Shown here: positions 1 through 64,000 of the stretch, piece after piece
Layout of the letters: each line of letters starts with the position of its first letter
Position numbering within the stretch: position 1 is the stretch's first letter
Source: Streptomyces sp. MUM 2J
Lineage (GTDB): Bacteria; Actinomycetota; Actinomycetes; Streptomycetales; Streptomycetaceae
DNA: 64,000 nucleotides
Direction: 5' to 3'
Assembly (NCBI RefSeq): GCF_022414535.1
Contig: NZ_JADWYM010000008.1
Span: 1 to 64,000, forward strand
Position numbers and translations under genes: made by a program
The notes under the pieces: generated by a model
What the model was told of the DNA's origin: nothing
The model's input: the letters and a program-made list of their open reading frames with translations, nothing else
The model's database searches: none

Positions 1-136
1 GTGCCCGGCCGTCCGACCCGGCGGTCCCGGCCGGGCCGCCGACCTGCCGCCGGGTGCCCCCGCGGCCGCCGGTCCGCTGTCCCGCGCGCCCCGGACCCCC
101 GGCCCTGCCGCCCTGCGGCTCCGTGACCTCGCCGCC

Positions 137-880
137 CTACTGCTCCGCCGCCCGCATCGCCGCGCCCACGATGCCCGCGTTGTTCTGGAGCTGCGCGGGG
201 ACGATCTCGGCCCTGATGTGCTTGATGTGATGCAGGAACCTGTGGGCCTTGCGGCTGACGCCGCCGCCGATGATGAACAGCTCCGGGGAGAAGAGCATCT
301 CGACGTGCGCGAGGTACTTCTGCACGCGGTGGGCCCAGTGCTCCCAGGACAGCTCGTGGTCATCCTTGGCCTTGCTGGAGGCCCGCTTCTCCGCGTCGTG
401 GCCGTGCAGCTCCAGATGGCCCAGCTCGGTGTTGGGCACCAGCGCGCCGTCGATGAACACGGCGCTGCCGATGCCCGTGCCGAAGGTCAGCAGGATGACC
501 GTGCCGCCGCGGTCCTTGCCGGCGCCGAAGTGCATCTCGGCGACCCCGGCCGCGTCGGCGTCGTTGACCACCGTCACCGGCAGGCCGCCGAGCCGGTTCC
601 CGAACAGGGCGCGCGCGTCGGTGCCGATCCAGCTCCCGTCGACGTTGGCCGCGGTGCGGACCGTCGCTCCGCCGGTGACGACACCGGGGAAGGTGAGGCC
701 GACCGGGCCGGTCCAGCCGAAGTGGTCGACGACCTGCCTGACGCCGTCGGCCACGCCGTCGGGTGTCGCCGGGTGCGGGGTGAGCACCTTGCGGCGTTCC
801 TGGGCCAGGTCGCCCCTGTCCAGGTCCACGGGAGCGCCCTTGATCCCGGATCCGCCGATGTCCACGCCGAAGATCTGCAT
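137..880 (-). CDS. ppgK: Polyphosphate-dependent glucokinase (ROK family)
   Basis: The 247-residue protein phosphorylates glucose in the cytosol with polyphosphate (usually also ATP) as phosphoryl donor, feeding glycolysis. It has the ROK/actin-like fold signature: a phosphate-1 loop DIGGSGIKG at residues 7-15, an NDADAAG segment at 106-112 that carries the catalytic Asp, a phosphate-2 loop TFGTGIGSA near 132-140 and the sugar-binding motif TELGHLELHG at 151-160. The CxCGxxGCxE zinc motif of ordinary ROK glucokinases is absent, as is normal for PpgK. The length is typical. The gene is followed upstream by ispH on the same strand, 29 bp away, so the two may be cotranscribed. Positions 1-136, downstream of the stop, hold no gene I can support. 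Family assignment is secure; donor preference is family knowledge. Confidence 0.93.
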   Translation of the reverse strand: MQIFGVDIGGSGIKGAPVDLDRGDLAQERRKVLTPHPATPDGVADGVRQVVDHFGWTGPVGLTFPGVVTGGATVRTAANVDGSWIGTDARALFGNRLGGLPVTVVNDADAAGVAEMHFGAGKDRGGTVILLTFGTGIGSAVFIDGALVPNTELGHLELHGHDAEKRASSKAKDDHELSWEHWAHRVQKYLAHVEMLFSPELFIIGGGVSRKAHRFLHHIKHIRAEIVPAQLQNNAGIVGAAMRAAEQ

Positions 881-909
881 GACTCCACGTTACGACGGGC
901 GACGGACGG

Positions 910-1917
910 TCACGTCCCGGCCGGACCGGCTCCGCCCCGCTCGGCGGCCAGGGAGGCGGCCTCCTCGCGCAGGTCCCGTCGCAGTTCCTTGGGCAGGGAG
1001 AAGGTGATGGACTCCTCGGCCGCCTTCACGATCTCGACGTCCTCGAAGCCGCGCTCGGCGAGCCACTCCAGCACCTGCTCGACGAGCACCTCGGGGACGG
1101 AGGCGCCGGAGGTGACGCCCACGGTCGTCACGCCCTCCAGCCAGGCCTCGTCGATCTCGTCGGCGAAGTCCACGAGGTGGGCCGCGCGGGCGCCGGCCAG
1201 CTTGGCGACCTCGACGAGCCGCTTGGAGTTGGAGGAGTTGCGGGAGCCGACGACGACGACCAGGTCGGCCTCGGCACCCATCTGCTTCACGGCGAGCTGG
1301 CGGTTCTGCGTGGCGTAGCAGATGTCGTCACTGGGCGGGGAGACGAGCTGCGGGAACTTGTCCTTCAGCGCGTCCACCGTCTCCATGGTCTCGTCGACCG
1401 AGAGCGTGGTCTGGGACAGCCACACGACCTTGGAGGTGTCGCGGACCTCGACCCCGGCCACGTCCTGGGGACCGTCGACGAGCTGGATGTGGTCGGGAGC
1501 CTCGCCGGAGGTGCCGATGACCTCCTCGTGGCCCTCGTGGCCGATCAGGAGGATGTCGTAGTCGTCGTTGGCGTACCGGATGGCTTCCTTGTGGACCTTG
1601 GTGACCAGCGGGCAGGTGGCGTCGATGGTGGCGAGCCGGCCGCGGCGGGCCTCCTCGTGGACGACGGGCGCGACGCCGTGCGCGGAGAACATCACGATGT
1701 TGCCCGGCGGCACCTCCTCCGTCCGCTCGACGAAGACGGCGCCCTTCTTCTCCAGGGTCTGCACGACGTACTTGTTGTGGACGATCTCGTGCCGGACGTA
1801 GACCGGGGCCCCGTACTGCTCCAGGGCCTTCTCGACGGCGATCACGGCGCGGTCCACACCCGCGCAGTAGCCCCGGGGGGCGGCGAGCAGGACACGGCGG
1901 CCAGGCGAAGCAGTCAT
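910..1917 (-). CDS. ispH: 4-hydroxy-3-methylbut-2-enyl diphosphate reductase
   Basis: IspH (LytB) catalyses the last step of the MEP isoprenoid pathway, reducing HMBPP to IPP and DMAPP with a [4Fe-4S] cluster. The three cluster cysteines are visible at Cys18 (RGYCAG), Cys102 (ATCPLV) and Cys200 (DDICYA), with the GHEGHEE and SAHGV active-site segments between them. The protein is 335 aa. An in-frame ATG exists 9 bp upstream at 1926, but it lies inside a good -10 element (TACGAT, 1925-1930). Transcription would therefore begin at about 1917 and give a leaderless message starting MTAS, so I chose 1917. The gene is divergent from the APC permease. Confidence in function is very high; the start is an inference from the promoter. 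Confidence 0.96.
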
Positions 1918-1924
1918 GCTCCCC

Positions 1925-1930
1925 ATCGTA
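1925..1930 (-). promoter_or_regulatory. -10 element of ispH (leaderless)
   Basis: On the minus strand TACGAT is followed by seven bases and then the ispH ATG at 1917. That is the distance at which actinobacterial transcripts start, so the ATG is probably the 5' end of the mRNA. No convincing -35 box was found. Confidence 0.5.
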
Positions 1931-2041
1931 AGGCCGCGTTCGGGGGTCCAGAGATCGCACGCCGGGCACGCCGCCGTGAGACTGGCGGTGATCCCGTCGG
2001 TGAGCCGCGGCGGGCCGGGGCGAGCCGGAAAGGGGTCCCTG

Positions 2042-3448
2042 ATGTCCGGCACCGGTACGACGGCCCGGCGGGCGGCCGGCGCGGGGAAGGCGCTGCGGCG
2101 CAGCCTGGGTCTGCGCGACCTGGTCGTCTACGGGCTGCTGTTCATCGCGCCGATGGCGCCGGTCGGCGTGTTCGGCACGCTGGACGCCAGATCGCACGGC
2201 GCGGTGGCGCTGGTGTACGTCGTCGCCACGATCGCGATGGCGCTCACCGCCTTCAGCTACGCGCAGATGGTGCGGGTGGTGCCCCGGGCCGGCTCGGTCT
2301 TCTCGTACGCGCGCGCGGCGCTCGGGCGGGGGGCCGGATTCGTCGCGGGCTGGATGGCGGTGCTGGACTATCTGCTGGTCCCGGCGGTGGCGTACCTGTT
2401 CTCGGGCATCGCCATGCACGCCCTGGTCCCGCAGGTCTCCCGCTGGGTGTGGACGGCGTCGGCGGTGGTGGTGACGACCCTGCTGAACCTGTGGGGCGTG
2501 CGGGCGGCGGCCCGTGTGGGCTTCCTGGTGCTGGCGATGGAGGTCGCGGTGCTGCTGGTCTTCGTGGTCTCCGCGGTGGTCGTCCTCGTGGGCGACGGTG
2601 CCCGGCGCGGCTGGCTGTCGCCGTTCACCGGCGACGGCAGCCAGGGCTCGTTCGCGTTGTCGGCGGTGCTCGGCGCGGTCTCGGTCGCCGTTCTGTCGTA
2701 TCTGGGCTTCGACGCGATCGCCGCGTTCGCCGAGGAGGTCACCGGGGGGTCGGCCGCGGTGGCACGGGCCCTGCTGTTCTGCCTGGCGCTGACGGGCGTG
2801 CTATTCACGGCGCAGACCTACCTGATCGCCCTGCTGGAGCCGATGTCGTCGGCGCAGCTGGCCGCCCGGCCCGGCGGGCAGGGATCGGCGTTCTACGACG
2901 CCGTGGACACCTCGGTCGGCGGCTGGCTGCACGATCTCGTGGCCGTCAGCAAGGCCCTCGGCGCCGCGTTCGCCGCGCTGGCGGGGCAGGCAGCGGCGGG
3001 GCGGCTGCTGTTCGCGATGGGCCGGGACCGGCGGCTGCCGGGCGCCCTGTCCCGCACGTCCGGCGGGGTCCCGCGCGTGGCGCTCCTGGTCGCCGCGGTG
3101 TTCACGCTGGCCGCCGCGGTGTGGGCGGCGCGTCGCGGCGACGGCATGGACCATCTGGTCTCGGTGGTCGACATCGGTGCACTGACCGCGTTCACGCTGC
3201 TGCACGCGAGCGTGGTGGGCTGGTTCGCGGTACGGCGCCGGAACGGCGGGCCCGTCTGGTGGCGGCATGTGCTGGCGCCCGTGGCGGGGGCGGCGATCAC
3301 CCTCGCGGTGATCGCGTCGGCGTCGCGGACCGCCCAGCTGGTGGGCGCGGTCTGGCTGGTGATCGGGCTCGTGGTGCTGGTGACCCAGCGGGGGCGCTCA
3401 GCCGTGGGGCCTGCGGAGCCGGGGGGCGGACCGGTCGGCGCGGGGTGA
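2042..3448 (+). CDS. APC-family amino acid permease
   Basis: A 468-residue integral membrane protein of the amino acid-polyamine-organocation superfamily, expected to import an amino acid or amine by proton symport. The N-terminal segment ([18 protein letters not shown]) is the typical first APC helix with its unwound glycine-containing stretch, and [14 protein letters not shown] near residue 220 is the usual APC signature before TM7/TM8. About twelve hydrophobic segments are visible. The start at 2042 is preceded by a purine-rich GGAAAGGGG; the open frame extends upstream to 1916 but that part overlaps the ispH promoter and is not hydrophobic. Substrate cannot be told from sequence. It is divergent from ispH and ends 255 bp before xseA. 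Confidence 0.88.
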
Positions 3449-3690
3449 GGGAGGGCGCCCGGCAGGCGTGCGCGTACCGCTCGCCGCCCCGTGCAGAACC
3501 GCGCGGCGGCCGGTCGGCCCGGGGGCCGCCACCGGAGCCGCGCCTCCCGCAGCGCTCCGACCGCATCGCTCTCACCGCTCGGGCCGTGCCCCTTCCCGCT
3601 CCCCTCACCCGCTTCCGCCATGCCGCCCGCCGTGACGACCGCGCGCGGCGGGGCCGGTGCCGGGCGCCGCGCGTTGTCGGTGCGGCCCGT

Positions 3691-3696
3691 TACGCT
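3691..3696 (+). promoter_or_regulatory. -10 element of xseA (probably leaderless)
   Basis: TACGCT lies seven bases before the xseA ATG at 3704, so the transcript probably starts at or next to the start codon. There is no Shine-Dalgarno sequence in front of this ATG, which agrees with a leaderless message. Confidence 0.5.
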
Positions 3697-3703
3697 CGCG
3701 GGC

Positions 3704-4924
3704 ATGGCTGTCAACACGTCCGCGGACACTCCGCTCCCCGTGGGGGAGGTCTCGCGGCTCATCGGCGGATGGATCGACCGGCTGGGCGCGGTGTGGGTCG
3801 AGGGACAGATCACGCAGCTGTCGCGGCGGCCGGGCGCGGGGGTCGTGTTCCTGACGCTCCGGGATCCGTCGTACGACATCTCGGTCGGGGTCACCTGCTA
3901 CCGGCAGGTGTTCGACGCCGTCGCGGACATCGTCGGCGAGGGCGCCCGGGTCGTCGTCCACGCGAAGCCGGAGTGGTACGCCCCGCGCGGGCAGCTGTCG
4001 CTGCGGGCCGCGGAGATCCGGCCGGTGGGGGTCGGCGAGCTGCTGGCGCGCCTGGAGCAGCTGAAGAAGTCGCTCGCCGCGGAGGGGCTGTTCGCGCCGG
4101 AGCGCAAGAAGTCGCTGCCGTTCCTGCCGCAGCTGATCGGGCTGGTGTGCGGGCGGGCCTCGGCGGCCGAGCGGGACGTGCTGGAGAACGCGCGGCACCG
4201 CTGGCCCCACGTCCGCTTCGAGGTGCGCAACGTGGCCGTGCAGGGCGTGCACGCGGTGCCGCAGGTGGTGCAGGCCGTCAAGGAGCTGGACGAGATCCCC
4301 GAGGTCGACGTCATCGTCGTCGCGCGGGGTGGCGGCAGCGTGGAGGACCTGCTGCCGTTCTCCGACGAGCAGCTGGTCCGGGCGGTCGCCGCCTGCCGGA
4401 CGCCGGTGGTGTCGGCGATCGGCCACGAGCCGGACAACCCGCTCCTCGACCACGTCGCCGATCTGCGCGCCTCGACGCCGACCGACGCGGCCAAGAAGGT
4501 CGTGCCGGACGTCGGCGAGGAGCTGGCGCGGGTGCGGATGCTGCGCGACCGGGCGCGGCGGTGCGTGGAGGGGTTCGTGGAGCGGGAGGAGCGCGGACTG
4601 GCCCACGCGCTGGCCCGGCCGGCGCTACAGGATCCGCATCGCATGATCGACGAGCGGGCGGAGCAGGTGGCGTCCCTGACGGACCGCTCCCGGCGCTGTC
4701 TCGGGCATCTCCTGGACCGCGCCGACTCGGAGCTGACGCACACGCACGCGCGCGTGGTGGCGCTGTCCCCCGCGGCCACGCTCCGGCGCGGGTACGCGGT
4801 ACTGCAGCGGGCGGACGGGCACGTGGTGCGGGCTCCGGGCGAGGTCGCGCCGGAGGAGACGCTGCGCGCCCGGGTCGCCGAGGGTGAGTTCACGGTCCGG
4901 GCCGAGGGCCCGGCCGGACGTTGA
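3704..4924 (+). CDS. xseA: Exodeoxyribonuclease VII large subunit
   Basis: XseA is the catalytic subunit of exonuclease VII, which degrades single-stranded DNA from both ends to oligonucleotides in repair and replication clean-up. The protein is 406 aa. Residues about 8-110 form the N-terminal OB-fold ([20 protein letters not shown], then the FLTLRDP strand). The catalytic domain has the family motif [15 protein letters not shown] followed by [12 protein letters not shown], and a coiled-coil-like Arg/Glu-rich segment that binds XseB. The start at 3704 was chosen because the OB fold begins directly after it; the frame is open back to 3491 but that extension is Pro/Arg-rich noise. xseB follows after 24 bp. 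Reaction and complex are established family knowledge. Confidence 0.95.
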
Positions 4925-4948
4925 CGAATCGATGCATGGGTTGGGTGG

Positions 4949-5194
4949 ATGACCGGCAAGGTGGACGAGGCGCTCGGGTACGAGCAGGCGCGCGACGAGC
5001 TGATCGAGGTGGTGCGGCGCCTGGAGGCGGGCGGTACGACGCTGGAGGAGTCGCTCGCGCTGTGGGAACGCGGGGAGGAACTGGCCCGGGTGTGCCGGCG
5101 CTGGCTGGAGGGCGCGCGGGCACGGCTCGATGCGGCGCTGGCCCGGGAGGAGGACGCGGCACGCGAGGAGGACGAGCCGGAGAAGGCCGGGTAA
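4949..5194 (+). CDS. xseB: Exodeoxyribonuclease VII small subunit
   Basis: An 81-aa helical protein that binds the coiled-coil of XseA in several copies to form active exonuclease VII. The diagnostic pattern is clear: [20 protein letters not shown], then [15 protein letters not shown]. The C-terminal tail is Glu/Asp-rich. It lies 24 bp downstream of xseA in the same direction, the usual two-gene operon, and is followed by a hairpin at 5235-5262. Confidence 0.94.
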
Positions 5195-5234
5195 CGCAGA
5201 GAGCACCGCAGGTCAGGCCAGGTGCGACGGCCTC

Positions 5235-5262
5235 AGCGGGGTGTGACGGCTGCCACCCCGCT
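5235..5262 (+). terminator. Hairpin downstream of xseAB
   Basis: A perfect 9-bp inverted repeat (AGCGGGGTG / CACCCCGCT) with a 10-base loop lies 40 bp after the xseB stop. There is no T tract, as is common in Streptomyces. It separates xseAB from the convergent DUF4245 gene. Confidence 0.55.
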
Positions 5263-5392
5263 CTGTCCGGATGGTGGTCGGCCTCGGCAAGCCGGGCGGG
5301 AACGCCTCACGCCCACGCGTCCCGTGCCCGGCCTGAGGCCAGGTCGTCACACCACGGTCCGGCACCCGCACGCACGCCGAAGGGCCCTTCGC

Positions 5393-5431
5393 CATGCCGT
5401 CACGTCATGCCGTCGCGTCACGCCGTCCTCA
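5393..5431. repeat. Three 13-bp tandem repeats at the 3' end of the DUF4245 gene
   Basis: Three near-identical 13-bp units (CATGCCGTCACGT, CATGCCGTCGCGT, CACGCCGTC...) run from the intergenic region into the last codons of the DUF4245 gene, whose stop codon is at 5418-5420. A perfect 14-bp palindrome (CGAAGGGCCCTTCG, 5378-5391) lies just before. They may be part of a transcription end point; function unknown. Confidence 0.5.
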
Positions 5432-5978
5432 GCGCGGCGGCCATCTTCGCCAGCTGGTCGAACGGGGCCGTGCCCGCGACCACCGTCGTCGACCCGTCAC
5501 CGTCGTCCTTCAGCACCAGGGCGTCGTACCGGCCGCCGGTGTACCGGGTCCAGGTGCGACCGGCGATCTCCTGGGTCACCTCGGTCTCCTCGGCGCCCTG
5601 ACTGGCGGTGTCGATGAACTCCGAGCGCTTCTTGGTGGACTGCTCGACCGCCACGTACTCCCCGCCGGGGGCCTGGAAACCGAGGTGCCAGGCGTCGGAG
5701 TCGCTCCCCCTGAAGCGGACCGAGGTCGCCTTCCAGCTCTGCGGCAGGCCCTCGGGGGCGGCCACCGGGTAGGAGGCGGCGCGGCGCGCCGTGAGCAGTT
5801 CGACGCGGTAGTCGACCCGCTTGATGTCCGGTGCGTGATCGTCGTGCGGGATGAAGAGGTAGACCACCGCCGCCGCGATCATGATGAGGCCCAGGGAGAG
5901 GATCATGTCCCGGACCGTCTTCTGCTTGCCGTTCGAACCTGCCACGCCCCTATCGTCGCAGGTGCCCGTTGCGCTCAT
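5418..5978 (-). CDS. DUF4245 membrane-anchored protein
   Basis: A 186-aa protein of the actinobacterial DUF4245 family, function unknown. After a short cytoplasmic N-terminus (GKQKTVRDM) there is one hydrophobic helix at about residues 26-43 (LSLGLIMIAAAVVYLF), then an extracytoplasmic domain with the pattern YPVAAPEGLPQSWKATSVRF and a conserved WTRYTGGRYDALVL stretch near the end. The start at 5978 has a good ribosome site (AGGGG, nine bases upstream). A GTG at 5945 would give a shorter form beginning VAGSNGKQ, similar to some relatives. It is divergent from glpX and shares its 93-bp promoter region. Topology is read from sequence; no activity can be assigned. Confidence 0.85.
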   Translation of the reverse strand: MSATGTCDDRGVAGSNGKQKTVRDMILSLGLIMIAAAVVYLFIPHDDHAPDIKRVDYRVELLTARRAASYPVAAPEGLPQSWKATSVRFRGSDSDAWHLGFQAPGGEYVAVEQSTKKRSEFIDTASQGAEETEVTQEIAGRTWTRYTGGRYDALVLKDDGDGSTTVVAGTAPFDQLAKMAAALRTA

Positions 5979-6014
5979 CCGTGGGGTCCCCTGCTCATTT
6001 TGTCGGACTGACGA

Positions 6015-6020
6015 TAGAGT
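6015..6020 (+). promoter_or_regulatory. -10 element of glpX
   Basis: TAGAGT lies 51 bases before the glpX ATG, leaving a leader of about 45 nt that contains the GAAAGG ribosome site. No clear -35 hexamer is present. Confidence 0.4.
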
Positions 6021-6071
6021 CATGGCCATTACCCTCATCCGGCCGTCGTCGTATCAGAAAGGTGCGCTCCG

Positions 6072-7106
6072 ATGACCGAACACCACCATTTGCCGTCAGA
6101 GCTCGACGTCCCCTCCGAGGCCCCCGACCGCAACCTCGCCATGGAACTGGTCCGGGTGACCGAAGCCGCGGCGATGGCTGCGGGCCGCTGGGTCGGACGA
6201 GGCGACAAGAACGGCGCCGACGGCGCCGCGGTGCGCGCCATGCGGACCCTCGTCCACACCGTGTCGATGAACGGCGTCGTCGTCATCGGCGAGGGCGAGA
6301 AGGACGAAGCCCCGATGCTCTTCAACGGGGAGCGGATCGGCGACGGGACCGGCCCCGAGTGCGACATCGCCGTCGACCCGATCGACGGCACCACGCTGAC
6401 CGCCAAGGGCATGCCCAACGCGATCGCGGTGCTGGCCGCCACCGAGCGCGGGTCGATGTTCGACCCGTCGGCCGTCTTCTACATGGACAAGCTGGTCACC
6501 GGCCCCGAGGCCGCGGACTTCGTCGACATCGACGCGCCCGTCGCCGTCAACATCCGGCGCATCGCCAAGGCCAAGAGGTCCACGCCCGAGGACGTCACCG
6601 TCGTGATCCTCGACCGGCCGCGCCACGAGGGCCTGATCAGGGAGGTCCGGGAAGCGGGTGCCCGCATCAAGCTGATCTCCGACGGCGACGTCGCCGGCTC
6701 CATCTACGCCCTGCGCGAGGGCACGGGCGTCGACCTGCTGCTCGGTATCGGCGGCACCCCCGAGGGCATCATCTCCGCCTGCGCGGTGAAGTGCCTCGGT
6801 GGCACGATCCAGGGCAAGCTGTGGCCCAAGGACGACGAGGAGCGGCAGCGGGCGATCGATGCCGGGCACGACCTGGACCGGGTGCTGACCACCGACAACC
6901 TGGTCTCCGGCGACAACGTCTTCTTCGCGGCGACCGGCATCACCGACGGCGAGTTGCTGCGCGGGGTGCGGTACCGGTCCGAAACGGCGCTGACCTCGTC
7001 GATCGTGATGCGTTCGAGGTCCGGCACGGTACGGCGGATCGACTCCGAGCACCGGCTGAGCAAGCTGCGGGCGTACAGCGCGATCGACTTCGACCGGGCG
7101 AAGTGA
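6072..7106 (+). CDS. glpX: Fructose-1,6-bisphosphatase class II
   Basis: GlpX hydrolyses fructose-1,6-bisphosphate to fructose-6-phosphate, the committed gluconeogenic step, in the cytosol with Mn2+ or Mg2+. The 344-aa protein shows the class II metal-binding motifs [14 protein letters not shown] (residues 44-57), [11 protein letters not shown] (73-83) and DPIDGTT (102-108), followed by the substrate-binding segment [20 protein letters not shown]. Length is normal for actinobacterial GlpX. A GAAAGG ribosome site lies before the ATG. It is divergent from the DUF4245 gene. The 487 bp after it contain no supported gene. Confidence 0.96.
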
Positions 7107-7594
7107 CACTCGGAGGCGGCAGGTAGGCCCCGGTGGGACGGGGGCCGGGGCTGCGGCCCGATGCGCGGTGGGGGCACGGATCGTCGGCGGTTCGCCGGCG
7201 ATCCGGCGCCCGTCACCACGGGGCCGTCCGTCACCGGGGACACCGGCTTCAGGGCCGTCCGTCGCCCGGCCGGCCGTTTTCAGGGCCATCCGTCGCCGGG
7301 AACGCCCCGGCCCGGCCGGCTCTCCTTCCCGTAGCACCGGCCCCTGCGGGGCGGACGGGCCCCCGGGCCACACCCCACCCCGGGGTCGGCCGTCCGCCAC
7401 GGAACCACGCCCCCCCGTGCGGGGCCGCGCCCTGGCGCGGGACCGCACCCCACCGCGAAGGCGTCGGCCGCCGCGGGTACCCCGTGGCGGATCGCGCGGT
7501 TCCACGCGCCCCCCCCTGACGGCGCCGTCCCTCCGGCGTCGCACCGGCGGCGCCCCCGGTGCGGAGAGGGCGCCCGAGGTCACGTGAAGGGGGC
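7107..7594. other. Gene-free interval between glpX and the WhiB-like gene
   Basis: This 488-bp stretch separates two convergent genes. It is extremely GC-rich and open in several frames, but no frame shows a domain, a ribosome site or Streptomyces-like third-position bias. It contains a 31-bp tandem repeat (7221-7313) and several G/C-rich inverted repeats that could end transcription from both sides. Confidence 0.6.
7221..7313. repeat. 31-bp degenerate tandem repeat, three units
   Basis: Units start at 7221, 7252 and 7283. Each begins GGGCC(G/A)TCCGTC(A/G)CC and the first two end TTCA, giving an exact 31-bp period. The third unit matches only in its first half. No gene covers it. Confidence 0.6.
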
Positions 7595-7972
7595 TCAGCC
7601 CGCCGCCGCTATGCGGCCCGCGGCGCTGGCCGTCTTCTTCAGTTCCATCTCGCGGCGGCGGCGCCGGGCCAGGACCACGCGGCGTTCCGCTGCCGTCAGG
7701 CCGCCCCAGACGCCGTACGGCTCCGGCTGGAGCAGAGCGTGCTCCCGGCACTCCACCATGACCGGGCAGCGGGCGCAGACCCGCTTGGCGGCCTCCTCCC
7801 GGGACAGACGGGCGGCGGTGGGCTCCTTGGAGGGTGCGAAGAAAAGGCCCGCCTCGTCGCGCCGGCACACGGCCTCGGTGTGCCAGGGGGCGTCTTGGTC
7901 CCGGTCGCGCGCTGGCACCCGCTGGGCCGGAACGGCGGCTACCTGCAGGGACGAATGCGGCGGTTGCAGCAC
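7595..7972 (-). CDS. wblI: WhiB-family iron-sulfur transcriptional regulator (probable WblI)
   Basis: A 125-aa WhiB-like protein. The four [4Fe-4S] cysteines are at Cys36 (EAVCRRDE), Cys66 and Cys69 (CARCPV) and Cys75 (VECREHAL). The conserved turn G-V-W-G-G is at residues 87-91 and is followed by an Arg/Lys-rich DNA-binding tail (RRVVLARRRRREMELKK). Proteins of this family bind the primary sigma factor and DNA and control development, antibiotic production or redox responses. The GTG start has a good AGGAG site seven bases upstream. The symbol wblI rests on my recollection of gene order near glpX and the class I fumarase in S. coelicolor, not on sequence alone. The family call is certain. 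Confidence 0.9.
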   Translation of the reverse strand: MLQPPHSSLQVAAVPAQRVPARDRDQDAPWHTEAVCRRDEAGLFFAPSKEPTAARLSREEAAKRVCARCPVMVECREHALLQPEPYGVWGGLTAAERRVVLARRRRREMELKKTASAAGRIAAAG

Positions 7973-8084
7973 GGTCTACTCCTGACGACGGCTTCGCGAG
8001 CGAGCGACGATGCACCAAGGCCTACCCGCTGTACGCGCGCCTATGCACAGAGTTCCGAACCGGCATACCCACCCTTCACAACCG

Positions 8085-8762
8085 TCAACGGTCCAAGCGT
8101 TTGCGCAGTTTCCTGTCGACCTTGGCCTGCACGCGGTCGAGGATGTCCGCGACGCGCTTGCCCCGCCGGGGCCGCGCCTCGACATTGCCCAGCACGGCCC
8201 ACCCGTCGACGTACACCACGGGGGCGTCCGGTTCGCCGGAATCGAGCGCGTCCACCTCGAAGTTTCCGAGGACGCCGCCGCCGGTGCCGTGCAGCGAGAC
8301 GTTCTCCGGGACGCGGATCTCGACGTCACCGAAGACCGAGATCGCCTTGATCATGACCTGCTGGTACTCGAAGAGTGCCTCGCTGAGGTCGATCTCGACA
8401 CTGCCGAAGACCGCGTACGCATGGATACGGCGGCCCGCTCGCCAGCGGCCCTTGCGGGAGGCGGAGCTGAAGACCGCGACCACGTTGTCGTCGGGGTCGA
8501 CCGGGACCACGTCCGCGGCCGGGCGGCCGGGGGTGGCGGCACGCGCCGCGCCGGCCCGGTGCGCGGCGGGCAGGTCCCGGACGAAGACCTCCAACTCCCC
8601 GACGGTCTTGGCGGCGAGCACGCCCTCGACGCGCTCGGCGTGCTCCTCCGCGGTGAGGCGGCCCTCGGCGAGAGCCTCGCGCAGGATGTCGGCGATGCGG
8701 TCGCGGTCGGCATCGGAGGCGCGGATTTCGGCAACCGGCGCGCTCTGCTTCTGAAGGTCCAC
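8085..8762 (-). CDS. DUF1707 domain protein
   Basis: A 225-aa protein. Residues about 10-62 form the DUF1707 (SHOCT-like) helical domain, with the hallmark IRASDADRDRIADILREAL, AEGRLTAEEHAERVE and AKTVGELE segments. The rest is a beta-rich region (VFGSVEIDLSEA, VFGDVEIRVPENV) resembling the cell-wall-active antibiotics-response domain seen in LiaF/VraT-like proteins. No membrane helix is evident, so it is probably cytoplasmic or peripheral. The start is a GTG at 8762, because a -10 box ends six bases before it and the DUF1707 domain follows at once. It is divergent from the class I fumarase gene. Function unknown; a link to envelope stress is only suggested by the second domain. Confidence 0.82.
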   Translation of the reverse strand: MDLQKQSAPVAEIRASDADRDRIADILREALAEGRLTAEEHAERVEGVLAAKTVGELEVFVRDLPAAHRAGAARAATPGRPAADVVPVDPDDNVVAVFSSASRKGRWRAGRRIHAYAVFGSVEIDLSEALFEYQQVMIKAISVFGDVEIRVPENVSLHGTGGGVLGNFEVDALDSGEPDAPVVYVDGWAVLGNVEARPRRGKRVADILDRVQAKVDRKLRKRLDR

Positions 8763-8768
8763 GGCAGC

Positions 8769-8774
8769 AGCGTA
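8769..8774 (-). promoter_or_regulatory. -10 element of the DUF1707 gene (leaderless)
   Basis: TACGCT on the minus strand is six bases from the GTG start at 8762, so the transcript should begin at or next to the start codon. Confidence 0.5.
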
Positions 8775-8853
8775 GCGAAACACGATAGATCGCGACAGTC
8801 CCCCGTCCGGGGGATCCGCGGAGCGGCCCGCCGGACTTCCCCCGACCGGCGCC

Positions 8854-8890
8854 GAGCCCCACCTCACAGACACTGAGCCCTACCTCACAG
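8854..8890. promoter_or_regulatory. Direct repeat upstream of the class I fumarase gene
   Basis: Two copies of GAGCCC(C/T)ACCTCACAG start 21 bp apart (8854 and 8875), two helical turns, and match at 15 of 16 positions. They end about 23 bp before a TACGCT -10-like box (8913-8918) that reads toward the fumarase gene. This layout suggests a tandem regulator site; the protein is unknown. Confidence 0.45.
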
Positions 8891-8993
8891 GCTCCGCGTC
8901 CGCCGCAGGTTCTACGCTGGAGGACGCTGCCAATGGAGGCCAGCCGCAGGCGAGTGCGCCTCGAAGATGCTGCCGAGTTGAGGAATGGGCGAG

Positions 8994-10697
<1,704 letters not shown>

Positions 10698-10712
10698 CCC
10701 GCCGCACGGCGA

Positions 10713-10745
10713 CGAGGAGCCCCCGGCACGCCCGGGGGCTCCTCG
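10713..10745 (+). terminator. Terminator after the class I fumarase gene
   Basis: A perfect 14-bp stem (CGAGGAGCCCCCGG / CCGGGGGCTCCTCG) with a 5-base loop begins 16 bp after the stop codon. The rest of the 317-bp gap up to fumC shows no gene. Confidence 0.75.
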
Positions 10746-11014
10746 CGTCGGTTCCGCGTTCCCGCAACGGCGCGGGGCCGTCACCGCGCCCGCCGGGGTC
10801 CGGATCACGGCCGGGCCTGCCACGACCGGCGCCGCCCGTCCTGCCGGTGAGCACGGCGGCGTCACCCTCCTCGGGAAGGCCCGCTCGCGGCCGGGCGCCG
10901 TGGCGGAACACGCCGGCCCGCGGCTCGAAGAGAACCGACTCCGGCCGTACGGCGAGTTCACGGGGGGAACACACGCCGCATCCCGGATGCTGTGTCACAC
11001 GGAGGTGATCGGCA

Positions 11015-12412
11015 GTGGCCGACGAGGAGCAGGGGTACCGCATCGAGCACGACTCCATGGGCGACATCCGGGTGCCGGCCGGGGCGAAGTGGCGGGCCCA
11101 GACACAGCGGGCCGTGGAGAACTTCCCGGTGTCCGGGCAGCGGATCGAGCGTGCGCACATCGAGGCGCTGGCGCGCGTCAAGGGGGCGGCGGCCGAGGTC
11201 AACGCGCGGCTCGGGGTGATCGACGAGGACGTCGCCGGCGCGATCCGGGAGGCGGCCGACGAGGTCGCGCGGGGGCGGTGGGACGAGCACTTCCCCGTCG
11301 ACGTGTTCCAGACGGGGTCGGGCACCTCGTCCAACATGAACGCCAACGAGGTGATCGCGACGCTCGCGAGCGAGCGCCTCGGCCGGGACGTGCACCCCAA
11401 CGACCACGTCAACGCCTCGCAGTCCTCCAACGACGTCTTCCCCTCGTCCCTCCACATCGCCGCCACCTCGGCCGTGCTGCGCGACCTGATCCCGGCGCTC
11501 GACCATCTGGCCGGCTCCCTGAGCCGCAAGGCCGGGGAGTTCGCCGACGTGGTGAAGTCGGGGCGGACGCACCTGATGGACGCCACGCCGGTCACGCTGG
11601 GACAGGAGTTCGCCGGGTACGCGGCGCAGGTCCGCAACGGGGTGGAGCGGCTGAACGCCTCGCTGCCGCGGCTGGCCGAACTGCCGCTGGGCGGCACGGC
11701 CGTCGGCACCGGGATCAACACGCCGCCCGGTTTCTCCGCCGCCGTCATCGAGGAGGTGGCGCGGGCCACGGGGCTGCCGCTGACCGAGGCGCGGGACCAC
11801 TTCGAGGCGCAGGGCGCCCGGGACGGGATCGTGGAGACCAGCGGGCAGCTGCGGACGATCGCCGTCTCCCTCACCAAGATCGCCAACGATCTGCGGTGGA
11901 TGGCGTCCGGTCCGCGCACCGGGCTCGCCGAGATCTCCCTGCCCGACCTCCAGCCCGGCTCCTCGATCATGCCCGGCAAGGTCAACCCGGTCGTTCCCGA
12001 GGCGGTCCTGATGGTCGCCGCCCAGGTCGTCGGCAACGACGCGGCGGTGGCCACCGCCGGCGCGGCGGGCAACTTCGAGCTGAACGTGATGCTGCCGGTC
12101 ATCGCGAAGAACGTGCTGGAGTCGATCCGGCTGCTGGCGAACGCCTCACGGCTGCTGGCCGACCGGACCGTCGACGGGATCACCGCCCACCGGGAACGCG
12201 CCCGCGAGTACGCGGAGTCGTCGCCGTCCGTGGTGACGCCGCTCAACCGGTACCTCGGGTACGAGGAGGCCGCCAAGGTCGCCAAGCGGGCGCTCGCCGA
12301 GCGGAAGACCATCCGGCAGGTGGTGGTCGAGGGCGGCTACGTCGAGCGCGGCGACCTGACGGCCGAGGAACTGGACGAGGCGCTGGATGTCCTGCGGATG
12401 ACGCACCCGTGA
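11015..12412 (+). CDS. fumC: Fumarate hydratase, class II
   Basis: A 465-aa class II fumarase, the iron-free homotetramer of the aspartase/fumarase superfamily. The superfamily signature [12 protein letters not shown] is at about residues 315-326; upstream are [14 protein letters not shown] and the SxxN-containing [10 protein letters not shown] segment, plus [16 protein letters not shown], which holds the catalytic-base His region. The GTG start has an ideal GGAGG site nine bases upstream. It has its own upstream interval after the terminator of the class I gene, so the two fumarases can be regulated separately. Having both kinds is common in Streptomyces: the iron-free enzyme is insensitive to oxidants and iron shortage. 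Confidence 0.95.
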
Positions 12413-12483
12413 CATCGGGCGGCGCGCGTCGCACCGGGGTGTGAACCGTGACGCGGGCCGCAGCGTCGTACACCCGTGACACC

Positions 12484-12489
12484 TAATAT
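12484..12489 (+). promoter_or_regulatory. -10 element of the DUF402 gene (leaderless)
   Basis: TAATAT stands six bases before the ATG at 12496, with no ribosome binding site between, so the mRNA should be leaderless. No clear -35 box. Confidence 0.55.
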
Positions 12490-12495
12490 CTGTGC

Positions 12496-13191
12496 ATGGC
12501 GGACGGTGATGCGGTGACGGCGAACGCGGGCACGGGCGGAGCGGCGGCGTTCTGGGCGCCCGGGAGCCGGATCCTGTGGCGGTACCGCGAGAACGCCGGC
12601 GCGCGCTTCCACATCGCGCGGCCCGTCACCGTCGTCCGCGACGACCCGGAGGTCCTCGCCGTCTGGATGGCGCCCGGCACCGAGTGCGTCAAGCCGGTGC
12701 TCGCCGACGGCACCCCGGTGCACCTGGAACCGCTCGCCTCGCGCTACACCAGGCCCCGGACCGTGCAGCGCGACCGCTGGTTCGGCACCGGGGTGCTGAA
12801 AGTGGCCAGGCCCGGCGAGCCGTGGTCGGTGTGGCTGTTCTGGGAGCCGGGCTGGCGGTTCAAGAACTGGTACGTGAACCTGGAGGAGCCGCTGTCGCGC
12901 TGGGCGGGCGGTGTCGATTCCGAGGACCATTTCCTGGACATCTCCGTCCACCCCGACCGCAGTTGGCACTGGCGCGACGAGGACGAGTTCGCGCAGGCAC
13001 AGCGGGACGGGCTGGTCGGGGCGGAGCTGGCCGAGCGGGTCGGGCGGGCCGGACAGCGGGCCGTGGAGGTGATCCGCGCCTGGGGCCCGCCGTTCTCGGA
13101 CGGCTGGGAGCACTGGCGCCCGGATCCGTCCTGGACGGTTCCGCAGCTGCCGGAGGACTGGGACCGTACGCCCGCGCACATGTCCTCATGA
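12496..13191 (+). CDS. DUF402 domain protein
   Basis: A 231-aa soluble protein of the DUF402 family (related to FomD and to nucleotide diphosphatases such as Ntdp). Recognisable DUF402 features are LKVARPGEPWSVWLFWEPGWRFKNWYVNLEEP followed by DHFLDISVHPDRSWHWRDEDEFAQA; the Tyr-Val-Asn and Asp-containing stretch supplies metal ligands in characterised relatives. Those hydrolyse nucleoside di- or triphosphates or CMP conjugates, so a phosphohydrolase role is possible but not shown here. It lies 83 bp after fumC in the same direction but has its own leaderless-type promoter. Confidence 0.82.
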   Translation: MADGDAVTANAGTGGAAAFWAPGSRILWRYRENAGARFHIARPVTVVRDDPEVLAVWMAPGTECVKPVLADGTPVHLEPLASRYTRPRTVQRDRWFGTGVLKVARPGEPWSVWLFWEPGWRFKNWYVNLEEPLSRWAGGVDSEDHFLDISVHPDRSWHWRDEDEFAQAQRDGLVGAELAERVGRAGQRAVEVIRAWGPPFSDGWEHWRPDPSWTVPQLPEDWDRTPAHMSS

Positions 13192-13196
13192 GACCC

Positions 13197-13227
13197 TTGA
13201 TGCGCCCCCGGGCACAAAACGTAGGAT
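13197..13227 (+). promoter_or_regulatory. Candidate promoter of the SpoIIE-type phosphatase gene
   Basis: TTGATG (13197-13202), a 19-bp spacer and TAGGAT (13222-13227) resemble a housekeeping promoter. A transcript from here would carry about 75 nt before the small frame at 13309 and about 255 nt before the phosphatase start at 13491. Confidence 0.4.
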
Positions 13228-13308
13228 CGTCCTCCGCAAGGGCGCACGGCAGCAACTCCCGGCGCGGGCACCGAGTCTGACCCAACGTCACCGAGGGGGC
13301 GGCAGGAC

Positions 13309-13494
13309 GTGAGCGAGGGGTACGAGGGCACCACCGGCCGGCATGTGCGCGGACGGCCCACCCGTGGCACGGGAACACCCCCTGTTCACGCCGGAATCCC
13401 GTTCCCGGAGCGCGGATTACGGGTATCGGCACTTCGGCGGGACGAACTGCACGCGCGGCGCGCAGTCGCAGACGGACGGATTCGACACGCGTGA
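13309..13494 (+). CDS. Possible 61-aa leader peptide with a TTA codon
   Basis: A small frame starts with GTG at 13309, with a GGGGG-type ribosome site upstream, and ends in TGA that overlaps the GTG of the phosphatase gene (GTGA, 13491-13494). Such overlaps usually mean translational coupling. Codon 37 is TTA (13417-13419), the rare leucine codon read by bldA tRNA. The peptide is Arg/Gly-rich with no domain; its third codon positions are well biased in the first dozen codons and weaker later. It could also be an ancient N-terminal part of the phosphatase separated by a frame change, or chance. I rate it as possible only. Confidence 0.3.
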   Translation: MSEGYEGTTGRHVRGRPTRGTGTPPVHAGIPFPERGLRVSALRRDELHARRAVADGRIRHA

Positions 13495-15557
13495 CGGAGC
13501 ACCCCACCTCCTACGAGCGTCCCCAGCCGGGCGTCGACCCCGCGGATCCCCGCGGGGCGCTTCTGCGTACCTCCACGCCCGCGCCCCCGCCGGGCGCGGC
13601 GGCGCCCTGCGCGCAGGGCCGCGGCCCCGACGGCGGCACCGGCCCCGAGCACTCCCAGCCGACGGCCGCCGAGGCGATGGGGGCGCCGCCCGCGCGAGCG
13701 AAGCCGAGCGAGGGCGAGCACCGGCCGCGTCCGGCGCCCGAGGGCATTCCCGTGCAGCCGGGCGCCGCCGTGCCCGCCGGACAGGAACGGCGCACCGGGC
13801 AGGGCCCCGCTCCGGGGCAGCCGACGCCGATGCGGCGGGACGGGGACCGGCTGAGGTTCGTCGGCGCCGCGACCCGGCGGATCGCCCGGGGCCTGGACCT
13901 GGACGAGATCGTGATGGGCCTGTGCCGGGCGACCGTGCCGACGTTCTCCGATGCCATCCTCGTCTACCTGCGCGATCCGCTGCCGGTCGGCGACGAGCGG
14001 CCCACCGGCCCGCTGGTGCTGCGGCTGCGCCGCACCGACCGGATACCGGTGGACCGGGACGCCGAGGCCGGTTTCGCTCCGCTGCCGCAGCCGGCGGCGC
14101 AGCCCGAGCCGTGGGAGCTGGCGGAACTGTCCTCGGTGGCCGCGGAGTTGTGCGAGGTACGCGGCGGTGCGGCGCTCGCCGAGGTGCTGCGCGGGGTGCG
14201 CCCGGTCTTCGCCGACGCCCCGGCGGCCCGCGCCGCCCTGCCCGAACTGCTGGGCGCGGGCGGCGACCTGGTCGTGCCCAGCGGGCAGCGCGCGATCCTG
14301 GCGCCGCTGCGCGGCCGGCGCCGGGTGATCGGCGCCGCGGTGTTCCTGCGCCGCCCCGAGCGCGTCGCCTTCGAGGCCGACGACCTGCTGGTCGCCGCCC
14401 AGTTGGCCACGCACAGCGCGCTGGGCATCGACAAGGCCGTGTTGTACGACCGCGAGGCGTACATCGCCGACGAGCTCCAGCGCACGATGCTGCCGGAGAC
14501 CCTGCCCCGGCCGACCGGGGTGCGGCTGGCCTCCCGCTATCTGCCGGCCGCGGAGACCGCGCGGGTCGGCGGGGACTGGTACGACGCCATCCCGCTGCCC
14601 GGCAGCCGGGTCGCGCTGGTCGTCGGTGACGTGATGGGGCACTCCATGACGTCGGCGGCGATCATGGGGCAGCTGCGCACGACCGCGCAGACGCTCGCCG
14701 GGCTGGACCTGCCGCCCCAGGAGGTGCTGCACCACCTGGACGAGCAGGCGCAGCGGCTCGGCACCGACCGGATGGCGACCTGCCTGTACGCGGTGTACGA
14801 CCCCGTGGCGCACCGCATCACCATCGCCAACGCCGGCCATCCACCGCCGGTCCTGCTGCACCTGGGCGGCCGGGCCGAGGTGCTGCGGGTGCCGCCGGGC
14901 GCGCCCATCGGCGTCGGCGGTGTGGACTTCGAGGCCGTGGAGCTGGACGCGCCCGCCGGGGCCACGTTGCTGCTGTACACCGACGGACTGGTCGAGTCGC
15001 GGCTGCGGGACGTGTGGACCGGGATAGAGCAGCTGCGCGAGAAGCTCGCCGCGACGGCGCAGTTGACGGGCCCGGACCATCCACCGCCCCTGGAGGCCCT
15101 GTGCGACGAGGTGCTGGACATGCTCGGGCCGGGCGACCGGGACGACGACATCGCGCTGCTCGCCGCCCGCTTCGACGGGATCGCGCCGAGCGACGTGGCG
15201 TACTGGTTCCTGGCTCCGGAGGACGCCGCTCCGGGCAAGGCGCGCCGGCTGGCGAGGCGGGCCCTGGCCCGCTGGGGGCTGGAGGATCTGACGGACTCGG
15301 TGGAGCTGCTGGTCAGTGAGGTCGTCACGAATGCCGTACGGTACGCCTCCCGCCCGGTCACGCTGCGGTTGCTGCGCACCGATGTGCTGCGCTGCGAGGT
15401 CGGCGACGACGTGCCGCAGTTGCCGCGGCTGCGGCAGGCGCGCGCCACGGACGAGGGCGGGCGCGGGCTGTACCTGGTGAACCGGCTGGCGCGGCGCTGG
15501 GGCGCGACGCGGCTGAGCACCGGCAAGGTGGTCTGGTTCGAGCTGAACCGGACGTAG
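13491..15557 (+). CDS. GAF / SpoIIE-type PP2C phosphatase / histidine-kinase-like ATPase protein
   Basis: A 688-aa three-domain signalling protein, one of the many Streptomyces regulators that control anti-sigma-factor networks. The first ~125 residues are Pro/Ala/Gly-rich linker. A GAF-like sensor follows (about 125-320, from LRFVGAATRRIARGL to the LLVAAQLATHSALGI helix). Next is a PP2C/SpoIIE phosphatase domain (about 330-560) with metal-binding GGDWYDAIPL and VVGDVMGHS, and DDDIALLAARFD. The C-terminus (about 575-688) is an RsbW-like ATPase domain with the N-box ELLVSEVVTNAVRYA and the loop DEGGRGLYLVNRLA. It likely dephosphorylates an anti-anti-sigma protein and may phosphorylate one too. 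The ribosome site before GTG 13491 is poor, consistent with coupling to the upstream small frame. Partners are not encoded nearby. Confidence 0.88.
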   Translation: MTEHPTSYERPQPGVDPADPRGALLRTSTPAPPPGAAAPCAQGRGPDGGTGPEHSQPTAAEAMGAPPARAKPSEGEHRPRPAPEGIPVQPGAAVPAGQERRTGQGPAPGQPTPMRRDGDRLRFVGAATRRIARGLDLDEIVMGLCRATVPTFSDAILVYLRDPLPVGDERPTGPLVLRLRRTDRIPVDRDAEAGFAPLPQPAAQPEPWELAELSSVAAELCEVRGGAALAEVLRGVRPVFADAPAARAALPELLGAGGDLVVPSGQRAILAPLRGRRRVIGAAVFLRRPERVAFEADDLLVAAQLATHSALGIDKAVLYDREAYIADELQRTMLPETLPRPTGVRLASRYLPAAETARVGGDWYDAIPLPGSRVALVVGDVMGHSMTSAAIMGQLRTTAQTLAGLDLPPQEVLHHLDEQAQRLGTDRMATCLYAVYDPVAHRITIANAGHPPPVLLHLGGRAEVLRVPPGAPIGVGGVDFEAVELDAPAGATLLLYTDGLVESRLRDVWTGIEQLREKLAATAQLTGPDHPPPLEALCDEVLDMLGPGDRDDDIALLAARFDGIAPSDVAYWFLAPEDAAPGKARRLARRALARWGLEDLTDSVELLVSEVVTNAVRYASRPVTLRLLRTDVLRCEVGDDVPQLPRLRQARATDEGGRGLYLVNRLARRWGATRLSTGKVVWFELNRT

Positions 15558-15577
15558 GTCCCTCGGTCTCACATGCG

Positions 15578-15611
15578 AGGAGGGCGCCCCGTGTTCACGG
15601 GGCGCCCTCCT
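15578..15611. terminator. Strong bidirectional terminator
   Basis: A perfect 16-bp inverted repeat (AGGAGGGCGCCCCGTG / CACGGGGCGCCCTCCT) with only TT between the arms sits between the convergent phosphatase and penicillin-binding-protein genes, 20 and 27 bp from their stops. Confidence 0.85.
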
Positions 15612-15638
15612 GGCGCGGTCACCGCCCTGGCAGGAGCC

Positions 15639-17936
15639 CTACGGGTTCTGGTCGCGGACCTGCGGGTCGAGCGGGGGGTCCGGAGTCTGGCTCGTGGACT
15701 GTGACGGCGGCGGGGAGGACGACGGCGGCGTCTCGCTGGGCGTCTCCGTCGGCGCCTCGGTGGTCGGCGTCTCGGTCGGCGTCTCGCTGGTCGGCGTCTC
15801 GGTGGGTTCCTCGGTCGTCGGGGACTCCGAGGGCTCCTCGGACTCCGTCGGCGACTCGGACGGCGTCTGGGTCACGGGCGGTTCGACCGCCGCGCCCTGG
15901 TCGGTCTCCAGGTCGAACTCGGTGACCTTGGTCTGCACGTCGAACGTGTACTCGGCCCAGATCTTCGCCGGGACGTCACCGCCGTTGATGCGGGGCTTGC
16001 CGAGGGCGTGGTGGAGGGAGACGTGGCCGTGCGGGGGTTCGGGGTCCTCGCCGAACACGCCGACCGTGGTGACCAGGCTGGGCGTGTAGCCGTTGAACCA
16101 GGCGGTGACGTTGTTCTCGGCGGTGCCCGTCTTGCCCGCGACCTTCTGCCCGTTGCGGGCGGGGTTGTTGCGCACCGACACGCGGGCCGTACCGTCGTCG
16201 ACCACGCCGGTGAGCACGGAGGTGACCGCGTCGGCGGCGTCGCGGCTGATGGTCTGGTCGCCGACGGCGTCGGGCAGGCTGACTGCGCGGCCGTTGGACT
16301 CGACGGACTTGATCAGGGTCGGGGTGACCTTCTTGCCGTGGTTGTCGAGGGTGGCGTAGACGCCCGCCATCTGCAGCGGGCTGGCGCCCATGGTGCCGAG
16401 TGTCTGCGCGGGCACCGCGTCCAGCTTCTCGGTGTCCATGCCGAGCTTGCCGCCGACGTCCAGCACCTTGCGCATGCCCACGTCGACGCCCATCTGGGCG
16501 AAGACGGAGTTGACGGACTTGTTCATGGCCGTCTGGACGGTGATGTCGCCGTAGTCCGCGTCGTCCTCGTTCTCGGGGGCGAAGCCGACCTTCCGGCCGT
16601 GGTCGACCACGGGCCGCCTGCTCTTGCCGTCGTAGAAGGTGTGCGCGCCGATCTGCTCGCCGTCCTGGGTCTCGGCGCCCTCCTCCAGGGCGGCGGCGAG
16701 GACGACCGGCTTGAAGGTGGAGGCGGGCTGGTAGTCGGTGCGGGTGGCGTTGTTCGTGTAGTGGTCGAAGTAGCTCACTCCGCCGTACATCGCGACGACC
16801 GCGCCGGTGCGGGGGTCGACCGACACCGCGCCGGCCTGGGCCTTGGTGTCGTCCGGGTCCTTCTTGTCGACCGCGTCCGTCAGCTGGTCCTTGACCGCTT
16901 TCTCCAGGGACGACTGCTTCTTCTTGTCGATGTTGAGGGTGATGGTCCAGCCGCCCCGCTTGATCAGCGCCAGGGCGTCCTTGGTGGTCTCCGCGCCGCC
17001 CTGCGCGACCAGCTGCCGGGCGAGTTCGGCGTTGGCCGCCTCCACCAGGTAGCCCTTCTGGCCGCCCAGTCCGGGGGTGGGCTTGGGGTCCTTGGGCACC
17101 GGGAACTTCATGGCGGCGCGCTCGCCCTGGTCCAGCCAGCCCTCCTCGACCATGTTGTTCAGGACGTACTCCCAGCGCTTCTGGACCAGTTCCTTGCCGG
17201 TCGCCGAGGCGATGGCCCAGTCGTACTGGTTCGGGGCCTGGAGGAGCGCGGCGAGGTAGGCGCCCTGCTCGACGGTGAGCTTGTCGGCGTCGACGCGGTA
17301 GTAGGCCTGCGCGGCGGCCTGGATGCCGTAGGCGCCGCGGCCGTAGTAGCTGGTGTTGATGTAGCCGGCGAGGATGTAGTCCTTCGACTTCTCCCGGTCC
17401 AGCTTCAGCGAGATCACCAGCTCCTTCAGCTTGCGGGAGACGGTCTGCTCCTGGCTGAGGTAGTAGTTCTTGACGTACTGCTGGGTGATCGTCGAACCGC
17501 CCTGGGCGCCCTTGCCGGAGAGGGTGTTGACCAGGCCGCGGGCGGTGCCCTTCAGGTCGACGCCGGAGTCCTTGTAGAACGTCTTGTTCTCGGCGGCGAC
17601 GAAGGTCATCTGGACCTTCTTGGGCACGTGGGCGAGGTCGACGATCTCGCGGTTGCGCTCGCCGTCGCGGGTCATGACCGAGCCGTCGGCGTACTTGTAG
17701 ATGTTGCTCTGGAGCTTGGCGTCGGCATTGCCCTCGGGGATGTCGATCATCATGTAGAGCACGATGAAGCCGCCGATCCCGAGCAGGCACAGGCCCAGGA
17801 ACGTGCCGAGGATCTTCTTCCAGGTGAACAGCCGGCGTATGCCGCTCTTGCCGCCCGCCTGCGACGAGCGGCGGCGCCCGGGTGCCGCGCGGCGGCCACC
17901 GCGCTGCCGCGCTCGTCTCTCATCCGCTCGTCCCAT
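15639..17936 (-). CDS. Bifunctional class A penicillin-binding protein
   Basis: A 765-aa membrane-anchored peptidoglycan synthase that polymerises glycan strands and cross-links peptides. A basic cytoplasmic head (1-40) is followed by one membrane helix (about 41-64). The GT51 glycosyltransferase domain has AENKTFYKDSGVD with the catalytic Glu at residue 116, and GGSTITQQYVKNYYL at 147-160. The transpeptidase domain has STFKP with the acylated Ser406 and Lys409, SVN near 475 and KTGTA beginning at Lys602. The tail (about 690-765) is a Thr/Ser/Pro/Glu-rich repeat (TESPTESEEPSES, TPTET units), probably a wall-spanning linker. It is divergent from the SPFH gene. Typical of actinobacterial PBP1-type proteins. 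Confidence 0.94.
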   Translation of the reverse strand: MGRADERRARQRGGRRAAPGRRRSSQAGGKSGIRRLFTWKKILGTFLGLCLLGIGGFIVLYMMIDIPEGNADAKLQSNIYKYADGSVMTRDGERNREIVDLAHVPKKVQMTFVAAENKTFYKDSGVDLKGTARGLVNTLSGKGAQGGSTITQQYVKNYYLSQEQTVSRKLKELVISLKLDREKSKDYILAGYINTSYYGRGAYGIQAAAQAYYRVDADKLTVEQGAYLAALLQAPNQYDWAIASATGKELVQKRWEYVLNNMVEEGWLDQGERAAMKFPVPKDPKPTPGLGGQKGYLVEAANAELARQLVAQGGAETTKDALALIKRGGWTITLNIDKKKQSSLEKAVKDQLTDAVDKKDPDDTKAQAGAVSVDPRTGAVVAMYGGVSYFDHYTNNATRTDYQPASTFKPVVLAAALEEGAETQDGEQIGAHTFYDGKSRRPVVDHGRKVGFAPENEDDADYGDITVQTAMNKSVNSVFAQMGVDVGMRKVLDVGGKLGMDTEKLDAVPAQTLGTMGASPLQMAGVYATLDNHGKKVTPTLIKSVESNGRAVSLPDAVGDQTISRDAADAVTSVLTGVVDDGTARVSVRNNPARNGQKVAGKTGTAENNVTAWFNGYTPSLVTTVGVFGEDPEPPHGHVSLHHALGKPRINGGDVPAKIWAEYTFDVQTKVTEFDLETDQGAAVEPPVTQTPSESPTESEEPSESPTTEEPTETPTSETPTETPTTEAPTETPSETPPSSSPPPSQSTSQTPDPPLDPQVRDQNP

Positions 17937-18136
17937 GGTTCGGTTCGCTCCGCTTCGTCGTCGTCCGTCACAGGAGGGGTGCCCGGTGCAGGTCAGCTCA
18001 GAAAGCTAACACCGCTGTATGTGACAAAGGCCGCCCGATGCGGTCGTTACGGACGTGACAATGAGCACCCCTGCCACAGAGAACCGACGTGCGAACGGGG
18101 TTGAAAGTTGCCCCCACCGGGAAAAGTGTTATCACT

Positions 18137-18153
18137 TAGCTAGTTGCATGCAA
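18137..18153. promoter_or_regulatory. Palindromic candidate operator before the SPFH gene
   Basis: A 6-bp palindrome TAGCTA (18137-18142) is followed by the perfect 10-bp palindrome TTGCATGCAA (18144-18153), about 20 bp before the SPFH start. The stretch is strikingly A/T-rich for this genome. This resembles operators of dimeric GntR/MarR-type regulators; the regulator is not identified. The small ribbon-helix-helix protein encoded downstream is one candidate. Confidence 0.45.
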
Positions 18154-18173
18154 GCATGAAACGGGGGGATCCC

Positions 18174-19094
18174 ATGACCAAGAACGCCGACATACCCGAG
18201 ATGCCCGCACCACGCGTGCGGGAGTTCGCCGCGCAGAGCATCGGCGGCGGACTGGCCCTGCTCCTGGGCCTGCTCGGCCTGCTGGCCGCGGTGGCGTCGT
18301 TCATCGCCTCCTCCGCCGTCGCCGCCGCGGGCGCGAAGGCCGGCCTGGCCGTGGGCGGCGTCCTGCTGCTCCTGGCCGCGATCATCGCGATGCGCGGGCT
18401 GAACATGGTGGCGCCGGGCGAGGCGCGGGTCGTGCAGCTCTTCGGCCGCTACCGGGGCACGGTCCGGCAGGACGGCCTGCGCTGGGTCAACCCCTTCACC
18501 TCGCGCCAGAAGATCTCCACCCGGGTGCGCAACCACGAGACCGCCGTCCTGAAGGTCAACGACGCGTACGGCAACCCCATCGAGCTGGCCGCGGTGGTGG
18601 TGTGGAAGGTGAACGACACCGCCCAGGCGACCTTCGAGGTGGACAACTACCTGGAGTTCGTCAGCACGCAGACCGAGGCGGCCGTGCGCCACATCGCCAT
18701 CGAGTACCCCTACGACGCGCACGAGGAGGAGGGCCTGTCACTGCGCGGCAACGCCGAGGAGATCACCGAGAAGCTCGCCGTGGAACTCCACGCGCGCGTC
18801 GAGGCGGCCGGCGTGCAGATCATCGAGTCGCGGTTCACGCACCTCGCGTACGCGCCGGAGATCGCCTCCGCGATGCTCCAGCGGCAGCAGGCCGGGGCGG
18901 TCGTCGCGGCGCGCCGGCAGATCGTGGACGGCGCCGTCGGCATGGTGGAGGCGGCGCTCGCCCGGATAGCCGAACAGGACATCGTGGAACTGGACGAGGA
19001 ACGGAAGGCGGCCATGGTGTCGAACCTGATGGTGGTGCTGTGCGGGGACCGCGCCCCGCAGCCGGTCCTCAACGCGGGGACCCTCTACCAGTGA
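18174..19094 (+). CDS. SPFH / band 7 domain membrane protein
   Basis: A 306-aa stomatin/prohibitin-like (SPFH) protein. Two hydrophobic stretches near residues 25-50 and 55-75 ([36 protein letters not shown]) anchor it. The SPFH domain follows, with the usual [28 protein letters not shown], then [29 protein letters not shown] helical region follows, ending in [26 protein letters not shown], typical of the actinobacterial slipin-like group. SPFH proteins scaffold membrane microdomains. The ATG at 18174 follows a GGGGGG purine tract. Its stop overlaps the next small gene by 4 bp (GTGA). Confidence 0.88.
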
Positions 19095-19330
19095 CGTCCG
19101 AGTCCGAGGGGGCGGCCCCGCGCCGTCGGCCGCAGCAGCGCAAGCAGGTGCTGCTGCGGCTCGACCCGCTGGTGTACGAGGCGCTCGCCCGCTGGGCGGG
19201 GGACGAGCTGCGCTCGGCCAACGCCCAGATCGAGTTCCTGCTGCGCAGGGCGCTGGCGGAGGCCGGACGGCTGCCGCGGGACACCGGCCCCCTGCCGCGG
19301 CGGGGGCGTCCGCCTGTTTCGGAACCGTGA
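19091..19330 (+). CDS. Small ribbon-helix-helix (Arc-like) protein
   Basis: A 79-aa protein translated from a GTG that overlaps the SPFH stop codon (GTGA), so the two are coupled. After a basic start (RRRPQQRKQ) comes a strand, VLLRLDPLVYEAL, and two helices, ARWAGDELRSANAQIEFLLRRALAEAG, which is the ribbon-helix-helix pattern of Arc-type regulators. In Streptomyces an SPFH gene followed by such a protein is a recurrent pair, from memory. It may repress its own operon through the palindromes upstream, but that is inference. The Arg/Pro-rich tail is disordered. Confidence 0.75.
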   Translation: MTSESEGAAPRRRPQQRKQVLLRLDPLVYEALARWAGDELRSANAQIEFLLRRALAEAGRLPRDTGPLPRRGRPPVSEP

Positions 19331-19384
19331 CAATCGGCTCCGACCTGCCGCTCCACACATCACGCCACGGGCTGCGCACTCCGC

Positions 19385-19403
19385 GTATACACGCGATGTA
19401 TAC
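19385..19403. promoter_or_regulatory. Probable PadR operator
   Basis: A perfect inverted repeat, GTATACA-N5-TGTATAC, lies 21 bp before the padR-like start and overlaps the expected -35 region. It contains ACA and TGT half-sites of the kind PadR proteins use. Autorepression is the simplest reading. Confidence 0.65.
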
Positions 19404-19411
19404 ACGGAGCG

Positions 19412-19417
19412 TAGAGT
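19412..19417 (+). promoter_or_regulatory. -10 element of the PadR-ABC operon (leaderless)
   Basis: TAGAGT is six bases from the ATG at 19424 and no ribosome site intervenes, so the operon mRNA probably starts at the padR start codon. Confidence 0.5.
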
Positions 19418-19423
19418 CGTGCC

Positions 19424-19951
19424 ATGTCCATCGGTCACACCCTTCTGGGACTCCTTGAGTCCGGGCCACGCCACGGCTACGACCTGAAGCGGGCCTTCGA
19501 CGAGAAATTCGGTCACGACCGGCCGCTGCACTACGGCCAGGTCTACTCCACGATGTCCCGCCTGCTGAAGAACGGGCTCGTGGAGGTCGACGGCATCGAG
19601 GCCGGCGACGGTCCCGAGCGCAAGCGGTACGCCATCACCGAGGCCGGCGTCACCGACGTCGAACGCTGGCTCGGCACGCCGGAGAAGCCCGAGCCCTACC
19701 TGCAGTCGGCCCTGTACACCAAGGTCGTCCTGGCGCTGCTCACCCACCGCGACGCGGCCGACATCCTCGACACCCAGCGTGCCGAGCACCTGCGCAGCAT
19801 GCGCATCCTCACCGACCGCAAGCGCAAGGGCGACCTCGCCGACCAGCTGATCTGCGACCACGCCCTGTTCCACCTGGAAGCCGACCTGCGCTGGCTGGAG
19901 CTGACCGCCGCCCGCCTCGACAAGCTGCGGCAGGCGGTGGTGTCCCCGTGA
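19424..19951 (+). CDS. PadR-family transcriptional regulator
   Basis: A 175-aa PadR regulator. The N-terminal winged helix has the family signature (ILGLL-like TLLGLLESGPRHGYDLKRAF, then YGQVYSTMSRLLKNGLVEV and RKRYAITEAGVTDVERWL). The C-terminal half is the helical PadR_C (Vir) dimerisation domain, with the HLRSMRILTDRKRKGDLADQLICDHALFHLEADLRWLE region. It overlaps the ATP-binding gene by 4 bp and so is the first gene of a three-gene export operon, which it likely controls through the inverted repeat at 19385-19403. The inducer is probably a substrate of the exporter. Confidence 0.92.
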   Translation: MSIGHTLLGLLESGPRHGYDLKRAFDEKFGHDRPLHYGQVYSTMSRLLKNGLVEVDGIEAGDGPERKRYAITEAGVTDVERWLGTPEKPEPYLQSALYTKVVLALLTHRDAADILDTQRAEHLRSMRILTDRKRKGDLADQLICDHALFHLEADLRWLELTAARLDKLRQAVVSP

Positions 19952-20637
19952 CCGCCCCCGCCGGTTCCCTGCTCGCGGCCCAGGGCCTGCGCAAGGCCTA
20001 CGGTCCCACCGTCGCCCTCGACGGCGCCGAGTTCTCCATCCACCCCGGCGAGGTCGTCGCCGTCATGGGCCCCTCCGGGTCCGGCAAGTCGACGCTGCTG
20101 CACTGCCTGGCGGGCATCGTCACCCCCGACGAGGGGTCGATCACCTATGCCGGGCGGGAGCTCGCGACCATGAGCGACGCCCAGCGCAGCGCGCTGCGCC
20201 GCTCCGAGTTCGGGTTCGTCTTCCAGTTCGGCCAGTTGGTGCCGGAGCTGACCTGCGTGGAGAACGTCGCCCTGCCGCTCCGGCTGAACGGCGTCTCCCG
20301 CAGGGAGGCCGAACGGACCGCGGTGGGCTGGATGGAACGGCTGGAGGTCGACGACCTGCGCAGGAAGCGGCCCGGCGAGGTCTCCGGCGGGCAGGGCCAG
20401 CGGGTCGCCGTCGCCCGCGCCCTGGTCACCGGCCCGCGGGTGGTCTTCGCCGACGAGCCGACCGGCGCGCTCGACTCCCTGAACGGCGAGCGTGTGATGG
20501 AACTGCTCACCGACGCCGCCCGCTCGGGCGGCACCGCCGTCGTCCTCGTCACCCACGAGGCGCGGGTCGCCGCCTACTCCGACCGCGAGATCGTCGTGCG
20601 GGACGGCAGGTCCCGGGACATGGAGCGGGCCGTATGA
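19948..20637 (+). CDS. ABC transporter ATP-binding protein (MacB/LolD type)
   Basis: A 229-aa ATPase with Walker A GPSGSGKST (41-49), Q-loop FVFQFGQLVPELT, signature VSGGQGQRVAVARAL (about 146-160), Walker B VVFADEPTGALD and the H-loop VLVTHEARVA. The sequence class is the MacB/FtsE/LolD group that pairs with FtsX-like permeases. Its start overlaps the padR stop and its stop overlaps the permease start (ATGA), so all three proteins are made from one coupled message. Confidence 0.95.
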   Translation: MTAPAGSLLAAQGLRKAYGPTVALDGAEFSIHPGEVVAVMGPSGSGKSTLLHCLAGIVTPDEGSITYAGRELATMSDAQRSALRRSEFGFVFQFGQLVPELTCVENVALPLRLNGVSRREAERTAVGWMERLEVDDLRRKRPGEVSGGQGQRVAVARALVTGPRVVFADEPTGALDSLNGERVMELLTDAARSGGTAVVLVTHEARVAAYSDREIVVRDGRSRDMERAV

Positions 20638-22961
20638 GTGTCCGTCAGTGGTCGCGGGACCTGTCCATGGGGGTGCGGTTCGCCTTCGGCGGCGGGCGGG
20701 AGGGCTGGACCCGGGCCCTGCTGACGGCCGTCGGCGTCGGGCTGGGCGTGGCCCTGCTGCTGCTGAGCACCGCTGTCCCGAACGCGCTCGCGGTGCGGCA
20801 CGACCGCGACAAGGCCCGGGCGGACCACACCTTCAGCCAGCCCGACCGGCCGAAGGCCGACAACACGCTGATCGTCGCGGACGCCAACACGATGTTCGGC
20901 GATCGGGACGTGCGCGGCCGGCTGCTGGAGCCGGAGGGCCCGCGGGCGCCCCGGCCGCCCGGCGTGGACCGGTTGCCCCGAGCCGGGGAGATGGTCGTCT
21001 CCCCTGCCCTGAAGGACCTCCTCGCCTCCCGCGACGGCAAGCTGCTGCGCGAGCGCCTGCCCTACCGGATCAGCGGCACCATCGGCGAACCCGGCCTGGT
21101 CGGCTCCCACGAGCTGTCCTACTACGCCGGCGCCGAGGGGCTGTCCGCGCGCCTCGGCCGCGGCTCGGTGGCCCGCATCACCGCCTTCGGCGACACCGTC
21201 GCCGTGACCGCCGAGCGCACGGACCCGGTCCTGATCATGCTGATCCTGGTCGTGTTCACCGTGCTGCTGATGCCGGTGGCCGTGTTCATCGCCGCCGCGG
21301 TGCGGTTCGGCGGCGAACGACGCGACCGACGACTCGCCGCGCTGCGCCTGGTCGGCTCCGACAGCCGCACGACCCGGCGGATCGCGGCCGGCGAGGCGCT
21401 CGGCGGCTCCCTGCTCGGCCTGGTCCTCGGCGCCGGGTTCTTCCTGATGGCACGTCAGGCGGCCGGCTCGGTGGAGCTGATGGGCGTGAGCGCCTTCCCG
21501 AGCTACCTCACCCCCTCCCCCGCGCTCGCCCTGCTGGTGGCCGTCGCGGTACCGGCGGCGTCGGTACTGGTCACCCTGTTCACCCTGCGCGGTGTCGTCA
21601 TCGAACCGCTGGGCGTGGTGCGCACGGCGAAGCCCGCGCGCCGCCGGCTGTGGTGGCGGCTGCTGCTGCCGCTGGCCGGCCTGGCGATGCTCTACCCGAT
21701 GCTCGGGCAGGGCCGGGACAACGGCTACTTCAACCAGTACCTGGTGATCGGCGGCGTCATGCTGCTGCTGGTCGGGGTGACCGCGCTGCTGCCGTGGGCC
21801 GTGGAGGCCGTCGTCGGCCGGCTCGGCACCGGCGGCCTGTCCTGGCAACTGGCCGTACGCCGGTTGCAGTTGAGCAGCGGAACGGCGGCCCGCACCGTCA
21901 ACGGCATCGCGGTGGCCGTGGCCGGGGCGATCGCGCTGCACATGCTGTTCTCCGGGGTCGAGGGCGACTACTCCCAGCCCACCGGCCAGGACCTCCGGCG
22001 TGCCCAGATGCAGGTGTCCCTGGACCGCGGCGCCATCGGCGCCGCCGGGAGGTTCCGCTCCACCGAGGGCGTGCGCTCGGTGACCCAGCTCTCCGGCATC
22101 GATGTCGGCGACCGGCGCCTCGACCCCGATCAGGGCGTTCCGCTCACCATCGGGGACTGCACGGCCCTGCGCGAGCTGGCGGCGCTGCCCTCGTGCCACG
22201 ACGGTGACGTCTTCGCGGTGACCGGCGCCGAGCCCGACGAGTCCTGGACCTCGCTGGCCCGGCCGGGCCGCACCCTGTACCTCGATCCGTCCTACGAGGG
22301 CTCCCCCGGCGAGGCGATCGCCTGGAAGGTTCCCGGGACGCTCCGGCACGGGACGTCCGTGGACGGGCTGCTCGGCTTCCGCAGGGGCGGCCTGATGATG
22401 ACGCCGGCCGCGCTGCCTCCCGGCGCCGCGGAACGGGCCACCACCCAGCTCTATCTGCGGCTCGACCGGTCGGTGCCGCACGCGGAGGAGTACGTCCGCA
22501 ACACGACCGCCGGGATCGACCCGATGGCGGACGCGACACTGTGGTCGTCCACCAGGGAGTCCACGAGGTTCGCCTCGATCCGCACCGGCCTGTTCGTGGG
22601 CGCCGCCTGCGTGCTCGGGCTGATCGGCGCGAGTCTGCTGGTGGCGCAGTTGGAGCAGTTGCGCGAGCGCCGGAAGCTGCTGTCGTCCCTGGTCGCCTTC
22701 GGCACCCGGCGGCGCACGCTGAGCCTGTCGGTGCTGTGGCAGACGGCGATCCCGATCGCGCTGGGCCTGTTGCTGGCCTCGGCGGTGGGTCTCGGGCTGG
22801 GCGCGCTGCTGCTGCGGATGGCCGCCACCCCGGTGCGGGTGGACTGGGCGAGCGTGCTGGCGATGTCCGGGATCGGCGCGGGCGTGGTCCTGGCGGTGAC
22901 CCTGCTCAGCCTGCCGCCGCTGCTGCGCCTGATGCGCCCGGAGGGCCTGCGCACGGAGTGA
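20634..22961 (+). CDS. FtsX-like ABC transporter permease
   Basis: A 775-aa permease with two FtsX-type units. An N-terminal helix is followed by an extracytoplasmic region of about 160 residues, then three helices (around LIMLILVVFTVLLMPVAVFI, GGSLLGLVLGAGFFLM and LALLVAVAVPAASVLVTLF). Two central helices, a second extracytoplasmic domain and a last three-helix FtsX unit follow (residues about 650-775, TGLFVGAACVLGLIGASLL to the end). Such MacB-like or BceB-like exporters move peptides, lipids or antibiotics, or act in antibiotic sensing. The PadR partner suggests drug- or metabolite-induced efflux. Substrate unknown. It is followed at once by a terminator. Confidence 0.9.
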   Translation: MSVRQWSRDLSMGVRFAFGGGREGWTRALLTAVGVGLGVALLLLSTAVPNALAVRHDRDKARADHTFSQPDRPKADNTLIVADANTMFGDRDVRGRLLEPEGPRAPRPPGVDRLPRAGEMVVSPALKDLLASRDGKLLRERLPYRISGTIGEPGLVGSHELSYYAGAEGLSARLGRGSVARITAFGDTVAVTAERTDPVLIMLILVVFTVLLMPVAVFIAAAVRFGGERRDRRLAALRLVGSDSRTTRRIAAGEALGGSLLGLVLGAGFFLMARQAAGSVELMGVSAFPSYLTPSPALALLVAVAVPAASVLVTLFTLRGVVIEPLGVVRTAKPARRRLWWRLLLPLAGLAMLYPMLGQGRDNGYFNQYLVIGGVMLLLVGVTALLPWAVEAVVGRLGTGGLSWQLAVRRLQLSSGTAARTVNGIAVAVAGAIALHMLFSGVEGDYSQPTGQDLRRAQMQVSLDRGAIGAAGRFRSTEGVRSVTQLSGIDVGDRRLDPDQGVPLTIGDCTALRELAALPSCHDGDVFAVTGAEPDESWTSLARPGRTLYLDPSYEGSPGEAIAWKVPGTLRHGTSVDGLLGFRRGGLMMTPAALPPGAAERATTQLYLRLDRSVPHAEEYVRNTTAGIDPMADATLWSSTRESTRFASIRTGLFVGAACVLGLIGASLLVAQLEQLRERRKLLSSLVAFGTRRRTLSLSVLWQTAIPIALGLLLASAVGLGLGALLLRMAATPVRVDWASVLAMSGIGAGVVLAVTLLSLPPLLRLMRPEGLRTE

Positions 22962-22964
22962 GCC

Positions 22965-22998
22965 GCGGGCCCGCCACCCCACGGGGTGACGGGCCCGC
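22965..22998. terminator. Bidirectional terminator between permease and roadblock operon
   Basis: The arms GCGGGCCCG / CGGGCCCGC (9 bp) continue after one mismatch into CACCCC / GGGGTG, closing on a 2-base loop. It starts 4 bp after the permease stop and ends 6 bp before the convergent gene's stop. Confidence 0.75.
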
Positions 22999-23004
22999 CC
23001 GCCG

Positions 23005-23433
23005 TCAGAGGGTGTACTCCTTCACCACCCTCCGCACCTGGGCGAACAGCATGCCCACGTTCACCGACTTGCGGCAGACCACCACCGCGATGACGTCCTG
23101 CTGCTCGTTCAGGCGGACGAACAGGTGGGTGAGGTTCTCGCTGTTGACGAGGATCTCCTGGAAGAAGTGGTTCTCGGAGCTGATGCCGCGGCGTTCCTTG
23201 AAGATGTCCTCGATCATGACGACCGTGCGCCCCTGGAACAGGTCGAGCGTGGCACCCGCGAGCAGGTCCAGCACCTCGGGCGGGTGGTTGTCGACGGTCT
23301 CGTACGACAGCAGCATCCCGGTGGACATGTCGACGACCCCCGCGGCGACGCAGTCGGGCGCCTCCGCACGCAGGGACTTGACGAGGCCGATCACCTGGTC
23401 GGAAAAGCCGGGGGACATACGCTTGGTGGCCAT
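23005..23433 (-). CDS. Roadblock/LC7-like protein (third gene of operon)
   Basis: A 142-aa protein without membrane helices. Its fold pattern (two helices, then strands: DCVAAGVVDMSTGMLLSYETV, TVVMIEDIFKERRG, LTHLFVRLNEQQDVIAVVVCRKS, ending in the helix VGMLFAQVRRVVKEYTL) matches Roadblock/LC7 relatives. These act as scaffolds or GAPs for small Ras-like GTPases. It starts 4 bp after the neighbouring roadblock gene and is cotranscribed with it. No GTPase is encoded next to it, unlike in the Streptomyces conservons. The fold call is by pattern only. Confidence 0.7.
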   Translation of the reverse strand: MATKRMSPGFSDQVIGLVKSLRAEAPDCVAAGVVDMSTGMLLSYETVDNHPPEVLDLLAGATLDLFQGRTVVMIEDIFKERRGISSENHFFQEILVNSENLTHLFVRLNEQQDVIAVVVCRKSVNVGMLFAQVRRVVKEYTL

Positions 23434-23437
23434 CGGG

Positions 23438-23824
23438 TCACACTCCTTCGGGGGCGGGGGCGGTCAGGATCGCGCCGATGCGGTCCAAGTGCGGACGGCT
23501 CGCGCGGTGCAGGCGGTCGACGTCCATGCCCTCGTCTCCGAGGACGACCATCAGCGCCGTGTCGCCGACCGCGTAGAACGCCGCGCAGCCGTGGCTGCCG
23601 TAGGTCACCGTGCGGCTGAGGGTCCCGCGGTCGGTGACGCTCGCAGTGCGCCGGGCCAGCCCCAGCCCCGCCGCCGCGAGCGCGGCCAGGGACTCGGGGT
23701 CGATGGAGTCGGCGGTGTCGGCCGCGATGAGCAGCCCGTCGGCGGCTGCCACCGCCGTGTCGGTGATCCCCGTCACCTGTTCGCGCAGGCCGCGCATCTC
23801 CAGCGCGAGGGCCTTGTGGTCCAT
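23438..23824 (-). CDS. Roadblock/LC7 domain protein
   Basis: A 128-aa protein with a typical MglB-like roadblock pattern: helix MDHKALALEMRGLREQVTGI, then AAVAAADGLLIAADTAD-like strand-turn-strand, TASVTDRGTLSRTVTY, CAAFYAVGDTALMVVLGDEGMD. The ATG at 23824 has GGGAG seven bases upstream. A longer form from the ATG at 23875 (AGGA upstream) would add an NHH-repeat leader encoded by a 12-bp repeat. It is the middle gene of a three-gene operon and probably forms a heteromer with its downstream neighbour. The cellular partner is unknown. Confidence 0.78.
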   Translation of the reverse strand: MDHKALALEMRGLREQVTGITDTAVAAADGLLIAADTADSIDPESLAALAAAGLGLARRTASVTDRGTLSRTVTYGSHGCAAFYAVGDTALMVVLGDEGMDVDRLHRASRPHLDRIGAILTAPAPEGV

Positions 23825-23865
23825 GGGCTCAACTCCCGAATTTTCTGTTCGCACGCGCTCGGCGT

Positions 23866-23901
23866 GGTGGTTCATGTGGTGGTTCCTGTGGTGGTCGCGC
23901 G
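23866..23901. repeat. 12-bp tandem repeat between two roadblock-operon genes
   Basis: GGTGGTTCATGT, GGTGGTTCCTGT and a partial GGTGGT follow one another in the 80-bp gap. On the coding strand they read as NHH-type codons in the frame of the next gene. Confidence 0.6.
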
Positions 23902-23904
23902 CCC

Positions 23905-24945
23905 TTACTGCGCGGTCGTGTTCCGCAGCCGGAAGAACTCCTTCCAGCTCGCCCCGGTCCGCCGCGACGCCAGCTCGTCCGGCTCGTCCCCGGCGGGGAC
24001 ACCGGGGACACCGGGGACACCGGGGACACCGGGGAGCGGTCCCGGTGGGTCGGCGGAGTCCGCCGCGACCCCGCGGCGCGGTCTGAGTGTCTCGGTGATG
24101 CCGCTCGCCCCGGGCCGGCGGCGTGGCAGCGCCGTCGGCCCGGCGGGCCGCCACGGCGGCACCGACGGCGGGGCGGGATCCCGGGGTTGTACGCCCCGGG
24201 ATCCCGGCGGCAGCCGGACCGGTATCGGCAGAGGCGCGTCGGGGCACTCCAGCAGCCCCTCACCGAGCATCCGGGCGACTTCCACGGTCACCGCGTACAC
24301 CGCCCGCCCCGTACGGAAGGCCAGGTCGCGGGCGGTGCGACGGCCGTCGGCATGGGTGAGCAGCTCACGCTGGAGCATGCCGAGCCGGTAGCCGGCGCGG
24401 GAGAGCTGCGCCGGCACGGGGCGTTCACGTTCGGGACCGACGGGATAGGGCAGCGCGACGACGGCGGCCAGCCGGCGGACCGCTTCCTCCAGCACCCGCG
24501 CGGGCGGCTCACCGACGGTGAGCGGCGCGCGGGGGGCGACGCCGTCGACACGTTCGAAGGAACCGATCCGTCCCGCGACGACGGCGAAGGCGGCGTCCCG
24601 CAGGGCCAGCGCGCACACCAGGCGCAGCTGCGCGGCACCGGCCAGACCGTGCGCGGCCAGCGCATCGGCCGGCCAGCTCGAACCGCCGGACTGCCGCACC
24701 AGTTCGGCCCATTCCTCGGCGCTGATCCGGCCCGAGCGCAGCAGCAGCGCGTCGGGGCCGGGCGCTCCGGGCGACTCGACCGCCACGAGGAGCCCGTCCC
24801 TGAAGTGGAAGGTTCCGCCGGGCGAGCCGGACACCCGGAGCGCGCCGGTGAACTCCTCGCGCGCGCACCCGGCCAGTGCCCCGGCCAGGACGTCGTACCC
24901 GATCTGGCCGAGGCGGCCCCGAGTTCCCTCCCCGATGCCCGCCAT
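23905..24945 (-). CDS. DUF4388-like protein, first gene of the roadblock operon
   Basis: A 346-aa protein I can only partly place. The N-terminal ~110 residues (LGQIGYDVLAGALAGCAREEFTGALRVSG, GTFHFRDGLLVAVESPGAPG, LLLRSGRISAEEWAELV) resemble DUF4388, a domain linked to roadblock/GTPase and gliding systems. The middle has a helix-rich, winged-helix-like part (LGMLQRELLTHADGRRTARDLAFRTGRAVYAVTVEVARML). The C-terminus is Pro-rich and contains a GVP repeat (four 9-bp units at 23995-24034) and ends in WKEFFRLRNTTAQ. The ATG at 24945 follows AAGGGGAG very closely, so the start is uncertain (GTG at 24984 is possible). With the two roadblock genes it suggests a GTPase-linked switch. Confidence 0.65.
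   Translation of the reverse strand: MAGIGEGTRGRLGQIGYDVLAGALAGCAREEFTGALRVSGSPGGTFHFRDGLLVAVESPGAPGPDALLLRSGRISAEEWAELVRQSGGSSWPADALAAHGLAGAAQLRLVCALALRDAAFAVVAGRIGSFERVDGVAPRAPLTVGEPPARVLEEAVRRLAAVVALPYPVGPERERPVPAQLSRAGYRLGMLQRELLTHADGRRTARDLAFRTGRAVYAVTVEVARMLGEGLLECPDAPLPIPVRLPPGSRGVQPRDPAPPSVPPWRPAGPTALPRRRPGASGITETLRPRRGVAADSADPPGPLPGVPGVPGVPGVPAGDEPDELASRRTGASWKEFFRLRNTTAQ
23995..24034. repeat. 9-bp tandem repeat encoding GVP units
   Basis: GGGGACACC is repeated four times and runs into a fifth partial copy, inside the DUF4388-like gene. It encodes GVPGVPGVPGVP. The near-identical units suggest recent slippage. Confidence 0.8.
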
Positions 24946-25113
24946 CACTCCCCTTGGACTTCGCACACACGCCTGACGCGTCACTCCGAGGGGGCATGTG
25001 TATCAACGGGGAGGCGGAGTTCGGCCGATTGTTCCCTACCTGCCGCTACCTGACGGAAGTTGAGACGTCCGGCTGCGCAAACGATCTGTGTGCGGTGACC
25101 ATTTGACCGCTGG

Positions 25114-25136
25114 GAGCGCTTTCGGGAAAGGCGCTC
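25114..25136 (-). terminator. Hairpin at the 3' end of oxyR
   Basis: GAGCGC-TTTC, GGG loop, GAAAG-GCGCTC, with one bulged base, overlaps the oxyR stop codon and points to termination of the oxyR message. The rest of the interval down to 24946 shows only the promoter region of the roadblock operon. Confidence 0.5.
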
Positions 25137-26085
25137 AGGAGGGTGTGCCGAGCACCCGCACCGGCAGCGGCTCCATCGCCTCGCGCAGCGCGGCGGCCAG
25201 TTCCCCGTACTCCGCGCCGCGCGCCGCGCCCGTCCGCATGGCCAGGGCGATCCGCCGGGTCGGCGCCGGATGGGCGAAGGAACCGGTGAGCAGCCCGCTG
25301 CTGCGAGTGGTCTCCAGCCTCAGGGCCGTGCGCGGGAGCAGGGTGCAGCCGAGACCGCCGGCGACGAGCTGCACGAGCGTGGACAGCCCGGCGGCCGTGG
25401 TGGTGACCGGGGCGTCCTCGCGTCCGGCCTCCCGGCAGATCTCCAGGGCCTGGTCGCGCAGGCAGTGCCCTTCGTCCAGCAGCAGCAGGTTGAGCTCCTT
25501 CAGCGCCTCGCGGGCAATGCCCTCCCGCCCGCCCAGCCGGTGGCCCAGAGGCGTGACGAGGACGAAGTCCTCGTCGAACAGCGGCAGTTCGGCGATGCCG
25601 GGCACGCCGAGGGGCACGGCGAGCAGCAGCAGGTCGAGGCGGCCGCTGTGCAGCCCGTCGACGAGGCTGGCGGTCTGCTCCTCGTGCACCTGGAGGTCGA
25701 GGTCGGGGTAGCGCTCGTGGACGAGCCCGAGCACGGTCGGCAGCAGGTAGGGGGCGACCGTGGGGATCACCCCGAGCCGCAGCGCGCCGGTGAACGGCGC
25801 CCGGACCGCCTCCGCCTCCTCCAGCAGCGCGCCCACCTCGTCGAGCACGGCCTTCGCCCGTACCGCGAGCCGCTCGCCCGCCGGCGAGAGCAGCACCTTG
25901 CGCGTCGTACGCTCCAGGAGGGTGACACCGAGTGTCTCCTCCAGTGCGGACACGGCACCGGAGAGGGCGGGCTGACTCATCCCGATCGCGGCGGCCGCGT
26001 CCCGGAAGTGGAGATGCTCGGCCACCGCCGCGAATGCGCGGAGCTGGGAAAGGCTGGGCTGCCGCCGCTTGCTGCCGATGCTCAC
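25135..26085 (-). CDS. oxyR: OxyR, hydrogen-peroxide-sensing LysR regulator
   Basis: A 316-aa LysR-family regulator. The N-terminal winged helix (LSQLRAFAAVAEHLHFRDAAAAIGMSQPALSGAVSALEE) is complete. In the effector domain Cys208 (DEGHCLRDQALEIC) and Cys217 are nine residues apart, exactly the spacing of the redox pair Cys199/Cys208 of E. coli OxyR. Oxidation by H2O2 forms a disulfide and switches DNA binding. The gene is divergent from ahpC-ahpD and the shared intergenic region contains a 37-bp OxyR-type site, so it very likely controls both itself and ahpCD. The GTG start has GAGGG just upstream. Confidence 0.95.
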   Translation of the reverse strand: MSIGSKRRQPSLSQLRAFAAVAEHLHFRDAAAAIGMSQPALSGAVSALEETLGVTLLERTTRKVLLSPAGERLAVRAKAVLDEVGALLEEAEAVRAPFTGALRLGVIPTVAPYLLPTVLGLVHERYPDLDLQVHEEQTASLVDGLHSGRLDLLLLAVPLGVPGIAELPLFDEDFVLVTPLGHRLGGREGIAREALKELNLLLLDEGHCLRDQALEICREAGREDAPVTTTAAGLSTLVQLVAGGLGCTLLPRTALRLETTRSSGLLTGSFAHPAPTRRIALAMRTGAARGAEYGELAAALREAMEPLPVRVLGTPS

Positions 26086-26098
26086 TCGACCCTCACTG

Positions 26099-26135
26099 AT
26101 AGCTACGTCCGATCAACACGACCGAGTGTAGCTAT
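26099..26135. promoter_or_regulatory. OxyR operator between oxyR and ahpC
   Basis: The sequence begins ATAGCT and ends AGCTAT exactly 37 bp later, the full length of the OxyR tetramer consensus (two 15-bp ATAGnTnnnAnCTAT units and a 7-bp spacer). The outer half-sites match fully; the inner ones are degenerate. It lies 14 bp from the oxyR start and 95 bp from the ahpC start. Confidence 0.75.
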
Positions 26136-26183
26136 TTCACTAATCAATGCACCCTGTGCCAACATCAACATCGTCCAACCCAT

Positions 26184-26212
26184 GGGAAACACCGCCAAAA
26201 GCGGTGTTTCCC
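26184..26212 (+). promoter_or_regulatory. 12-bp hairpin in the ahpC leader
   Basis: GGGAAACACCGC and GCGGTGTTTCCC pair perfectly around a CAAAA loop, ending six bases before the AAGGAG ribosome site of ahpC. The stem is relatively A/T-rich and lacks a T tract, so it looks like an mRNA-stabilising or translation-controlling element rather than a terminator. Confidence 0.6.
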
Positions 26213-26229
26213 CGCTGCAAGGAGAGCGC

Positions 26230-26784
26230 GTGCTCACTGTCGGTGACAAGTTCCCCGAGTTCGAACTGACGGCCTGTGTCTCGCTGGAGACGGGCAAGGA
26301 GTTCGAGAAGATCGACCACAAGACCTACGAGGGCAAGTGGAAGGTGATCTTCGCTTGGCCCAAGGACTTCACCTTCGTGTGCCCCACCGAGATCGCGGCC
26401 TTCGGCAAGCTGAACGACGAGTTCGCCGACCGCGACGCCCAGGTCCTCGGCTTCTCCGGCGACTCCGAGTTCGTCCACCACGCCTGGCGCAAGGACCACG
26501 ACGACCTGCGCGACCTGCCGTTCCCGATGTTGGCGGACTCCAAGCACGAGCTGATGCGCGACCTCGGCATCGAGGACGAGGACGGCTTCGCGCAGCGTGC
26601 CGTCTTCATCGTCGACCCGAACAACGAGATCCAGTTCTCCATGGTGACCGCGGGCTCCGTCGGCCGTAACCCCAAGGAGGTCCTGCGGGTCCTGGACGCG
26701 CTCCAGACGGACGAGCTGTGCCCGTGCAACTGGAAGAAGGGCGACGAGACCCTCGACCCGGTCGCGCTGCTGGCCGGTGAGTGA
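26230..26784 (+). CDS. ahpC: Alkyl hydroperoxide reductase C (peroxiredoxin)
   Basis: A 184-aa 2-Cys peroxiredoxin that reduces H2O2 and organic peroxides. The peroxidatic Cys51 lies in FTFVCPTEIAAF; the C-terminal resolving cysteine is Cys164 or Cys166 in DELCPCNW, the usual arrangement of the actinobacterial AhpC that pairs with AhpD. I use the GTG at 26230 (MLTVGDKFPEF), with AAGGAG upstream; an in-frame ATG at 26182 would place the leader hairpin inside the coding region. ahpD follows after 3 bp. Expression is expected to rise with peroxide through OxyR. Confidence 0.96.
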   Translation: MLTVGDKFPEFELTACVSLETGKEFEKIDHKTYEGKWKVIFAWPKDFTFVCPTEIAAFGKLNDEFADRDAQVLGFSGDSEFVHHAWRKDHDDLRDLPFPMLADSKHELMRDLGIEDEDGFAQRAVFIVDPNNEIQFSMVTAGSVGRNPKEVLRVLDALQTDELCPCNWKKGDETLDPVALLAGE

Positions 26785-26787
26785 CGC

Positions 26788-27330
26788 ATGTCCCTCGACA
26801 GCCTCAAGGCCCGTGTACCGGACTACGCCAAGGACCTGAAGCTCAACCTGGGCTCCGTCATCGGCAACTCCGACCTGCCCGAGCAGCAGCTGTGGGGCAC
26901 CGTGCTGGCGACCGCCATCGCCTCACGCTCCGCGATCGTGCTGCGTGAGCTGGAGCCGGAGGCGAGGGCCAGCCTCAAGCCGGAGGCCTACACGGCGGCC
27001 AAGGCCGCCGCCGCGGTCATGGCGATGAACAACGTCTTCTACCGCACCCGCCACCTGCTGTCGGACCACGAGTACGGCAACCTGCGCGCGGGCCTGCGGA
27101 TGAACGTCATCGGCAACCCCGGCGTCGACAAGGTCGACTTCGAGCTGTGGTCCTTCGCGGTCTCCGCGGTCAACGGCTGCGGCATGTGCCTGGAGTCGCA
27201 CGAGCAGATCCTGCGCAAGGCCGGCCTCGACCGCGAGGTCGTCCAGGAGGCGTTCAAGATCGCCGCGGTGATCCAGGCGGTCGGCGCGACGCTGGACGCG
27301 GAGGCGGTCCTGGCCGAGTCGGCCGAGTAA
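26788..27330 (+). CDS. ahpD: Alkyl hydroperoxidase AhpD
   Basis: A 180-aa all-helical AhpD protein that re-reduces AhpC through a lipoamide-linked relay (dihydrolipoamide dehydrogenase and succinyltransferase in mycobacteria). The catalytic CxxC is Cys131-Gly-Met-Cys134 with His138 following, and Glu119 is in the expected place of the proton relay. Length and motif match the mycobacterial enzyme. It is translated right after ahpC and followed by a terminator hairpin. Confidence 0.96.
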
Positions 27331-27348
27331 CCCTCCCGGCCCCGCCAC

Positions 27349-27389
27349 GGCCCCCGTACGCCCGACCACCCTCCGGGCGCACGGGGGCC
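27349..27389 (+). terminator. Terminator of ahpCD
   Basis: The arms GGCCCCCGT / ACGGGGGCC continue after one mismatch into CGCCCG / CGGGCG, 18 bp after the ahpD stop. Confidence 0.75.
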
Positions 27390-27625
27390 GCTGCCGTCCC
27401 TCCGACCCCACGTGCGCGACCGGCGTGACCGGGGACCGCTCACCCCGGCCCGCAACGTCCGGTGCGGTGCTCCGCGGGCCGGGACGCGCCCCTCGTCGCG
27501 GACGTGCCCGGGTCGTGCGGCGGCGCGCCGCGACGGCCCTGCCGGACGCCGCGTGCCGCCGCCCCCTCCCCGTACGGCACTACGCTGGGAGAGGGGAAGC
27601 CAGCGTCACCCAGGAGAGGCCGGCC

Positions 27626-28048
27626 ATGAACGGACCCGAGGAGCAGACGCAGCGGCGGACGCCGTCCGGCCGTCCGGACCGGGTCACCGTGGTCGCCGCG
27701 GACGAGCGCCGTCCGGGACCCGGGACGCCGGGGATGGAGCGGCAGGAGGCCTTCGCCACGGACGGCATGTGGTCGGGGCTGGTGCGCACCGAGCCGGGCA
27801 CGGTCTCCGGCTGGCACCACCACGGCGCGTACGAGACCGTCGTCTACCTGCTGTCCGGCGCGATACGCGTCGACTTCGGCCCGGACGGCGCCGAGAGCGT
27901 GACCGCCCGCCCCGGCGACTTCCTCCGGGTACCGGCGGGAACGGTGCACCGCGAGGGCAATCCGTCCGCCGAGCCCGCCGAGGCACTCGTGATCCGGGCG
28001 GGCACCGGTCCGTCCACGTTCAACGTCGACGGACCGCCGCCCGCCTGA
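27626..28048 (+). CDS. Cupin-domain protein
   Basis: A 140-aa single-domain cupin. The two cupin motifs are visible: motif 1 GWHHHGAYETVVYLLSGAIRV (metal ligands His-His-His and Glu) and motif 2 PGDFLRVPAGTVHREGNP (last His ligand). Small cupins of this kind may bind metal and act as isomerases, dioxygenases or ligand sensors; the activity here is unknown. The ATG at 27626 has AGGAGAGG upstream, and a TACGCT -10-like box is about 45 bp before the start. The frame is open upstream to 27425 but the extension is low-complexity and outside the fold. It stands alone. Confidence 0.85.
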   Translation: MNGPEEQTQRRTPSGRPDRVTVVAADERRPGPGTPGMERQEAFATDGMWSGLVRTEPGTVSGWHHHGAYETVVYLLSGAIRVDFGPDGAESVTARPGDFLRVPAGTVHREGNPSAEPAEALVIRAGTGPSTFNVDGPPPA

Positions 28049-28066
28049 GACCTGCCAAGACCTGCC

Positions 28067-28082
28067 ACGGGCTCCGGCCCGT
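28067..28082 (+). terminator. Short hairpin after the cupin gene
   Basis: ACGGGC-TCCG-GCCCGT, a 6-bp stem with a tetraloop, 19 bp after the stop. A direct repeat (AGACCTGCCA twice) precedes it. Confidence 0.45.
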
Positions 28083-28210
28083 CACCCGGCCGCGGACGCC
28101 CCGCCCCGCGGACGCCCCGCCGGCCGCCCGACGCGACCTGCGGCACACCGGCACTGCGGGCCGGTCCGGTCCGAGCCGGTGCGGCTACCGCTCGGTGACC
28201 GGCACGCTGC

Positions 28211-29554
28211 CTACCCGTCCCCCGCTGCTGCTGCCCCCGCCACCGGTGTGCCCGCCACCGGTGCCGGTCCGGGGGCCGCGTCCGAGGAGGTGGCGCCCCT
28301 CGGGGGCGGGGACTGTCGCAGGGCGGGTCCACGGGAGTAGGCCCGCAGATAGCCGACGACGGTGTTGGTCACCGCCACCAGCGGCACGGCGACCACCGCG
28401 CCGCCGATGCCCGCCACCATGCCGCCGGCCGTCACGGACAGCACCACGGCCAGCGGATGGACCCGAACGGCCCGGCCGAGGATGAACGGCTGGAGGATGT
28501 GCCCCTCGATCTGCTGCACCGCCAGGACGACCACGAGCGTCATCACGGCCGTGAACACGCCCTGCGTCACCAGCGCCACGACCACCGCGAGCGCACCGGA
28601 GGCGACCGCGCCGACCAGCGGGATGAAGGCGAACAGGAAGATGAAGACGGCGAGCGGGACGGCCATCGGCACGTCCAGGAAGTAGATGCCGAGCCCGATG
28701 AAGATCGCGTCGATGAGGGCGACGATCACCGTGCCCCGCACGTACGCCGTGAGCGTGGCCCAGGCACGCGGTCCGGCACCGGCCACGCCCGGCCGGGCGG
28801 CGGCGGGGACCAGCTTCAGCGTCCACTCCCAGATGCGCCGGCCGTCGTAGAGGAGGAACAACGTGCAGAAGACGGCCAGCAGGATGCCGGTGAGCGCCTC
28901 GACGACGACCTGGACACCCTCCAGCCCGGCGGAGGTGATCTGGTCGGTGTTGGCGCCGATCGCGTCGCGCAGGTTCTTGGCGATCTGGTTGATCTGCTTG
29001 TCGGTGACGTGGAAGGGGCTGTTGAGCAGCCACTTGCGCAGCTCGTCGATGCCGTCCTGGACCTGGTCGGAGAGGTTGTCGATGTTCTCCATGACCTGCC
29101 AGGTCACGAACCAGCCGATCAAGCCCATGATGACGAAGCCGAGTATGGCGGTGAGCGCCGTGGCCGGCCCGCGCGGTACACCGACCCGCCGCAGCCGCGC
29201 CACCGTCGGCTGGAGCAGCGCGGTGATCAGCAGCGCGGCGACGAAGGCCAGGACGACGAGCTGGACGGCGCTGATCACCCGCATCAGGACCCAGACCGTG
29301 CCCGCCAGGACCAGCAGCCGCCAGCCGGCCTCGGCGGCGACCCGGACGCCCCAGGGGACCGCCCGCGCGGGGTCGGGGCGGTCGGCGACCGCGGGGGTGT
29401 GGTCCGGCGGCGGGGGCACCACGTGCTCGGGCGGCGGTACCGGCTCCGGCTCGGTGTGTTCCCGCTCGACCTCGGCGCGTCGCTCGTCGAGCCGCTCGCC
29501 CATCTCGGTCAGCCCGGCACCGAGCCGACCGAGCCACCCTGGCACTCGAGACAT
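28211..29554 (-). CDS. AI-2E family transporter
   Basis: A 447-aa polytopic protein of the AI-2 exporter/PerM superfamily. A charged N-terminal cytoplasmic part of ~65 residues (Glu/Pro-rich) precedes eight or so membrane helices. Characteristic are the paired N-terminal helices, the amphipathic segment ISVHDL-like region around VQDGIDELRKWL, and the C-terminal IEGHILQPFILGRAVRVHPLAVVLSVTAGGMVAGIGGAVVAVPLVAV motif. Members include E. coli TqsA and Na+/H+ antiporter-like proteins, so the substrate is uncertain. The ATG at 29554 has GAGGA upstream. Confidence 0.88.
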   Translation of the reverse strand: MSRVPGWLGRLGAGLTEMGERLDERRAEVEREHTEPEPVPPPEHVVPPPPDHTPAVADRPDPARAVPWGVRVAAEAGWRLLVLAGTVWVLMRVISAVQLVVLAFVAALLITALLQPTVARLRRVGVPRGPATALTAILGFVIMGLIGWFVTWQVMENIDNLSDQVQDGIDELRKWLLNSPFHVTDKQINQIAKNLRDAIGANTDQITSAGLEGVQVVVEALTGILLAVFCTLFLLYDGRRIWEWTLKLVPAAARPGVAGAGPRAWATLTAYVRGTVIVALIDAIFIGLGIYFLDVPMAVPLAVFIFLFAFIPLVGAVASGALAVVVALVTQGVFTAVMTLVVVLAVQQIEGHILQPFILGRAVRVHPLAVVLSVTAGGMVAGIGGAVVAVPLVAVTNTVVGYLRAYSRGPALRQSPPPRGATSSDAAPGPAPVAGTPVAGAAAAGDG

Positions 29555-29643
29555 GATCCGTCCTCTTCCCCCGTCTCTCCCCACCACTCCCCCCAGGAGT
29601 CGTCTGCCTCAGACGGTACAGGGCGTGCGGACGATCACACGGC

Positions 29644-29678
29644 CGCAGCCCCTCCCCCTAGGACGGGGAGGGGCTGCG
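29644..29678 (-). terminator. Terminator of the transglycosylase-like gene
   Basis: A perfect 14-bp stem (CGCAGCCCCTCCCC / GGGGAGGGGCTGCG) with a 7-base loop, 54 bp past the stop of the minus-strand gene. Confidence 0.8.
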
Positions 29679-29731
29679 CACGGTTTGAGAACGGCGCCGC
29701 GGGAGGCGGTCCCGGGGCTGCCGGGGGCTCC

Positions 29732-30421
29732 TCAGTACCAGTGGTTGGCCTGCCAGAACGACCAGGCGGCACAGGGGCTGCCGTACCGGCTGTTCATGTA
29801 GTTCAGGCCCCACTTGATCTGGGTGGCCGGGTTGGTCTGCCAGTCGGCGCCGGCGGAGGACATCTTGGAGCCGGGCAGGGCCTGGAAGAGGCCGTAGGCG
29901 CCGGAGGAGGGGTTGACGGCCCGGTAGTTCCAGCTGGACTCGTGGTTCACGATGTTGCTGAAGCACTGGAACTGGCCGCTCGACACCACCTGGCGCGCCA
30001 TGGACTGGATCTGCGCGATGCTGTAGGAGCTCTGGACGGGGAAGTCGGCGGAGCTGCGGCTGGCGGCCAGCTTGGCCTCGGCGCGTTCCTTGGCCTCCTC
30101 GGCCGCCTTCTCGGCGGCCTCCTTCTTCTTCGCGACCGCGGTCTCGGCAGCCGCCCGGCGGGCCGCCTCCTCGGCGTCCTTCTTGGCGGTGGCGTCCGCG
30201 GCGATGGCCTGAGCGTCGGCCTGCTGCGTCAGGGACGCGGTCTGCACCTGGGCCTGCTCGCCGGCGGGTATGTCCGCGAGGAGTGTCGCGTCGGCTGCCG
30301 CCGCTTCGGCGTCGTTGTTCTGGGCGGCGGTGCTGCCCGAGGCAACGCCGACGACGCTTCCGACAGCGGTGACCGCGGTGGCCGAGGCCACTGCGAATCC
30401 CCGGACCGAAATCCGGCTCAC
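29732..30421 (-). CDS. Secreted transglycosylase-like (SLT) protein
   Basis: A 229-aa exported protein. The GTG at 30421 has AAGGA six bases upstream and opens a signal peptide (VRGFAVASATAVTAVGSVVGVASG). A long Ala/Glu/Lys-rich coiled-coil (about residues 60-130, with repeated AAEKAAEEAKERAEAK pattern) carries a C-terminal lysozyme-like domain, with IVNHESSWNYRAVNPSSGAYGLFQALPGSK holding the catalytic Glu in NHESSW and the GLFQ motif. The last residues are SFWQANHWY, as in other Streptomyces wall-lytic proteins. It likely trims peptidoglycan during growth or germination. A 427-bp leader region separates it from the upstream phoH gene. Confidence 0.88.
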   Translation of the reverse strand: MSRISVRGFAVASATAVTAVGSVVGVASGSTAAQNNDAEAAAADATLLADIPAGEQAQVQTASLTQQADAQAIAADATAKKDAEEAARRAAAETAVAKKKEAAEKAAEEAKERAEAKLAASRSSADFPVQSSYSIAQIQSMARQVVSSGQFQCFSNIVNHESSWNYRAVNPSSGAYGLFQALPGSKMSSAGADWQTNPATQIKWGLNYMNSRYGSPCAAWSFWQANHWY

Positions 30422-30848
30422 ACGGTTTCCTTCCAGCATCGCCCGCTTCGGTGACCCTGGCGGACGCAATCGTGCCCCTGGCACTGGCCTCCCCAACTGC
30501 GGGTCACGGAAGGCGCGGGCCCGGTGGGCAACTCCCGGCACGGGAGAGCCGCGTGGTGCTCGGGCGGCATACGACGATCAGTATGGAATTGGGTGGTTCT
30601 TCTGGTGTGCCGTACCGCTGGGGGCACAGCTGTGTCGTATGCGGGGCCTGACAGGAGTGAGACTCTGCCGCAACCCGATGCCGCAAGGCAATTCTGCGTT
30701 GCGTGTGAAAGCTCACATCCCGTTTGGCCCTGGGGATTTCGGAGAAACGCCACGCGCGAAGGCGCCGCCGGACTACGCTCGCTTCCTTCGTCCGACGGCG
30801 CCAACTGACGCGTAACCCCTGTGAACTTGACAGAGCCGGTCAGGCCGC
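30422..30848 (-). other. Long upstream region of the transglycosylase gene
   Basis: No gene is supported in these 427 bp between phoH and the transglycosylase gene. They contain the presumed phoH terminator (30761-30802), a CACAGCTGTG palindrome (30625-30634), and a small hairpin TGTGCC/GGCACA. Cell-wall hydrolase genes in Streptomyces often carry c-di-AMP riboswitches; I looked for the conserved core segments and did not find them. Confidence 0.5.
30761..30802 (-). terminator. Probable terminator of the PhoH gene
   Basis: GGCGCCGCCGGAC and GTCCGACGGCGCC form a 13-bp stem with one G-T pair around a 16-base loop, 47 bp after the stop of the minus-strand phoH-type gene. Confidence 0.6.
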
Positions 30849-32174
30849 TCAGATGTGCCCTTCCTCCAGCATTTCGGTCACAAGTGCGGCGATCTGGGAC
30901 CTCTCGGACCGGTTGAGGGTGACGTGCGCGAAGAGCGGGTGCCCCTTCAGCTTCTCCACGACGGCGACGACACCGTCGTAGCGGCCCACCCGCAGATTGT
31001 CCCGCTGTGCCACGTCATGGGTGAGGACGACCCGTGAGTTGGCACCGACCCGGGACAGAACGGTCAGCAGCACGTTCCGTTCCAGCGACTGCGCCTCGTC
31101 GACGATCACGAACGCGTCGTGCAGGGAGCGCCCCCGGATGTGGGTGAGCGGCAGGACCTCCAGCATGCCGCGCGCGGTGACCTCCTCGATGACCTCGCGG
31201 CTGGTGACCGCGGAGAGCGTGTCGAAGACGGCCTGCGCCCACGGGCTCATCTTCTCGGCCTCACTGCCGGGCAGGTATCCGAGTTCCTGCCCGCCGACGG
31301 CGTACAGAGGCCTGAAGACCATCACCTTCTGGTGCTGGCGGCGCTCCAGCACCGCCTCCAGGCCCGCGCACAGCGCCAGCGCCGACTTGCCGGTGCCGGC
31401 CCGGCCGCCCATCGACACGATGCCGACGTCCGGGTCGAGCAGCAGGTCCAGTGCGATGCGCTGCTCGGCGCTGCGGCCCTTGATGCCGAACGCCTCCCGG
31501 TCGCCGCGCACGAGGCGGACGTTGCCCTCGGCGGTGACCCGGCCCAGGGCCTTGCCCCGCTCGGACTCGATGGTCAGGCCGGTGTGCACGGGCAGGTCGG
31601 CCGCGTGGGGGACGTACACGTGTCCTTCCTCGAAGAGGATGTCCACCTGTTCACCCGGAAGGGTGAGTTCGGACATGCCCGTCCAGCCGGAGTTCTCCGT
31701 GATGGCGAGTTCGGCCCGGTACTCCTCGGCGAGCAGACCGACCGAGGACGCCTTGATCCTCAGCGGCAGGTCCTTCGAGACGACGGTGACGTCGAACCCC
31801 TCGGCCTGGAGGTTGCGTGCGACCGCGAGGATGCGGGAGTCGTTGTCGCCCAGGCGGTAGCCGGTGGGCAGCACGCTGGGATCCGAGTGGTTGAGCTCGA
31901 CCCGTACGGTCCCGCCGAGGTCCCCGATCGGGATGGGGGAATCGAGGCGGCCGTACCGCACCCGGTAGTCGTCCAGCAGGCGCAGCGCCTGCCGGGCGAA
32001 GTAGCCGAGTTCGGGATGGTGCCGCTTGGCCTCCAGCTCCGTGACCACGACGATCGGGAGCACGACCTCGTGCTCGTCGAAGCGGTTCAGGGCGTTGGGA
32101 TCGGCCAGCAGGACGCTGGTGTCGAGAACATAGGTGCGCCGGTCGGGCTTGTGGCGCTTTGTGCTGGTCACCAC
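30849..32174 (-). CDS. PIN-PhoH fusion ATPase/ribonuclease (PhoH2 type)
   Basis: A 441-aa two-domain protein. Residues about 13-160 are a PIN ribonuclease domain with the acidic residues in [12 protein letters not shown] (Asp18), [11 protein letters not shown] (Glu47) and NDSRILAVA, and [12 protein letters not shown]. Residues about 235-441 are the PhoH ATPase with Walker A GRAGTGKS (257-264) and a DEAQ Walker B segment ([11 protein letters not shown]). Mycobacterial PhoH2 of this architecture unwinds and cleaves RNA. The ATG at 32174 is preceded by a 500-bp region with three hairpins on this strand. In some actinobacteria PhoH2 pairs with a PhoAT antitoxin; I see no such gene here. Confidence 0.93.
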
Positions 32175-32226
32175 GGAAGGACGTACCCCCTCGGATGAGG
32201 TCGGGGAGCGACGGGACGGAACTGGA

Positions 32227-32349
32227 CCGGTGTCCGGCCCTCGCGCACGGCGGGCCGGACACCGGCCCTCCGCGGCTGCTTCCGTGCGGTGATCGCACGG
32301 TGGGGCTGGTGCAAAGGGCCTCCCGGGCGGACGGCCCCGTGCCGTCCGC
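32227..32349 (-). promoter_or_regulatory. Three consecutive stem-loops in the PhoH leader
   Basis: Stem 1 (32327-32349): GCGGACGGC / GCCGTCCGC, 5-base loop. Stem 2 (32282-32300): CCGTGCG / CGCACGG, 5-base loop. Stem 3 (32227-32265): CCGGTGTCCGGCCC / GGGCCGGACACCGG, 11-base loop, ending 53 bases before the start. All arms are perfect. This may be a structured 5' untranslated RNA or an attenuator; it could also be stacked terminators for upstream transcription. Confidence 0.5.
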
Positions 32350-32659
32350 TGAGATCCGACACCCGTGGTTCGGGCGTCGACCTGGTTGCTTTATGCCCTC
32401 GAACGTGCGATGCCATGCCGATACGCATGACGGCACACCGGTGAACTCCGTGTGACGTCCGGACGCCGGGGGCGGCCGGGGTGCTCCTCACGGGACACGT
32501 GAGGATGTTCGCGCGAGACCGGGGACCCGCCCTCCGGGTGCCGGAGGCGGTCGTGCCGCGCCGTGCTCCCGGGGCCCTGCACGGCCGGAACCCCGCGGCC
32601 GTCCTCCGGCCGGTCCGCCCGCGCCCGCGGGCCGCCGCGGCAGGGCCGGTGCACTGCGC

Positions 32660-32676
32660 CCGCCGCTGCACGGCGG
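32660..32676 (-). terminator. Small hairpin after the isoprenyl transferase gene
   Basis: CCGCCG-CTGCA-CGGCGG, a 6-bp stem, 6 bp past the stop on the minus strand. Confidence 0.4.
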
Positions 32677-32682
32677 TGCGTG

Positions 32683-33456
32683 TCAGCCGCCGTAGCGGCG
32701 GTGGCGTGCGGCGTAGTCCCGGAGCGCGCGCAGGAAGTCGACCTTGCGGAAGGCCGGCCAGAAGACCTCACAGAAGTAGTACTCGGAGTGCGCCGTCTGC
32801 CACAGCATGAATCCGGACAGCCGCTGCTCGCCGCTGGTGCGGATGACGAGGTCGGGGTCGGGCTGAGCGCTCGTGTACAGGTGCCGGCCGATCATGTCGA
32901 CGTCGACGGTGTCGGCGAGGTCCTCCAGCGAGGTGCCCTTCTCCCGGGCGTCCAGGAGCATCGAACGGACGGCGTCGGCGATCTCCTGCCGCCCGCCGTA
33001 CCCGATGGCGACGTTGACCAGTATCCCCTCGACGTGCGCGGTGGCCTCCTCGGCCTCCTTCAGGGTGCGTCGCATGCCGTCGGGCAACAGATCGGTCGCG
33101 CCGACGTGGTGGACACGCCAGCGCCCGTCCGCGGCGAGGGTGCGGACCACGTCCTCGATGATGCCGAGGAGCGGAACCAACTCCTCCTGCGGACGGTCGA
33201 AGTTGTCCGTCGACAGCAGCCAGAGGGTGACGACCTCGACGTCGGTCTCGGAGCACCAGCCGAGGAACTCCTCGATCTTGTCGGCACCGGCCCGGTGACC
33301 CTGCGCGGCGGTGGAACCCGCGGCCTTCGCCCATCGCCGGTTGCCGTCCATGATGACGCCGATGTGTTTGGGTACCTGAGCGTGGTCCAGGTGGCCTTCC
33401 ACCCGGCGCGCGTAGAGCCCGACCAGCAGGCCGCGCAGTTTGTCGCGCAGGTTCAC
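32683..33456 (-). CDS. uppS: Isoprenyl transferase (cis-prenyl diphosphate synthase)
   Basis: A 257-aa cis-prenyltransferase that elongates allylic diphosphates with IPP to make the polyprenyl carrier for cell-wall synthesis. The P-loop VIMDGNRRWAKAAG contains the catalytic Asp37. Other motifs are LLSTDNFDRPQEEL, NVAIGYGGRQEI, DLVIRTSGEQRLSGFMLWQ and the metal/IPP-binding SEYYFCEVFWPAFRKVDF. I start at GTG 33456 (GGAGGGG upstream); the frame stays open to 33978, but the extension is Arg/Pro-rich. It fits functionally with ispH at the other end of the window. Chain length (decaprenyl, undecaprenyl or short Z,E) cannot be told from sequence. Confidence 0.92.
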   Translation of the reverse strand: MNLRDKLRGLLVGLYARRVEGHLDHAQVPKHIGVIMDGNRRWAKAAGSTAAQGHRAGADKIEEFLGWCSETDVEVVTLWLLSTDNFDRPQEELVPLLGIIEDVVRTLAADGRWRVHHVGATDLLPDGMRRTLKEAEEATAHVEGILVNVAIGYGGRQEIADAVRSMLLDAREKGTSLEDLADTVDVDMIGRHLYTSAQPDPDLVIRTSGEQRLSGFMLWQTAHSEYYFCEVFWPAFRKVDFLRALRDYAARHRRYGG

Positions 33457-34208
33457 GTGATTGTCAGCCCCTCCGTGCGGAACAGACCAGAGAGCGGTCC
33501 CCAGGGCGGAAGCGTACCGCTGTTCCCGGCAGGTGAGGCCAACGGGTACGAGGCCCGGCCGGGGCTCGCGGGGCGGGTGTCCGTAAGGGATCGGGGGCGT
33601 GCGCGGCGCCCTCGGAGGTGAAGGGAGCGAGGGTGGGGTGGGAGGCGGGGCGGGGCGGCGCGCGCCGTGGTGCCCGCGCGGAACCCTTGCCGAAACCTCT
33701 GCCCGGACAGACGTTCGACGGGGTCCACGCCCGGCACGGGCGAAAAGGGAACGGGCGAGTCCACCAGAGAAGAAACGGGCCGGTCCGTGGGGGGGAGACG
33801 GACCGGCCCGAGGGGGGGTTTCCACCATAACCCTTCGTAAGGGCAGATGCGTGCATCGGCGTGCCACAACTACTCTCCGAAATCGGACGGCGACGCGGTG
33901 CCGCGGAGATCGAACGGCCCCGCAAGGTCGCGGAACTGCGATTTCCCGAGAATCGAAGGCGACCGGGCGGGTCCTCACCGGTCCGGATCACATCCGCCCG
34001 GGGTCCCCCCGACGGGCTACCCCGCCCCGGGGCGCCCGCTTGACGGCGCCGGCACCGCGCAGCCCCCTCCACCGCGCGGTACCGACCGCGCAGCTTTGCT
34101 CACGCGAATTACCTTGGTCTGAACCTATGTGATCCAGCAGGTCGAAGGCCAGCCATCGCCGATAACGATGTGGAAACCGCGGAAAGGACGGGGGAACCGC
34201 CGGCGTCC
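33457..34208. other. 752-bp interval without a supported gene
   Basis: This is the largest gap in the first 50 kb. It holds a strong hairpin (33777-33809) with T-rich flanks, a short hairpin CCCTT-CGT-AAGGG (33831-33843), and a less GC-rich island (about 33835-33960). A 91-codon plus-strand frame (33847-34122, AAGGG before ATG) is open but uses AGA/AGG codons and has no domain. The uppS frame is also open to 33978 but looks non-coding. A small RNA or small protein is possible. Confidence 0.45.
33777..33809 (-). terminator. Strong intrinsic terminator in the 33.5-34.2 kb gap
   Basis: GGGCCGGTCCGT and ACGGACCGGCCC (12 bp, perfect) around a 9-base G-rich loop. On the minus strand the stem is followed by GTTTCTTCTC, a T-rich tract that is unusual here and typical of a real intrinsic terminator. 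On the plus strand it is followed by GAGGGGGGGTTT. Confidence 0.75.
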
Positions 34209-35003
34209 TCAGCCGCCGGGCCTGCGAACGTCGAAGAGGTGCCGTGTGCTGTGCGCCACGAACGGCCCATCGGCCTCGATCCGCTCGTGCAACGCGCGCA
34301 GTCGGGGCTCGTACTTCTCCACCGTGAACCCCGGGACCATCCACACCACCTTGCGCAGGAAATGGACGACCGCGGCGATGTCGTGGAACTCGATGCGCAG
34401 CCTCTCGGCCCGAAGACCGACGATCTCCAGCCCGGCGGCCTCGGCGTCGGCGCGTTCCCGCTCGGGACGGCGGGCGCCGACCACTTCGTCGGGCAGCGGT
34501 CCGAGGAAGTACTCCACCAGTTCGAAGACGCTCGCGGGCCCCACGTGCTGGGCGAAGTACCTGCCGCCGGCCTGCAGAACCCGCGCGATCTCGTTCCACT
34601 GCGGGCGCACGGGATGCCGGCTCACGACAAGGTCGAAGGCGCCGTCCGTGAACGGCAGCCGCGCGTCCTCCTCAGCCGCGACGACGGCGACACCGCGCGG
34701 CCGGAGCAGGGCGGTGGCCTTCGCGACGTTCGGCGGCCAGCCCTCGGTGGCCACGGTGACGAGAGGCCGGCGTGCCGCACGCCGCAGCGCGAAGTCGAGG
34801 ACCTCCCCGCCGCCGGTCTGGAGGTCGAGCGCCGCCTCGGCCCCGGCCAGCCGGTCCGCCAGGGACACGGCGTACCCCCACGAGGGCCGTGCCTCGGTCG
34901 CCCGGCCCTCGAACCAGGAGAAGTCCCAGCCCTCGGTGGGGACGGCGACGCCTTCGGCTACGAGTTCTTCGAACGTGCGGGTGGAGTCGGGGGTGGGCTG
35001 CAT
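34209..35003 (-). CDS. SAM-dependent class I methyltransferase
   Basis: A 264-aa Rossmann-fold methyltransferase. Motif I is ALDLQTGGGEVLDFA (residues 58-72) and is followed by strand 2 (LVTVATEGWPPNVAKATALL), the post-II Asp region (DARLPFTDGAFDLVVSRHPV, motif II/III) and EIARVLQAGGRYFAQHVG (motif IV/post). This is the general UbiE/Methyltransf_11 layout, acting on an unknown small molecule. It is divergent from the DinB gene, 51 bp away, so the two may be coregulated. Confidence 0.85.
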   Translation of the reverse strand: MQPTPDSTRTFEELVAEGVAVPTEGWDFSWFEGRATEARPSWGYAVSLADRLAGAEAALDLQTGGGEVLDFALRRAARRPLVTVATEGWPPNVAKATALLRPRGVAVVAAEEDARLPFTDGAFDLVVSRHPVRPQWNEIARVLQAGGRYFAQHVGPASVFELVEYFLGPLPDEVVGARRPERERADAEAAGLEIVGLRAERLRIEFHDIAAVVHFLRKVVWMVPGFTVEKYEPRLRALHERIEADGPFVAHSTRHLFDVRRPGG

Positions 35004-35041
35004 GGTGCCGATGATCGCAGGCTGATGTCAGTGGGCGCTGC

Positions 35042-35047
35042 TAGTTT
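35042..35047 (+). promoter_or_regulatory. -10 element of the DinB gene (leaderless)
   Basis: TAGTTT lies seven bases from the ATG at 35055 with no ribosome site between, suggesting a leaderless transcript. Confidence 0.4.
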
Positions 35048-35054
35048 CCGCGGC

Positions 35055-35579
35055 ATGACGACCTCCGAGACCCCGCCCGGTGCAGGAATGCCGTACCAGG
35101 GCGACGAGAAGGACACCCTGCGGGCGAGCCTGGACCGGCACCGTGACGCGGTGCTGTGGAAGCTCGACGGCCTCGACGACGACAGCCTGCGCCGCCCCAT
35201 GACCCCGTCCGGCACGAGCCTGCTGGGCCTGGTGAAGCACCTGGCGTCCGTGGAGTACGCCTGGCTGGTCGAGACGTTCGGCCGCGAGGGGGAGCCGCTG
35301 TGGTTCGACCCCTGGGAGAACGAGGACATGCGGGCGACCCGGGACGAGACGGCGGAGCGACTGACCGCCTTCTACGCCCGCGCCCGCGCCGCCGCGGACG
35401 CGGTCATCGCCGAACTGCCGCTGGACGCCGTCGGCAGACCGTCGTGGCACGCCGGCCGCACCGTCTCCCTGCGCTGGGTCCTGGTCCACATGATCGAGGA
35501 GACGGCACGGCACGCGGGCCACATGGACATCGTCCGCGAACTGATCGACGGCGCGACGGGAGACCACCGGCCCACCTGA
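35055..35579 (+). CDS. DinB-family protein (DUF664 type)
   Basis: A 174-aa four-helix-bundle DinB/DfsB-like protein. The pattern is clear: DTLRASLDRHRDAVLWKLDGLDDDSLRRPMTPSGTSLLGLVKHLASVEYAWL, and the final helix RWVLVHMIEETARHAGHMDIVRELIDG. His67-region (KHL), His(VHM) and His (RHAGH) give the triad that binds a metal in the family. Related enzymes are thiol-dependent (mycothiol or bacillithiol) transferases or isomerases. In mycothiol-using Streptomyces such a role is plausible but unproven. A terminator follows. Confidence 0.87.
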   Translation: MTTSETPPGAGMPYQGDEKDTLRASLDRHRDAVLWKLDGLDDDSLRRPMTPSGTSLLGLVKHLASVEYAWLVETFGREGEPLWFDPWENEDMRATRDETAERLTAFYARARAAADAVIAELPLDAVGRPSWHAGRTVSLRWVLVHMIEETARHAGHMDIVRELIDGATGDHRPT

Positions 35580-35585
35580 ACCCCT

Positions 35586-35614
35586 GCCCGGCCCCTCGCG
35601 ACGAGGGGCCGGGC
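35586..35614. terminator. Terminator after the DinB gene
   Basis: A perfect 13-bp stem (GCCCGGCCCCTCG / CGAGGGGCCGGGC) with a 3-base loop, 7 bp after the stop. The remaining ~195 bp up to the convergent mycosin gene hold nothing I can identify. Confidence 0.8.
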
Positions 35615-35809
35615 CGCCTCACGCACGCTCCACCGGAACTCCTCGCCGCAGGACTCGTCATCGGCCGGATCCCGTCGGCTCCCGCGCTCCGGGGTCACGC
35701 CCGGGTCCCTCGGCACTCGGTCGCGGCACGGCAACGTGCGAGTAGGCGAGTTGCGGGGAACAGCAGCCCAGTGCCCTCATACGGACCGGCCATCAGCCTC
35801 CACCGCACC

Positions 35810-37174
35810 TCACCGGTACGATCCGCCCTGGTCGTGCGGGCCGCCGCCGTGCGGTGTGCCGTCGTGACCGGGCCGGGTGAACTGCCGGTTGCCGTGAGGA
35901 GGCTGGTGCATGGGGGCGCCGGGCGGTGGCGGTGGCGTGGTCCGATGACGGCGCCTACGGGTGACGGCCGCTCCGGCGGCGGCGAGGACTGCCGCCGCAC
36001 CGACGCCGAGTACGACCCACAGGGTGCTGCTGCCGGAGTCCTCTGCGGCCGAGGTGTTGGAGCCGGTGCCGTCATCGCCATCGCCCCTGGCCGGCGCTCC
36101 TCCGCCCTGCGCCTCGGACGCGCTCGCCGACGGGACCGGTGACTTCTCCGCTGCCGCCTTGAGATCGGGGAGGGGGTAGACGTCCGCCGGGCCGGGATCG
36201 CCGGGGTTCTGCAGGGCGATGCGGGGACGGACGATGCCGTAGCCGATGGAGTCGTTGCGCTTGGCTCCGTCGGTGGGCGCGCCGATCGTGTTCAGCATGA
36301 CGCGCAGGATCTGGTTGTTCGTCCAGGTCGGATGCTTGGACCAGATCAGGGCTGCGCTCGCGGAGGCCAGGGCGGTGGCGTCACTGGTGCCGTCCCCCTT
36401 GCACAACCCGGTCTTGCCGCCGCATGCATGGACCATTTCCTCCCCGGGAGCGGCCATGTCCACCTGCGAGCCATACTCGGAAAAGGAACTGCGCCGGAGG
36501 TTCTTGCCGATCGAACCAACACCCACGACACCGGGGGTTGCGGCCGGATAGAGAACAGGGTTTCCTTCGTCTCCGCTGTTGCCCACCGCTCCGAACACCA
36601 ACGAGCCTTGCTCCAAGGCGTACTTCACCGCGTTGCTCAAGCTTGCATCGTTGTAGGAAGTACCCATGGAAATGTTGACGACTTTGGCACCGTGGTCGAC
36701 TGCATAGCGGATCCCGTCCGCGAAGCTCGAAGCCGACAGGAACGGGTTGTACTCGCCTCGGCCCGGCACCCGAATCGGGAGGATCTTGGTGCCTGGCGCT
36801 AGTCCGAATGCACCCTTTCCCCCTCCGTAAGCACCCGTACCGGCGATGAGTCCGGCCATGCTTGTGCCGTGGCCGTCCAAATCCGTGTGCTCGTCACCTG
36901 ATGCCTCAGAAGGAGCCAGGTCGAGGCCGTCAAGAATTCGTCCCTTGAGATCCGGATTGGTCGGGTCGACCCCGCTGTCGATGACTGCAACCGTGACACC
37001 CTTGCCCGTGCTGGTCCGCCACATCTCGTCGGCATGCATGGCATCCAGGTGCCACTGCAGCGACCGGGTCGTGTCCGCTTGAGCCAAGGCGGCCGAACTG
37101 CCCACCAGCAGAAGAGCAGCAAGTGCTGAAGCGGCGGTCCGGAACCGACCGCGCCCTGTTCTGATGGTGGGCAT
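35810..37174 (-). CDS. mycP: Mycosin-like subtilisin protease of a type VII secretion locus
   Basis: A 454-aa membrane-anchored serine protease. A signal peptide (about 1-33, AALLLVGSSAALAQA) is followed by the S8 domain with Asp66 (VIDSGVD), His102 (DGHGTSMAGL), oxyanion Asn199 (GNSGDEG) and Ser264 (GTSDATALAS). A linker rich in Ser, Ala and Gly leads to a C-terminal helix (about 385-408, STLWVVLGVGAAAVLAAAGAAV) and a basic, Pro/His-rich tail. This is the MycP architecture of ESX systems. GTSDATALAS replaces the more common GTSxAAP after the nucleophile. It lies 29 bp downstream of the WxG-protein gene. The gene's third-position GC is visibly lower than that of its neighbours outside the operon. 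No core EccB/EccC/EccD genes are in the window. Confidence 0.88.
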   Translation of the reverse strand: MPTIRTGRGRFRTAASALAALLLVGSSAALAQADTTRSLQWHLDAMHADEMWRTSTGKGVTVAVIDSGVDPTNPDLKGRILDGLDLAPSEASGDEHTDLDGHGTSMAGLIAGTGAYGGGKGAFGLAPGTKILPIRVPGRGEYNPFLSASSFADGIRYAVDHGAKVVNISMGTSYNDASLSNAVKYALEQGSLVFGAVGNSGDEGNPVLYPAATPGVVGVGSIGKNLRRSSFSEYGSQVDMAAPGEEMVHACGGKTGLCKGDGTSDATALASASAALIWSKHPTWTNNQILRVMLNTIGAPTDGAKRNDSIGYGIVRPRIALQNPGDPGPADVYPLPDLKAAAEKSPVPSASASEAQGGGAPARGDGDDGTGSNTSAAEDSGSSTLWVVLGVGAAAVLAAAGAAVTRRRRHRTTPPPPPGAPMHQPPHGNRQFTRPGHDGTPHGGGPHDQGGSYR

Positions 37175-37203
37175 GTACGTCCCTCTCCTGTGTCTGTCGT
37201 ACG

Positions 37204-38889
37204 TCAGTCGGCAGCCGACGAGGGGTTGCGGCGATCAGTCTGCTGCTTCTTGCGCTGCTGAGCTCCACTGGTCGAACCAGTGACGCTGCGGGCACCACTA
37301 CGATCGCGGCTGTCGCTGGGCGTGCCGCCGGAGATGCCTCCGCGTGTGGGTGCGGACGGTACCGGCGCACCGGGGCGAGCGGGAGCGCGTCCCGTTTGCT
37401 GCGGCGCCCCGCCGACCACGCCGCTCTGCGGGGTGGACATGGGACGTCCCGTGTTCGTCGTGCCTCCGGGGCGTGCAGTCGTCGGCGACCCGCTCGGTCG
37501 TGCCGTGGACGAGCGCCCAGCCGTCGCCCCACGGTTGCCGGCGGCTTCTCCCCCGACGACCGTCCCACCCGGCAAGCGGCTCGACGGTCGGCCCGCAGCA
37601 GGCGTGGCGCCCGGACGGCCTCCGGCGATGCCCTGATTGCTCGGGCGTCCGCCCGTGACGCCGGAACCCGACGGGCGTCCGCCCGAAGCTCCGAGACCGC
37701 TTGAACGGCCTCCCGTGACACCTGGATTGGTCGGGCGGCCGGCTGCGCCTCCGTTGGCAGACGGAACGCCGCGCCCCAGGTTCTGGCCGGGAAGCGCCCT
37801 GCCTCTGGCTGTGCCGGATGCCGGTCCATGGGGGAACTGGCCCGTTCCCCCGGTGCTGCGACCACGCGGGAGCCCTGTGTTTCCCTGGCCGGGCGCAGTA
37901 GCAGTGCGACCGCTTGTGACCTGCTTTCCAGTCCCGCCCGAAACTGATGGCATACGCCCGTTTCGGCTGGAGTTGGGCGGGACCCCGGTCGCAGGCAGCG
38001 GAAAGGGTGTTTCGGGACGAGCAGGTGTGGGCTGCCCTGATGACGGCACAAGACCGGTTCCTGGAGCGGGACGCTGAGTCTCCGAAAGAGTGCCCACAGA
38101 ATCGATCTCGACATGCGCTGGTCTGTCGATACTGACCGGCCGATGAGTATCGGCCGGAATCGGGCCCGCGGGACGCATTTCACTGGTGTGTCCCGGTGTC
38201 GCGACGTGTCCCGGCACACCTGCTGCTGAGCTGCCGGCACTCGCGGCTGCCGCGCCCGTCCCCGCGCCGCCCGTTCCTCCACTCCCAGGGCGGGTCAGAT
38301 CCTCGGGCTTCTCCAAGCTCAGACCCGACGGCGGCGGTGGGAACTTGGGCCGGTGCAAGCCGTTCATCTCCCGGGAGGACACGTCGTACGCGGAGGTCAG
38401 CTTTCGCATCTCGACGGCCGCCTCCTGGCGGGTCTTCTCCTTGCTCGCCGCCAGTGCCGCGAGATCCGCGCTGGCCCTGGACCCGACGGCGGCGGCGTCG
38501 GGGTCGTTGTGGTGGGCGCGGGCCGCGGCCAGGTTGGCCGAGGCACTCGGCTCGTCGCGGGGGATGGACACCTTCGCCGTGGCGATGGCGACCGAGGCGT
38601 GGGACATCCACGTCGCGGAGTCGTCACTGAAGTCGGCGAGTCGCAGGGCGGAGTTGGCGAGGTCTGCGGCCCAGGTGCGGAAGGCGTCCGCGCCGTCGCC
38701 CTTCCACTCCACCCACTGCGGACGGAACTTCAGCTCCGTCGCGATCTTGCGGATTTCCGTCGCCGCCTTGGTCAGCTTGTCAGCGGCGCCCTGGACCGTG
38801 CCGCTGTTGGCCTGGTCCAGCCACGCCAGCATCTGCTCGTGGCTCATCCCGTCGAAGGACGTGCCCTCACCGGACCCGTTGCCTGCCAT
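37204..38889 (-). CDS. WxG/PPE-like secreted-type protein with low-complexity tail
   Basis: A 561-aa protein. The first ~190 residues are helical, with the WxG motif in WVEWKGDGADAFRTWAADL (about residues 59-77) and long helices after it, as in type VII secretion substrates of the WXG100/PPE group. The rest is Pro/Gly/Arg/Ser/Thr-rich with a repeat of the type GGRPSGSG, GGRPSNQG, GGRPGATP. This resembles the long EspB/PPE-like proteins of Streptomyces ESX loci. No signal peptide. The ATG at 38889 has GGGGAG eight bases upstream. It sits between the helical partner gene (37 bp upstream) and mycosin. Confidence 0.75.
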   Translation of the reverse strand: MAGNGSGEGTSFDGMSHEQMLAWLDQANSGTVQGAADKLTKAATEIRKIATELKFRPQWVEWKGDGADAFRTWAADLANSALRLADFSDDSATWMSHASVAIATAKVSIPRDEPSASANLAAARAHHNDPDAAAVGSRASADLAALAASKEKTRQEAAVEMRKLTSAYDVSSREMNGLHRPKFPPPPSGLSLEKPEDLTRPGSGGTGGAGTGAAAASAGSSAAGVPGHVATPGHTSEMRPAGPIPADTHRPVSIDRPAHVEIDSVGTLSETQRPAPGTGLVPSSGQPTPARPETPFPLPATGVPPNSSRNGRMPSVSGGTGKQVTSGRTATAPGQGNTGLPRGRSTGGTGQFPHGPASGTARGRALPGQNLGRGVPSANGGAAGRPTNPGVTGGRSSGLGASGGRPSGSGVTGGRPSNQGIAGGRPGATPAAGRPSSRLPGGTVVGGEAAGNRGATAGRSSTARPSGSPTTARPGGTTNTGRPMSTPQSGVVGGAPQQTGRAPARPGAPVPSAPTRGGISGGTPSDSRDRSGARSVTGSTSGAQQRKKQQTDRRNPSSAAD

Positions 38890-38926
38890 CAGCTGTCTCC
38901 CCGTTCCCGTCGTCCGTGCATCCGCG

Positions 38927-39463
38927 TCAGATCGTGCCGCCCGGGTCGCCGGCCGGCGGCTTCTCACCGCCGCCACTGCCCCCGCCCTGGGCGCCGTGGT
39001 TCTTGGCGTGCTCCGGGTCGTACGAGCCGCCGTAGTGCTTCGTCATCTCCACGTCGATCGCAGCCATGCGATTGCGAACGTCCTCGTCCATGTTGTCGTA
39101 GCCCTTGTGCGAGGCGAGGACCGCGATGGACATCGCCTCCATGCAGTCCGAGAACAACTTGGAGAACGTCTCCAGGTCGGCGATGACCTGCGCGTACGAC
39201 CTGTGGAGGGCTGCCGCCTCGACCCACGATCCGTCGCCGCCGCCGAACTGGTGGCGCACGACCTGGTCCTGTCCCACTCGCTTGGCGCCGGCCTGCGACT
39301 CCTTGAGATCGCGGACGAGTTCGTCGATCCGCTGCCGGAACTTCGTGAACGACGTGAACTCGACCTCGATGTCGTGAACCGCGTGCTTCGCTGTGTCGAA
39401 GACGTTGGACAGCCAGGGCCAACCCGTCGCACCCGACGATCCGCCGCTGTCGCTCGGCAGCAC
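38927..39463 (-). CDS. Helical protein of the type VII-like operon
   Basis: A 178-aa mostly helical protein, first gene of the operon. The core (FDTAKHAVHDIEVEFTSFTKFRQRIDELVRDLKESQAGAKRVG, then WVEAAALHRSYAQVIADLETFSKLFSDCMEAMSIAVLAS) looks like a two-helix hairpin as in WXG100/LXG proteins, although the W-x-G turn is not evident. A Gly/Pro-rich tail follows. By position it could be a partner or chaperone of the next protein. I do not recognise a named family. The GTG start is at 39463; the 221-bp region upstream is the likely promoter. Confidence 0.65.
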   Translation of the reverse strand: MLPSDSGGSSGATGWPWLSNVFDTAKHAVHDIEVEFTSFTKFRQRIDELVRDLKESQAGAKRVGQDQVVRHQFGGGDGSWVEAAALHRSYAQVIADLETFSKLFSDCMEAMSIAVLASHKGYDNMDEDVRNRMAAIDVEMTKHYGGSYDPEHAKNHGAQGGGSGGGEKPPAGDPGGTI

Positions 39464-39684
39464 TGGTACCTCCCCGTTCCCCGTTCGGTCTTCGGATCAG
39501 ACAAGACCGCGCTCATTACTTTAGCGATCAGCTGTGACAGACGTGTGGCGGGTGCTGTGGTGAGCGGTGAGCATTCGGCCACCACGGTCGAGTTCCGGCT
39601 CCTCCACACCAGGTCTACCAGTGAGGGCGCACCGCCGTGACGAAGTGACTACGGTCGACAAGTGGCCGGTGCAGGAAGGGGGCG

Positions 39685-40071
39685 GTGGGCTTGCCGCGGC
39701 AATGGCTCGACGGGCAGGGCACGTTGGTGGTCGAAGCGGGCGGCGCGGGGGCGGTGTGCGAGGTCCCGCTGGAGATCGCGGCCTCGTACCGGGCGCGCAC
39801 CAAGGGGCTGCTCGGACGGACTTCGGTCGACGGGGCGATGCTGCTGTCGCCGGCGAACAGCGTGCACACCTTCCGTATGCGGATGCCGATCGACGTCGCC
39901 TACCTCGACCGCCACCTGAGCGTCGTCGCCGTGCGGACGATGCGGCCCGGGCGGCTCGGGCTGCCCCGGCTCCGGGCCCGGCACGTGCTGGAGGCGGAAG
40001 CGGGGGTCATGGCGGGGTGGGGGGTGCGCGTCGGGGCGCGGGTGCGGGTCGAAGCCGTTCGGCCGCGCTGA
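39685..40071 (+). CDS. DUF192 domain protein
   Basis: A 128-aa protein of the DUF192 family. The signature is present: VPLEIAASYRARTKGLLGRTSVDGAMLLSP, then VHTFRMRMPIDVAYLDRHLSVVAVRTMRPGRLGLPRLRARHVLEAEAG. The family is widespread, often secreted in other phyla, and has no settled function; here no signal peptide is evident. The GTG start follows a GGAAGGGGGC purine tract. It is the only plus-strand gene in an otherwise minus-strand stretch and faces the end of the Tad operon. Confidence 0.85.
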   Translation: MGLPRQWLDGQGTLVVEAGGAGAVCEVPLEIAASYRARTKGLLGRTSVDGAMLLSPANSVHTFRMRMPIDVAYLDRHLSVVAVRTMRPGRLGLPRLRARHVLEAEAGVMAGWGVRVGARVRVEAVRPR

Positions 40072-40104
40072 GGGGCGTTCTGCTTCTGCTGTGCGGGGGC
40101 GGCT

Positions 40105-40120
40105 GCCCGCGTTCGCGGGC
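40105..40120. terminator. Hairpin between the DUF192 gene and the Tad operon end
   Basis: GCCCGCG-TT-CGCGGGC, a perfect 7-bp stem with a 2-base gap, between two convergent genes. Confidence 0.5.
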
Positions 40121-40179
40121 TGCGGGAGCATGCGGGCCCCTGACGGGTTCCCCGGTTCGCTCGGGCCGTCCGCTCAGGA

Positions 40180-40815
40180 CTAGGTGCGCGGGAACGTGAC
40201 CTCCACCCTGCGGTTCTTCCTGCGGCCCTCCTCCGTCGCGTTCGAGGCGATCGGGTACTGCTCGCCGTAGCCACGGACCTCGAAGGTGATGCTCGGGGCG
40301 TTCAGGTCGTCGTCGAGAGCGTCCTGCACGGCATTCGCGCGCTGCTTGGACAGGACGTCGCCGTGGGCGGAGGAACCCAGGTTGTCGGTGAAACCGAAGA
40401 CCCTGATGCGTGACGCGTTCTGCTTCTTGATCTCCTCCGCGATCGCCCTGATCCTCGCCCGCGCCTGACCGCCCAGCTTCGCGCTGTCCTTGCCGAACAA
40501 CACCTCCGCCTGCAGGGCGAACTTCACGTCGGCGTTGGTGTCCTCGCGGCGTTCGTCGCCCGACTGGTCCTCGACGACCGACTTGATGTCCAGCACCTTC
40601 GGCTCGGCGAGCGTGGCCCCCTCGGGGAGCTTCAGATCCGGGTCCGTGGGGTCGACCTTCACGGGGGCGGCGGCGCTCGGTTCCGTGCCCGGGGGAACGC
40701 CGGGGGTGTCGTCGGCGTGGGCGGGGGTGGTGCCGCCGTAGAGGGTGGCGGTGAGGAGGAGGGTCGCGGTCACGCCCAGGGGGACGGTACAGGTGCGGGT
40801 CATTCCCAGCCTCAC
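40180..40815 (-). CDS. OmpA-family (peptidoglycan-binding) protein at the end of the Tad operon
   Basis: A 211-aa exported protein. The GTG start overlaps the stop of the preceding lipoprotein gene (GTGA), and a signal peptide follows (VTATLLLTATLYGG...AHA). The C-terminal half is an OmpA/MotB domain: FGKDSAKLGGQARARIRAIAEEI, IRVFGFTDNLGSSAHGDVLSKQRANAVQDAL and VRGYGEQYPIASNATEEGRRKNRRVEV, with the Asp and Arg that bind diaminopimelate. In a Gram-positive it would hold the appendage machinery to the wall. OmpA-type proteins also occur in Tad loci of proteobacteria (TadF/RcpB-like roles). Confidence 0.88.
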   Translation of the reverse strand: MRLGMTRTCTVPLGVTATLLLTATLYGGTTPAHADDTPGVPPGTEPSAAAPVKVDPTDPDLKLPEGATLAEPKVLDIKSVVEDQSGDERREDTNADVKFALQAEVLFGKDSAKLGGQARARIRAIAEEIKKQNASRIRVFGFTDNLGSSAHGDVLSKQRANAVQDALDDDLNAPSITFEVRGYGEQYPIASNATEEGRRKNRRVEVTFPRT

Positions 40816-41393
40816 CCGCTGATCTGAACGGGGGCGGATGCGAACATCGGCAGCTCGAAGGTGACTTCGGTGACGTTCGACGGCGGAGCCGGGAACTGCA
40901 TGAATACCGGAAGCGACTCACCGGACCTGACGGTTGCGATGCCGGTGGTGGTGAGGGGGCGGCCATCCGTGTCACGCAGCACGTAGTAGCGCTTCTTGCC
41001 CTTGGAATCCACCAGGGTCGCCCCGCCCAGGGACCGGCCGTGGCGTAGCACTTCCGTTTCATTGCCGCTCAACTGTGCTGGAATGACGGCTGACTTGCCG
41101 CTGTCGTTCTTCAGGTTCCCGCTGACGGTGACGAAGCCTCCCGAGTCGCGCGCGACGGACGTAATCTGCAGGAGCAGACCGGTCGGCCCCTTCACCTCTG
41201 CGAGAGGAACGTCGGACTGGCCTTCTTGGGTACTTGGTTTGGATCCTGTGTCCTTGGAAGCGGATGCGGCCTTCTGCGGCTTCTCGTCGTCACCACCCCC
41301 GCTGCCGCAGCCGGCCACTCCGAGGGCCAGACCGGTCGCAACAGCCAGCGTGACCACCCCCCTGCGGGCCTTCGCAGTGAACCGAATGCTCAT
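40812..41393 (-). CDS. Lipoprotein of the Tad operon
   Basis: A 193-aa predicted lipoprotein with a basic start, hydrophobic helix and lipobox GVAGC (acylated Cys29). It is followed by a Gly/Ser/Lys-rich linker and a beta-rich domain (LLLQITSVARDSGGFVTVSGNLKND, LPVFMQFPAPPSNVTEVTFELPMF) resembling extracellular immunoglobulin-like or DUF4352-type folds. I cannot assign a function. The codon usage has lower third-position GC than the tad motor genes. It is 37 bp downstream of the TadE/G-like gene and coupled to the OmpA gene. Confidence 0.75.
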   Translation of the reverse strand: MSIRFTAKARRGVVTLAVATGLALGVAGCGSGGGDDEKPQKAASASKDTGSKPSTQEGQSDVPLAEVKGPTGLLLQITSVARDSGGFVTVSGNLKNDSGKSAVIPAQLSGNETEVLRHGRSLGGATLVDSKGKKRYYVLRDTDGRPLTTTGIATVRSGESLPVFMQFPAPPSNVTEVTFELPMFASAPVQISG

Positions 41394-41430
41394 TGCTCAG
41401 CTTCCTTCTTCCCTCGTGATGGTGCGTTCG

Positions 41431-42027
41431 TCAGCCGACCAAATGGACGTCGAACAGGTCCTGTGGCTCGGGGAGCAGTCCGGTGTCTTCGGGATCAAGA
41501 TCCCAGTCTCCGTCCTCGCATGCCAGCCGGGGCAGCGTGTCGGGTTCTGCGTCCGGCTCCGGGAGTTGGAACGCGCAGAGTGGCTGGATGACGGCGGTGG
41601 CCCATGCCTGAGCATGCTGGCGTTCCGTGCCGGGGACGATCGATTTGCCGACTGCCTTGGCGTTCTCGACCTCCACCCTGTAGCCGAGAGGACCCGTCGG
41701 TTCGCAGTTCCGCACGCGTGCGCCGTTCTGGCCGGCCAACTGGTGGGCCCGCCAGCACGACGGGGCCACAGTTACGTTTCCGTCGAAGATCTTCTGCCAC
41801 TTGCCGGGGTCACCCAGGTTGGTGCGCCATTGAGCAGCGAGTTGATCCCTGGTGTCCTGAGCCGCCGCGAGCGCCGCGGCGTCGGCGGCGGTTTGAGCGC
41901 CGTTCCGGTTGGCCGCGGCCTGGCCGACGGCGAAGTAGGCCAACGCAAGCAGGAGCAGGCCCCCCACCACGGTGATGTAGATGGGAAAGGCCTGCCCTTG
42001 GTCGCCGAACCGGCCCGGGGGCGTCAG
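41431..42027 (-). CDS. TadE/TadG-like pseudopilin (likely CTG start)
   Basis: A 198-aa protein with the N-terminal prepilin-like signature GDQGQAFPIYITVVGGLLLLALAYFAV, followed by NRNGAQTAADAAALAAAQDTRDQLA, the pattern of the TadG group. Cysteines are present downstream. No ATG or GTG in the right place exists; the best start is a CTG at 42027 that overlaps the pilin stop codon (CTGA), giving LTPPGRFGDQG. A longer read would run in the pilin gene's other frame. The signal would be cleaved by a type IV prepilin peptidase, which is not encoded in the window. It is placed after the Flp-type pilin in the operon. Confidence 0.75.
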   Translation of the reverse strand: MTPPGRFGDQGQAFPIYITVVGGLLLLALAYFAVGQAAANRNGAQTAADAAALAAAQDTRDQLAAQWRTNLGDPGKWQKIFDGNVTVAPSCWRAHQLAGQNGARVRNCEPTGPLGYRVEVENAKAVGKSIVPGTERQHAQAWATAVIQPLCAFQLPEPDAEPDTLPRLACEDGDWDLDPEDTGLLPEPQDLFDVHLVG

Positions 42028-42242
42028 CCGTTGCCGATGACCTCGTTGATCTTGTCCGTGATGGCGTTGAAGATCGTCTGACCGATGTCCGTCCCCGTGA
42101 TGGCCAGCACGATCGCGACGACCACCGCGATGATCCCCAGATACTCCACCGCGGTCTGCCCCGCGTCCTCGCGGGCGGCCCGGGTGGTGCGCGCGGCGTG
42201 GGTTCGCAGGTAGGTGACCGTGGAGTTGATCCAGTTGCTCAT
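42024..42242 (-). CDS. flp: Flp-type major pilin
   Basis: A 72-aa precursor of a small pilin. The N-terminal leader (about 1-27, basic: TYLRTHAARTTRAAREDAG) is followed by the Flp signature GQTAVEYLGIIAVVVAIVLAITGTDIG and a short C-terminal tail (NAITDKINEVIGNG). The Glu-Tyr pair of the mature N-terminus (VEYLG) is intact, as required for assembly. The ATG at 42242 has GGAGGGG six bases upstream. It is expected to be cleaved by TadV and assembled by TadA/B/C encoded upstream in the same operon. Its stop overlaps the start of the next gene. Confidence 0.88.
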   Translation of the reverse strand: MSNWINSTVTYLRTHAARTTRAAREDAGQTAVEYLGIIAVVVAIVLAITGTDIGQTIFNAITDKINEVIGNG

Positions 42243-42376
42243 GGTGTTCCCCTCCGGGTGTCTCGGCTTGCGCACCGTAGGCGGGGAGTCGGGTGGGTGT
42301 CGAGGGTCCCCGGGCCCAAAGGCGGGCCCAGTGCCGGGGGTTGCGGGGCGTGCCGCGGTTGCCGTTCACGTCCTCC

Positions 42377-43111
42377 TCACCCCCGTGCCGTTCCGAGCCA
42401 CTTCGCGGTCGCCTGGGCGCGGCTGGCGCTGTCGAGCTTGGCGAAGATGCGGTTGATGTGGTTCTTGACGGTCTTTTCGCTGATGAAGCAGGCGGCGGCG
42501 ATCTGCTGGTTGGTCATGCCGGAGGCGATGAGGTCCATGATCTCCGCCTCCCTCGTGCTGAGTTGTCCCCGGATCCTGCTCGACGACTGTCCCACAAGTC
42601 GTTGCATTAGCGAAAGCGGTTTGAGGGAAGTGGCTACCCCTAACGAATCTGACTGGATGTCAATGTGTGCAGTTGCACTGCGGTCGTCTCTCAGGTGGGT
42701 CAGGAGTGCCAGGGTCGCGGTGGGGGTGACGTGGGGGCGGCCCTGCGCCACGTCCCGTACCGCCGTGATCAACTGGTCCTCCGTGAACTCGCCGTGCACC
42801 AGGTAGCCCCCGGCACCCAGGCGGAGGGCCTCCCGGACGGTGTCCGACTCGCCGCTGTAGGTCAGCATCAGGACCGGGGCGACGGATGTCAGGTGGGGCA
42901 GGGCGGTCAGACCGTCCGTGCCGGGCATGCGGACGTCGAGGAGGACCGCGTCGGGGCGGTGGCGGTCGGCTGCCCGGCAGGCCTGGTGACCGTCCGCGGC
43001 CTCGGCCACGACCGTGAGGCCGGCGTGGGCGGAGAGCAGGGCGGTCAGGCCCGCGCGGACCACGGGGTTGTCGTCGGCGACGACGACCCTCAGGGGCGGC
43101 TGGGCGCTCAT
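42377..43111 (-). CDS. LuxR-type response regulator with a TTA codon
   Basis: A 244-aa NarL/FixJ-type regulator of the Tad locus. The receiver has Asp13/Asp14 and the phospho-acceptor Asp59 (VLLDVRMPGTDG), with Thr84; the conserved Lys near residue 105 is replaced by His106 (GGYLVHGEF). The LuxR helix-turn-helix is LSTREAEIMDLIASGMTNQQIAAACFISEKTVKNHINRIF. The linker between (residues about 140-175) is encoded by only 50% GC DNA (42601-42680) and includes Leu157 as TTA (42641-42643), which implies bldA dependence. It starts inside the kinase stop (ATGA) with an AAGGAG site. Confidence 0.92.
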   Translation of the reverse strand: MSAQPPLRVVVADDNPVVRAGLTALLSAHAGLTVVAEAADGHQACRAADRHRPDAVLLDVRMPGTDGLTALPHLTSVAPVLMLTYSGESDTVREALRLGAGGYLVHGEFTEDQLITAVRDVAQGRPHVTPTATLALLTHLRDDRSATAHIDIQSDSLGVATSLKPLSLMQRLVGQSSSRIRGQLSTREAEIMDLIASGMTNQQIAAACFISEKTVKNHINRIFAKLDSASRAQATAKWLGTARG

Positions 43112-44514
43112 CGGAGGTCTCCTTCTCGGGAGGGCAGGGGGAGTTCCAGGCGGACTTCCGTGCCCGTGCGGCGCCGGCCGGGGCCGATGCGGATGCGCGC
43201 GCCCACCGAGGCGGCGCGTTCGACCATGCCCAGCAGGCCGAAGTGGCCCGCCCGGCGGAGTTGGTCGAGGGTGGTGCCGGTCGGCAGGCCGCGGCCGTCG
43301 TCGTGCACGCTGATGTGGAGGATGCCGTTCTGCACGCCTGCCGTGACGTCGACGTGTGCCGGGGCGGCGTGGCGGTGGGCGTTCTCCAGAGCCTCCCCGG
43401 CGATGGTGAGGAGCTGGCGGGTGACGCCGGGCGGGAGGCGGGGTGCAAGTTCCGCGCCGGTGAGGTGGTAGGTCGCCGGTACGCCCGTGGTGGAGGTGAA
43501 GCGGCGGGTGAGGGTGGCCAGGCGGTGCAGGACGTCGGGATCGGCGAGGTGTGCCGCGGCGTCGTGGGCGGTGTCCGTGCGCAGGTCCCTCAGCAGGTCC
43601 CTGGCCTCTGCCGCCGCGCGGCGGGCGGAACCGGCGATGACGCGGGCCTGCTGCTCCACCCCGGCCGGGTCCATGCGGTCGGCGGAGGCCGCGAGGCCCT
43701 CCGCCGCCAGTGCGACGCCGTGGAGGGTCTTGGCGACCGAGTCGTGCATCTCGCGGGCGAGCCGGGCTCGTTCGGCGCTCACGGCCTCGGTGACCGCCAG
43801 GCGGGACTGCACGGCCGTGAGGGCCTGGGTCGCGGCGCCGAAGCGGAGCAGGAGGTTGCGCAGGGTGGAGCCGAGCGCGCCCGTGATGACGCACAGACCG
43901 GGCAGGAGCAGGGCCTCGGCCGGTGCCGCCGTCCCGCCCTGCACGCCGTGGACCAGCAGGAGGATGAGCGCCTGGAGGGAGGCGAAGCAGGCCGCGCCCC
44001 GCCAGCTGTAGACGATGCCGGCGAGGAGGGGGGTGCAGACGCTGACGTAGGCGAGGGTCGTGTCGGGGCCCGCGGAGATCAGCAGCAGGGAGCCGAGGAG
44101 GGTGTCGACGGCGAGGAGGGTGGGGTGGCGAAGGAGCAGGGGCCCGAAGCGCTCCCAGTCGCGGAAGAGGGCGTACGAGGCCATGAAGGTGACGACGACC
44201 GCCGCGGCCACCAGGCGGACGCCGAGGCCCGGGGCGGCGTTGAGGAGAGCGGAGGGGGCGGCCAGGGCGATCATGGCCAGGCGGAAGCCGAAGACCTGGC
44301 GGCACATCGCCTGGAGGGCGTTGCGTTCGGGGTGCGGCGCCCTGCCCACCGTCGCGGGGGGTGCGGGTGGCCGGAGGTCTTCGGCGCTGTCCGGGGTGCC
44401 GTCCCCGCCCTGCGTGTCGGTGTGCCGGACGGGTGCGTGCGGCCCCTGGGGGGCCCGTCGGCCCCCGGTGGTCCTCCCGGGGCCACGCGGTGGCCTCGCC
44501 ACGGTCAGTGCCAT
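43108..44514 (-). CDS. Sensor histidine kinase (HisKA_3 type) of the Tad locus
   Basis: A 468-aa membrane kinase. A Pro/Gly/Arg-rich N-terminus (~70 residues) is followed by about six membrane helices (75-215), then the HisKA_3 dimerisation helix with His257 in REMHDSVAKTLHGVAL. A HATPase_c domain follows with N-box AGEALENAHRHA, DDGRGLP and GHFGLLGMVERA (G-boxes). It signals to the LuxR-type regulator encoded next, with a 4-bp overlap. The ATG at 44514 follows GGAGGGGAG and lies 11 bp after the tadC stop, so kinase and motor genes share one transcript. Its signal is unknown. Confidence 0.93.
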   Translation of the reverse strand: MALTVARPPRGPGRTTGGRRAPQGPHAPVRHTDTQGGDGTPDSAEDLRPPAPPATVGRAPHPERNALQAMCRQVFGFRLAMIALAAPSALLNAAPGLGVRLVAAAVVVTFMASYALFRDWERFGPLLLRHPTLLAVDTLLGSLLLISAGPDTTLAYVSVCTPLLAGIVYSWRGAACFASLQALILLLVHGVQGGTAAPAEALLLPGLCVITGALGSTLRNLLLRFGAATQALTAVQSRLAVTEAVSAERARLAREMHDSVAKTLHGVALAAEGLAASADRMDPAGVEQQARVIAGSARRAAAEARDLLRDLRTDTAHDAAAHLADPDVLHRLATLTRRFTSTTGVPATYHLTGAELAPRLPPGVTRQLLTIAGEALENAHRHAAPAHVDVTAGVQNGILHISVHDDGRGLPTGTTLDQLRRAGHFGLLGMVERAASVGARIRIGPGRRRTGTEVRLELPLPSREGDLR

Positions 44515-44525
44515 CTCCCCTCCCC

Positions 44526-45428
44526 CTACTCCCCGGTGATGGACCCGAAGTCGGTGCCCGATCCCAGCAGGAGCCCGGCGCCGAGCAACAGCATCGTCGC
44601 GGGGACCATGAACGTGGTGATCATCAGCGTGGCGCGCGGGACGGCACGGGCTGCTTTGCGGCGGGCGTTCTGTGCGTCGGTGCGGCGCATGTCCCTGGCC
44701 AGGGAGACCAGTGTCTCGACGATGGGTGCACCGAGTTCCTCGCCCTGTTGCAGGGCGGTGACGAACATCGCGACCTGCTCGGAGTCGTTCCTGCGCCTGA
44801 GTTCGGCGAAGGCCTGGCGGCGGCTCATGCCGAGGTCCATCTGGCGGAGGGTGATGCGGATCTCGTCGGCCCAGGGACCCTCGTAGTGGGAGGCCACGCG
44901 GTCCAGGGCCTGGCGGAAGCCGAGGCCGGCGCTGACCACGACCGCGAGGACGTCGAGGAAGTCGGGCAGGGTGCGTTCGATGACGTCCTTGCGGACGCGG
45001 ACGGCCGCCCAGATGCCGACCTCGGCCCAGAACACCCCGAAGGCCAGGAGGAGCAGCGCCACCAGGTAGTTCCCGCGCAGGAGGAACACCAGGAAGCCCA
45101 CCGCGCCCAGGGCTCCGTACACGGCCCTGCGGGCCGCGTAGCGGTCGATGGTCAGGCCGCCGGGGTTGCCCGCCCGGTCGATGCGGCGGCGGACGCGGGC
45201 CACCAGTTTCGGGCCCATCAGGCGCTGTACGGCGGGGGCGTAGCGCATTCCCATGCGGTCGATGAGCGAGTCGACGGCGCCCGTGCGGGTGGCGCCGACC
45301 TCCAGTGCGAGTGCCAGGTCGCTGGGGAGTCTGACGTCCGCCCGGTACATGCGGATGCCGGCGAAGACGCCCCACACGCTCAGGCCCATCAGCAGTGCGA
45401 GCAGCAGGCCCACCGTTCCCAGGTCCAT
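44526..45428 (-). CDS. tadC: TadC, type II/IV secretion inner-membrane protein
   Basis: A 300-aa polytopic protein with the T2SSF domain (about residues 125-260): FLDVLAVVVSAGLGFRQALDRVA, DEIRITLRQMDLGMSRRQAFAELRRR, QQGEELGAPIVETLVSLARDMRR, and a final membrane segment. TadC pairs with TadB as the membrane platform on which TadA drives pilin assembly. It follows tadB after 15 bp. Confidence 0.92.
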   Translation of the reverse strand: MDLGTVGLLLALLMGLSVWGVFAGIRMYRADVRLPSDLALALEVGATRTGAVDSLIDRMGMRYAPAVQRLMGPKLVARVRRRIDRAGNPGGLTIDRYAARRAVYGALGAVGFLVFLLRGNYLVALLLLAFGVFWAEVGIWAAVRVRKDVIERTLPDFLDVLAVVVSAGLGFRQALDRVASHYEGPWADEIRITLRQMDLGMSRRQAFAELRRRNDSEQVAMFVTALQQGEELGAPIVETLVSLARDMRRTDAQNARRKAARAVPRATLMITTFMVPATMLLLGAGLLLGSGTDFGSITGE

Positions 45429-45443
45429 GTCCGTCCTCCCCCG

Positions 45444-46388
45444 TCAGACGTCGATCCGCGACATGCGGCGGATCAGCACGAAACCCACCGTGTACAGGGC
45501 GAACGCCACGATCACGCAGGCCTGGCCGACGGGCGAGCCCGTCATGCGCGCCAGGGCGCCGTCCTTGACGCCGTCCATCAGCAGCAGCGACCCGATGCCG
45601 AGCACGGGGACGGCGTACGACGTCATGCTGACCTGGGAGAGCTGGGTGCGGATCTCCCTCCTGGTCTCCTTGCGTTCCTCCAGTGTCTGGGTGAGGTTGC
45701 GCAGGGCGCCGACGACCTGGCCGCCCGCCCGGTTGGACAGGACCAGGGTCGTGACCAGGACGACCAGTTCGCGGGAGGGGAGGCGGTCCGCCAGCTCTCC
45801 CAGCGCGTCGTCCATGGGGACCCCGATCGCCAACTGGTCGGCGACCTTGCCGAGTTCCTCTCCGGCCGGGGCCTCCAGCTCCTCCGCGGCCATGCCGACG
45901 GCGGTGCGCAGGGCGAGGCCGGCCTGGGTGGCGTTGGCCAGGATGCGGGCCAGTTCGGGGAGTTGGTTGATGAACTTCTCGATACGTTTCTGGCGCTGCC
46001 AGTTGAGGAACTGGACGGCCGCCCCCAGTCCGAGCAGGCCGGCGATCGGGCCGAAGAAGGGGGCCAGTGCCGCATGGCCGATCAGCCACAGGGCGGCGAC
46101 CGCGGTGAGCACGGCGACGACGAACTCGGCCGGGGTCGCGTCCAGGCCGGTGGCTGCCAGCTTCAGTTCGAGCTTCCGGCCGAGCCGCGTGCGGCGCAGC
46201 CTGCGGTCCAGGTGGCGGAAACGGCGTCGGCGGCCGGCGGGCGGGAGTGGGTGGGTGTGGGTGAGGCGGTCCACCAGGGCCGCCTGCCGGGCCCGGCCCT
46301 GGGCGTAGGTGTGCACGCCCAGGACGGCGAGCAGGCAGGTCAGCAGGGTGACGCCGGTGGTCAGCGTGATCAGGGTCTGAAGGTCCAT
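45444..46388 (-). CDS. tadB: TadB, type II/IV secretion inner-membrane protein
   Basis: A 314-aa protein with an N-terminal helix, a basic cytoplasmic region (RRRRFRHLDRRLRR) and the T2SSF domain (LPELARILANATQAGLALRTAVGMAAEEL, GVPMDDALGELADRLPSRELVVLVTTLVLS, AGGQVVGALRNLTQTLEERKETRREIRTQLSQ), then two membrane helices. It is the second half of the Tad membrane platform. 23 bp separate it from tadA. Confidence 0.92.
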   Translation of the reverse strand: MDLQTLITLTTGVTLLTCLLAVLGVHTYAQGRARQAALVDRLTHTHPLPPAGRRRRFRHLDRRLRRTRLGRKLELKLAATGLDATPAEFVVAVLTAVAALWLIGHAALAPFFGPIAGLLGLGAAVQFLNWQRQKRIEKFINQLPELARILANATQAGLALRTAVGMAAEELEAPAGEELGKVADQLAIGVPMDDALGELADRLPSRELVVLVTTLVLSNRAGGQVVGALRNLTQTLEERKETRREIRTQLSQVSMTSYAVPVLGIGSLLLMDGVKDGALARMTGSPVGQACVIVAFALYTVGFVLIRRMSRIDV

Positions 46389-46411
46389 GGTGGGTGTCCG
46401 TCCTGCCTGTC

Positions 46412-47749
46412 CTACCTGGCCTCGCGCAGGGCCAGCTCGTCCGGGGAGTGCGCCACTCCGAAGGCCTGCGCGACGGGCTGGCCCGCCAGGAAGAGGCGGT
46501 CCGCGGTGCGGCGCGGGAGGGGGAAGTGGCGGAAGGCGCCGTGCACGCGCCCGTCGTGCGTCATCGGCTGCGCCTCGAACCGGGCCACCGTGGCCAGGCG
46601 GTACGGCTCGCCGCCGTGGCTGTCGAGCAGGGCGATCTCGGTGATGCGGCGGGCGCCGTCGGGGAAGCGGGTGAGCTGGGCGATCACGTCGACGGCGCTG
46701 TTGATCTGGTCGTGCAGGGCGGCGAAGGGGATCTCGACGTCGGACATGGAGGCCAGGGTCTGGAGGCGGGTGAGCGCGTCCTCGGCGCTGTTGGCGTGGA
46801 CGGTGGCGAGGGAGCCGTCGTGGCCGGTCGACATGGCCTGGAGCATGTCCAGCGACTCACCGCCGCGGACCTCGCCGACCACGATCCGGTCGGGGCGCAT
46901 GCGCAGCGAGTTGCGGACCAGGTCGCGGATGCTGATCCGGCCCTGGCCCTCGACGTTGGGCGGACGGGACTCCAGGCGGATGACGTGGTGCTGCTGGAGC
47001 TGGAGCTCGGCGGAGTCCTCGATGGTGATGATCCGCTCGCCGTCGGGGATCAGCCCGGACAGGGCGTTGAGCAGGGTCGTCTTTCCGGTGCCGGTGGCGC
47101 CGGAGACGATCACGTTGAACCTGGCCTGCACCAGGCCGGCCAGCAGGAACAGCATGTGCTCGTCGAGCGAGCCGAGGCCGATCAGCTCCTGGAGGGTGAA
47201 GGAGCGGGGGAAGCGGCGGATCGTGAGGATCGGCCCGGTCAGCGACAGCGGCGGGATGATGACGTTGACGCGTTCGCCGGACGGGAGGCGTGCGTCGACC
47301 ATGGGGTTCGATTCGTCGACGCGCCGGTTGACGGTGGAGACGATGCGTTCGATGGTCTGCATCAGCTGGTCGGCGGAGGCGAAGCGGAGGGGCAGCTGCT
47401 CGACCCGGCCGGCCCGCTCCACGAAGATCGCGTCCGGTCCGTTCACCATGATCTCCGTGACGGAGGCGTCCTCCAGCAGCGGTTCGAGGATGCCGAGCCC
47501 GAGCGCCTCGTCGACCACCCGGCGGATCAGCTGGGCGCGTTCGACCGTCGACAGGACCGGGCCCTCGCGGCTGATGATGTGGCCGAGGACGCGTTCGAGC
47601 CGGGCCCGGCGCTCGGCGGCGGCCAGCGCGCCCATCTCCGCGAGGTCGATCTCCTCCAGGAGCTTGGCGCGGTAGGAGGCGACCAGGTGGCCGTCCTCGC
47701 CCCGGCTGCCCTGCTCCTCGGGGGAGTTGATGCGTGCCCGCAGGCTCAT
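46412..47749 (-). CDS. tadA: TadA/CpaF secretion ATPase
   Basis: A 445-aa cytoplasmic hexameric ATPase that powers Flp pilus extension. The N-terminal helical domain is followed by ELLL-type strand regions, then the RecA-like core with Walker A SGATGTGKTTLLNAL (Lys223), the Asp box (IITIEDSAEL), Walker B (DRIVVGEVRGGESLDML) and the His box (MSTGHDGSLATVHANSAEDAL). All catalytic elements of CpaF are intact. It starts the motor part of the operon; the 120 bp before it, up to the TadE-like gene's stop, show no gene. Confidence 0.96.
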   Translation of the reverse strand: MSLRARINSPEEQGSRGEDGHLVASYRAKLLEEIDLAEMGALAAAERRARLERVLGHIISREGPVLSTVERAQLIRRVVDEALGLGILEPLLEDASVTEIMVNGPDAIFVERAGRVEQLPLRFASADQLMQTIERIVSTVNRRVDESNPMVDARLPSGERVNVIIPPLSLTGPILTIRRFPRSFTLQELIGLGSLDEHMLFLLAGLVQARFNVIVSGATGTGKTTLLNALSGLIPDGERIITIEDSAELQLQQHHVIRLESRPPNVEGQGRISIRDLVRNSLRMRPDRIVVGEVRGGESLDMLQAMSTGHDGSLATVHANSAEDALTRLQTLASMSDVEIPFAALHDQINSAVDVIAQLTRFPDGARRITEIALLDSHGGEPYRLATVARFEAQPMTHDGRVHGAFRHFPLPRRTADRLFLAGQPVAQAFGVAHSPDELALREAR

Positions 47750-47869
47750 CCGTCCGGTCCTCCTCGGTCGGTGGTCGGGGGTCGTGGTGGGGGTCGGCGG
47801 TCCTGGCCGTCGGCCGGGGGCAGGGGGCGGGTTCGTCGGCCTCCCGGCCGCCGGGCGGCACGTCCGGGG

Positions 47870-48499
47870 TCAGTGGTCGAGCGGCATGGTCGCCGTCCGG
47901 TGGGCCTGCCCGAAGCTCCAGCCGGGGACCAGGGAAGGGATGTCGACGTCGGCGGTGACCTGGACCTCCTCGCCCAGTTCGGCGGCGGAGCACTGGGTGC
48001 CGTCGGCGAGCCAGCCGCTGACGGCCCGGGTGCAGCCCTGCTGGGCGCCCTGGTGGAGGGACGCGCTGCGGGCGCCGGAGCGGGCCGCCGTACCGGCCTG
48101 CTGGGCGGCGTAGGCGATCAGGCCGAGCTGGACGCCGGCGAGTGCGACGAGCAGCAGGACGGGCACGAAGCCCAGGTACTCCAGGGCGACCTGCCCCCGG
48201 TCCCCTCCGCCGCGCACGAGCCGGGCGGTGCGGCGCCGCAGCAGCATGTGCCCGCGGCGCGGCCCGCCGGGGCGGCCCCAGCGGTGCGAGGCACGGTCCG
48301 GGGTCCGGGCGGTGCGGCGCCTCAGCCGGGCGCCGCCGCCCCCGCCGGGGATCCCCGCGCTCCGGTCCCCGAGTCCCGCGGCCCGGGTCCGGGTCCGGGG
48401 TCGGTGTCGGTGTCGGTGTCGCCCGCCGCGCGGTTCGGCGCTCCGGCCGCGCCGCGGCACCGTCCGCTCCGTTTCCTCCGCTGCCTCGTCAGGCGCCAT
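47870..48499 (-). CDS. TadE-like pseudopilin with an Arg-rich N-terminal extension
   Basis: A 209-aa protein. The TadE signature DRGQVALEYLGFVPVLLLVALAGVQLGLIAYAAQQAGTAARSGA begins near residue 97 and is followed by a small extracytoplasmic domain with cysteines. The first ~85 residues are extraordinarily Arg/Pro/Gly/His-rich. The ATG at 48499 has an excellent AGGAGGTGA site that lies in the end of the preceding TadE gene and would overlap it by 11 bp. A start at 48247 (MLLRRR) would give a normal-length 125-aa protein with a weak site. I report the longer form because of the ribosome site. Confidence 0.75.
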   Translation of the reverse strand: MAPDEAAEETERTVPRRGRSAEPRGGRHRHRHRPRTRTRAAGLGDRSAGIPGGGGGARLRRRTARTPDRASHRWGRPGGPRRGHMLLRRRTARLVRGGGDRGQVALEYLGFVPVLLLVALAGVQLGLIAYAAQQAGTAARSGARSASLHQGAQQGCTRAVSGWLADGTQCSAAELGEEVQVTADVDIPSLVPGWSFGQAHRTATMPLDH

Positions 48500-48881
48500 T
48501 TCGGTCGGTCACCTCCTCCACCGCTCCCGCCGAGCCGTGCACGGTGAACGGGAAGCCGATCACGCCCGGGAAGAGAACGGGAACTCTCAGGGAGACGGAG
48601 GCCTTCACATAGCCGCCGCCGGTCGTGCAGGTCACCTGTGCGTCCCCCCTCCAGGCCCCCGACAGCGTGTCGAGGCCCGCCCGCTCGCACGCTCCCTCGC
48701 GCGCCCCCGGTTCGGCGGCCGTCGCCGCGCGGACCGCCTCGTCGGCAGCGTTCCCCGCGAGCGTGAAGGTGTACCCCACGAGCACGAACTGCCACAGCAG
48801 CACCAGGGTGACGACGATCAGCGGGATCATGCCGAGGAACTCGACGGTGACCTGGCCCCGGTCGGTCGGCGGGCGCCTCAT
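48489..48881 (-). CDS. tadE: TadE-like pseudopilin
   Basis: A 130-aa minor pilin-like protein. A short basic leader with GQVTVEFLGMIPLIVVTLVLLWQFVLVGYTFTLAGNAADEAVRAA forms the prepilin-type signal and helix; the remaining domain is beta-rich with a cysteine pair. It is expected to be cleaved by prepilin peptidase and help assemble the Flp pilus. The start overlaps the cpaE stop (ATGA) and the end overlaps the next TadE gene, so translation is coupled on both sides. Confidence 0.9.
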   Translation of the reverse strand: MRRPPTDRGQVTVEFLGMIPLIVVTLVLLWQFVLVGYTFTLAGNAADEAVRAATAAEPGAREGACERAGLDTLSGAWRGDAQVTCTTGGGYVKASVSLRVPVLFPGVIGFPFTVHGSAGAVEEVTDRNGA

Positions 48882-50131
48882 CCCCCGCCCTCCCTGCGCC
48901 GCCGGAAGCCGCCCGCGGATCGGTCGCCGCGCAGCCGTCCCCCGGCACGGTGGCCCTCCGGGGACCTGACCAGGCCGAGTTCACCGGCGAGCGTCCACAG
49001 AGCCTGCTTGACCGTGCCCTTGTGGTCGAGTTCGTGCAGGCGGCCGGCGTCCACCGCGGCCTGGAGTTCCTTGTAGGCGGCGGGGACCGCGGTGCCGGCG
49101 ATGCCGGTGCCGGTGATCTTCTGGACGAGCGGCGGCTGGATCTCCGTACCGCGGGTGTGGCGGTTGACGACGACGGTGGTCTCCTCGGCCTTGCGGATCT
49201 GGAGCCGGTCCCACATGCGGACGACGCGTTTGGCGCCGCGGACCGCGACGACGTCCGGGGTGGTGACCAGCAGGGCCCGGTCGGCCATCTCGACGGCGGT
49301 TGCGCCGGCGCCGCCCAGCTGGGCCCCGCAGTCGATGACGACGACCTCGTAGCGGGAGCGCAGTGCGGTGACGAGGTGGCGGGCGGCGCGGTCGGTGACC
49401 TCCTCGCCGCGTTCGCCCTCGGCGGGTGCGAGGAGGAGGGCGACGCCGGTGTCGTGCTGGAAGACGGCGTCGGCCAGGACGCGGGGGGTGATGTCGGTGA
49501 TGGTGGCGAGGTCGACGACCGAGCGGCGGAACTGGACGTCCAGGTAGGAGGCGATGTCGCCGGTCTGGAGGTCCAGGTCGACCAGGACGGTGCTGTGGCC
49601 GGAGGCCTGAGCGGCGAGGGCGAGCTGGACGGCGGTGACGGTGGCGCCGACGCCTCCCTTGGCGCCGCTGACGGTGACGACGGTGCCGCCGGCGCCGGTG
49701 AACACGTCGCCGCCGTGGCCGAGATGGCGCCGGACGCCCGCCGACCACTGGGCGACGGCCTGGACGCGGCTGGCGAGTTCGTCGTAGGACAGCGGCAGGG
49801 CGACCAGGCCGCGGGCGCCGGAGTCCATGGCGGCGGAGAACAGGCCGGGTCCGGCGTCGGCGGTGACGAGGATGACGCCGACGGCCGGGAAGCGGACGGA
49901 GACCTCGCGGATCAGCTCCAGTGCGGGCACCGGGCCGATCCGCTCGTGGACGACGACGACCTCGGGCAGCTCGCCCACCGACTCGGCGGCGAGCCGGGCG
50001 AGGGTGTCGACGAGCTGGGTGGAGTCGACGACGGGGGCGAGGGGTTCGACGTCGGGCAGCTGGCCGAGCAGGGTGGTGATGGACCGGACGGCGTCCGCGT
50101 CGCCGACCGCCGGGAGGATCCTCGTGGTCAT
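48878..50131 (-). CDS. cpaE: CpaE/TadZ-like P-loop ATPase
   Basis: A 417-aa cytoplasmic protein of the Tad locus. The N-terminal ~125 residues form an atypical receiver-like domain (VVVVHERIGPVPALELIREV, VGVILVTADAG) without a clear phospho-Asp. Then comes a MinD/ParA-like domain with the deviant Walker A GAKGGVGAT (157-165), in which the usual second lysine position is Ala. This is the normal CpaE variant. Walker B regions VLVDLDLQTGD and VVIDCGAQ are present. It positions the pilus machine at a cell site in other bacteria. It is followed by tadE with overlap. Confidence 0.92.
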   Translation of the reverse strand: MTTRILPAVGDADAVRSITTLLGQLPDVEPLAPVVDSTQLVDTLARLAAESVGELPEVVVVHERIGPVPALELIREVSVRFPAVGVILVTADAGPGLFSAAMDSGARGLVALPLSYDELASRVQAVAQWSAGVRRHLGHGGDVFTGAGGTVVTVSGAKGGVGATVTAVQLALAAQASGHSTVLVDLDLQTGDIASYLDVQFRRSVVDLATITDITPRVLADAVFQHDTGVALLLAPAEGERGEEVTDRAARHLVTALRSRYEVVVIDCGAQLGGAGATAVEMADRALLVTTPDVVAVRGAKRVVRMWDRLQIRKAEETTVVVNRHTRGTEIQPPLVQKITGTGIAGTAVPAAYKELQAAVDAGRLHELDHKGTVKQALWTLAGELGLVRSPEGHRAGGRLRGDRSAGGFRRRREGGG

Positions 50132-50140
50132 GCGGGCCTC

Positions 50141-50845
50141 TCACTTGTCCTTGGCGAGTTCGTACGTCCGGTCCTGTGCGGGGACGCCGCCGTCGCCGCC
50201 GGGTGCGACCAACGCCAGGCGGACCCGCTTGGCGAACGACTCGGCGTAGGTGATGCGCTGGGCGTCGATCGCGGACAGCGCGAAGGTGATGGGGACGGCC
50301 TCGGTGGGCTGGGTGCGGCGGTCCGCGTCGGGTTCGAGGGCGGTCAGCCTGCCGACGTCGAGGACGTGGGCACCGGTCACGATGACCCGGGACTGGTCGG
50401 GCTCGCCCTTCTTGTCGCCCTCGAAGGTGGCGTAGACGTTGACGGTGGCACCCGGGGTGATCTTGCCGGCCACGCCGGTCGCCGCGTCGATCATGATGGC
50501 GACCTCCTGTTGACCGGGCTGGAGGGCGGGCCGGTCGACGATCATGTCCCGCTGGAGCAGGGACCCGGCGTGCAGGGTGGTGACGGCGGTCTTGCCGCGG
50601 ATCTCGGACAGGTCGGTGACGGCGGTGTCCGACAGCCAGCGCTCGGGCATCTCGATCTGCTTGAACTGGTCCGCGCTGAGTACGGTGTAGGGCTTGATGT
50701 TGCTCTTGAGCCGGTAGGCGGTGACCTCGGGACCGACCTTGGACTTCACGTCGCTGATGACGGAGAGCACGCCGGCGAACGCGCCGAGGGCGCACAGGAC
50801 CGACAGGAGCAGGAGGATCACGCCGCGGCGCTGACGGGAGTTCAT
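50141..50845 (-). CDS. cpaB: CpaB/RcpC-like SAF-domain protein
   Basis: A 234-aa protein with one N-terminal membrane helix (about 8-30, VILLLLSVLCALGAFAGVLSVI) and an extracytoplasmic SAF domain (IKPYTVLSADQFKQIEMPERW, IRGKTAVTTLHAGSLLQRDMI) followed by an RcpC/CpaB region (VAIMIDAATGVAGKITPGATVNVYATF). The family is a Tad-system component thought to interact with the wall or pore. Nine base pairs separate it from cpaE. Confidence 0.9.
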   Translation of the reverse strand: MNSRQRRGVILLLLSVLCALGAFAGVLSVISDVKSKVGPEVTAYRLKSNIKPYTVLSADQFKQIEMPERWLSDTAVTDLSEIRGKTAVTTLHAGSLLQRDMIVDRPALQPGQQEVAIMIDAATGVAGKITPGATVNVYATFEGDKKGEPDQSRVIVTGAHVLDVGRLTALEPDADRRTQPTEAVPITFALSAIDAQRITYAESFAKRVRLALVAPGGDGGVPAQDRTYELAKDK

Positions 50846-50893
50846 GGACCGTGCAACCTCATCGGGGGTGGGCGGGGCGGGGACGGGGCGCGA

Positions 50894-51775
50894 TCAGCCG
50901 ACCGGGAGCCGGCGGCCGTACGGCTGCGGGCCGCCGTAGGGCTGGAGTTCGCCGAGGACGGGCGGCGTGGCGGAGCAGAAGACGCAGCGGTCGCCGATGA
51001 CGTCGAGGCCGCACCAGTGGCAGGGGTTCTGGCGCACGGAGGCGACGAGTTGGTAGAGGACGGGCAGGTCGGGCAGGTAGGCGCAGAACTCGATGGCCTT
51101 GCCGGTGCCCCACCAGTCGGCGGACTCGGCGGGCAGCGGTGCCTCGCGCAGGCCGCGTGCCTGCCAGGCCGGGGCGAGGGTGCTGCCGACCCAGTCGGAC
51201 TGGAGCTGCCCCCGCGCGACGAGCAGGGAGGTGGCGAAGTCGGGGCCGGGCAGGGCGGCGTCCGGGGTGCCGAGCCGTACGACGCGTGGTTCGGGGTGGG
51301 CGAGGACGGCGAACTGGCTGCCGGGCACCCAGGAGCGGGCGTGCGCCTTGAGGTCGACGGGGATGCGGTCGAGGCGGGTGAGGGAGCCGAGCAGGGCGCC
51401 GGCGTGGAGGTAGTGGGTGAGGAGCCGGCCGGCGGAGGCGAGGACGCCGGGGCCGAGGTCGCAGGAGGCGAGCTGGCGCAGCTGGCGGGCGAGGACGGCG
51501 ACGGCCAGCGGCGGCAGGTCGGGCCGGAGGAAGGCGATGCGGTCGCTCTCCAGCAGGGAGCGGATGGTGCGAAGTCTGCGCTCCACGCCGGGCGGTGTCG
51601 CCCCCGAGTGCACGACGACGACGTGCCCGTGCTGTTCGACGAGGTTCTGCACGGCGCGGAGCGCCTGCTCCAGCGGCTGTCGGTCGATGTCCCCCAGGAC
51701 GGCCGCGGGCAGGGTTCGCTCGTCCTGCGCCGGCAGTGCCAGGTCGGCACCGGTCACGGCAATGGCAGTTGGCAC
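50894..51775 (-). CDS. Zinc-ribbon protein, first gene of the Tad operon
   Basis: A 293-aa protein I cannot name. The N-terminal ~120 residues suggest a Rossmann- or receiver-like alpha/beta domain (LEQALRAVQNLVEQHGHVVVVHSGATP). The middle part has several strands (SQFAVLAHPEPRVVRLGTPDA) and the end has a four-cysteine zinc ribbon (CHWCGLDVIGDRCVFC). No membrane helix. I use the GTG at 51775 because GGGGAG stands six bases upstream; an ATG at 51826 is poorly supported. It is the most 5' gene of the operon, 48 bp before cpaB, and divergent from the chitinase gene. Confidence 0.72.
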   Translation of the reverse strand: MPTAIAVTGADLALPAQDERTLPAAVLGDIDRQPLEQALRAVQNLVEQHGHVVVVHSGATPPGVERRLRTIRSLLESDRIAFLRPDLPPLAVAVLARQLRQLASCDLGPGVLASAGRLLTHYLHAGALLGSLTRLDRIPVDLKAHARSWVPGSQFAVLAHPEPRVVRLGTPDAALPGPDFATSLLVARGQLQSDWVGSTLAPAWQARGLREAPLPAESADWWGTGKAIEFCAYLPDLPVLYQLVASVRQNPCHWCGLDVIGDRCVFCSATPPVLGELQPYGGPQPYGRRLPVG

Positions 51776-52012
51776 GCGCAGCTCCCCATCCACGCCTGTC
51801 GGTGGCCGGGTGTGACACCGGCGCACCGAGATGACTTCACTGCGTGACTACCTGAGCACTGTAACCACGCGTCTGTGACCGGAGAACAGCCTTTCCGCAG
51901 CTCCGCGCGAAACACCGCCGCACAAGTCGCTTCAAATCAGGACAGGTTGCGCAGACGTCCGCCGCGATGTCGGTTCGGCGGGCGGATTCGGCCCGGACTC
52001 TTGACAGTTGAA

Positions 52013-52026
52013 TTGGTCTGGACCAA
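52013..52026. promoter_or_regulatory. DasR-type operator (dre site) of the chitinase gene
   Basis: TTGGTCTGGACCAA is a perfect palindrome of 6+2+6 and fits the DasR consensus TGGTCTAGACCA. It lies between a TTGACA box (52001-52006) and the chitinase start, so DasR would repress until amino-sugar phosphates accumulate. The site also lies in the region upstream of the Tad operon. Confidence 0.75.
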
Positions 52027-52086
52027 CTTGATACGTCGACGGTGGCCACCGTGTCCCTACCCCCCTCTCCCTCCCCGGAGGCACCA

Positions 52087-53787
52087 GTGGACCGCGCACC
52101 AGCCCTGCCCAGACGCGCCTGGGCGGGAACCCTCGTGGCAGCCCTCGCCCTCTCCTTCGCGGGCGCGGGCCAGGCCTCGGCCGCCGACGTCAACAACGTG
52201 AAGAACGCGGGCTTCGAGTCGGGCCTGGCCGGCTGGACCTGCTCCGCGAGCAGCGGCACGACCGTCTCCTCCCCCGTGCACGGCGGCGCCGGCGCACTGA
52301 AGGCCACCCCCGGCGGGCAGGACAACGCCCGGTGCACCCAGACGGTGGCCGTCCAGCCCGACTCCGCCTACACGCTGAGCGCATGGGTGCAGGGCGGGTA
52401 CGCCTACCTGGGCGTGACGGGCACCGGCACGACGGACGTGTCGACCTGGACCCCCGGCACCCCGGCCTGGAAGCAGTTGACGACGAGCTTCACCACGGGG
52501 GCGGCCACGACCTCGGTCACGCTCTACACCCACGGCTGGTACGCCCAGGCCCCGTACTACGCCGACGACATCTCCGTCCACGGCCCCGACGGTGGTTCCG
52601 GCGGCGACCCCGCCCCGACGGTCCCGGCCGCTCCCACCGGCCTGGCGGTCGCCGGAACGACGTCCTCGTCGGTGTCCCTGTCCTGGAGCGCGGTGCCGGA
52701 CGCGGCGTCCTACAACGTCTACCGCGACGGCACGAAGGTGGCGTCGGTGACGAGCGCCTCGGCGACGGTGACCGGCCTGGCGGCCTCGACCTCGTACAGC
52801 TTCCGGGTGACGGCGGCGAACGCGGCGGGCGAGTCACCGAAGTCCGCGCCGGTGACGGCCACGACCGCGGCGCCGGGCGGCGGTGGAGGGGGCGGTACGG
52901 ATCTGCCCGAGCACGCCGTGACCGGCTACTGGCAGAACTTCGACAACGGGGCGACCGTCCAGGAACTGTCGGACGTGCAGCCGGCGTACGACATCATCGC
53001 GGTGGCCTTCGCCGACGCCACGACGACCCCGGGGGCCGTCGCCTTCCACCTCGACACGGCCGGCCTCGGCGGCTACACCGTCGACCGGTTCAAGGCGGAC
53101 ATCAGGGCCAAGCAGGCCGCCGGCAAGAAGGTCGTCGTCTCGGTGGGCGGCCAGAACGGCACCGTCTCCGTCAACGACCCCACCTCCGCGGCGAACTTCG
53201 CGAACTCCGTCTACACGCTGATGCAGACGTACGGCTTCGACGGCGTCGACATCGACCTGGAGAACGGACTCAACGCGACCTACATGACGCAGGCGCTGCG
53301 CTCCCTGTCGGCGAAGGCGGGCCCCTCCCTGATCCTGACGATGGCCCCGCAGACCATCGACATGCAGTCGACGTCCAACGCCTACTTCCGGACCGCCCTG
53401 AACCTCAAGGACATCCTCACGGTCGTCAACATGCAGTACTACAACAGCGGTTCCATGCTGGGCTGCGACGGCAGGGTCTACAGCCAGGGTTCGGTCGACT
53501 TCCTGACCGCGCTCGCCTGCATCCAGTTGGAGGGCGGCCTCTCCCCCTCCCAGGTCGGCCTGGGCCTGCCCGCCTCGACCCGCGGCGCGGGCAGCGGCTA
53601 CGTGTCACCGTCCGTGGTCAACGCCGCCCTGGACTGCCTGACCCAGGGCACCGGTTGCGGCAGTTTCAAGCCATCGAAGACGTACCCCGGCCTGAGGGGC
53701 GCGATGACGTGGTCCACGAACTGGGACGCCACGGCGGGCAACGCCTGGTCGAACGCCGTCGGCACGCACGTGCACGCGCTGCCGTAG
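52087..53787 (+). CDS. Secreted family 18 chitinase with CBM and FN3 modules
   Basis: A 566-aa exported chitinase. A Tat/Sec-type signal peptide (about 1-33) precedes a carbohydrate-binding module (about 34-172; VKNAGFESGLAGWTC... CBM16/CBM4_9-like). One fibronectin type III domain follows (about 182-268; APTGLAVAGTTSSSVSLSWSAV), then a Gly linker and a GH18 catalytic domain (about 280-566). The GH18 active-site motif DGVDIDLE is intact with Asp385, Asp388, Asp390 and the catalytic acid Glu392. The start is a GTG with GGAGG five bases upstream; an earlier GTG at 52042 lacks a site. A dre-like operator upstream implies DasR control. Confidence 0.94.
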   Translation: MDRAPALPRRAWAGTLVAALALSFAGAGQASAADVNNVKNAGFESGLAGWTCSASSGTTVSSPVHGGAGALKATPGGQDNARCTQTVAVQPDSAYTLSAWVQGGYAYLGVTGTGTTDVSTWTPGTPAWKQLTTSFTTGAATTSVTLYTHGWYAQAPYYADDISVHGPDGGSGGDPAPTVPAAPTGLAVAGTTSSSVSLSWSAVPDAASYNVYRDGTKVASVTSASATVTGLAASTSYSFRVTAANAAGESPKSAPVTATTAAPGGGGGGGTDLPEHAVTGYWQNFDNGATVQELSDVQPAYDIIAVAFADATTTPGAVAFHLDTAGLGGYTVDRFKADIRAKQAAGKKVVVSVGGQNGTVSVNDPTSAANFANSVYTLMQTYGFDGVDIDLENGLNATYMTQALRSLSAKAGPSLILTMAPQTIDMQSTSNAYFRTALNLKDILTVVNMQYYNSGSMLGCDGRVYSQGSVDFLTALACIQLEGGLSPSQVGLGLPASTRGAGSGYVSPSVVNAALDCLTQGTGCGSFKPSKTYPGLRGAMTWSTNWDATAGNAWSNAVGTHVHALP

Positions 53788-53840
53788 CCACCCCGGCCCG
53801 ACGCGGCACGATCCGCCCCGGACGCGCCCCGTTCCGGCCC

Positions 53841-53884
53841 GGCGCGGGGCCCCGGCCGACCTGACCCGGCCGAGGCCCCGCGCC
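53841..53884 (+). terminator. Terminator of the chitinase gene
   Basis: An 18-bp stem (GGCGCGGGGCCCCGGCCG / CGGCCGAGGCCCCGCGCC) with one mismatch and an 8-base loop, 53 bp after the stop. The rest of the gap to 54071 holds no gene. Confidence 0.75.
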
Positions 53885-54070
53885 GCCACGCACCGCGGGG
53901 TTCGGTCCGCCGTGAGACTCCCGGCATCCCGCACGGACCGGCCCCGCGGGCGAGGCCGGCAGGGGGCGGGCCGGCGGCAGGGGCGGACCCGGACGAGGGA
54001 GGAGGTGGCCGGAGGGAACCGGCCCCGCGGCGTCAACCGCCGCCGGGCGAAACGAAGAGGAGCGCGGTGA

Positions 54071-54448
54071 TCAGGCGGCGGTCGCCGGAACCACGTCCGT
54101 CTCCTTCGGGTTCGGGCCGTACTCGTTGGGGCCCGGCTTGCTGTCCAGAACCGCGAAGACGAACAGGGTGATGTCGCCGACCAGCGGGACCAGCCCGAAC
54201 AGGATCCACCAACCGGAGCGGCCCGTGTCGTGCAGTCGGCGGACGCCGACGGCCAGGTAGGGGATCAGGATCGCGACGAAGAAGACGATCGCGAGAACCT
54301 GGAAGGCCGTAACCTCGGCCCCGTTGCCGATACCCATCAGCACGCTGTAGATGACCCAGACGAACAGCGCGAAGCTCCAGTACTCCTTGCGGCGCGCGCG
54401 CCCGCTGAACACCGCGTACTTCTTCAGCGGCTCGATGAACCAGTTCAT
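54071..54448 (-). CDS. DUF805 membrane protein
   Basis: A 125-aa protein of the DUF805 family. It has the typical start MNWFIEPLKKYAVFSGRARRKEYW (the GRARRxEYW motif), then four membrane helices (FALFVWVIYSVLMGI, FQVLAIVFFVAILIPYLAVGVRRLHDTGRSGWWILFGLVPLVGDITLFVFA). The function of the family is unknown. The ATG at 54448 has GGGGGAG six bases upstream. Monocistronic. Confidence 0.9.
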   Translation of the reverse strand: MNWFIEPLKKYAVFSGRARRKEYWSFALFVWVIYSVLMGIGNGAEVTAFQVLAIVFFVAILIPYLAVGVRRLHDTGRSGWWILFGLVPLVGDITLFVFAVLDSKPGPNEYGPNPKETDVVPATAA

Positions 54449-54979
54449 GGTGTCTCCCCCAGGGTTCGACGGTTCCGATGATCCGGAATGGATCAATCCA
54501 GGCGCAGACCGTAAAGGGTTGGCCTGAACTCGTCAATCAGGCACTCGATCCCTCCCCGTCGCGGCGAACACCCTCCGTAGCCGCACCGCACCCGCCTCAG
54601 TTGGCTCAATTCCGGACAGATTCACCGTCGACGGCGAGCAGTTCGGCGACCGGTCGGCACCCGTTCCCCGGATCGAGTTGTTTCCGTTGCCGAACCGAAG
54701 ACGTACCGATGCCGGTCGGTGGCCGATTCGAGGCTGGAACTAGCCCGTTCCGTTGCCGACTCGACCGTGCCGGTGCCGAAGGATTCCCACCCCCGCGCCC
54801 ACCCGCGACACATCCGGCGGCCACCGGGGACCCCGACGGCGACCGGCCCGGAGTCGCACGCCCCGGAGGGAAGGCCCCCGGGAGCCGGGCTGTACCGTAC
54901 GGCGTCGTCCGGGGGCGCCGTCCAGGTGCGCACCCGTGCGTCGCCCCTGACCGCGTGCCCCGAGAAAGGTCCGTCGATC
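54449..54979. other. 531-bp interval upstream of the BMP-like gene
   Basis: Apart from the DUF805 promoter region no gene is evident. A small inverted repeat GATCC-GGAAT-GGATC (54482-54496 region) is near the DUF805 start. The 12-mer TTCCGTTGCCGA occurs twice in direct orientation, at 54682-54693 and 54748-54759. A frame that continues into the 38-aa peptide is open from 54719, but it lacks a ribosome site and a coding pattern. Confidence 0.45.
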
Positions 54980-55096
54980 GTGAACCACGCCCCGTCCGAG
55001 AACGAACTGCCGCCGCCCCGGATGCCCGACACCGGGGCCGCGGCCCGTCCCCGGCCGGTCGCGACGCGTGGCGCGCACGAGGGGCGGACTCGATGA
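54980..55096 (+). CDS. Possible 38-aa peptide coupled to the BMP-like gene
   Basis: A short frame begins with GTG at 54980 (GAAAGG ribosome site 11 bases upstream) and ends in a TGA that overlaps the ATG of the next gene (ATGA, 55093-55096). It reads VNHAPSENELPPPRMPDTG and continues Arg/Gly-rich. There is no domain. The overlap is what makes it credible; otherwise it may be chance. Confidence 0.35.
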   Translation: MNHAPSENELPPPRMPDTGAAARPRPVATRGAHEGRTR

Positions 55097-55698
55097 AGAC
55101 GCGGCGCGCATGGCGCATGTCCGCCCGGAAGACCCCACCTCGGTCCGGTGCGACGGCACGTCGGCTGCTGCGGACGGCGGGCTCGGCACTGCGCGGCCGA
55201 CGCGGCCTTGCCGTGACCGGGGCGGTGGCCGTCACACTGGCGCTCCTCGGGGTGCGTGCCTTCACCGGGGATGAGAAGCCGGCGCCCCCGGATCCCCGGG
55301 CGCGGCAGTACCGGGACTTCGACGCCTGCCTGCTCACCGACGACAAGGGCATCACGGCCGGGGCCCCCGCCGCCCCCGTCTGGGCGGGGATGCAGGAAGC
55401 CTCCTCGGACACCCGCATACGGGTGACCTACGTTCCCGTGATGGGCGACCAGTCGGAGGCGGCCGTCCGCCCCGTGTTCAACGGCCTGGTGCAGCGTCGG
55501 TGCGAGGTGATCCTCGCCGCCGGCAGCACCGAGGTGAAGGTCGCCCAGGAGGAGGCCGCACGCAACCCCGAGGTGAGGTTCGTCCTGCTCGACGGCACGC
55601 GCGAGGCCTCCAACATCACGAACGTGCGGTCCGGGGAGGCGACCGAAAAGGGCGTCTCGGACGCGATCCGACGAACCGTCGACGCAGGTGACGCCTGA
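55093..55698 (+). CDS. Short BMP-family substrate-binding-like protein, membrane anchored
   Basis: A 201-aa protein. The basic N-terminus is followed by one helix (about 37-55, LAVTGAVAVTLALLGVRAF) and an extracytoplasmic half-domain resembling the first lobe of Bmp/PnrA (Med-like) binding proteins: YRDFDACLLTDDKGITAGAPAAPVWAGMQEASSDTRIRVTYVPVMG, then VILAAGSTEVKVAQEEAARNPEVRFVLLDG. Full-length BMP proteins are ~330 aa, so the second lobe is missing. No lipobox and no transporter genes are nearby. It may act as a sensor or partner of the RHS protein encoded next, 126 bp downstream; that is inference. Confidence 0.7.
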   Translation: MKTRRAWRMSARKTPPRSGATARRLLRTAGSALRGRRGLAVTGAVAVTLALLGVRAFTGDEKPAPPDPRARQYRDFDACLLTDDKGITAGAPAAPVWAGMQEASSDTRIRVTYVPVMGDQSEAAVRPVFNGLVQRRCEVILAAGSTEVKVAQEEAARNPEVRFVLLDGTREASNITNVRSGEATEKGVSDAIRRTVDAGDA

Positions 55699-55783
55699 GG
55701 CCGGACGCGCGCGGGCGGTTCGGCAAACGAACAGCAAAACCAGCTACCCCGGCTCAAATTCCAGTTCGAAGATCGGGCAGGCT

Positions 55784-55808
55784 CACGGGGGTTCACATAA
55801 GTCCCGTG
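55784..55808 (+). promoter_or_regulatory. Inverted repeat upstream of the RHS gene
   Basis: CACGGG and CCCGTG are separated by 13 bases, 17 bp before the RHS start codon. The stretch around it (about 55735-55825) is unusually A/T-rich for the genome, as in a promoter. Candidate operator only. Confidence 0.35.
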
Positions 55809-55824
55809 TAAGTAAAGGCTGTCC

Positions 55825-58800
55825 ATGTTCAAACGCTGGGACCGTGGTCCCCGCTTCTTCGCACCGGGTCGCACCGGCAGGCGAAGAGCGCGGATCACGG
55901 CATTGTCCGTCCTCGTCTCCCTCTCCTGCGCGCTGTCCACGGAGACCGCCATGGCCACCGGGGCCAGGCTGGAACCGGTGAGCCTGCCCGGGTTCTCTCT
56001 CTCGGGGCTCTGGGACCGGGCACACGAGGACCCCGTCCACACCCCCGAGCAGCAGGGCGGTACGGCCCGCGGCAAGGGTCACCACGCCACGGCGGGGAAG
56101 ACCAGCCACGAGGGCTCCGCCGGCCGCGCGCCCGGCAGGGGCAAGGGCGAACTGGCCCCCTATCAGCGCCAGTCCGACCGCCCCCACACCGTGACCACGG
56201 GTCCCGCCGCCGGGTCGGGCGACGGTTTCGACCCGCGTACCAGCAAGCGGGACGCCAGGAAGTCCACGGCGACCTCCGACTACTACGCCAACGACGACGG
56301 TTCGGCGACCGTGCGCCACTACACGGGCCGGGCCAACTTCAAGGGCACCGACGGCGCCTGGAAGCCGATCGACACCACCCTGGAGAAGGACGGGAGCGGC
56401 AGGCTCGAAGAACGCGCCAACTCGCTCGGCGTGGACTTCGCCCCGAAGGCCTCCGACCACCGCCTGGCCTCGGTGGACTTCGGCTCCGGCAAGCGGCTCT
56501 CGTACTCCCTGAAGGGTGCCGCCGAGGCCGAACCCTCGGTCGCCTCCGACGGCACCGTGACCTACCCGGGCGTGCTGGCCGACACCGACGTCCAGATGGT
56601 GCCGCTCGCCGAGGGGTTCAAGGAGAACCTGGTCCTGCGGTCGCCGGACGCACCGAACTCCTGGGACTTCCTGCTGGACGCCGAGGAGCTGACCCCGCGC
56701 ATCACGGCCGCCGGTGACGTGGAGTTCACCGACGCCAAGGGCACGGTGGCCGCGACCGTCCCGCACGCGTTCATGGCGGACTCGAAGATCGACCCGCGCT
56801 CCGGTGACGCCACCGCGTCCCGGGCCGTCGACTTCACACTGGTCCGCTCCGGCGGCTCGACGGTCCTGCGGATGACCGCCGACCGGGCATGGCTGGACGC
56901 GCCCGAGCGGGTCTACCCGGTCACCGTCGACCCGACCATCACCGCCAGCAACACCACCTACGTCCAGAACAACTACAGCGCCGACCGGTCCACCGAGAAC
57001 GTCATCAAGGTCGGTTCCTACGACTCCGGGACGAACAAGGCGAACTCCTTCCTGCAGTTCTCCTCGCTCGGCACGACGCTCAAGGGCCAGCGAGTCACGT
57101 CCGCCAAGCTGAACGTCTACGCCTCCTGGTCCTCGACCTGCACGGCCGAGGTGTTCTACGTGCACCCGGTGAGCCAGTCCTGGTCGCCCACGACGACCAC
57201 GACCTACCCGGGGCCGTCCTACAGCACGGCCATCGGCTCGGCCACGGTCGACCCCGGCTCCTCCTGCACCAACACCAGCGCCTCCACCAGCGTGGGCGTG
57301 AAGATGCCGGTCACCCTCCCGACCTCGTGGTTCGACCAGATCGCCGTCGGAGCCACCCAGTACGGGCTGGCGCTGACCGCCCCGGTCAACGACGGCCTGC
57401 ACTGGAAGAAGTTCCACTCGGACAACTCGTCCACCTCCGGCTTCCGTCCGGCGCTCGAACTCACCTACACGCCGAACACCAAGCCTCAGGTCAACGCCCA
57501 GTACCCGCCGGTGAACTACCGGGCCCGCACCCTCCAGCCCGAACTGCTGGTCTACGCGAGCGACGCGGACAACTGGCCCGGTGCCCTCTCGTACTCCTTC
57601 GAGGTGTACGACGCGGACTCCGGCAGCAACACGCCCGTGGCCTCCTCCGGCCTCACCTCCTCGCCGACCTGGCGCGTGCCGGCGGGCAAGCTCACCTGGT
57701 CGAAGAACTACCTCTGGTACGTGAGCGTCACCGACGGCTACGACGCGGTGCTGTACTCGGCCAGCCGGTTCTCCACCGCGGTGCCGCAGCCCCCGGTGAC
57801 CTCGGGACTGGCGCAGAACGCCAACGGCCACGAGTTCGACCCGTCCGACGGCAACTACACCACCGCGGACACCGACGCCGACGTCTCGGTGGTCGGGCCC
57901 TCGCTGCGCATCGACCGCGCGTACAACAGCCTCGACCCGCGCATCGACAACGCCTTCGGTGCCGGCTGGTCCACCGTGGCCGACATGCGTGCCACCGAGG
58001 CCAAGGACAGCACGGGCACGGTCACCAGCGTGGTGCTCACCTACCCGGGCGGTGAGCAGATCGCCTTCGGACGCAACGGCGACGGGACGTTCGTGCCGCC
58101 ACTGGGCCGCTACGCCCGGCTGCAGGCCGTCACCGGCGGCTACAAGCTGACGGACAAGGACTTCACCGCCTACAGCTTCACCGGGACCACCGGCACGACG
58201 GGCAGCTACGCGATATCCGGCATCACCGACTACGCCGGCCGGGCGGAGACCTTCGCCTACGACACCTCCCACCGGCTGACGAAGGTCACCAACACCACAT
58301 CGAACCGCTCGCTGACCCTGGCCTGGTCCACGCCGGCCGGGGCCACCGCCGCGCACGTGAGCACGGTGACCACCGATCCGTCCGTCGCGGGTGACGCGAC
58401 CACGGCCCAGACCTGGACATACGGCTACACCGGCGACCAGCTGACGGGCGTGTGCCCGCCGGCCGACCCGACCGCCTGCACCACGTACACCTACGCGACC
58501 GGCAACCACCACCGGACCACGGTGCTGGACGCCGACCCGTACGCCTTCTGGCGGCTCGGTGAGGACACCGGTGCGACCGTCGCCACGGACGCCGTCTCCG
58601 TCAACCAGGGCAAGTACAACGCCCTTTACCACGACGTGGCCCTGGGCGGCTCCGGCCTGCTGGCCGGCTCCACCCTGAAGACGGCCGGCTTCAACGGCTC
58701 CACCTCGTACGTGGAGATGCCGAGCGCCCCCGGCGCCACACCCTCGTACACGACGATCTCGCTGTGGTTCAAGACCACCCAGGCCGGCGGCGTGCTCTTC

Positions 58801-61800
58801 TACTACGGCGACCAGCCGATGAGCGCGGCCGACCCGGTCGCGAGCACCCACTACAACACCCCGGCACTCTTCGTCGGCACCGACGGCAAGCTGCGCGGCT
58901 GCCTGGCGACCGGGAACTGCGGCACCACGATCACCTCCTCAGCCACCGTCACCGACGGCCAGTGGCACCAGGCGGCGCTCACCGGTGCGGGCAACACCCA
59001 GACCATGTACCTGGACGGTGTCTCCCAGGGCACCAAGTCCGGTGAGATCAAGGACTGGAACACCCCGTACATCACGCTCGGCGCGGGTGTGAACACCCAC
59101 GGCTGGCCGGCGATGGACCCGGACGACGAACTCGGCCACTACGCCGGGCAGCTCGCCGAGGTCGCGATCTACACCGCTCCCCTGGGCGCGGAGCAGATCG
59201 GTGCCCAGTACCAGGCGGCCACCCACTCCGCCGGCCTGCTGGACGGCATCACCACCCCGGGCGGCAAGACCCGGTCCTCGGTGGTCTACGGCACCGCCGA
59301 TGACACGGTCCTGCAGGCCACGGACGGCAACGGCGGCACCTGGAAGCTGCACCCTGCCACCGTCACCGGCTCCTCCCAGGTGTACCGCTCGGCCGTGATG
59401 GGCGCCGCCCCGCACGGCTACTGGCGTCTGGGCGACACCCAGGGCGCCGCGCAGGCCGCCAACGAGGTGCACACCGGCTTCGGCACCTACAACACCGTCA
59501 CCCAGGGCGTCACCGGCCCGTTCGGCGCCGGGGACGAGACGGCGGCCGCGTTCGACGGCACCAGCTCCTACGCGGAGGTGCCGTACGGCGTCTGGCACGA
59601 CAGCACGGACCGATCGGTCGAGCTGTGGTTCAAGACCGCCGGGCCCGGTGTGCTGATGAGCGACCAGAGCCGCGCGCCCGACGACCCCGCCGGGGTCGGC
59701 GGCTCGTGGAGTCCGGTGCTCTACGTCGGCGCCGACCACAAGCTGCACGGCCACTGGTGGGACAAGTCCGGCAGCGGCGGCAGCACCTTCGGCTCCACGT
59801 CGACGGTGACCGACAACGCCTGGCACCACGCGGTGCTCAGTGCCTCCGGTGGTCAGCAGACCCTCTACCTGGACGGCAAGAAGCAGGCCGACTACACCGG
59901 CACCCCGGACGACCAGACCACCACCCGGACCTTCATCGGCGCCGGGTTCACCAAGAGCTGGTACAGCTCTCCGGCCGACATCAGCTACTTCAACGGTTCC
60001 ATCGGGGAAGTCGCCGTCTACCGCACGGGGCTGACCGAGGCCGAGGTCGGTCGCCACTGGTCCGCCTACAAGGCGTCCTCGGGCGTCGCCCCGGTCCGCA
60101 CGGTCACCCTGACCGACCCGGCCGACAAGACGCTCACCTACGTCTACGACGCGGAGATGGGCAACCGCCTGCTGGCGTCGATCGACACCGAGGGCCAGCG
60201 CACCACCTACGGCTACGACACCGGTGGCTTCCTGCACACCGTGACGGACGCCAACGGCAACCGGCGCGTCACCGGCCACGACGTGCGCGGCAACACGGTC
60301 TCCGCGACCACCTGCCAGGACACCGCGGCCGACAAGTGCTCCACCACGTACTTCACCTACTACCCGGACGCGACCACCGCGTTCCCGCCGATGGACCGGC
60401 GCAACGACCTGGTGCTCACCGAGCGCGACGGCCGTTCCTCGGGTCCCTCGGACAACACCTACCTGACCACCTACACCTACGACACGAACGGCAACGTGCT
60501 GTCCGTGACCACCCCGCCGGTGGCCGGGCACCCGCAGGGCCGGACCACCTCGACGGCGTACACCACGGCCGGCACCCCGGCGGCGGAGGGCGGTACCGCC
60601 ACCGCACCCGCCGGACTGGTGTCCCAGGTGACCACCGCCAGCGGGCGGAAGACCTCCTACAGCTACTACGCGAACGGAGACCTCGCCGGGATCACGGACG
60701 CCAACGGCGGCGCGGTGGCGTTCGGCTACGACGGCCTCGGCCGGCTGACCACCCGGACCGAGACCTCGGACGCGGTCCCCGCGGGCATGTCGACCACCCG
60801 GACGTACGACAAGGACGACCGGGTCGTCACCGAGACCGGGCCGCAGGTCACCAACCGGGTCACCGGCGCGGTGCACCAGGCCAGGACCACCACCGGCTAC
60901 GACGCCGACGGCAACATCGTGTCGCAGACCGTCGCCGACCTGTCGGGCGGTGACGCGGCACGTACCACCTCGATGACGTACGACGCCCACAACCAGCTCG
61001 CGAGCAGGACGGACCCGGGAGGCGGTACCACCTCCTTCGCGTACGACGCCTACGGCAACACGGTGCGGGAGACCGACCCGATCGGGAAGGTCAACACCTA
61101 CGCCTACGACGGTGAGGGCCGGCTCCTCACCAGGAGCCTGCTGAACTACGCCGGGGACCCGAACAACCCCTCGTCCCCGACCACCCTGGTGCAGGAGTCG
61201 CGGTCCTACGACCCGGCGGGACGCCTCGCCTCCCTCACCGACGCGCTGGGCTGGACGACGGAGTACACCTACACCGACGACGGCCGCTCCGCGACCGTGG
61301 TCCGCAAGGACCCCCAGTCCGGCAAGTCCTTCACGCTGCGGGACAACACGTACGACGCGGCCGGCAACCTGATCAAGCAGGTCACCGACAACGGTCAGGT
61401 CACCAGCGCCTTCACGGTGGACGCGGCCGACCGTACGGTCTCCTCGGTGCTGGACCCGGCCGGGTTCGCCCGGACGACGACGGTCTCCTACGACCCCGAC
61501 GACAACGTGGTCTCCGAGTCGGAGACCGACCCGGCCTCCGGCGAGGTGTCCACCAAGGACACCCGCTACGACAAGTTGGGCAACGTCACCGGGGTCACCG
61601 TCCATGACGGCAGTACGGCGCCGGTGGCCCGGTACGCGCTGGACGAGACCACGGGCTACTCCGTCGGTGACTCCTCCGGCGCGAACAACACCGGGGCCCA
61701 CGGCACCGGCATGCACTGGAACACCGACCACGGCGGCAGTGCCGTCTTCGACGGCGACGCCCAGTCGTACGCGCAGACCGACGGCCCGGTGGTCAACACC

Positions 61801-64000
61801 AGCGGCAGCTTCACCGTCTCCACATGGGCGAAGGTGACCGACACGACGGCATCCCGGGGCTTGGTCTCGCAGAACGGCGACAACGTCTACGGATTCGTCC
61901 TGTACTACTCCACGAGCCTGGGATGGACGTTCCTGCGCCGGGTCGCCGACAGCACGAGCGCCTCGTACGTCAGCGCCGCATCCGGTACGGCCGCGGTGTC
62001 CGCGGGCACCTGGACGCATCTCGTCGGTGTCTACGACGCCGAGGCGGCGAAGATCCGCCTGTATGTCAACGGCACGCTCGTCCAGGAGAAGCCGTTCACC
62101 AGCACATGGGAGGCCACCGGCGCCCTGCAACTCGGACGCTGGCAGATCGGGACGGGCTACGACGGCAGGCTCAAGGGCGGCCTGGACGACGTCCAGGTCT
62201 ACGGCGAGGCACTAACCTCGTCCCAGGTGTCGTCGCTCTACGGCGGCACGCTCCCGGCCGCAGGCAGCTCGGTGCGCTCCACCACCTGGAAGCTCGACCA
62301 GCGCGGCCTGCCGCTGTCGATCACCGATGCCGACGGCGACGTCACCGACTACGGCTACGACGAGGCCGGTCGGCAGACCTCCGTCACCGAGCCGACCGTC
62401 CAGGCGGAGCAGGAGGGCGGGACCCCGGTCTCCGTCCGCCCCGTCTCCATGACCGGTTTCAACACGTTCGGCGAGGCGACCGAACAGGCCGACCCGCTGG
62501 GGAACGTGACCGTCCGCGCCTATGACGCCGACGGCCAGGAGACCTCCACCACGGCGCCGGCCTACACGGCTCCCGGCTCGGCCACGCCGATCACGGCCAC
62601 CTCCTGGAACGAGTACAACAAGCTCGGTCAGGTCACCGCCGAGGTCGACCCGCTGGGCAACCGCACCTCGTACACGTACACGCAGCTGGGCACCATCGCC
62701 TCGGTCACCGAACCGAGCGGCGCCACCACCACGTACGGCTACACCGACAACGGCAAGCAGCTGTCGGTGACCCGGCCGGGCGGTGCCCGTCAGGAGATGA
62801 CCTGGGACTACCTGGGCAACCAGGTCACCAGCACCAGCGTCGAGCGGGTGCCCACCCAGCAGTCGTACACGACGAGCTACGAGTACGACGCACCCGGCGG
62901 CCGGCTCTCCCGGTCCGTCTCCCCGACCGGGGTGGAGCGGACGTACGCGTACGACACCCTGGGACAGGTCACCAGGAGCACCGACGGCGCGGGCAACTCC
63001 TCCACGTACACCTACACCATGAAGGGAGCGCTGCTCACCTCCAAGGGGCCCGACGGCACGAGCACCGAGAACACCTACGACGGGTTCGGCAACCCGGTCT
63101 CCACCAGAGACCTGGACGCCTCGGGCACCGTACTGCGGACCGCCGGTTCCACCTACGACCGCTCCGGCAATCCGCTGACCTCCACCGACTACCGCGGACA
63201 CACCACGACCTTCGGCTACGACGCCTCGGGTCTGGTCACCCAGGTGGTGGAACCGGTCTCGGCGACCGAGTCCGTCACCACCACCTACGGGTACGACGCG
63301 GCGGGCCACCTCACCCGCTTCACCGACGGACGGGGCAACCCCTTCCTGACGACGTACAACGCGTGGGGGCTGCCGGAGTCGGAGATCGAGCCCTCGACAC
63401 CGGCCCATCCGGACCTCGCGGACCGGACCTTCACCACCGTCTACGACGCGGCGGGCCGGCCGACGGAGAACCGTTCCCCCGGCGGGGTGACGGTCTCCTA
63501 CGCCTATGACGCCAACAGCCGGCTGGTCCGTCAGTCCGGCACCGGCGCCGAGGCAGCGACGGAGGACCACACCTACGACTACGACGCCGCGGACCGGGTC
63601 ACCGCCGTCGCGGGCGCCGGAACGGAGAAGGACACCTTCACCTACGACGACCGGGGCCTGCTGCTCTCCACGGCGGGACCGTCGGGAACCTCGTCCTTCG
63701 CCTACAACGGCGACGGCGCGATGACCTCCCGCACGGACGCCTCCGGTACGTCCGCCTACGGCTACGACACGGCGGGCCGCCTCAAGACGGTCGCCGACGG
63801 AGCCACCGGCACGTCGATGTCCTACGGCTACGACGTCAACAGCAACGTCACCTCCATCGACTACGGCACGGGCAAGGCGAAGCGGACGTTCGCCTACGAC
63901 GCGCTGCAGCGGCTGACCGACGACCGGCTCACCTCGCCCACCGGCCAGGAACTGGCGGACATCGGCTACGGGTGGGACGCCAACGGCAACGAGACCTCGA
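55825..64000 (+). CDS. Giant RHS/YD-repeat protein with three LamG-like modules (3' end outside the window)
   Basis: An exported protein of more than 2,725 residues; the frame is open to the window edge. A Sec-type signal (about 1-46) is followed by a charged, Gly-rich linker and an extracellular beta region. About 366-552 resembles a DNRLRE domain (ASNTTYVQNNY... SFLQFSSLG), then a fibronectin-like part and an RHS-entry region (DPSDGNYTTADTDADV, about 667). YD repeats (YDxxG-type, e.g. GYDAAGHLTRFTDGRGN) fill most of 1430-2725. LamG/concanavalin-like modules interrupt at about 902-1131 (YAFWRLGEDTGA), 1193-1412 (GYWRLGDTQGA) and 1932-2136 (ARYALDETTG), each with a YLDG- or LYVNG-type motif. 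Such proteins usually end in a DUF6531/RHS core and a variable toxin, which would lie to the right. The ribosome site (AAAGG) is weak. Confidence 0.9.
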   Translation, partial: MFKRWDRGPRFFAPGRTGRRRARITALSVLVSLSCALSTETAMATGARLEPVSLPGFSLSGLWDRAHEDPVHTPEQQGGTARGKGHHATAGKTSHEGSAGRAPGRGKGELAPYQRQSDRPHTVTTGPAAGSGDGFDPRTSKRDARKSTATSDYYANDDGSATVRHYTGRANFKGTDGAWKPIDTTLEKDGSGRLEERANSLGVDFAPKASDHRLASVDFGSGKRLSYSLKGAAEAEPSVASDGTVTYPGVLADTDVQMVPLAEGFKENLVLRSPDAPNSWDFLLDAEELTPRITAAGDVEFTDAKGTVAATVPHAFMADSKIDPRSGDATASRAVDFTLVRSGGSTVLRMTADRAWLDAPERVYPVTVDPTITASNTTYVQNNYSADRSTENVIKVGSYDSGTNKANSFLQFSSLGTTLKGQRVTSAKLNVYASWSSTCTAEVFYVHPVSQSWSPTTTTTYPGPSYSTAIGSATVDPGSSCTNTSASTSVGVKMPVTLPTSWFDQIAVGATQYGLALTAPVNDGLHWKKFHSDNSSTSGFRPALELTYTPNTKPQVNAQYPPVNYRARTLQPELLVYASDADNWPGALSYSFEVYDADSGSNTPVASSGLTSSPTWRVPAGKLTWSKNYLWYVSVTDGYDAVLYSASRFSTAVPQPPVTSGLAQNANGHEFDPSDGNYTTADTDADVSVVGPSLRIDRAYNSLDPRIDNAFGAGWSTVADMRATEAKDSTGTVTSVVLTYPGGEQIAFGRNGDGTFVPPLGRYARLQAVTGGYKLTDKDFTAYSFTGTTGTTGSYAISGITDYAGRAETFAYDTSHRLTKVTNTTSNRSLTLAWSTPAGATAAHVSTVTTDPSVAGDATTAQTWTYGYTGDQLTGVCPPADPTACTTYTYATGNHHRTTVLDADPYAFWRLGEDTGATVATDAVSVNQGKYNALYHDVALGGSGLLAGSTLKTAGFNGSTSYVEMPSAPGATPSYTTISLWFKTTQAGGVLFYYGDQPMSAADPVASTHYNTPALFVGTDGKLRGCLATGNCGTTITSSATVTDGQWHQAALTGAGNTQTMYLDGVSQGTKSGEIKDWNTPYITLGAGVNTHGWPAMDPDDELGHYAGQLAEVAIYTAPLGAEQIGAQYQAATHSAGLLDGITTPGGKTRSSVVYGTADDTVLQATDGNGGTWKLHPATVTGSSQVYRSAVMGAAPHGYWRLGDTQGAAQAANEVHTGFGTYNTVTQGVTGPFGAGDETAAAFDGTSSYAEVPYGVWHDSTDRSVELWFKTAGPGVLMSDQSRAPDDPAGVGGSWSPVLYVGADHKLHGHWWDKSGSGGSTFGSTSTVTDNAWHHAVLSASGGQQTLYLDGKKQADYTGTPDDQTTTRTFIGAGFTKSWYSSPADISYFNGSIGEVAVYRTGLTEAEVGRHWSAYKASSGVAPVRTVTLTDPADKTLTYVYDAEMGNRLLASIDTEGQRTTYGYDTGGFLHTVTDANGNRRVTGHDVRGNTVSATTCQDTAADKCSTTYFTYYPDATTAFPPMDRRNDLVLTERDGRSSGPSDNTYLTTYTYDTNGNVLSVTTPPVAGHPQGRTTSTAYTTAGTPAAEGGTATAPAGLVSQVTTASGRKTSYSYYANGDLAGITDANGGAVAFGYDGLGRLTTRTETSDAVPAGMSTTRTYDKDDRVVTETGPQVTNRVTGAVHQARTTTGYDADGNIVSQTVADLSGGDAARTTSMTYDAHNQLASRTDPGGGTTSFAYDAYGNTVRETDPIGKVNTYAYDGEGRLLTRSLLNYAGDPNNPSSPTTLVQESRSYDPAGRLASLTDALGWTTEYTYTDDGRSATVVRKDPQSGKSFTLRDNTYDAAGNLIKQVTDNGQVTSAFTVDAADRTVSSVLDPAGFARTTTVSYDPDDNVVSESETDPASGEVSTKDTRYDKLGNVTGVTVHDGSTAPVARYALDETTGYSVGDSSGANNTGAHGTGMHWNTDHGGSAVFDGDAQSYAQTDGPVVNTSGSFTVSTWAKVTDTTASRGLVSQNGDNVYGFVLYYSTSLGWTFLRRVADSTSASYVSAASGTAAVSAGTWTHLVGVYDAEAAKIRLYVNGTLVQEKPFTSTWEATGALQLGRWQIGTGYDGRLKGGLDDVQVYGEALTSSQVSSLYGGTLPAAGSSVRSTTWKLDQRGLPLSITDADGDVTDYGYDEAGRQTSVTEPTVQAEQEGGTPVSVRPVSMTGFNTFGEATEQADPLGNVTVRAYDADGQETSTTAPAYTAPGSATPITATSWNEYNKLGQVTAEVDPLGNRTSYTYTQLGTIASVTEPSGATTTYGYTDNGKQLSVTRPGGARQEMTWDYLGNQVTSTSVERVPTQQSYTTSYEYDAPGGRLSRSVSPTGVERTYAYDTLGQVTRSTDGAGNSSTYTYTMKGALLTSKGPDGTSTENTYDGFGNPVSTRDLDASGTVLRTAGSTYDRSGNPLTSTDYRGHTTTFGYDASGLVTQVVEPVSATESVTTTYGYDAAGHLTRFTDGRGNPFLTTYNAWGLPESEIEPSTPAHPDLADRTFTTVYDAAGRPTENRSPGGVTVSYAYDANSRLVRQSGTGAEAATEDHTYDYDAADRVTAVAGAGTEKDTFTYDDRGLLLSTAGPSGTSSFAYNGDGAMTSRTDASGTSAYGYDTAGRLKTVADGATGTSMSYGYDVNSNVTSIDYGTGKAKRTFAYDALQRLTDDRLTSPTGQELADIGYGWDANGNETS

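What the first reader, a model, noticed from the sequence alone, without database searches (positions are those of the whole stretch)
42592..42690. TTA codon and low-GC linker in the Tad-locus response regulator
The LuxR-type regulator that sits inside the Tad pilus operon has Leu157 encoded by TTA (42641-42643), in frame with its ATG at 43111. TTA is nearly absent from Streptomyces genes and makes translation depend on the bldA tRNA, so pilus expression is probably tied to development. The surrounding 80 bp (42601-42680) are exactly 50% GC, far below the neighbouring genes, and encode an extended linker between receiver and DNA-binding domain, so this part may be a recent insertion.
Basis: partly seen in the sequence, partly recalled or inferred. 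Interest (0 to 1): 0.7.

Follow-up and report, generated by a model that had tools for sequence, protein, structure and literature searches.

The report
Pilin control site inside regulator gene
The odd low-GC patch in this Streptomyces regulator gene is not inserted DNA: it contains a roughly 32-letter DNA signal, kept upstream of the pilus subunit gene across most of the genus even where the regulator gene has been lost, so one stretch of DNA appears to serve as both protein code and switch.

Summary
In detail: TTA is codon 157 (42641-42643) and 42601-42680 is exactly 50% GC. The interpretation mostly fails. All 150 orthologues aligned have a linker (22-129 aa), so it is no recent insertion. 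TTA is not conserved: 31 of 142 other distinct orthologues carry any TTA, one at the same place. What is conserved is a 32-bp sequence at 42585-42616 (about CTTTCGCAAnTGCAAyCnnnTRTGGSACAGTC), fixed at third codon positions far beyond codon-usage expectation. At up to 3 mismatches it occurs once per genome in 128 of 199 Streptomyces and in none of 16 genomes of five other genera. In 20 of the 128 no regulator gene is recognisable, yet the element remains; flp lies 85-393 bp downstream in the 19 where it was found. It therefore looks like a cis-regulatory element of the pilin gene that the regulator's linker happens to encode. A separate tandem TTGGGYCC repeat before flp (142 of 148 regulator-plus, 1 of 19 regulator-minus loci) is the likely operator of the regulator itself. 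What reads the 32-bp element is unknown. bldA control remains possible in the minority of species with TTA.

The parts
42377..43111 (-). NarL/LuxR-type response regulator (RR) gene of the Tad locus, 244 aa; its ATG overlaps the stop codon of the upstream histidine kinase (ATGA)
42563..42685 (-). coding sequence of the 41-aa inter-domain linker (residues 143-183)
   Evidence: alignment, linker borders set at THLRD and LSTREAEI
42585..42616 (-). 32-bp conserved cis-element CTTTCGCTAATGCAACGACTTGTGGGACAGTC, embedded in frame in the RR linker
42641..42643 (-). TTA (Leu157) codon, not conserved
42303..42331 (-). tandem repeat CTGGGCCC / TTGGGCCC (12 bp apart) plus GGGGACCCT: predicted operator of the RR at the flp promoter
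42274..42279 (-). TACGGT, -10-like hexamer of the predicted flp promoter (TANNNT), no -35 match; place assigned by eye from the family pattern
42024..42242 (-). flp, pilin-like gene (72 aa); Pfam Flp_Fap matched below the curated cut-off (E 6.2e-5)
41431..42027 (-). TadE/G-like gene downstream of flp (PF13400); start codon uncertain
43108..44535 (-). histidine kinase (HisKA_3 + HATPase_c) upstream of the RR; start codon uncertain
44526..50845 (-). rest of the Tad locus: tadC (44526-45428), tadB (45444-46388), tadA (46412-47749), tadZ-like ATPase (48878-50131) and cpaB/rcpC (50141-50845) by Pfam; TadE-like frames between tadA and tadZ judged by eye only

Best explanation
The patch is an intragenic DNA control site for the downstream pilin gene flp. 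Shown: a 32-bp, direction-fixed sequence is under strong nucleic-acid-level constraint across Streptomyces, lies upstream of flp whether or not it is inside the RR gene, and occurs once per genome. Inferred: a DNA-binding regulator other than the RR reads it. Two dyad-like halves (by eye), TTCGC-N4-GCAA and TRTGNSACA, are centred about 15.5 bp apart. Bound there, the regulator controls transcription of flp, whose proximal promoter would be the TACGGT/TACGTT hexamer preceded by tandem TTGGGCCC repeats. The RR, made from the gene that overlaps the site, would bind those repeats. The RR linker is variable in length and tolerant, so it encodes the site in frame with otherwise rare codons (CTT, CAA, GGA). 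This lowers local GC and makes chance TTA codons nearby more likely.
For: Element matched at 20 or more of 29 fixed positions in 146 of 150 orthologous loci, in all 146 inside the RR gene and in the same reading-frame phase. Codon CAA in 143 of 143 distinct genes although CAA is 15% of Gln codons elsewhere in these genes; CTT in 118 of 118 Leu cases against 2.5% elsewhere. Total information 48.2 bits against 35.2 (max 36.1) when codons are resampled with the protein kept; third positions 16.6 against 8.6 (max 9.5), 500 resamplings. The free positions fall on first, second and third codon positions alike, so no reading frame explains it. One site in each of 128 of 199 Streptomyces genomes at up to 3 mismatches, no backward-pattern hits; compared by eye, 108 of these lie inside or within about 300 bp after an RR match. 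The other 20 genomes have no RR match at 1e-40; there the element stands without a recognisable RR gene and the core positions are kept (17 distinct sequences). Upstream of flp on the same strand in 167 of 167 loci where flp was found, of 169 examined. Tandem repeats: two or more in 142 of 148 RR+ and 1 of 19 RR- loci. The window RNA does not fold better than shuffles (z +0.87); no Rfam match at 41000-44500.
Against: No expression or binding data were available. 71 of 199 Streptomyces genomes have no match at 3 mismatches and 45 of 199 none to the relaxed pattern. Of 20 of those 71 that I fetched, 14 have a diverged copy before flp, one a copy one base shorter (L230), four none (L232, L244, L245, L246), and one is cut by its contig end (L229). 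L245 has RR and repeats but no element. The element is 85-620 bp from flp and the distance is not fixed, which is unusual for a bacterial activator site. I know of no protein that binds this sequence. The association of repeats with the RR rests on few independent events: 4 pairs on supported branches, in which the repeats went with the RR in 1.9, against it in 0.5 and did not differ in 1.6 on average; sign test not significant.
Confidence: 0.6

Rival explanations
1. The element is itself a promoter (for example of ECF-sigma type, GCAAY-N15-CKTC) giving an RR-independent flp transcript, with the TACGTT promoter as a second, RR-driven one.
For: GCAAY-N15-C[GT]TC fits many sites by eye; in the RR-remnant clade (L197, L199, L205, L206) neither the repeats nor the CGTACGTT-like block is found upstream of flp, only the element.
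Against: The last three of these bases are poorly kept in RR- loci, while the would-be spacer TRTGGSACAGT is almost invariant, unlike a promoter spacer; no sigma-70-like hexamer pair from 30 bp before to 130 bp after the element start in any of 149 loci.
Confidence: 0.22
2. The element acts in the read-through tad mRNA (processing site, sRNA target or protein-binding RNA motif) to set pilin mRNA level.
For: Fixed orientation in the likely transcript and position ahead of flp.
Against: The one sequence folded (window 42560-42640) is no more stable than shuffles; no Rfam family; the highest mutual information among 159 sequences is mostly between neighbouring or freely varying positions and shows no base-pair pattern.
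Confidence: 0.13
3. The main meaning is developmental control by bldA through TTA157 (not exclusive of the element).
For: TTA confirmed in frame; bldA-type tRNA present; 32 of 143 distinct genes have TTA and the 28 codons before the element show 25 against 13.4 expected.
Against: 111 of 143 have no TTA, and the 32 that do use 14 different offsets; the low GC is explained by the element and its surroundings.
Confidence: 0.12
4. The constraint is on the linker peptide (a short linear motif LSQLQPxVGQS).
For: The peptide is similar among RR+ genomes.
Against: Rare synonymous codons are fixed while some first and second positions vary; the DNA is kept where no RR gene is recognisable.
Confidence: 0.02
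5. Recently inserted foreign DNA in this strain.
For: Low GC.
Against: Element inside the RR gene in 149 of 150 orthologues, and found in 128 of 199 Streptomyces.
Confidence: 0.01

Closest known systems
Intragenic transcription-factor or sigma-factor binding sites in bacteria (listing and abstract starts seen; PMC4591121 on E. coli sigma54 names intragenic binding in its title)
   Same: A regulatory DNA site inside a coding sequence, upstream of the gene it would serve
   Different: Here the site is single-copy per genome, about 32 bp long, kept at third codon positions across a genus, and remains when the host gene is lost
bldA/TTA-regulated pathway regulators of Streptomyces
   Same: A rare in-frame TTA in a regulatory gene, with the cognate tRNA in the genome
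   Different: TTA is absent from most orthologues and not at a fixed place
NarL/FixJ-type two-component systems with a cluster-situated target promoter
   Same: HK + RR pair next to the pilin gene; tandem repeats just upstream of a -10-like hexamer, co-occurring with the RR
   Different: Binding was not tested; the second (32-bp) element behaves independently of the RR

Membership tests
NarL/FixJ-type response regulator | Receiver domain plus GerE/LuxR HTH | tested here: met
   Response_reg E 1.3e-22 and GerE E 9.4e-20
bldA-dependent gene | In-frame TTA and a Leu(UAA) tRNA in the genome | tested here: met
bldA-dependent gene | TTA conserved among orthologues as a regulatory feature | tested here: not met
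   32 of 143 distinct genes, 14 offsets
bldA-dependent gene | Protein level falls without bldA | not testable with these tools
   needs an experiment
Recent insertion | Absent from orthologues | tested here: not met
   linker present in 150 of 150 aligned, element in 149 of 150
Intragenic cis-regulatory DNA element | Nucleotide constraint beyond the protein | tested here: met
Intragenic cis-regulatory DNA element | Same side and direction relative to one target gene | tested here: met
   upstream of flp, same strand, 167 of 167 with flp found of 169 examined; the distance varies, 85-620 bp
Intragenic cis-regulatory DNA element | Bound by a protein and alters expression | not testable with these tools
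   needs EMSA and reporter assays
Sigma-70-type promoter (the 32-bp element) | -35/-10 hexamers at 16-19 bp | tested here: not met
   0 found at window 41900-43200; 0 of 149 around the element
ECF-type promoter (the 32-bp element) | AAC-type -35 and CGTC-type -10 at 15-17 bp | tested here: inconclusive
   GCAAY-N15-CKTC fits many sites by eye, not RR- sites throughout; motif recalled
Structured RNA element | Stable or covarying fold, or Rfam match | tested here: not met
   (one sequence folded)

The most novel reading that the evidence does not exclude
A dedicated, as yet unidentified Streptomyces regulator has a single strongly conserved binding site per genome, ahead of the Tad pilin gene. 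In most species this site is written in frame through the linker of a second pilin regulator, so the two control layers are physically interlocked: the linker's peptide is shaped by a DNA site that outlives the gene.
Probability: 0.5. Interest if true: 0.72.

Novelty: new variant of a known kind. Interest (0 to 1): 0.62.

Why it matters
tadC was found in 197 of 199 Streptomyces genomes, but I saw no paper on regulation of Streptomyces Tad pili in the library searches (listings and abstract starts only). This gives two concrete DNA handles: a 32-bp single-site element whose unknown reader can be fished out, and a predicted operator for the Tad response regulator. It is also a clean natural case of overlapping code, with the regulatory DNA retained after loss of the overlapping gene.

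Tried and rejected
Internal translation start at the always-RTG codon (GTG or ATG in 143 of 143): rejected because the same TG is kept in loci without a recognisable HTH frame after it. Programmed frameshift: rejected, no frame-specific pattern of free positions. RNA structure: disfavoured. RR as binder of the 32-bp element: disfavoured, since the element stays where the RR is gone and the tandem repeats are not seen. Sigma54-like TGGCAC box: recalled resemblance only, no -12 box in place. Spread to phages: one exact hit to the relaxed pattern in viral contigs; the held 8-kb stretch is 30% GC and shows no significant match to TadC, RR or flp, so chance. An RR search of viral contigs found no relative. 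RR in one other genus of the family: matches in 14 of 14 genomes at only 36-48% identity, taken as paralogues. Independent-pair test of RR against repeats: too few events to be significant. Four matches to the relaxed pattern (G047, G050, G105, G184) share one stretch of sequence, three far from tadC and one on another contig; I did not compare every row, whose list was also capped. Paper searches gave nothing on this locus in the titles and abstract starts shown; no paper was opened.

Full report
Observation. The RR gene (43111..42377, minus strand) carries TTA as codon 157, and 42601-42680 is exactly 50% GC in a 71.5% GC window. Receiver and GerE domains flank a 41-aa linker. The genome has a tRNA-Leu(TAA). 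The gene sits between a histidine kinase and flp in a Tad locus.

Orthologues. A protein search at E 1e-40 found the RR in 134 of 199 Streptomyces genomes. I aligned 150 loci: 30 (the window's own gene among them), the 80 kept, and 40, most of them chosen because their match stopped at the linker. All 150 have a linker, 22-129 aa long. Of 144 distinct genes, 143 have the element described below; 32 of these carry any TTA, at 14 different offsets (12 at codon -28 from the element). The window's TTA is at -9, shared with one other gene, L012. TTA is therefore not a conserved control feature, though it is about twofold above local expectation.

The element. Codons in the linker are not free. A 32-bp stretch, window 42585-42616, is nearly invariant at the DNA level. 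With the protein kept and codons resampled from the rest of the same genes, information falls from 48.2 to 35.2 bits (third positions from 16.6 to 8.6), never reaching the observed value in 500 trials; local AT-rich codon usage gives still less, 30.2 and 3.2. Free positions fall in all three codon positions. GC3 is mostly 0.3-0.8 in the 25 codons before the element and mostly above 0.9 in the HTH part, so the low GC is a family trait.

Distribution. The pattern with up to 3 mismatches is unique in the own genome. It occurs once in each of 128 of 199 Streptomyces genomes, with no backward-control hits. By eye against, 108 of these sites lie inside or shortly after an RR match; the other 20 are the RR-minus genomes below. 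In an order-level sample (overlapping the first) it is in 131 of 197 genomes, all Streptomyces: 0 of 16 in five other genera. A relaxed pattern with 1 mismatch hits 154 of 199 Streptomyces, of which four look off-locus; in a class-level sample it hits 22 of 28 Streptomyces and 1 of 268 others, that one with a mismatch. tadC is in 197 of 199.

Outside the gene. Twenty genomes have the element but no RR match at 1e-40. In the fetched stretches (3.7-6 kb) tblastn at 1e-2 finds an RR trace in one only (L199, linker and part of the HTH). The element stands between tadC and flp, often within 20-220 bp of the tadC end (in G031 about 2.6 kb lie between tadC and the element). In L187, L191, L200 and L203 no frame of more than 150 codons is open across it; in others such frames exist, as is common in GC-rich DNA, but without RR domains. 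The core positions are kept; positions 7-9 and 16 of the coding logo are freer (17 distinct sequences). The HTH remnant of L199 is visible by eye also in L197, L205 and L206, so in that clade the RR was lost and the element kept. Of the 71 genomes without a match, I fetched 20 that have tadC: 14 have a diverged or weaker copy before flp, L230 a copy one base shorter, L232, L244, L245 and L246 none, and L229 is cut by its contig end. On a quick TadC tree of 98 rows (44 of 95 inner branches poorly supported, midpoint root) the RR label needs 8 changes, at least 4 forced by supported branches; direction is known only where a remnant is seen.

A second block. In the gap between RR stop and flp, tandem TTGGGYCC repeats, usually 12 bp apart, stand upstream of flp, and a CGTACGTT-like block (1 mismatch allowed) follows in 94 of 148 RR+ and is present in 13 of 19 RR- loci, 38 or 30 bp after the last repeat in 92 of the 94 RR+ loci where spacing was taken. 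The window's own copy, CCTACGGT, has two mismatches and is placed by eye. Two or more repeats (1 mismatch allowed) occur in 142 of 148 RR+ and 1 of 19 RR- loci; that one, L189, has two matches 7 bp apart, not the tandem. A sigma-70-like pair is in 19 of 133 RR+ gaps, so most would need an activator if this is the promoter. In the tree set the 12-bp tandem is in 52 of 58 RR+ and 1 of 38 other rows (that one, L184, is a 3-kb locus in which the RR match is partial), while the element scores positive in 56 of 58 and 33 of 38. Independent events are few (4 pairs on supported branches), so this is suggestive, not proof. The repeat pattern has one exact match in the own genome, at flp; with 2 mismatches there are 7 matches against 16 for the backward control.

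Reading. Shown: a nucleic-acid-level, genus-wide, single-copy, direction-fixed element upstream of flp that does not depend on the RR gene. Inferred: it is bound as DNA by an unidentified factor and controls flp, while the RR acts at the repeats. Two dyad-like halves (TTCGC-N4-GCAA, TRTGNSACA; by eye) and the lack of an RNA fold or covariation favour DNA over RNA. An ECF-type promoter reading remains open.

Literature. Searches were read as listings and abstract starts only; none of the entries shown reports regulation of Streptomyces Tad pili or this element. The library lacks most subscription papers, so absence is weak evidence. The S. coelicolor locus tags were recalled, not verified.

Noticed in passing
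window 42303-42331 and 42274-42279: Tandem TTGGGCCC repeats and a TACGGT hexamer before flp: likely RR operator and flp promoter; the repeats are nearly always missing where the RR is missing.
   Followed up: partly
L230 (G022), around 1032-1266: RR reduced to an HTH remnant, with an element copy one base shorter in its spacing.
   Followed up: no
L245 (G192): RR and tandem repeats present but no 32-bp element, an exception worth testing.
   Followed up: no
L110 (Streptomyces sp. TSRI0107, scaffold15): Second, diverged RR copy in the same strain as L099, without element or tandem repeats.
   Followed up: no
window 18082-18203, 26068-26213, 36606-36712, 55753-55835: The other four stretches of the window with 80-bp GC at or below 50%.
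   Followed up: no
window 35810-39463: Subtilisin-like (mycosin-type) protease and neighbouring WXG/ESX-like proteins beside the Tad locus, judged by eye from the translations.
   Followed up: no
L188 (G031), between tadC and element: About 2.6 kb between tadC and the element where the sister genome G154 has about 0.2 kb: an apparent insertion.
   Followed up: no
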